Source of the DNA: Pseudocercospora fijiensis CIRAD86
Lineage: Eukaryota > Ascomycota > Dothideomycetes > Mycosphaerellales > Mycosphaerellaceae
DNA length: 21,694 nucleotides
Direction of reading: 5' to 3'
NCBI RefSeq assembly: GCF_000340215.1
Contig: NW_006921532.1
Coordinates: forward strand, 9,965,418 to 9,987,111
Positions 1-21,694 of the stretch are shown piece after piece (the stretch's first letter is position 1; each line of letters opens with the position of its first letter). A program made the position numbers and the translations under genes. A model generated the notes under the pieces. It saw only the letters and a program-made list of their open reading frames with translations, had not been told where the DNA came from and made no database searches.

Positions 1-1490
1 GTAGAGGCATAACACTTATAAGCTCTTACGGATTAGGACGACGAAGCTCTTATAATAATGTATCGGCGAGGTCTTAAGGACAACGTTAAAGACGAGCTTA
101 TACGCGACGGTAGAAAAATAGATAATATAGGAACATTAGTTAAGGTTACGATCGATCTCGACGATAGGCTCTACGAACGAGCTTTGGAACGACGTTATAA
201 TTCTAAGACTTCTAGAAAAGCTAGTTATACTCCTAGATACGATAATAGACGAAACTATAGTACCTACGATAAACCAAAAGGGAACAACTACTACGGTACG
301 CAACCAATAGAGCTAGACGCTACCTAAAAGGGTCGAGCAATTAAAGGAAGAAAAGGCAAGAGTTCGCCTAAGAAAGCAGGAAGATTGACTTGCTATACGT
401 ATAGCAAGGAAGGCTATATAGCACGGAACTGCCGCGGCAAGAATATAGTGCGACGCGAACAGTTTAATATAATACAACGAAAGGACTCGGGCAGAGAAGG
501 CTACCGAATAGTAGTAGAGCTATACTCTATTAATAACGCGCCGAGGACCTACGTAGAGGTCGTAAAGGAAGAGCTACGACAAATCTGTATAATAGTACGA
601 CGACAAGAACCCGTATATAGAGCCCTTTACTAGAGATTCTATTACGACGACTAATGCCAAATTCATTATTCTGCTAAAGTAGAAGCAGGATTCTTCCCTT
701 AGATTAGGCGACTCGTACGAGAAGATGCGAAATCCTAGTTAGAAGAAGAAACGATTGATAAATCTTACTTAGATGCCGACGATAAAGAAAACCGAGATCC
801 GGAAGCTTCATTCCCTCCCGGGGAGGAGTTAGGAGCTATCCTAGAAGTACCGGAGTCCCCTTAGCAAGAGGAGGAATAGCAAGAAGATTCAGAAGGAAGT
901 CTAGATACCGAGGAAGAAACTACGAATAAAGAGAGTGAAGACGAATTCGGAATTAACGACGATACGATCCTTACATTTACAATAGATATACCTATAGTAG
1001 CGCGAACAATCGCCTTGCATCTAGTACGCAAATACGAGGAAATGTTTCTAAAGGTTAACGGACAACGGAAGGTCGATCCTATCTAATTTGATTATTTCTA
1101 GATAAGCTTACGGGCAAAATTCTAGAATCACCCCCGGATACCTATAGACTATGCGTACTATAACTTCATTACGGAGCGAGTACCGATAGGAAGCACAATT
1201 ACGCCCTACGGATACGTCCTACCCGACGAAAGGACGATTATTACTCAAGATATACGTTAGACGGTCTAGCGATTAAATCAGCAATACCGAAAGGCTATAG
1301 TAGCGCAGGGACGGGATATATATAACGATACCCTCGAGGAAAAATTATATACCGAAGAAGCACGAACGGCAGGACTACGGATCCGTAACTAGTTAGAACA
1401 ACGTTAGGCTGCTAATTAGTCGGGAAACGGACCAACTCTCTAGATTAGAGCGTTCTAAGAGAGTTCCTTAATACCGAAAGCGCTTAAGTA
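1..1490 (+). pseudogene. gag: gag pseudogene of element 1, with CCHC zinc knuckle and long acidic C-terminal extension
   Basis: Gag forms the virus-like particle and binds the element RNA. The frame (codons starting at 1, 4, 7...) is already open at the window start and holds capsid-end sequence such as GLKDNVKDELIRDGRKIDN near 80. A Ser/Arg/Tyr-rich linker follows, then a nucleocapsid knuckle at 391-432 (CYTYSKEGYIARNC). In the knuckle the second Cys and the His of CCHC are both read as Tyr, the change expected from RIP of TGC and CAC codons. Downstream an acidic stretch (about 740-960) and a further block of about 150 residues remain open except for TAA/TAG. Pol follows in the -1 frame relative to gag. 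The N-terminus is missing and the C-terminal limit is approximate. Confidence 0.85.
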
Positions 1491-1499
1491 TTAACAGCA

Positions 1500-4400
1500 G
1501 TCTTCCGCACAAAAGTTATCGTTAACGGGCACCCGACGAGTGCATTAATAGATTCCGGAGCGAGCGGGAACTTTGCCTCCGAATTATTCGTTAAAAGCCG
1601 AGGGATCGCAACCCGAAGTAGAAGAGAAGGAGCGTATAAACTTATAGCAGTAGATAGGTCACCGCTACCTAGTATAGAACGAGAAACGATACCGTTACTA
1701 CTAGCTATCTAACAGCACTACGAGGAGATTGTCTTAGATATTACTAATATAGCTAGTTATAATATTGTATTAGGCATACCTTAGTTGAGAAAGCATAACC
1801 CGGTCGTAGACTAGAGAAAAGGAGTACTTACATTTAAGGAATGCGACTATATAATCGGCATTCAACCTATATAGCGGCAGCGTTCGTAGGTAGATAAGAT
1901 TAACAAACGTAGGGCGACTCGTAAGACGTTTACGTCGACAGGAATTACGGAGAACCGTATTCAACCCGGATCGACACTACCGTTAGGTTAGGAGGGTTAT
2001 AATAATAATTACGGGAAGGATAGAAGTTATACACTATCGAAGAATGAAACTAGAATCTCGGACCTAGACATTCCTAAAGAGTATACTAAGTAGAAGCGAC
2101 TCTTTAAAGAGGAGAGAGGCAAGGCAGCCTTACCTAAACACCAACTATAGGATTATAAGATACACTTATAGCCTAGGAAAGAGCCTCTATAGGGACCCTT
2201 ATACGCAATGTCTAAGAAAGAGCTCAAAACCCTAGATAAGTAGCTAAAAGAGAAATTAGAAAAAGGCTAGATACGGAAGTCGACATCCTCGGCAGCCTCA
2301 CTAGTAATGTTCGTTCCGAAAGCCGGATTAGACGAAGGACGGCTAGTAGTCGATTTTAGACGACTTAACGACATCACAATTAAGAATCGGTACCCACTAC
2401 CGAACATCGAAGAAATACAAGACCGATTAACTAGATTAGACTAGTATACGAAGATTGACCTACGCGATGCGTTTTACGCAATACGTATAGCAGCTAGATA
2501 CGAATGGATAACAGTATTCCGAACAAGATATAGGCTTTACGAATTCTTAGTTATACCTATAGGACTTACAAATGCCCTAGCGTTATATTAAGACCTTATA
2601 AACGAAGTCCTCCGAGACCTTCTAGATATATACGTTATCGCATATATAGACGATATCTTAGTCTATACTAAAGGAGCTCTCGCGGACTATATACGAATAG
2701 TGTAGGACGTCTTCGAACGATTTACTCAAGTAGGATTTAAGACTGCACCTAAGAAATGCGAATTCTATAAGAAGGAAGTCAAATTCCTAGGATTTATTAT
2801 TAGCACTATAGGAATCAGGATCGATCCAGAAAAAACCAAGTCAATATAGGAATAGCTAACGCCTATATGCGTTAAAGACGTACAATCATTCCTAGGATTA
2901 GCTAACTATAATAGGAAATTCATCGAGGGCTATTCTAAGACAGCGGTACCCCTTACGGAGCTTACGAAGAAAGACAAGAAATGGAACTAAAGCACGAAGG
3001 AAGACGAAGCGTTTAAGTAGCTAAAGAAGCAATACGTTTCTACGCTAACGCTACGATTATTCGATAGGAGTAAGGCGGTCTAGATAGAAACAGACGCGTC
3101 GGATAGGGCTATAGGAGCATGCCTTATACAGGAGTATAACGGGAAACGATACCCGGTAGCCTATTACTCGAGAAAGATGTTACCCGCGGAACAGAACTAC
3201 GACATCCATAATAAGGAGCTACTTATAATAGTTGCATTACTATAACACTAGCGAGTATACGCGGAAGGAGCACTAAGTCTTACGATTCTTTCTAATTATA
3301 AGAATCTAACTTACTTCACTACGACTAAAGTACTAACCCGAAGACAGGCCCGCTAGTCGGAGCTACTAGGGCAGTACAAGTTCGAAATCCGCTATACCCT
3401 AGGACGCGAGAACGGACGAGCCGACGCACTAAGCCGCCGTAGCGACTATATAGAGGGTTACGAACCAGTACAGCAGCAAATATTAAAAGCAAACTAAGAC
3501 GGAAGCCTTAGTACTAACACAAAAGAATTCAACTACATTATACGAGTTCTTTAGGATATAGAAGAACAGTTCCCAATCGAACATGGGAAATACTAAGTAC
3601 CTAAGGAACGAGTTACGGAGTGTATACGACAACACTACGACGGACTAGAAAATAGACACCCTAGAGTTTCAAAAACAATAGAACTAGTTAAGCGAAGCTT
3701 CGGATTCCTATACATACGACAACGAGTTCTAGAATATATTAAGAAATGTCTACAATATCAGCGTAATAAGGCTGATAGATACGCTAGATATAGACATATC
3801 CAATTTAGGACGCCACTAGATAAACTATAGGACGAGGTTACAATGGACTTTATTACGAAACTACCGAAGTCTAAGGATCCGGTTACAGGATATAGCTACG
3901 ACATAATACTTGTTATAGTCGATAGGCTTACGAAATACGCACACTTCATTCCTACTAACGAAGCAAGCACGGTAGAGCAACTCGGATACCTCGTACTAGA
4001 TAGACTTGTACGATACTACGGATTTCTAAAGACCTATATTACGGATAGAGACAAGCTCTTTATATCAAACTACTAGAAGACGCTTACAGCGATACTTAGA
4101 ATTAAGCACAAGCTATCAACGGTATACTATCTACAGACAGACGGCTAAACGGAAGTTAAGAATCAGGCCTTAGAGGTATACTTACGGCACTACGTCAATT
4201 ACGTACAAAACAATTAGGCATCGCTACTGCCTATAGCACAGCTTGCACTAAATAACTAACAATCTAAGACTACGAAAGAGACACTATTCTTCGCTAATTT
4301 TAGGAAACATCCGTAGCTATTCGGGGAATAGTATTTACAGCATCTATACGCGGATAAAGCGATAGTCGCTTTAGAAGACTTGAAGCAGGTGTATAAAGAA

Positions 4401-4859
4401 TTGCAAAGGGCAATTGCCGAGTCTTAAGAGAAGATTACGGGACTATATAATACTAAACGAAAAATGGCACCTTAGCTAAAAAAGGGGGATAAGGTCTACC
4501 TCCTAATAAAGAATCTGAAAACCCGGAGATCGACTAAGAAACTAGACTACGTTAAAGTCGGGCCATTTCTAATTAATAAGCCTAAAGGACCAGTTAATTA
4601 CCGACTCAAACTACCGGACGACGCGAAAATCCACCTAGTATTCTATATCTCTATGCTAGAACCTACAGACGCCGAAACACCGTATTAAGAAACATTTCAC
4701 TTCTAACTTAAGGAAGAAAACGAGTTTAAAGTCGAAAAGATCCTAGATCAGCAAGGTTAGAAATACCTTATTAAATAGAAAGGATACCTACATTTAGAAA
4801 ACACCTAGGAACCAAAAGAAAACCTGCAGAACTATTAGCAGATAATCAAAAATTTTTAA
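1500..4859 (+). pseudogene. pol: pol pseudogene of element 1: protease, RT, RNase H, integrase, chromodomain
   Basis: One uninterrupted frame of about 1,120 codons with only TAA/TAG breaks. The protease has ALIDSGASGNF (1542-1574). RT has VVDFRRLND near 2346, and the catalytic box YIDDILVYT starts at 2643 with both Asp kept. RNase H has [12 protein letters not shown] (3084-3119). The integrase has MDFITKLP at 3843, TDRD near 4040 and the catalytic Glu at 4152, so the D,D,E triad is still readable. The chromodomain (about 4728-4857) runs from VEKILDQQG through KGYLHLENT to a final IIKNF and TAA at 4857; its aromatic Trp positions are now stops. Chromodomains of this class steer integration to modified histones. 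The gene is dead, but RIP is the only lesion type seen: no frameshift. Confidence 0.95.
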
Positions 4860-4881
4860 AACCGAACAAAAAAGAAATAAC

Positions 4882-4942
4882 TAGTATAGGAATTGAACCT
4901 ACGACCTCTTAGACCCTATCGATCATAGCGCCTTAGAGTTCT
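4882..4942 (-). other. possible tRNA-like remnant (T-arm) in the 3' non-coding part of element 1
   Basis: On the minus strand GTAGGTTCAATTCCTAT has the shape of a tRNA T-arm (5-bp stem with one wobble pair, TTCAATT loop), preceded by AGGTC as in a variable loop and, further upstream, CTAAGGCGC as in a D-arm end. I could not find a matching 5' acceptor strand or a clean anticodon stem, so it is not a functional tRNA. It may be a captured or RIP-decayed tRNA piece or chance similarity. Confidence 0.25.
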
Positions 4943-5084
4943 TAACGACCTAGGGTAGTGTAGCTCGAGGAGCGGGGACTCCAATAGTATACCTAGCAAC
5001 TATGTCTTTTATAGCTAAGAATCATACTACTAGACCAACTAGCTAGAAGATGAAATGGATAGGAAACATTAAAAATATATACCT

Positions 5085-5669
5085 TTAGGATACTAGACTC
5101 TCGGCACTCCTACTAGGAATTTCAGAGGTAGGCTAGGACGTCCTATCTAGACGACTCTAGTTATGAGGCGACATCTATAATCGGCTATCTAGGGGAAACG
5201 GCTCGTTAGCAGGTAACGAGAATATTATCGGCTCTATAGGCGAAGAACCTAGCTCTCTTTCGAGCTCCTCCGCCTATTAAATAGAGGCTTCCTCTACCTT
5301 AAGAGCTTATACCTCCCGATCTTCCTTTATACGCAGCGACTTACGTAAGCGACGGACCTTTACGCGATGCTCGAAAAGCTTCCGCGTAAGGAGGTCTTCC
5401 TCCTCTTCGGCCGCTTCGAGATCTTTAGCTATCTTTAGGCGCGCCTTCCGGATTTTTTTATACTCTATACGAGTAACTTGTATATTACAGGACTAGCCGT
5501 ATAGGGCGCACTCGGAGCAGCGGCCGGAACGGAGATCGACTTTGCAGGATTTATCGGCCTATTCGCAATAAAAGTAGCGGATCGGCATTTCGAGGCAGTC
5601 GGCAAGGATGTTATTTACGATATTTTCCTTACGCTAACGAGAAGACAAGTCCTTTAATGACTTTAGCAT
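5085..5669 (-). pseudogene. antisense accessory ORF of element 1: Cys-rich (zinc-binding-like) plus coiled-coil protein
   Basis: A frame of about 195 codons runs opposite to pol between the pol stop and the 3' LTR, starting at ATG 5669 (MLKSLKDLSSR). Residues about 35-65 hold a Cys cluster (YCE, SCKVD, GRCSECALYG, SCN) resembling a small zinc-binding or Zn2Cys6-like module. It is followed by a long charged helix rich in Glu, Lys and Arg (DLEAAEEEEDLLTRKLFEHR, VKVRRLRKSLRIKEDRE) that should form a coiled coil, then a Pro/Ser-rich tail. Only RIP-type stops interrupt it. The Cys-cluster-plus-coiled-coil layout resembles hypothetical proteins I associate with filamentous fungal genomes; function unknown. 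Its place inside the element suggests an antisense accessory gene, but capture of a host or foreign gene is also possible. The 3' end is chosen at TAA 5085-5087. Confidence 0.7.
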
Positions 5670-5718
5670 AGCAAAGAAGTTAGAATTAGAAAGTTCCGGA
5701 ATAAGGGACTATCCCGCT

Positions 5719-5733
5719 TAAGGAGGGGGATAG
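5719..5733 (+). other. polypurine tract of element 1
   Basis: A purine-rich run (AAGGAGGGGGATAG) lies immediately 5' of the LTR start. This is the expected place for the primer of plus-strand DNA synthesis in LTR retrotransposons. Confidence 0.7.
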
Positions 5734-6079
5734 TATTACGGATCTAATTAGTTAGAGTCCTTACATAATCTTAGAGCGACGCTAAGACTAGTAGGCTAAG
5801 CTGTCGCTCTATCTTACTAGGAGCGATAGGAGCGGTCGAGAGCGATAGCGTCGCTTACGTCGCTTACGACTACAGACAAGATGTCTCCTTTATATTTAGG
5901 AACGCCGGAATGCCCTTATAGCTCGAGGCGTTCAACTCATATTACTTACTCACTAATTAGAATTACCTTTGTACCAATTATTCTGTCTCTGCCTCCCGCT
6001 TGTGTTAGCCTCTCTAAAGAAGCCTCGGCTTGCACGTAATAAGAAGTCACTTAACGATCTGTCGCGAGTAACCGTAACA
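5734..6079 (+). repeat. 3' LTR of element 1 (346 bp)
   Basis: It begins TATTACGG (TGTTACGG before a TpG to TpA change) and ends CCGTAACA, giving an 8-bp inverted terminal match. It directly follows the purine tract, and at its right edge the integrase frame of element 2 resumes at base 6080. It holds a short direct repeat (CGCTTACGT, about 5860) and inverted GAGCGATAG-type blocks. The second half (about 5940-6065) keeps clearly more TG and CA than the surroundings. The target-site copy on the right should be 6080-6084 (CTACT); the partner copy is outside the window. Confidence 0.85.
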
Positions 6080-9000
6080 CTACTATAGCGTAGCATTCTG
6101 CCTCTCTGTTTAACCGTTAGTCTATAGATAGAAGGCTATTAATAGCCGATGCTTTAGTCTTAGCTATAGGCATATTTCGCTCTAATAGTGCGATATTAGT
6201 ATCGATCCGCGATTAGATACTATCCCCTTAGGGGTTCCCTAATAGATATAGAAGATGTTATTCTATAGCGCTTCTACTATATTAATAGCAGTCTAATCTT
6301 TCCGCGCCGGGATATATCGAGCGCCTTTAGTAAATCGATCTACTATAATAAGAATAGTATTATATATATCCTTGCTGCCCCTACGCTTAGTAGGAGGAAG
6401 GCCTATAATAAAGTCTATTATAAGCTCTATAAATAGCTTCTTTAGGATAGGAAGTAAAGACAGCTCGCTAAATAGCAAGTGTTTTAGTGCTTTAATACGC
6501 TAGTATACTACGTAGGTCTATATATATTCTTTTATATACTGCTTACTATTTAGCTAGTAGTATATACGCGATAGTAGCTCGTACGACTTCTCTATACTAT
6601 AGTAACTAGCAAGCTTACTATTATAGTGCCGCTTTAAAAGCTCTTGTCTAATCGATTGTTTAGCGGGGATATAGTATCTACCCTTAAACTTTAAGTAACC
6701 CTTATAATCGATCGACTAGTTACTCTTACTAGATCGAGTCGTTCGTCTACTTATAAGCTTATTAATACGTTCGATAGTAAAGGCGTCCCTCTACTAAGTA
6801 CGTAATAGCTTATCTACAAACGATTAACTATCCCTATTTGTAAGGTTATTCAATAGCACCCTCGCTATCGAACGAGGTACGTATTATATATATCTAATAG
6901 TACTAGCAGCCGGAATAACTATAACCTCTTCTATAGTACTATTGCTATATAGGCTATTACTATAGATAGTAATGTCTTTAATCGAGTTATTATAGCTCGA
7001 GCGATCTACGTCCTTTCTAACGCGTACTAGAAGAACGATAACTCCGCTATAGTATTTATTGCCGCCGCGGGGTCCGGAAGTCCGCTTATCCTACGCTTGC
7101 TTATTAATAATATAGGCTATAGCAATCTTATACTATAGGATTAGAACTAAAGAATTAATATATTAAGTCTCGCTATTGTAATTAGGTCGCCTCGATAGGC
7201 TATTAGTAGGGTTACTTACGCCTAGCTAATATAATATATTAAAATTAAACCTAGCGAGGTAGACGGCCTATCTAGCCTATCGACCTATAACCCTTATAAC
7301 CTTAGTAATACTACGTAGGTTGTTATAGTCTATATAGACCTAAATAGGGTGCTAAGTACTATCGAGATAGTAGCGCTAATACTTAAAGGCTTCTGCGATT
7401 GCTAAGAGCTCTTACTCGTAGGTCTCGTAACGACGCTCTACGTCGATTATCTTTCGTAAGAAGAAGGCAATCGGGTACTAATAGGTGTTATTAGCTTGCT
7501 GTAATATAATAGCTAATATAGCGAACTGTAAAGCGTTAGTCTTAATACGGATCTGCTTGCTTAGTACGAAATAGTGTAACAAAGGGACTTTAGTAAAGCG
7601 CTGCTTTAGGCCGTTAAAAGCGGCTTGTGTTTTGTTAGTCTATTTAAACTCTATAGAAGGGTTGGCCTTAGTCTTAGTAAGCTTAGTTAGCGGCATTATA
7701 TGCCTCGAATAGCCTTTAATAAATCGACGGTAAAAGTTAGCAAAACCTAGGAATAATTAGAGTTCCTTAACGCTAGTAGGTGTTAGCTGTTTAGTAATAG
7801 TTTTAATCCGATTAGGATTAGCTTTAACACTATTAGTCGATATAAGGAAGCTAAGGAAGGATACCTCCTTAGTAGCAAAGGTGCATTTAGAAGGCTTGTA
7901 ATATAAGCTATAGGCTCGTAGGCGGTTAAGTACCTTATAGACTATAGCCTAGTACTCCGCGATATTAGGTAAGTATATATAAACTAGGATATTATCTAGA
8001 TAAACTATACAGAGGTAGTCTAATAGGCCGGATAGGGCCCGATTAATATAGGATTAGAATATAGTAGGGGCATTAGCTAGCCTAAATAGTATAACTAAAT
8101 ACTCGAAATAGCTGTAGCGAGTACAGAAGGCTGTTTTCTATTTATCGCCCTTGCGAATACAGATACGATAGTACGTATCCTTAATGTCTAATATAGTATA
8201 AAAGCAGGCGCTAGATAGGCGATCGAGGGTCTCGTTAATAAGCGGAAGTAGATAGCGGTCCTTAATAGTAACAGTATTAAGTCTACGGTAATTAATATAT
8301 AAGCGTAGGCTACTATCCTTCTTTAGAACAAACAGGATTAGTATACTAGCAGGGCTATTGCTATACTAAATCCTACTATTAGCTAGGTTCTTATCTAGGT
8401 ATTTACGCAATATAGCAAGCTTACGCTTACTAAGGTTATAGAGTAGCCTAAAAGGAACCTCCTTGCCCTCTATAATATCGATCTTATAGTCTGTCTTTTT
8501 AAACATAGGCAATGTCGATACTAGGTAGTATTTCAATATATTAATATAGGTTTCTCGAATAGGCTAAGGTATACGAGCAGGCTAATTAGGGTCTATACTA
8601 TTAGGGGGTATAGGTTTATCGTTATCTCTACCGAGAAGATTAGTAGTCGGATTAGCTAAGGCGGGTGTTAGGTTGCTAATAAACAGAACCTTAACATTAT
8701 TAGGACACTCGCTAATATTAATATATTTAATATCTTCTTTTCGAGCGATTCTAAATCGCTACTATTAGCTGCCTAAGATTATAGCTATAGCGTATTGCTT
8801 AAGAATAGAGTTACTAAGGACAATATTAGCTAGAAGGTTGTCTATATCTACTACGTAGGCAGTAAAGTCTAGTAGGCGTTTATTACCGAGGTCGTCTTTT
8901 AGAACTATATAAATATAGTAGGCTCTATAGGTTAAGTGCCGAGCGTTATTAAACTAAGCAAGGATTCGTATATTAGTCCTATTTAGTTGTCGGAGGTCTA

Positions 9001-9190
9001 ATTGCTTAGCTAGGCGATAGTTAATAAGGGCGCTAACTAAATTGCCGAGGTCTAGTATACTATTGCTTCTATAGTTAGTACTATATATATCCTATATAAG
9101 ACAGGTACGTCTAATAGCTAGTATAATGTCGATAGTTTTACGCCGTATAAGGCTAACAGTTAGTACGGCGCTTATTCTTTTTTCGACTTA
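6080..9190 (-). pseudogene. pol: pol pseudogene of element 2 (protease, RT, RNase H, integrase), truncated
   Basis: One minus frame holds everything. The protease-like SILDLGNLVSALINYRLAK is near 9050. RT has KDSSLRLYINYRRLN and VTIKDRYLLPLINETLDR (about 8225-8320). The YxDD box reads YLDN (7991-8002), the second Asp changed to Asn. The thumb/connection has [16 protein letters not shown] (about 7700-7750). RNase H has PIAFFLRKIIDVERRYETYE (about 7410-7475). The integrase has IDFIIGLPPTKRRG, IIVDRFTKGARYIPARKD, GTPKGIVSNRGS (Asp to Asn) and TERQN with the catalytic Glu at 6104-6106. The frame is readable up to base 6080, where the LTR of element 1 begins. Many TAA/TAG codons, no frameshift seen. 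Confidence 0.93.
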
Positions 9191-9600
9191 TTAAAAGGGC
9201 CGATAGAGGTAGAATTAGCGGTAGAGAGGTGCCTCCTATACTTAGCGGAAGCACGGTCAATTCGGGTCTAATCCTTAGGTTTGTCGCATTAGCCTAGTAG
9301 GTAGCTAGTGCTATTATAGTTATAGCACTTTAATCTAGTTAGGACATTGCCGTAGACATTGCTACTATTATTAGCCGAGCGGTTAGTATTATAGGGATAC
9401 GAGCCCCTTCTACGGCCCCTATTACGGCCTCCTCTATATAGCCGTCAGGTACGGCTCCTTCTACGGTTAATATTACTATTTATATTATCAGCATTGTTAC
9501 CTTAGTAGGGGCCTTAGTTTCCTCCGTAGGCACTACAGTTGCTACGGTTAGTACTAGCTAGTCGGATCCTCGATTCTCGTCGTTACGTTATAGAAACTTT
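9180..9600 (-). pseudogene. gag: gag (nucleocapsid part) pseudogene of element 2
   Basis: The minus frame shows an Asn/Arg/Gly-rich nucleocapsid (ASTNRSNCSAYGGN, later RRRSRT and RGGRNRGRRRGSYP) followed by a CCHC-type knuckle at 9286-9327 (CYNYNSTSYLLG then Cys), with the second Cys and the His read as Tyr. A short basic and Ser-rich tail ends at a stop near 9180, and pol follows in another frame. Upstream of about 9590 the capsid part is not recognisable and the fold-back repeat at 9608-9689 begins, so gag is 5'-truncated. Confidence 0.75.
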
Positions 9601-9607
9601 TTTACTA

Positions 9608-9689
9608 ATCGCGACGATCCTATCGATAGGATCGCTTAGGATCTTTAGGATCGTACGTTAAAGATCTTGTCTAATAGGATCGTCGCGAT
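9608..9689. repeat. fold-back repeat with 16-bp perfect arms
   Basis: ATCGCGACGATCCTAT (9608-9623) is matched by its exact reverse complement at 9674-9689, with a 50-nt loop. The left arm overlaps a separate 20-bp perfect palindrome (9615-9634), and the loop holds further AGGATC copies. It sits where the gag of element 2 stops being recognisable, so it may mark a rearrangement or insertion edge. Confidence 0.75.
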
Positions 9690-9740
9690 CTAGAAATTCT
9701 AGTAAATCTAATCGTAGTTAGAATTTTATTCTTTACTATT

Positions 9741-9759
9741 CGACTCGTATATCGAGTCG
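9741..9759. repeat. short hairpin, 7-bp stem
   Basis: CGACTCG, a TATAT loop, then CGAGTCG. A further CTCGAGTCG follows directly. No terminator or regulatory role can be claimed. Confidence 0.5.
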
Positions 9760-11026
9760 GGCTCGAGTCGTCGTAGGTACTAGTACTACCCTTTAAATTA
9801 CATTTTCTATCGGATCTGTATATTATACGATTATTGCTTCTACTAATATCTAACGTTTATACGTATACTCGGGTAACTACCGGCATTTGTATACGTCTAC
9901 TACGTATACTAAGTTAGTACCGACTTAGCGACCGACTCGTATAGTATTAATAGATTTCGTTATATTATATAGGGTATCTATTTATTACGGTTAATAAGAA
10001 TGTATTCCATTCGTCCTCTACGGCTATATTAAAGCGATATACCTCTACCTTCTTTCGTTTGTTTCCTTTCGACTTCTTCTTCTCTTTTACTATATATCTC
10101 CTAATTCTTCGATCCTACGTCTCCTCGTTAAATGCTATCTCCTTAACTTTACCGCCGTCCGCCTCTATATCCGTCTACTATATCTACTCCCCCTCTTCTA
10201 GCCCTAATATATCCCTAACGCGATTACTTACCGCCGCGAATAAAGTCTTATCTATCACATAAGACCAGTTAGAATATCTGCTATTCGCATAGTAATTAGC
10301 GCGTAATCCTTTCCCTATTATAACCACTACGGTATATCTACACCTTTTATACTAACCGTCTTTAGTTCTACTACATTCTATTGTCTCGGTTGCACTTGTA
10401 CCGTTGCCTCCCTATACTAAAGCAAACGGATTAGTAGCCTCCGTCGGCTCCTAATCTATCGCCTAGAAACTACTCTATAGTATAGGTAGTCTAATATCGC
10501 TTTTCTTAGGTAGGGCCTCCGCCTCCGCTAACTTATCTATTATATTGTCGCCGGCTTTAAGTTATTTACTTAATTGTTACCCGGTAGACGCTTTAGGACC
10601 TATCGATTATATTAGTAGGTAAGAGAAATACGGCGCTCGTAGACTATTCTTACTATAGCGCTCGATCGATCCGCCTTTATCGTCGGAATCTAAAACGACG
10701 TCGATTGCTATAAGTATATCGATATCGTTACGTACGCTCTCGAAGTTATTTATTAATAATTTAGGGGTATCCTATACTCTACCTATATACCGTACGTATA
10801 TCTTCTACGCTTTCGATAACCGAAGGTTACGAGTAGCTTAATCCGTCGCATTCTACGTAGTTATCCGATCTAGGAATAGCTAGTATATTAACTTGTAATC
10901 TAAGGCTAGCTAGATCGCTTTACCTCTAACTTTAGTTAAATACGACTCTATCGACTATCCGGTTAGTATTCTACTAAGTACTATAGCGGTAGACAATATT
11001 ATAAAAGGGGTAACTTTATAGTAGTA

Positions 11027-11076
11027 CTATTTAATATATATCTTCTAGCCTCGCCGATCCTACCGGAGTAGTATAC
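11027..11076 (-). other. candidate second intron in the unknown long gene (50 nt)
   Basis: A GTATAC donor after CGG and a TTAAATAG acceptor bring the LVSLYTNV frame in phase with the TPFIILSTAI frame. The branch site is weak, so a small indel in the gene is an alternative. Confidence 0.4.
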
Positions 11077-11781
11077 CCGCTAGACATTTGTATATAAGCT
11101 TACTAAGGTAGCGCGTAGTATATATCGACCGTTAGCTATTATCTAGTAACTATACTATTTTAGAGAGGGTCTTACTAGTTTCTCGTCGTAGCACTCGAAG
11201 ATTTAGTTATCGAGCATCCTCTTAGCGTATACTATCCTTTTTAGAGTATCGGTTATTGCGATCGGTACTTAGTTTATTAAGGTCGATCGGATATAGGTAT
11301 TAATATAGTAGCCTCGCTCCTTTCGTATAGCTTCTCGCAACTATTCTAATATTAGTCTTAATGCTATTATATCGGAATCTCTACCGACTACTTAGATTAC
11401 GTCTCTCGATAGTATATAGCTACCCGGCTATAGTACTATTATACGTAAAGCTAGTAATCGATCGTAGTTTTTACTATATACCTCCTTAATTGTTTCGTCT
11501 ACCTATACTAGGGTTTAAGTAGTAGGAAATACCGTCTTATATCCTCTAGCCCTAGTTAACGTAATAGCGAATAGTTTACGACGCGTCTCGTTATATAAGA
11601 TTTACTCCCTTGCTTCGAGTAAGCCCTTCTTTCGATTTAAACGTTCTTTACTAGTAGTTATTAAGCCTTTGTCTCGCTTCTTACGTCGTTTTAATAGCTT
11701 TATATCGTCGCTCTAATCCGCCCTATCGTCGCTGTACTTCTGTTTTAGCCTTACCGGATCTTTGCTATTCCTACCCTTATA

Positions 11782-11825
11782 CTAGTTACGTTAGTCCTCT
11801 ATCGCCGTACTCTAGTATACGTTAC
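11782..11825 (-). other. spliceosomal intron in the unknown long gene (44 nt)
   Basis: On the minus strand AAG|GTAACG begins the intron, GGACTAACG gives a perfect CTAAC branch site and AACTAG ends it. Removing it joins two open frames that are otherwise out of phase (SKFIK to YKGRNSKD). Donor, branch site, acceptor and frame repair all agree. Confidence 0.7.
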
Positions 11826-12639
11826 CTTTATAAATTTCGATCTAATACTAGTCGCTACGTATAAACAAGTCTCCTCCCTATTTTCTTCTTCGATTCTAGT
11901 ATCCCTATCTAACTCTATCGAGTCGGACGACGATTAAGTTCTATATTTATCTTCTTCGTAGTTACGATCTATCCTAAGTATACTATAACGAGGAGTAGTA
12001 TTATTGCGAATCTAACGTAGTATATATTAGACTATACGCGTCTTCGTACTTATTTATTCTACGAAAAGGGGGGTATTAAATTGCGGTTTTATCCTCTTAT
12101 AGACTACCCGAGTCGCTATCTATAATCGCTTATTAGTCCTATCGAATATACCCCGCTAACGCTAAAGCATAATCGTAGCCTATAGACTATTCGCTATTTT
12201 CGTACCTTATCGACGCTAGCCCGATTCGGTCGCGAGTCGGATTCGGGAACTATTAATCTAGCGCTATTATTAGTCTAGTGGTAATTATTGTAGTCTAGGC
12301 CGACGGTATATAGCAACACTATCGATATTGTACTAAAGCAATCGGCGTATTTAGACTATTTATTCCTCGCTCGGTCGCTACTATAGTATATATAGATATA
12401 TATTCTTTATCGGTAAATTAATCGGCGTTAGCTAATCCGCTAGGTCGAATATATACCTTCGAAGCCGCCTCGCAGTATTAAGGGTTAGTTAGAACTATCT
12501 ATATCGGCGTATTTAGCTAATTCGAGGTTAATAATACTATAGAGGCCTTATACTCGATAGATGCAATTCGAAATAGATTAGCTAGAGGCATGCAATCTAC
12601 CCTAGCCTAACGACTACTAGTCGTAGCCGATTTAGCCTT

Positions 12640-14640
12640 TCCTTAATTATCGCGCTACCCTAGGTCCGCTATCGCTATAGCGCGATTAGGGTACTTAAAT
12701 ATAGGCCGAGATTAAATAGATAAAGGAAGAGATCGCGGCGCTTAAGACTACTATACGTAATATGCTTACTATATATTAGTATATATCTAAGATTAAAGCG
12801 TAGTACTTATCGTAGCCGGGGTATCTTGCCTTCCGTTTAATAAATAGATTAGTACCTATTACTATTAGAGTAGGACTTCTATATCGGACTTAGTAAAATT
12901 AATTATTTATCTTGCTTTTCTGCGTTTATATTTACGCTCGTTCTACCTCCTTAATTTACCTATAGATTGCAAATCGCAGCTATAGGCCTCTACCTAATAT
13001 ATCGGATAGACTAGCCCTCTACTATCGCTCGTTATTAATTCGAACGTGTCTATATTAGTCGCTTATTTAATATAAGGCGTCGACTCTGGCTTCGAAACTA
13101 TAATCTACCCGTAGTATCTTAACTAATCGTTCGAGGTCTATATTATCGACTCCTACTAACGTGCGGCCTTTAACTATAAGCTAGCAATAATCGAGTTTAT
13201 ATAGTCGATATATAGGTTTTACCTTCCCGTTCTACTCTTATACTATAACTATGCTCTACTATATATTATTTAGTACGCGGTACGGCGGTACCGCTCTAGA
13301 TCCTTCTAGTGTCGCTAGTCTAGTATCCGTAGATATAGCAATTTCCGCGTAATCGCTAGTATTGCCGACTCTACGCGTTATTACGCGTACCGTTTTTCGT
13401 CTCGTCCGTCGGCGATAATTAGAACAAATCTTATATACTAGGCACCTAAACGCAGTCTGTCCCTCTATCGTACGGATCTGCTTTACTACCTTAAGGAACT
13501 CTTCTTCGTATTTCTCGTCCATTAATACTAGGTCGTATAGGTAACCTTGCGTCCTTCGGCGTTCTAGTAATAATAGTAATCGGAACGTGCTGCTAATCTA
13601 ACTAGACTCCTAAATTAACCTCTCGACGCTAGCGTAAAATACGTAGTATATCGACGGCGATAGGCTAAGGCTGCGGGTAATACCGCCTATTAAATATTAA
13701 TTACGAGGTAGTTAAGTACGTAGTATTCTCGAAGGCGGTAGTTATATATATAGCGTAGTAGAAAGTCGACGTTAGTTAGTAGCAGAAACTAGAACTACTC
13801 TAGTCGCGGGGTTTGCTAGTAGAACTATCTAGATTAGGCCGACTCGGGCCCTAATTCGGTATCGAATCGGGTACTAAGCCTACTAGATAACTTCTATATC
13901 CTCTATTACTAACTTCGGTAGCGGGTTTAGCAAATTACGTTATCTATTATCTCGCTTCTTAACCTTACGCCTACTATATTATATTGCTACGGATTTATAT
14001 ACGGTCGTTTATTCGGCCTCCTACTTAGACTACTACTCTAGTATACGATCTACAAAATATTTCGATCGTTTTATGCCTTTGTTTGCTACTCGTTATAGCT
14101 AAACATATGCCTTTTCGCCGCCGATAGAGTTAGTAGCATCTATAGAAAACATACTATCTTAATCGTTAGCTCGAACTATCTATATGCCCTACTCTCGGGT
14201 CCTAAGACTAACCGCCTTATTAGCCTATACCCTCGTACTATAGCGGGTCTAGTCTACTCGCTATCGTATAATAATTATTAGTTACTATAAGGATATAGAT
14301 CGGTCTATTTAGCTGCATTGCGTAGCTTATTAGCACTCGCGTCCCGCGCTAGCGATCGTAGTCGCAACTCTACTATAGATAGGTTTATATTTATATTACT
14401 AACTTTCGATTACTTATTACGTAGTACTATATTTACTGCGACTTGTTAGTCCTGTATCTAGAACCGTCTATTGTATAGGGGTTTATACTATAACGATTAT
14501 CTGCAGCCTTATTACTTTAGTTACTAGTTGCGTAACTAAACTATTATATACTTAAGCGCTAGATGCCTTACTTCGTCGATTTATTAGCTAGTTAGGCCCG
14601 AATCGCTAACCGACCCGGTTACGAAGTGGGCATTTGAGGT
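12640..14640 (-). pseudogene. second long degenerate reading frame of unknown function
   Basis: One minus-strand frame runs for about 650 codons with only TAA/TAG stops. It contains a fully open stretch at 13259-13522 that starts MDEKYEEEFLKVVKQ, continues EGQTAFRCLVYKICSNYRRR and ends near AVPPYRVLNNI. Downstream are YRLYKLDYC, VGVDNIDLERLVKILRVDY, a Gln/Lys-rich part and TNLFIKRKARYPGYDKYYAL. The upstream half is very stop-rich, which would mean a Gln-rich N-terminal half. First-position purine richness favours the minus strand, but from about 13780 to 14640 a plus-strand frame has fewer stops, so the direction there is uncertain. No family recognised; both ends are approximate. Confidence 0.42.
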
Positions 14641-15074
14641 CGTTACCTTTCCTAATTACTGCCTTCTTTAATATTTACTATTAACTTGCATTAATATACC
14701 TGTTCTCTATATATATACCCCCTTACCCTCCCTATCGTACGTATAGTATATTATTTCCTTTACTAATACCCTATTCTAACTTATATATAGGCCGTACTAT
14801 ATAACTTAGCCGCCGTGCTCGACTAGCGTTAAGCTAGTATATATAGACACTTATTGTATAACGTAACTCTAACGGCTCGCGTTAGGGTCGGCGGGTATAA
14901 GTAGCTCTCTACTCCTATTCTTACCTCCGCCGACCCTAACGTATAGCGAATTTTACTACCTCTATTAGTTTCTCTACTACTCTCGGATAGTATACGTCGT
15001 TATCGATCTATAGTCTCTAACCTCTACTATATAAGTATTACTAATTAGTATAACCTATTATATACTAATGCTAT
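14640..15074. other. non-coding stretch, pyrimidine- and TA-rich
   Basis: No open frame that looks coding. It holds a CT/TA-rich run (about 14700-14770, including TATATATACCCCC), and the inverted repeat at 14880-14941. It could be a promoter region for the plus-strand ORF that follows or the edge of a small inverted-repeat element. Confidence 0.5.
14880..14941. repeat. inverted repeat, 15-bp perfect arms
   Basis: CGTTAGGGTCGGCGG (14880-14894) is matched by CCGCCGACCCTAACG (14927-14941) across a 32-nt loop that is itself partly complementary next to the arms. The GC-rich arms stand out from the TA-rich surroundings. It would fit a MITE-like or hairpin element; no target duplication was identified. 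Confidence 0.7.
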
Positions 15075-15653
15075 ATACTAGTTACAAACTCGTCGCCTAC
15101 TACCTTTACCGAGATAGTAGTCTCTACGAATATCGAGAACTAGCTAAATAATAACGAGCTACTAATTAAAGCCTTAAATAACGGCAAAGACGTCCCTAAA
15201 CATATTATACTAAACCTATATAGTATCGATTAGCCTCTTCTTAAGTTAGTAATAAAAAGGCTCCTTCCGTATCTAGAGAAGTATTTTTTATTTAACCGGT
15301 CGAACGGGAAGTAGCTTCGCTAGCCCGTTAAGGGGCATTATAAGGAGGAGAAAGATATAGTATACGCTATTGCTAGCAACCTTAACTATCCTACTAAACC
15401 TCGACGTAGGCTATTAATGCCCGAATAGTACTTTAAAGATCCTAAATAGGCTCCGAAGTAGTACGTTAGGGGAATACTTCCGTAGGATAGAACAAATAGT
15501 CCGAATAATTAAATTTAGAGGTCTATAGTCTACTTAATATACCGCCTTATATAGAAGGTTATAAGGGACAAGTTTACCCCGCCGGCCGGTAATAATGCTA
15601 AAGAGGAAGACGTATCCGAGAGCGAGACTAGACCCCGCAGTAGTTCGGGTTAG
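15075..15653 (+). pseudogene. unknown protein of about 190 residues, RIP-mutated
   Basis: A plus-strand frame with purine-rich first positions and only TAA/TAG breaks. It shows NNNELLIKALNNGKDVPKHI, LLKLVIKRLLPYLEKYFLFN, GHYKEEKDIVYAIASNLNYP, a basic PTKPRRRLLMPE, and an acidic Ser-rich tail (AKEEDVSESETRPRSSSG) before TAG at 15651. The start is set at ATA 15075, an ATG if the TpG to TpA change is undone; an earlier start is possible. I do not recognise the family. It looks like a small soluble, mostly helical protein. It lies just upstream of the GC-rich repeats and the H3-associated block. Confidence 0.5.
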
Positions 15654-15709
15654 TTTAGTTTGGTTTGCTAAGCCGAAACTCTAGTTTGGTTTAGGTTGGT
15701 TTGCTAAGC
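15654..15709. repeat. pair of 20-bp direct repeats with low RIP load
   Basis: TTTAGTTTGGTTTGCTAAGC (15654-15673) recurs with one difference at 15690-15709 (TTTAGGTTGGTTTGCTAAGC). The segment keeps TG dinucleotides, unlike the flanks. Function unknown. Confidence 0.65.
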
Positions 15710-15812
15710 AACTATATAAGTAGCTAGTTCGAACTATATAATTTATCGGTTTTTAAGAAGTGTACGAATGTGTACGTAGCTTCAAGCAAGCCCTTTATAA
15801 GACTTAGTAGTA

Positions 15813-15845
15813 TAGCCGGCAGCGTAGCCGGCAGCGTAGCCGGCA
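15813..15845 (+). repeat. 12-bp tandem repeat array, copy A (three GCCGG units)
   Basis: Three GCCGGC cores spaced 12 bp apart (unit TAGCCGGCAGCG). The array is embedded in about 80 bp (15793-15875) that also match copy B at 16646-16728, including the flanks CTTTATAAGAC and AGTACT. The same array occurs inverted inside an H3 intron (17272-17304). Confidence 0.8.
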
Positions 15846-15875
15846 TTTTTAGTCCTTAGTACTTATAGAATTTTC

Positions 15876-16072
15876 GAATCCTACTTAGGCTACGTAGTTA
15901 TATAAAGGTACTTATATAACCTTAAATCTATAGACAATTAGCTAAGGGCACTAACTAATTAAAAGCATACATATATATATATAAGGTATTATAGTTCAGT
16001 TCGGAAACTATACTCCTTAGGTATAAATTTCATCCTTTCGTTTACGGTTTAATTCCCTAACTGCTTAGTAGA
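15876..16072. promoter_or_regulatory. possible upstream region of the ORF at 16073
   Basis: No coding frame. It contains a TATA-rich run (ACATATATATATATAAGG near 15970) about 100 bp before the ATG and a CT-rich stretch (CATCCTTTCG) just upstream of it. Both are ordinary features of fungal promoters; the assignment is inference from position. Confidence 0.3.
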
Positions 16073-16597
16073 ATGTCTTTATCTAGATCTAGGTAGAACT
16101 TATCGATTTCCGTCGAAGCTCTCCTTAAGAAGTTCTAGCACTTTCCTACTAAACTATACTCTAATATTAAGTACTAGGATAGCTCCTCCCTCGATATCGG
16201 CACTATATACGAAACAGCTATAAGGCAGCTCTATAGGGCGTTCTACTAGTTACTCGCTATACTACGGCCGAATACTAGTTCGTTCCTTAGAACTCTAGGT
16301 CATTTAGTAGATATTAAGGATAGGGTAGGCAGTAACTTCGTATTATATAAGGAAGTAGAGGCTGCTATAGAGGAGTCCTTTAATCTATAGAAGATAGTAA
16401 AAGATATAGAGGCAGCTATAGGTCTAGGTACCTAGTTGAATTTCTAGCAGGTAGAGTATAAGGATATTTAGTAGGAGTATTAGGTAGAGTTGCGAAAGCA
16501 GGTATATAATATAGTCTAGAGAATAGGGATAATGCCTATAACTATAAGTATTAGGTTCTTCAATCTTCCTCCTTTTTTCCTTGTTTTCTTTTTATAA
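16073..16597 (+). pseudogene. unknown helical protein of about 174 residues, RIP-mutated
   Basis: The frame starts at ATG 16073 (MSLSRSR) and keeps phase to TAA 16595-16597, with stops only of TAA/TAG type at likely Gln positions. The first two thirds show alternating helical segments (SISVEALLKKF, TIYETAIRQLYRAF, LLAILRPNTSSFLRTLGHLV, FVLYKEVEAAIEESFNL). The last third is Glu/Gln-rich, likely coiled coil (VEYKDI, VELRKQVYNIV), then a hydrophobic end. I do not recognise the family. It lies between repeat copies A and B and next to the H3-like gene transcribed toward it, so the two could be a co-duplicated pair. Confidence 0.5.
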
Positions 16598-16922
16598 AAA
16601 TCCAAACTAATATAAATTAACTAGAATGTCTATCTTCTTTTAGTTCTTTATAAGACCTAGTAGCGTAGCCGGTAGCGTAGCCGGCAGCGTAGTCGGCCTT
16701 TTTACTCCTAAGTACTAACGGGTTTTTCGAAGACTTCTATTCTATACGGCTAATAAAGTATACTATACTATATAGGTATACTTAGAGAGTATTTAGAGCG
16801 CGGTATACAGCGCCGTATAACAGCGGCTTATTTCGTATATAGAAAAGCTTATAGACGATACTACGAACATCCTTCCTACTAGTATATCTATCCTATCTAG
16901 CACTATCTCGAATATAGACATT
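16598..16922. other. no assigned gene; contains repeat copy B
   Basis: Both strands show frames with few stops here (plus: SYIEKLIDDTTNILPTSIS near 16835; minus: a continuation beyond the H3 core). These may be antisense shadows of the H3-like gene or a C-terminal extension of it. I cannot support a separate gene. Confidence 0.35.
16666..16697 (+). repeat. 12-bp tandem repeat array, copy B
   Basis: Same three-unit GCCGG array and flanks as copy A, in direct orientation about 850 bp away, with three C/T or A differences. The two copies bracket the ORF at 16073-16597. Confidence 0.8.
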
Positions 16923-17008
16923 CTAGCCTTTTAGAATCTAATCGAGTACTTTAAAATCCTTATCTATAATCGTTATACGCTTCGCGTAGATAGCTGTAAG
17001 GTTAACCG

Positions 17009-17056
17009 CTAAAATAGTATTAGTATAGTCCGAAAAGAGGTAGAAGAGAAACATAT
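17009..17056 (-). other. H3-like intron 2 (48 nt) with mutated splice donor
   Basis: The branch site TACTAATAC and acceptor TTTTAG are intact. The donor now reads ATATGT after GAAT, where GTATGT is expected; the G to A change lies in a TpG, the RIP context. Removal gives FES-VNLTAIYAKR, matching the H3 loop between helix 2 and helix 3, and no other removal does. Confidence 0.8.
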
Positions 17057-17239
17057 ATTCGAAGATACAAACTAGGTAGGCTTCTATAGCCTCTTAAAGG
17101 GCGCCTATCGCGGAGGCTTAGAAGCGAAGGTCCGTTCTATAAGCCTAGGCAATTTCGCGAATAAGTCGTTAGAAAGGAGCTTTACGGATTAGGAGATTAG
17201 AACTCTTCTAATACTTCCGAATCTTACGGAGGGCTACGG

Positions 17240-17318
17240 CTAAAGAAGGATTAGTAAAAAGACAGTAAGAATGCCGGCTACGCTACCGGCTACGCTACCG
17301 GCTATAAATAGGACTTAC
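17240..17318 (-). other. H3-like intron 1 (79 nt) carrying the 12-bp tandem repeat
   Basis: A perfect GTAAGT donor, TTTACTAATCC branch site and TTCTTTAG acceptor. Splicing yields the invariant GTVAL motif of H3. The middle of the intron (17272-17304) is the three-unit GCCGG repeat found free-standing at copies A and B. Confidence 0.85.
17272..17304 (-). repeat. 12-bp tandem repeat array, copy C, inside an H3 intron
   Basis: Three TRCCGGCTACGC units, inverted relative to copies A and B. Homology to them extends a few bases past the array (the CATTCTTA side matches CATTTTTA of copy A). Confidence 0.85.
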
Positions 17319-17493
17319 TTCCTAGGCGCTATCGACGCTTCGTACGATTATTACTACTAGTAGTAGAAGCGCTAGTCGTCGTCTTACGTAGAGCCTTACC
17401 CGCCGTTGTCTTACGCGGAGCCTTGCTCGCGACGCCCTTTCTAGTACCGGATCTAGCGGCAGTAGTAGTAGCCTTCTTACGTTAATATACTAT

Positions 17494-17830
17494 ATACTCG
17501 TTCTACTATTTCCGGTCTTAATGCGACCCGTAGAAGTAGTAGGTCCCTTCTTACGAGGCGTCGTAACTTAGTTAAGTAGACTCGGTATTATAAAAGTCGT
17601 CGAATTAAGGAAAAAAGTGCGTTACGAAGGTATACAAAAGCGCGCGCGGAGCGAGGGTATTACGGAGATAGTAGATATAGAGCGTAGAGATATAGGTATC
17701 GATACGAAGGTTAAATATAGCGAGAGAGGTAGTATCGCGGTATCGCTAGGCAATAGAGTAAGCGTCGCGTAAGCCTATATTATAGTAACGTTAGAGTAAG
17801 GAAAGAAGGTAGGTACGGCTAAAAAAGGCA
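17494..17830 (-). promoter_or_regulatory. pyrimidine-rich leader or promoter region of the H3-like gene
   Basis: Upstream of the H3 tail the minus strand is open in the same frame but strongly pyrimidine-rich at first codon positions (for example TACCTTCTTTCCTTACTC near 17815). That is typical of fungal 5' leaders rather than coding DNA. An N-terminal extension of the histone cannot be excluded. A GGTACGGC direct repeat lies at its outer end (17812-17838). Confidence 0.35.
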
Positions 17831-18116
17831 GGTACGGCAAACTTTGAAATATAGCCGGTATATATAGCTAGTATAGTAATAGGCGAAAGCCTCCTTTTAA
17901 TAAATAGCCGGCGTAATAATAGTATCCCACTATAGTATAGATATTCTTTAGTAATACCCTTACTAGCTATAGTAATCTTATAAGTAACCTAGGCCTATTA
18001 CTAGGAAATATAAGAAATATTAGGTAGGCTATACTAAACAAGCTAGTTATTTAGTAGGAAAAGGCCTACTACCGTCTCTATATACCGGCTACGAGTGCCG
18101 GCTATCGCTCTAAATT
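17831..18116. other. intergenic stretch with four TAGCCGG motifs
   Basis: No gene seen. Copies of the 9-bp TAGCCGGYA motif lie at 17852-17860, 17905-17912, 18083-18091 and 18096-18104, in both orientations. Confidence 0.5.
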
Positions 18117-18469
18117 TAACTCCGCCCTATCTCGGAGGCTAAGGTACCGAGCGGAAACCCTATAGCTTATATTTACTCGGTTGTTACGGAGCGCTTATAG
18201 GTAAGGTATTAGAAAAGAGTATAAAAAGTACGAGAAGAGTATCCTAGGATATAGGTCGTAAGTAAATAAGAGTAGTACGCCTAGTTATTTATATAGTACG
18301 TTACTCTATACGACTAAGAGCCTATATTATCTCGTACTTCGCTTATAAGACCTCGACTCTACTAATATACTATTAATCTCCTACTCGGTCGCTGTCTTAA
18401 TTCTTCTTCGAGTTGCCGGACTTAGTACGTATCTGTCGCTATACAATAGCGCTACGTATTATAGAGAAT
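18117..18469. repeat. tandem duplication, copy 1 (353 bp)
   Basis: It begins TAACTCCGCC and ends at the AGAGAAT before copy 2. It includes ACCGAGCGGAAA, GAGTATAAAAAGTACGAG and CTTCGAGTTGCCGGACTTAG, all repeated in copy 2. A minus-strand frame is open over part of it (VRQLEEELRQRPSRRLIVY), but the two copies differ by 8 bp in length in that part, so coding is doubtful. Confidence 0.9.
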
Positions 18470-18830
18470 TAACTCCGCCGTATCTCGAAGGCTAAGGTAC
18501 CGAGCGGAAATCCTATAGCTTATATTTACTCGGTTATCGCGGAGCGATTATAGGTAAGGTATTAGAAAAGAGTATAAAAAGTACGAGAAAAGTATCCTAG
18601 GATATAGGTTATAAGTAAATAAGAGTAACACGCCTAGTTATTTATATAGTACGTTACTCTAAATAACTAGGAGCCTATATTATCTTATACTTCGCTTATA
18701 AGACCTCGACTCTACTAGTATACTATCGATCTCTTCCTTAGTCGCTAATACGCTATCTTAATTCTTCTTCGAGTTGCCGGACTTAGTACGTATCTATCGC
18801 TATATAATAGCGCTATATATTATAGAGAAT
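18470..18830. repeat. tandem duplication, copy 2 (361 bp)
   Basis: Head-to-tail copy of 18117-18469. Most differences are C/T or G/A, as expected from independent RIP, plus one length difference of 8 bp near 18740. Confidence 0.9.
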
Positions 18831-19220
18831 CTCTCGTTAAAGTTTCTCTCTCGTAGGCTTACTATCTGCCTCGTAGTATAGAGGATTAAAGTACTAATAC
18901 TAAAGAATCTCCTTATAGTTAGGATACTAGGGCTCCTTAGGACCTTTATATTTTAGGTCTAAATAGAGACGTATTATAAACGTTCTCTCGCCCTTTCGCT
19001 TACTACCCGCTAGGTCGCGATATACGAAGAAACTAATCTAAATATAGCTCGTCTCTATAATAGCCGGGTAAATATAGAGCGCTAGGTTTCTACTTCGTAC
19101 CTTAGATTTAGGGACGGCGCGGAGATAAAATTAGAAATATAGCTAGTACCTATAGCCGGTAAAAGGATGCGAAAATGGGCCTCCTCCTAGGTTAATCTAA
19201 CGACTAAATACAATTTCTAA
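18831..19220. other. no recognised gene
   Basis: Downstream of the CenH3-like gene. Frames are partly open on both strands (plus: AYYPLGRDIRR and KDAKMGLLLG), but nothing is recognisable. TAGCCGGGTA and TAGCCGGTA occur at 19061-19070 and 19153-19161. Confidence 0.4.
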
Positions 19221-19862
19221 CTAATCCGCTATAAACCGACGCCGAATTTTAGCTAGAAGCTATATATCTTTATTTTAAAGAGTAACCCGCTTCGTATAGA
19301 TAGTAAGGAGGTTTAAAAGCTTAAGCTCGGTTACGAGAAATGCCTCTATAGCTTCCTAAAGAGTACTAATCGCCTTAGCCGTAAATCGTATACTAGACCG
19401 AAAATCTAATATAATTTCTCGGACGAGTCGCTAGAAGGGAGTCTTAGGGATTAAAAGCTCGGTCCCTCTTTTGTTTTAGAAAAGCCGGATCTAGCGAAGG
19501 GTAATAGTACCTAGTTTAAAGCGCCGCTTCTTTATCGTCGAGTCCTGCCTTATTCCCTTTTTTTTAATAGAAAGATAACTTTTCTTCGCGATAGCCTTCG
19601 TCCGCCTACTCTTTTTAGCCTTCTCCTATCTACCTAAAGCCTTCTTATTTTTCGGTACTATTTTCCGAGAAACCCCCTTCCTTCGTATATACTATAGAGA
19701 GTCTTACTCTTCCGATATCTCGTTCTCGCTACGGTCTCCCTATACTTAGCTTACTTTACCCTTACCCTTTAGCCTCTAAAGATATTTATCTATACGTTTA
19801 AGCGACGAGGGTATATCGGTAGGATCTAGAAAATTAATAAGTATATAATCGTAAGGAAATAT
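19221..19862 (-). pseudogene. divergent histone H3 variant, CenH3-like, long N-tail, intronless
   Basis: One minus frame without introns. The N-terminal tail is about 120 residues: NFLDPTDIPSSLKRIDKYL, an acidic bit (DRSENEISEE), then a strongly basic run (NKKALGR, KAKKSRRTKAIAKKSYLS). The histone fold follows: KLGTITLR, TELLIPKTPF, RLVREIILDF, IRFTAKAISTL, EAIEAFLVTELKLLNLLTIY, TKRVTL, NKDI and LLAKIRRRF. Compared with H3, two residues are inserted before TELLI and helix 2/loop residues are replaced. A long tail and a divergent core are hallmarks of centromeric H3 (CENP-A/Cse4), but no diagnostic residue proves it; another H3 variant is possible. Breaks are TAA/TAG at H3 Gln positions. The start is taken at ATA 19862 (ATG if RIP is undone); the frame is open to about 19980. 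The end is TAG 19221. Confidence 0.85.
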
Positions 19863-20218
19863 TAATGCTTCTTGCCTTCTAGAATGAATAGTCTTCTATT
19901 AAACCGCCTTAGTAGGTTATCGTTAGATTCGTATAAAGGATAGTAGCTTAAGGAAGAGGAGGTAGCCGGCTTAGGAAGGCCTAAAGAGCCGAATCCTTAA
20001 GGTATATTTATCTTTAAGAATATAGGGAAAGGGAAGAAGGAGAGGAAGAGCGAATAGAGAATTAGAAATAGTCCGTAGGTAAGCGGGGTCGGTTACTATA
20101 GCAACTAGTCTATTTAGGTCCTAGGAATTCGAAACATATTTTAGATATATACCGGCTATATATACCGGCTATATTATCTTATACGTAAACGCTTTGTCTC
20201 CTTAAAGCTACTCTAAGC
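19863..20218. other. intergenic stretch between the H3 variant and the hAT transposase
   Basis: No gene supported. Motif copies TAGCCGGC (19973-19980) and paired TACCGGCTA (20150-20158, 20163-20171) are present; the latter pair lies just beyond the transposase C-terminus and could belong to the hAT element end. No clear terminal inverted repeat was seen. Confidence 0.4.
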
Positions 20219-20649
20219 CTATATATATTTCCGCTTCTCGACCTAGTATCGCCTTCTACCTCCGCCCTCCTCCTCTTCGTTATCGCTAATTAGGGTTTCG
20301 CTTAGACTAAATTTCGTATTCTCTTCGCGCTCCTAGGTTTCTTCGATCTTAAGGTTTTCTAATTCCTCGATTAACTCCTTTAGTATAATCTTTAGTAACC
20401 TACCTTAGCGACTCTAGTAGAGGAGATAGTATCGGAATACTATAATAGATTCGAAGGTAGTAGGCGAGTATATTCGATTAAAGCGGCCCTAGTAACGAGC
20501 GATACTAAAAGACCTCTTATAGCCTATACCTACGCTCGGGATAGCGAGGACGTCCCGAGCGACCGACGCTATTATTAGAAACTTAGGCTCTAACCGCTAC
20601 TATATAGCGAGAATATCGTCTCTAAATTCGTCTAGAAGACCGGTAAAAT

Positions 20650-20695
20650 CTAGAGATTATTAGCCCTCTTTCCGAGCCTACGGGTTTATACTTAC
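20650..20695 (-). other. intron in the hAT transposase (46 nt)
   Basis: Donor GA|GTAAGTAT, branch-like GGCTAATAA, acceptor CTCTAG. Splicing restores the frame between the RNase H-like part (EEFDLY) and the dimerisation domain (NFTGLLDEF); without it the domain is out of frame. Confidence 0.8.
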
Positions 20696-21565
20696 TCGCG
20701 CGCTAATAGAGATCGAACTCTTCTTTATTTACTTTAGTAGTTGCTTCCTTTTCTGCCTCTACTTCCTACCTACGAAATAGGTATAATATCGGAGCCTTCT
20801 AAACCTTCTTTTTCTTTATAGGAGCTATATTTAGACTAGTTTCTTTCCGACGCTCGTAGAATATCTTTTCTAGAATAGTCTAGTAATACTTCGGCTATAC
20901 CTCGTCTGCCTTCTATTCCGGCCTCTACTAGTATATATCCTTTTCTACCGGGTTAAGTAAGTACGTAACGCTATAGATATCCCCGAACGACCTAAAGGTA
21001 GCACTATAATATTTATATAACTTAGTATAGGAGGTGTCTATAGCTTTCGTTATAGCTACTTTCTAGGGAACGCTCTTCTTAGCTAGCTTAGCTACGGTTT
21101 CCTCGAGCTCGTTAAAGAGCTAGTTATAGTACGTAAAGATAAGGTAGATCGTCGGTCCTTAGGTTCTTCTAATCGTAGTAGTAACCTTCGCGTAATGCTT
21201 ACTAATATCGACGAGATACTCTACTTAGCGCTATTCGGCGGTAGTAAGGCCGAGCTACTTAATACCCTCGGAACTCTAATAGATCTCGAGAGCGGTACGT
21301 AAAGTATATCCTCTTATAACTATATAGAAAGTCGAATCGAACCGAGTCTTAATATCTTAGGTAAAACGGAGTAGGCGCTAAGGAGGCCGCTTTTACTATC
21401 GCTTATTCTATACGATATTCTAGGTATCGGTTTTAGAGCGCTCGATTAGGTTCTTTTAAATAGCCTCGAATCGGTTATATCTCTATAAGCTCGAGTTTAT
21501 ATATATTACTAGACGACGAAGCTAGAGAAAAAAGGTTAGAACTATACTAGGTTGCTAGCTATAGG

Positions 21566-21574
21566 TACCGGCTA
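21566..21574. repeat. TACCGGCTA motif near the hAT 5' side
   Basis: Another copy of the 9-bp motif scattered from 15.8 kb onward. It lies within the open frame upstream of the recognisable hAT core, so this segment may be an intron or an insertion. Confidence 0.4.
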
Positions 21575-21694
21575 CGGATAAAAGTTATACCTTATATAAA
21601 ACGAGAGCGAGGCTCTCCTCCTTATCCCGTTTTATTACTATAACGAGTTTCTCGACTTTCGACTCCAAGCTCTGAGGCACGTAAACATCTTCTA

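What the first reader, a model, noticed from the sequence alone, without database searches (positions are those of the whole stretch)
16923..19862. Two different histone H3-family genes buried in a RIP-mutated transposon field
Two minus-strand genes 2 kb apart both read as H3 histone fold but are unlike each other: one has an H3-type tail and two introns, the other a tail of about 120 residues, no introns and CenH3-like changes. Core histones and centromeric histones are normally conserved single-copy genes; divergent paralogues embedded in repeats and inactivated by RIP are unexpected. They may be cargo of a mobile or accessory segment, or degenerate copies of a variant family. Intact copies elsewhere would be a new H3 variant system.
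Basis: partly seen in the sequence, partly recalled or inferred. Interest (0 to 1): 0.88.

Follow-up and report, generated by a model that had tools for sequence, protein, structure and literature searches.

The report
Transposon-borne histone H3 gene pair
In this fungal genome (likely the banana pathogen Pseudocercospora fijiensis) a transposon with well over a hundred copies carries two different histone H3-like genes, broken by stop codons in every copy examined; one of them keeps what look like two introns, so it was probably captured as chromosomal DNA and not from a transcript as published.

Summary
Two unlike H3-type genes lie on the minus strand at about 16923-17588 and 19221-19814, both broken, in strongly CpA/TpG-depleted DNA. 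Both are cargo of one transposon: a full-length copy on another contig is 9531 bp with 20-bp inverted ends and an 8-bp target duplication, and the window holds about 6 kb of such a copy. This matches a published case (Dhillon 2019, PMC6710886): a hAT element of P. fijiensis with one or two H3-like copies per element, 784 in all, RIP-inactivated, host H3 intact. So the find is known. Three points go beyond or against that paper. (1) Gene 1 has an apparent intron within one codon of the host's second H3 intron, and the paper's '16-AA insertion' has the marks of a 48-nt intron; transcript capture does not fit gene 1. (2) The genes are divergent, near full-length H3-like genes with different tails. 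(3) Shared indels in inferred coding parts keep frame (8 of 9, against 2 of 13 outside), suggesting upkeep as genes before RIP; substitution tests are mixed. CenH3 affinity was not found. Among 150 scored histone hits only the host's H3 and CenH3 lacked stops. A transposon with its own working H3 pair stays open.

The parts
15629..21694 (-). Right-truncated copy of the H3-carrying transposon (about 6 kb of a 9.5-kb element; genes on the minus strand); aligned to the full-length C4 copy up to 21664, a run of N starts just after the window
15629..15648 (.). 20-bp terminal inverted repeat (one end)
   Evidence: the same 20 bases end the C4 copy, whose other end differs at one C/T position
16923..17588 (-). 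Gene 1: H3-like, two apparent introns, several in-frame stops
17319..17588 (-). Gene 1 first exon: N-terminal extension and H3-type tail (residues matching K9, K14, K18, K23, K27 of H3 by eye); start codon inferred (ATG in 1 of 39 copies, ATA in 36)
17240..17318 (-). Apparent intron at the place of the host's second H3 intron (one codon further, same phase): donor GTAAGT 38 of 39 copies, branch ACTAAT 37 of 39, acceptor TTAG 39 of 39, length 66-103 nt
17057..17239 (-). Gene 1 core exon (histone-fold first part)
17009..17056 (-). Apparent second intron, 48 nt in 39 of 39 copies; the paper's 16-residue insertion. Donor starts GT in 6 of 39 copies, AT in 32, AC in 1, with T before it in 39 of 39 (RIP context); acceptor TTAG or TCAG 39 of 39
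16923..17008 (-). Gene 1 last exon (end of the histone fold, stop codon)
17495..17496 (.). 2-nt insertion that shifts the frame in this copy; shared with L037, absent from L031
19221..19814 (-). Gene 2: H3-like, no intron in the core, long lysine-rich tail, several in-frame stops
19512..19814 (-). Gene 2 tail (101 codons, start inferred)
19221..19511 (-). Gene 2 histone-fold core, two extra codons near the first helix compared with host H3

Best explanation
This is a stop-codon-broken copy of the hAT-type DNA transposon already published from (most likely) this same fungus, Pseudocercospora fijiensis, and it carries two divergent histone H3-like genes, of which gene 1 was probably captured as chromosomal DNA with an intron and not from a transcript. 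How it likely worked: an ancestral element took up an H3 gene; the element came to carry two H3-like genes (by duplication or a second capture, not resolved), which drifted far from the host H3 in tail and fold; transposition spread the element into several subfamilies while both frames were, by the indel evidence, kept open; RIP then broke every copy examined, sparing the host H3 and CenH3. Shown: the element's ends and target duplication in one full-length copy, the two genes, the splice-signal pattern, the stops, the subfamilies, the intact host genes. Inferred: species name, hAT membership, splicing, genomic capture, upkeep before RIP. Untested: that the proteins entered nucleosomes.
For: Element: 9531 bp, 20-bp inverted ends, TSD GTTACGAG on both sides of the C4 copy. 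Match to the paper: about 9.5 kb, 20-bp TIR, 8-bp TSD, two H3-like copies per full-length element, 16-AA insertion in one, original H3 on scaffold 6 (here contig C6), a similar number (784 published, 772 first-look candidates here). Gene 1 introns: the tail and the core are joined in frame at Gly-Thr-Val exactly by removing a GTAAGT...ACTAAT...TTTAG stretch; host junction G|GT ACC, gene 1 GGA A|CC; donor 38 of 39, acceptor 39 of 39, lengths 66, 69, 79, 91, 92, 102 and 103 nt, i.e. all three length classes modulo 3, while the flanking exons change by multiples of 3 in shared indels. The 48-nt stretch has GT at its start in 6 of 39 copies and A in the T-preceded G position in most others. Upkeep: shared indels are multiples of 3 in 8 of 9 coding cases and 2 of 13 noncoding (p 0.0015; p 0.0087 without intron 1 events and p 0.029 with overlapping tail events merged). 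Transversion-only fixed differences in the cores are fewer at codon positions 1+2 than 3: 18 of 366 against 21 of 181, p 0.007. Gene 2 core is slower than its upstream flank (11 of 290 against 31 of 359, p 0.015). A parallel with intact, expressed H3L genes in a hAT element is in print for Pyrenophora tritici-repentis.
Against: Introns rest on sequence signals; no transcript was seen. The intron lies one codon off the host position. hAT transposase domains PF04937 and PF05699 gave matches in the genome but none inside the C4 or the window copy; PF14372 rang nowhere, controls included; one open piece matched a P-element-like RNase H family at E 0.018, under the cut-off. Upkeep tests are mixed: gene 1 exons differ more between subfamilies than noncoding DNA around them (31 of 263 against 30 of 426, p 0.038), gene 1's N-terminal extension shows the opposite of the coding pattern (13 of 71 at positions 1+2, 0 of 33 at position 3, p 0.008), both tails and the gene 2 core alone show nothing (p 1.0, 1.0, 0.31). 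Tail indels lie in repetitive codons, where slippage could also give multiples of 3. The indels were classed by hand after the table was seen.
Confidence: 0.72

Rival explanations
1. The published model: a host H3 transcript (retrocopy) was captured once by the hAT element, and a 16-residue insertion arose by mutation before amplification.
For: Gene 2 has no intron in its core; the paper recovered intronless near full-length H3 after correction (read).
Against: Gene 1 carries two stretches with donor, branch and acceptor signals in nearly all 39 copies, one of them within a codon of a host intron, with lengths in all three classes modulo 3.
Confidence: 0.12
2. Two captures: gene 1 from chromosomal H3 DNA, gene 2 separately from an H3 transcript or by intron loss.
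For: Gene 1 and gene 2 are about as far from each other (0.160 at transversion-only positions 1+2) as each is from host H3 (0.160, 0.187).
Against: Saturation and short length make such equal distances weak; both have tails longer than H3.
Confidence: 0.35
3. Dead passengers: the H3 pieces never worked in the element and were only carried along.
For: Gene 1 exons change as fast as or faster than noncoding DNA between subfamilies; several codon tests are negative; all examined copies have stops.
Against: Frame-keeping of shared indels, conserved splice sites, slower gene 2 core.
Confidence: 0.3
4. The apparent introns are chance signals in decayed pseudogenes.
For: No transcript evidence; the second donor reads GT in only 6 of 39 copies.
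Against: Signals sit exactly where H3 frame and residues resume, in four subfamilies; the lost donor base is in RIP context in 39 of 39 copies.
Confidence: 0.1
5. Gene 2 is a CenH3 derivative.
For: Long tail and a few residues such as EAFLV shared with CenH3.
Against: No nearer to the host CenH3 (28 of 150) than to H3 (28 of 150); no longer loop 1 (by eye); host CenH3 has its intron elsewhere.
Confidence: 0.03

Closest known systems
hAT element with histone H3-like copies of Pseudocercospora fijiensis and five relatives (Dhillon et al. 2019, PMC6710886; parts 1-5 of 7 of the text read)
   Same: Length about 9.5 kb, 20-bp TIR, 8-bp TSD, one or two H3-like copies, RIP, intact host H3 on scaffold/contig 6, 16-residue stretch in one copy. 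Almost certainly the same element.
   Different: The paper calls the copies mostly truncated and intronless and infers transcript capture; here gene 1 shows two apparent introns and both genes are near full length with own tails.
H3L in a hAT element of Pyrenophora tritici-repentis (Manning et al. 2013, PMC3538342; passages and section 20 part 1 of 2 read)
   Same: A hAT element with a histone H3-like gene that fits neither H3 nor CenH3, with tail insertions.
   Different: One H3L per element, 26 copies nearly identical, mostly intact, with ESTs; the 2019 paper reports no similarity between the two hAT elements. I could not compare the H3L sequence.
Host canonical H3 (L001) and CenH3 (L026)
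   Same: Histone fold; H3 intron 2 lies one codon from gene 1's first apparent intron.
   Different: Host genes have no stops and are not in RIP-like DNA.

Membership tests
[quoted passage not shown]
   C4 copy, 20-bp TIR with one C/T difference, GTTACGAG on both sides; window copy has one end only
hAT DNA transposon | hAT transposase domain inside the element | tested here: inconclusive
   PF04937 21 matches and PF05699 47 matches in the genome, none inside the C4 or window copy; PF14372 none anywhere; a 55-aa piece hit TNP-like_RNaseH_N at E 0.018 below cut-off. The paper found DUF659.
Published P. fijiensis H3-hAT family | About 9.5 kb, two H3-like copies in full-length elements, one with a 16-residue insertion, RIP bias, original H3 on scaffold 6 | tested here: met
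Published P. fijiensis H3-hAT family | Same TIR sequence as in the paper's Figure 6 | not testable with these tools
   figures are not held
Retrocopy (transcript capture) | No introns | tested here: not met
   gene 1: two apparent introns; gene 2 core has none, so the feature is met there
Core histone H3 | H3 fold and H3-type tail | tested here: met
   PF00125 hits for stop-bearing copies to E 2.4e-24 (stops read through by the tool); gene 1 by codon-level alignment to host H3
Core histone H3 | Open reading frame | tested here: not met
   gene 2 core 4-8 stops per copy, 0 of 37 free; gene 1 core exon 3-7 stops, 0 of 39 free
CenH3/CENP-A | Closer to CenH3 than to H3 | tested here: not met

The most novel reading that the evidence does not exclude
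A DNA transposon lineage carried and maintained its own pair of divergent histone H3 variants, each with its own tail, one with introns, which packaged or marked chromatin for the element's benefit over the time in which at least four subfamilies arose, until RIP silenced all of them in this genome.
Probability: 0.3. Interest if true: 0.75.

Novelty: already known. Interest (0 to 1): 0.45.

Why it matters
Histones are among the most constrained proteins. Transposons that carry H3 genes have been reported at least twice in Dothideomycetes; if their H3 genes were kept as working genes, transposons would have their own hand on chromatin. The intron result changes the published account of how the gene was taken up (DNA, not RNA) for at least one of the two genes, and makes upkeep testable with elements of sister species.

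Tried and rejected
CenH3 origin: rejected. Simple RIP copies of the host genes: rejected, since transversion-only distances at codon positions 1+2 (24 and 28 of 150) exceed that between host H3 and CenH3 (18 of 150). A clean selection signal: tried with fixed transversion differences and regional controls; mixed. Intact relatives by tail: two open pieces of 66 and 59 residues gave no candidate, but the tool only considers proteins of 0.55-1.75 times that length, so full-length relatives could not appear. Pfam on six open pieces of the genes: weak Histone hits only (E 0.067 and 0.28). Pfam on retroelement-like pieces at the left of the window: none at E 0.1 or better. H4/H2A/H2B cargo was not tested separately. 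A structure model was not made. Rows dropped: for gene 1, copies whose locus did not span the gene; 39 copies remain (30 main subfamily incl. window, 5 B, 2 C, 2 D). For gene 2, alignment rows L069, L071, L073 (same loci as L003, L010, L016) and L005 (same copy as L031) were dropped; L005 was still in (27 main rows). One single-base gap event in intron 1 was left out of the indel count as ambiguous.

Full report
What is there. On the minus strand of the window lie two H3-type genes. Gene 1 runs from about 17588 to 16923, gene 2 from about 19814 to 19221. The whole stretch is depleted in CpA and TpG, the mark of repeat-induced point mutation; the host H3 locus is not. Both genes are full of stops: in the aligned copies the gene 2 core has 4 to 8 and the gene 1 core exon 3 to 7, and no copy is free of them (0 of 37 and 0 of 39). 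This window copy also has a 2-nt insertion in gene 1 that it shares with one other copy, L037.

How common it is. A search of the own genome (73.94 Mb, 30 contigs) with PF00125 had 772 candidates and scored 150; 148 carry internal stops and two do not: L001 on contig C6, which reads as the canonical H3 in three exons, and L026 on C5, which reads as CenH3. The 28 other loci that were cut out all match the window's element. DNA searches had 401 to 528 first-look candidates for parts of the element, 40 scored each, so the copy number is a lower bound.

The element. The window copy starts at 15629 with TAGACCCCGCAGTAGTTCGG. A copy on contig C4 (about 2992717-3002247) has this sequence at both ends, inverted, with one C/T difference, is 9531 bp long and is flanked by GTTACGAG on both sides. 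The window copy aligns to it up to 21664; a run of N starts right after the window, so the rest is not seen. Profiles of hAT transposase domains did not match inside these two copies (one search had no working control), which in broken frames says little; the assignment to hAT rests on the ends, the 8-bp duplication and the paper.

The case is in print. Dhillon et al. 2019 (PMC6710886; abstract and parts 1 to 5 of 7 read) describe in P. fijiensis a hAT element of about 9.5 kb with 20-bp TIRs, 8-bp TSDs, one or two H3-like copies per element (784 in all) hit by RIP, and the intact original H3 on scaffold 6. Manning et al. 2013 (PMC3538342; passages and section 20 part 1 of 2 read) describe a hAT element with an intact, expressed H3-like gene in Pyrenophora tritici-repentis. 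Paper searches listed no later treatment of the P. fijiensis element in the library that is held.

What differs from the paper: introns. The paper holds that the copies lack introns and so come from a transcript, and that one copy has a 16-residue insertion. In gene 1, the tail and the core are in different frames and meet, as ...Leu-Gly-Thr-Val-Ala-Leu-Arg, if a stretch GTAAGT...ACTAAT...TTTAG (17318-17240) is spliced. The host's second intron interrupts the preceding codon in the same phase (G|GT ACC against GGA A|CC). Over 39 copies of four subfamilies the donor is GTAAGT in 38, the branch ACTAAT in 37, the acceptor TTAG in 39, while the length varies over 66, 69, 79, 91, 92, 102 and 103 nt. 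The 48-nt stretch 17056-17009, which is the 16-residue insertion, ends in TTAG or TCAG in 39 of 39, has CTAAT in its branch region in 39 of 39, and begins with GT in 6, AT in 32 and AC in 1; the base before it is T in all 39, so loss of the G fits RIP. Removing it gives the same number of residues as host H3 between the two flanking helices. Gene 2 has neither stretch. So the transcript-capture account may hold for gene 2 but not easily for gene 1. No transcript has been seen; this is the main gap.

What differs from the paper: the proteins. Gene 1 has a full H3-type tail (by eye, lysines at the places of K9, K14, K18, K23 and K27) behind a further extension, and gene 2 a tail of about 101 codons that is unlike it. 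At purine/pyrimidine level, which RIP cannot change, positions 1+2 of 75 shared codons differ from host H3 by 24 of 150 in gene 1 and 28 of 150 in gene 2; host H3 and CenH3 differ by 18 of 150; gene 1 and gene 2 by 24; gene 2 and CenH3 by 28; gene 1 and CenH3 by 28. They are old, divergent H3 relatives, with no affinity to CenH3.

Were they kept as genes? Four subfamilies (A main, B, C, D) give a test. Shared indels in the inferred coding parts are multiples of three in 8 of 9 cases, outside in 2 of 13 (p 0.0015; without intron 1 events 1 of 7, p 0.0087; with overlapping tail events merged 5 of 6, p 0.029). I classed these by hand from the table, and the tail is repetitive, so slippage is a rival cause. 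Fixed transversion differences between A and B in the cores: positions 1+2 18 of 366, position 3 21 of 181, p 0.007 pooled; gene 1 alone 13 of 174 against 16 of 86, p 0.011; gene 2 alone 5 of 192 against 5 of 95, p 0.31; both tails nothing; gene 1's extension the wrong way (13 of 71 against 0 of 33, p 0.008). Pairwise A-C, A-D and C-D comparisons of the gene 1 core show no excess at position 3. By region, the gene 2 core is slower than its upstream flank (11 of 290 against 31 of 359, p 0.015), but gene 1 core exons are faster than the noncoding parts beside them (31 of 263 against 30 of 426, p 0.038), and much faster than its introns (1 of 126, p 5e-5). So frame upkeep is suggested, and strong protein constraint is not shown.

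Mechanism. Most likely: an H3 gene was taken up as DNA, the element came to hold two H3-like genes, both stayed readable while the element spread and split into subfamilies, and RIP then broke every copy examined. Whether the proteins acted in chromatin is untested. Novelty: the element is already known; the introns, the two unlike full-length genes and the frame-keeping of indels are a revision of the published account.

Noticed in passing
window 16900-17620 and C1:10022240-10022960 (L037): A second copy 99.3% identical over the gene 1 region lies inverted about 40 kb away on the same contig and shares this copy's 2-nt insertion: a recent local inverted duplication or an assembly matter.
   Followed up: no
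L003, L010, L016, L070-L079; rows: The 11 rows of subfamily B with 88% identity or more all lie on contigs C11, C12, C17, C20 and C23; of the 8 best rows of subfamily C, 7 are on C13 and 1 on C6. Subfamilies seem tied to certain contigs.
   Followed up: partly
window 17251-17306, 15811-15851, 16660-16706: Units of 12-13 nt of the type TAGCCGGYAGCG repeat inside gene 1's first intron, inverted towards the element end, and elsewhere in the element; they cause the intron's length changes.
   Followed up: partly
window 18116-18830: A tandem duplication of about 360 bp between the two genes, present as one or two units in different copies.
   Followed up: no
window 1-15628: Other broken repeats: open pieces at 37-633 and 3831-4076 look by eye like retrotransposon gag and integrase; no Pfam match at E 0.1 or better.
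   Followed up: no
gene 1 region, main subfamily copies: Half of the segregating transitions there are at CpG (32 of 75, CpA/TpG 29), unlike the gene 2 region (7 and 63 of 75).
   Followed up: no
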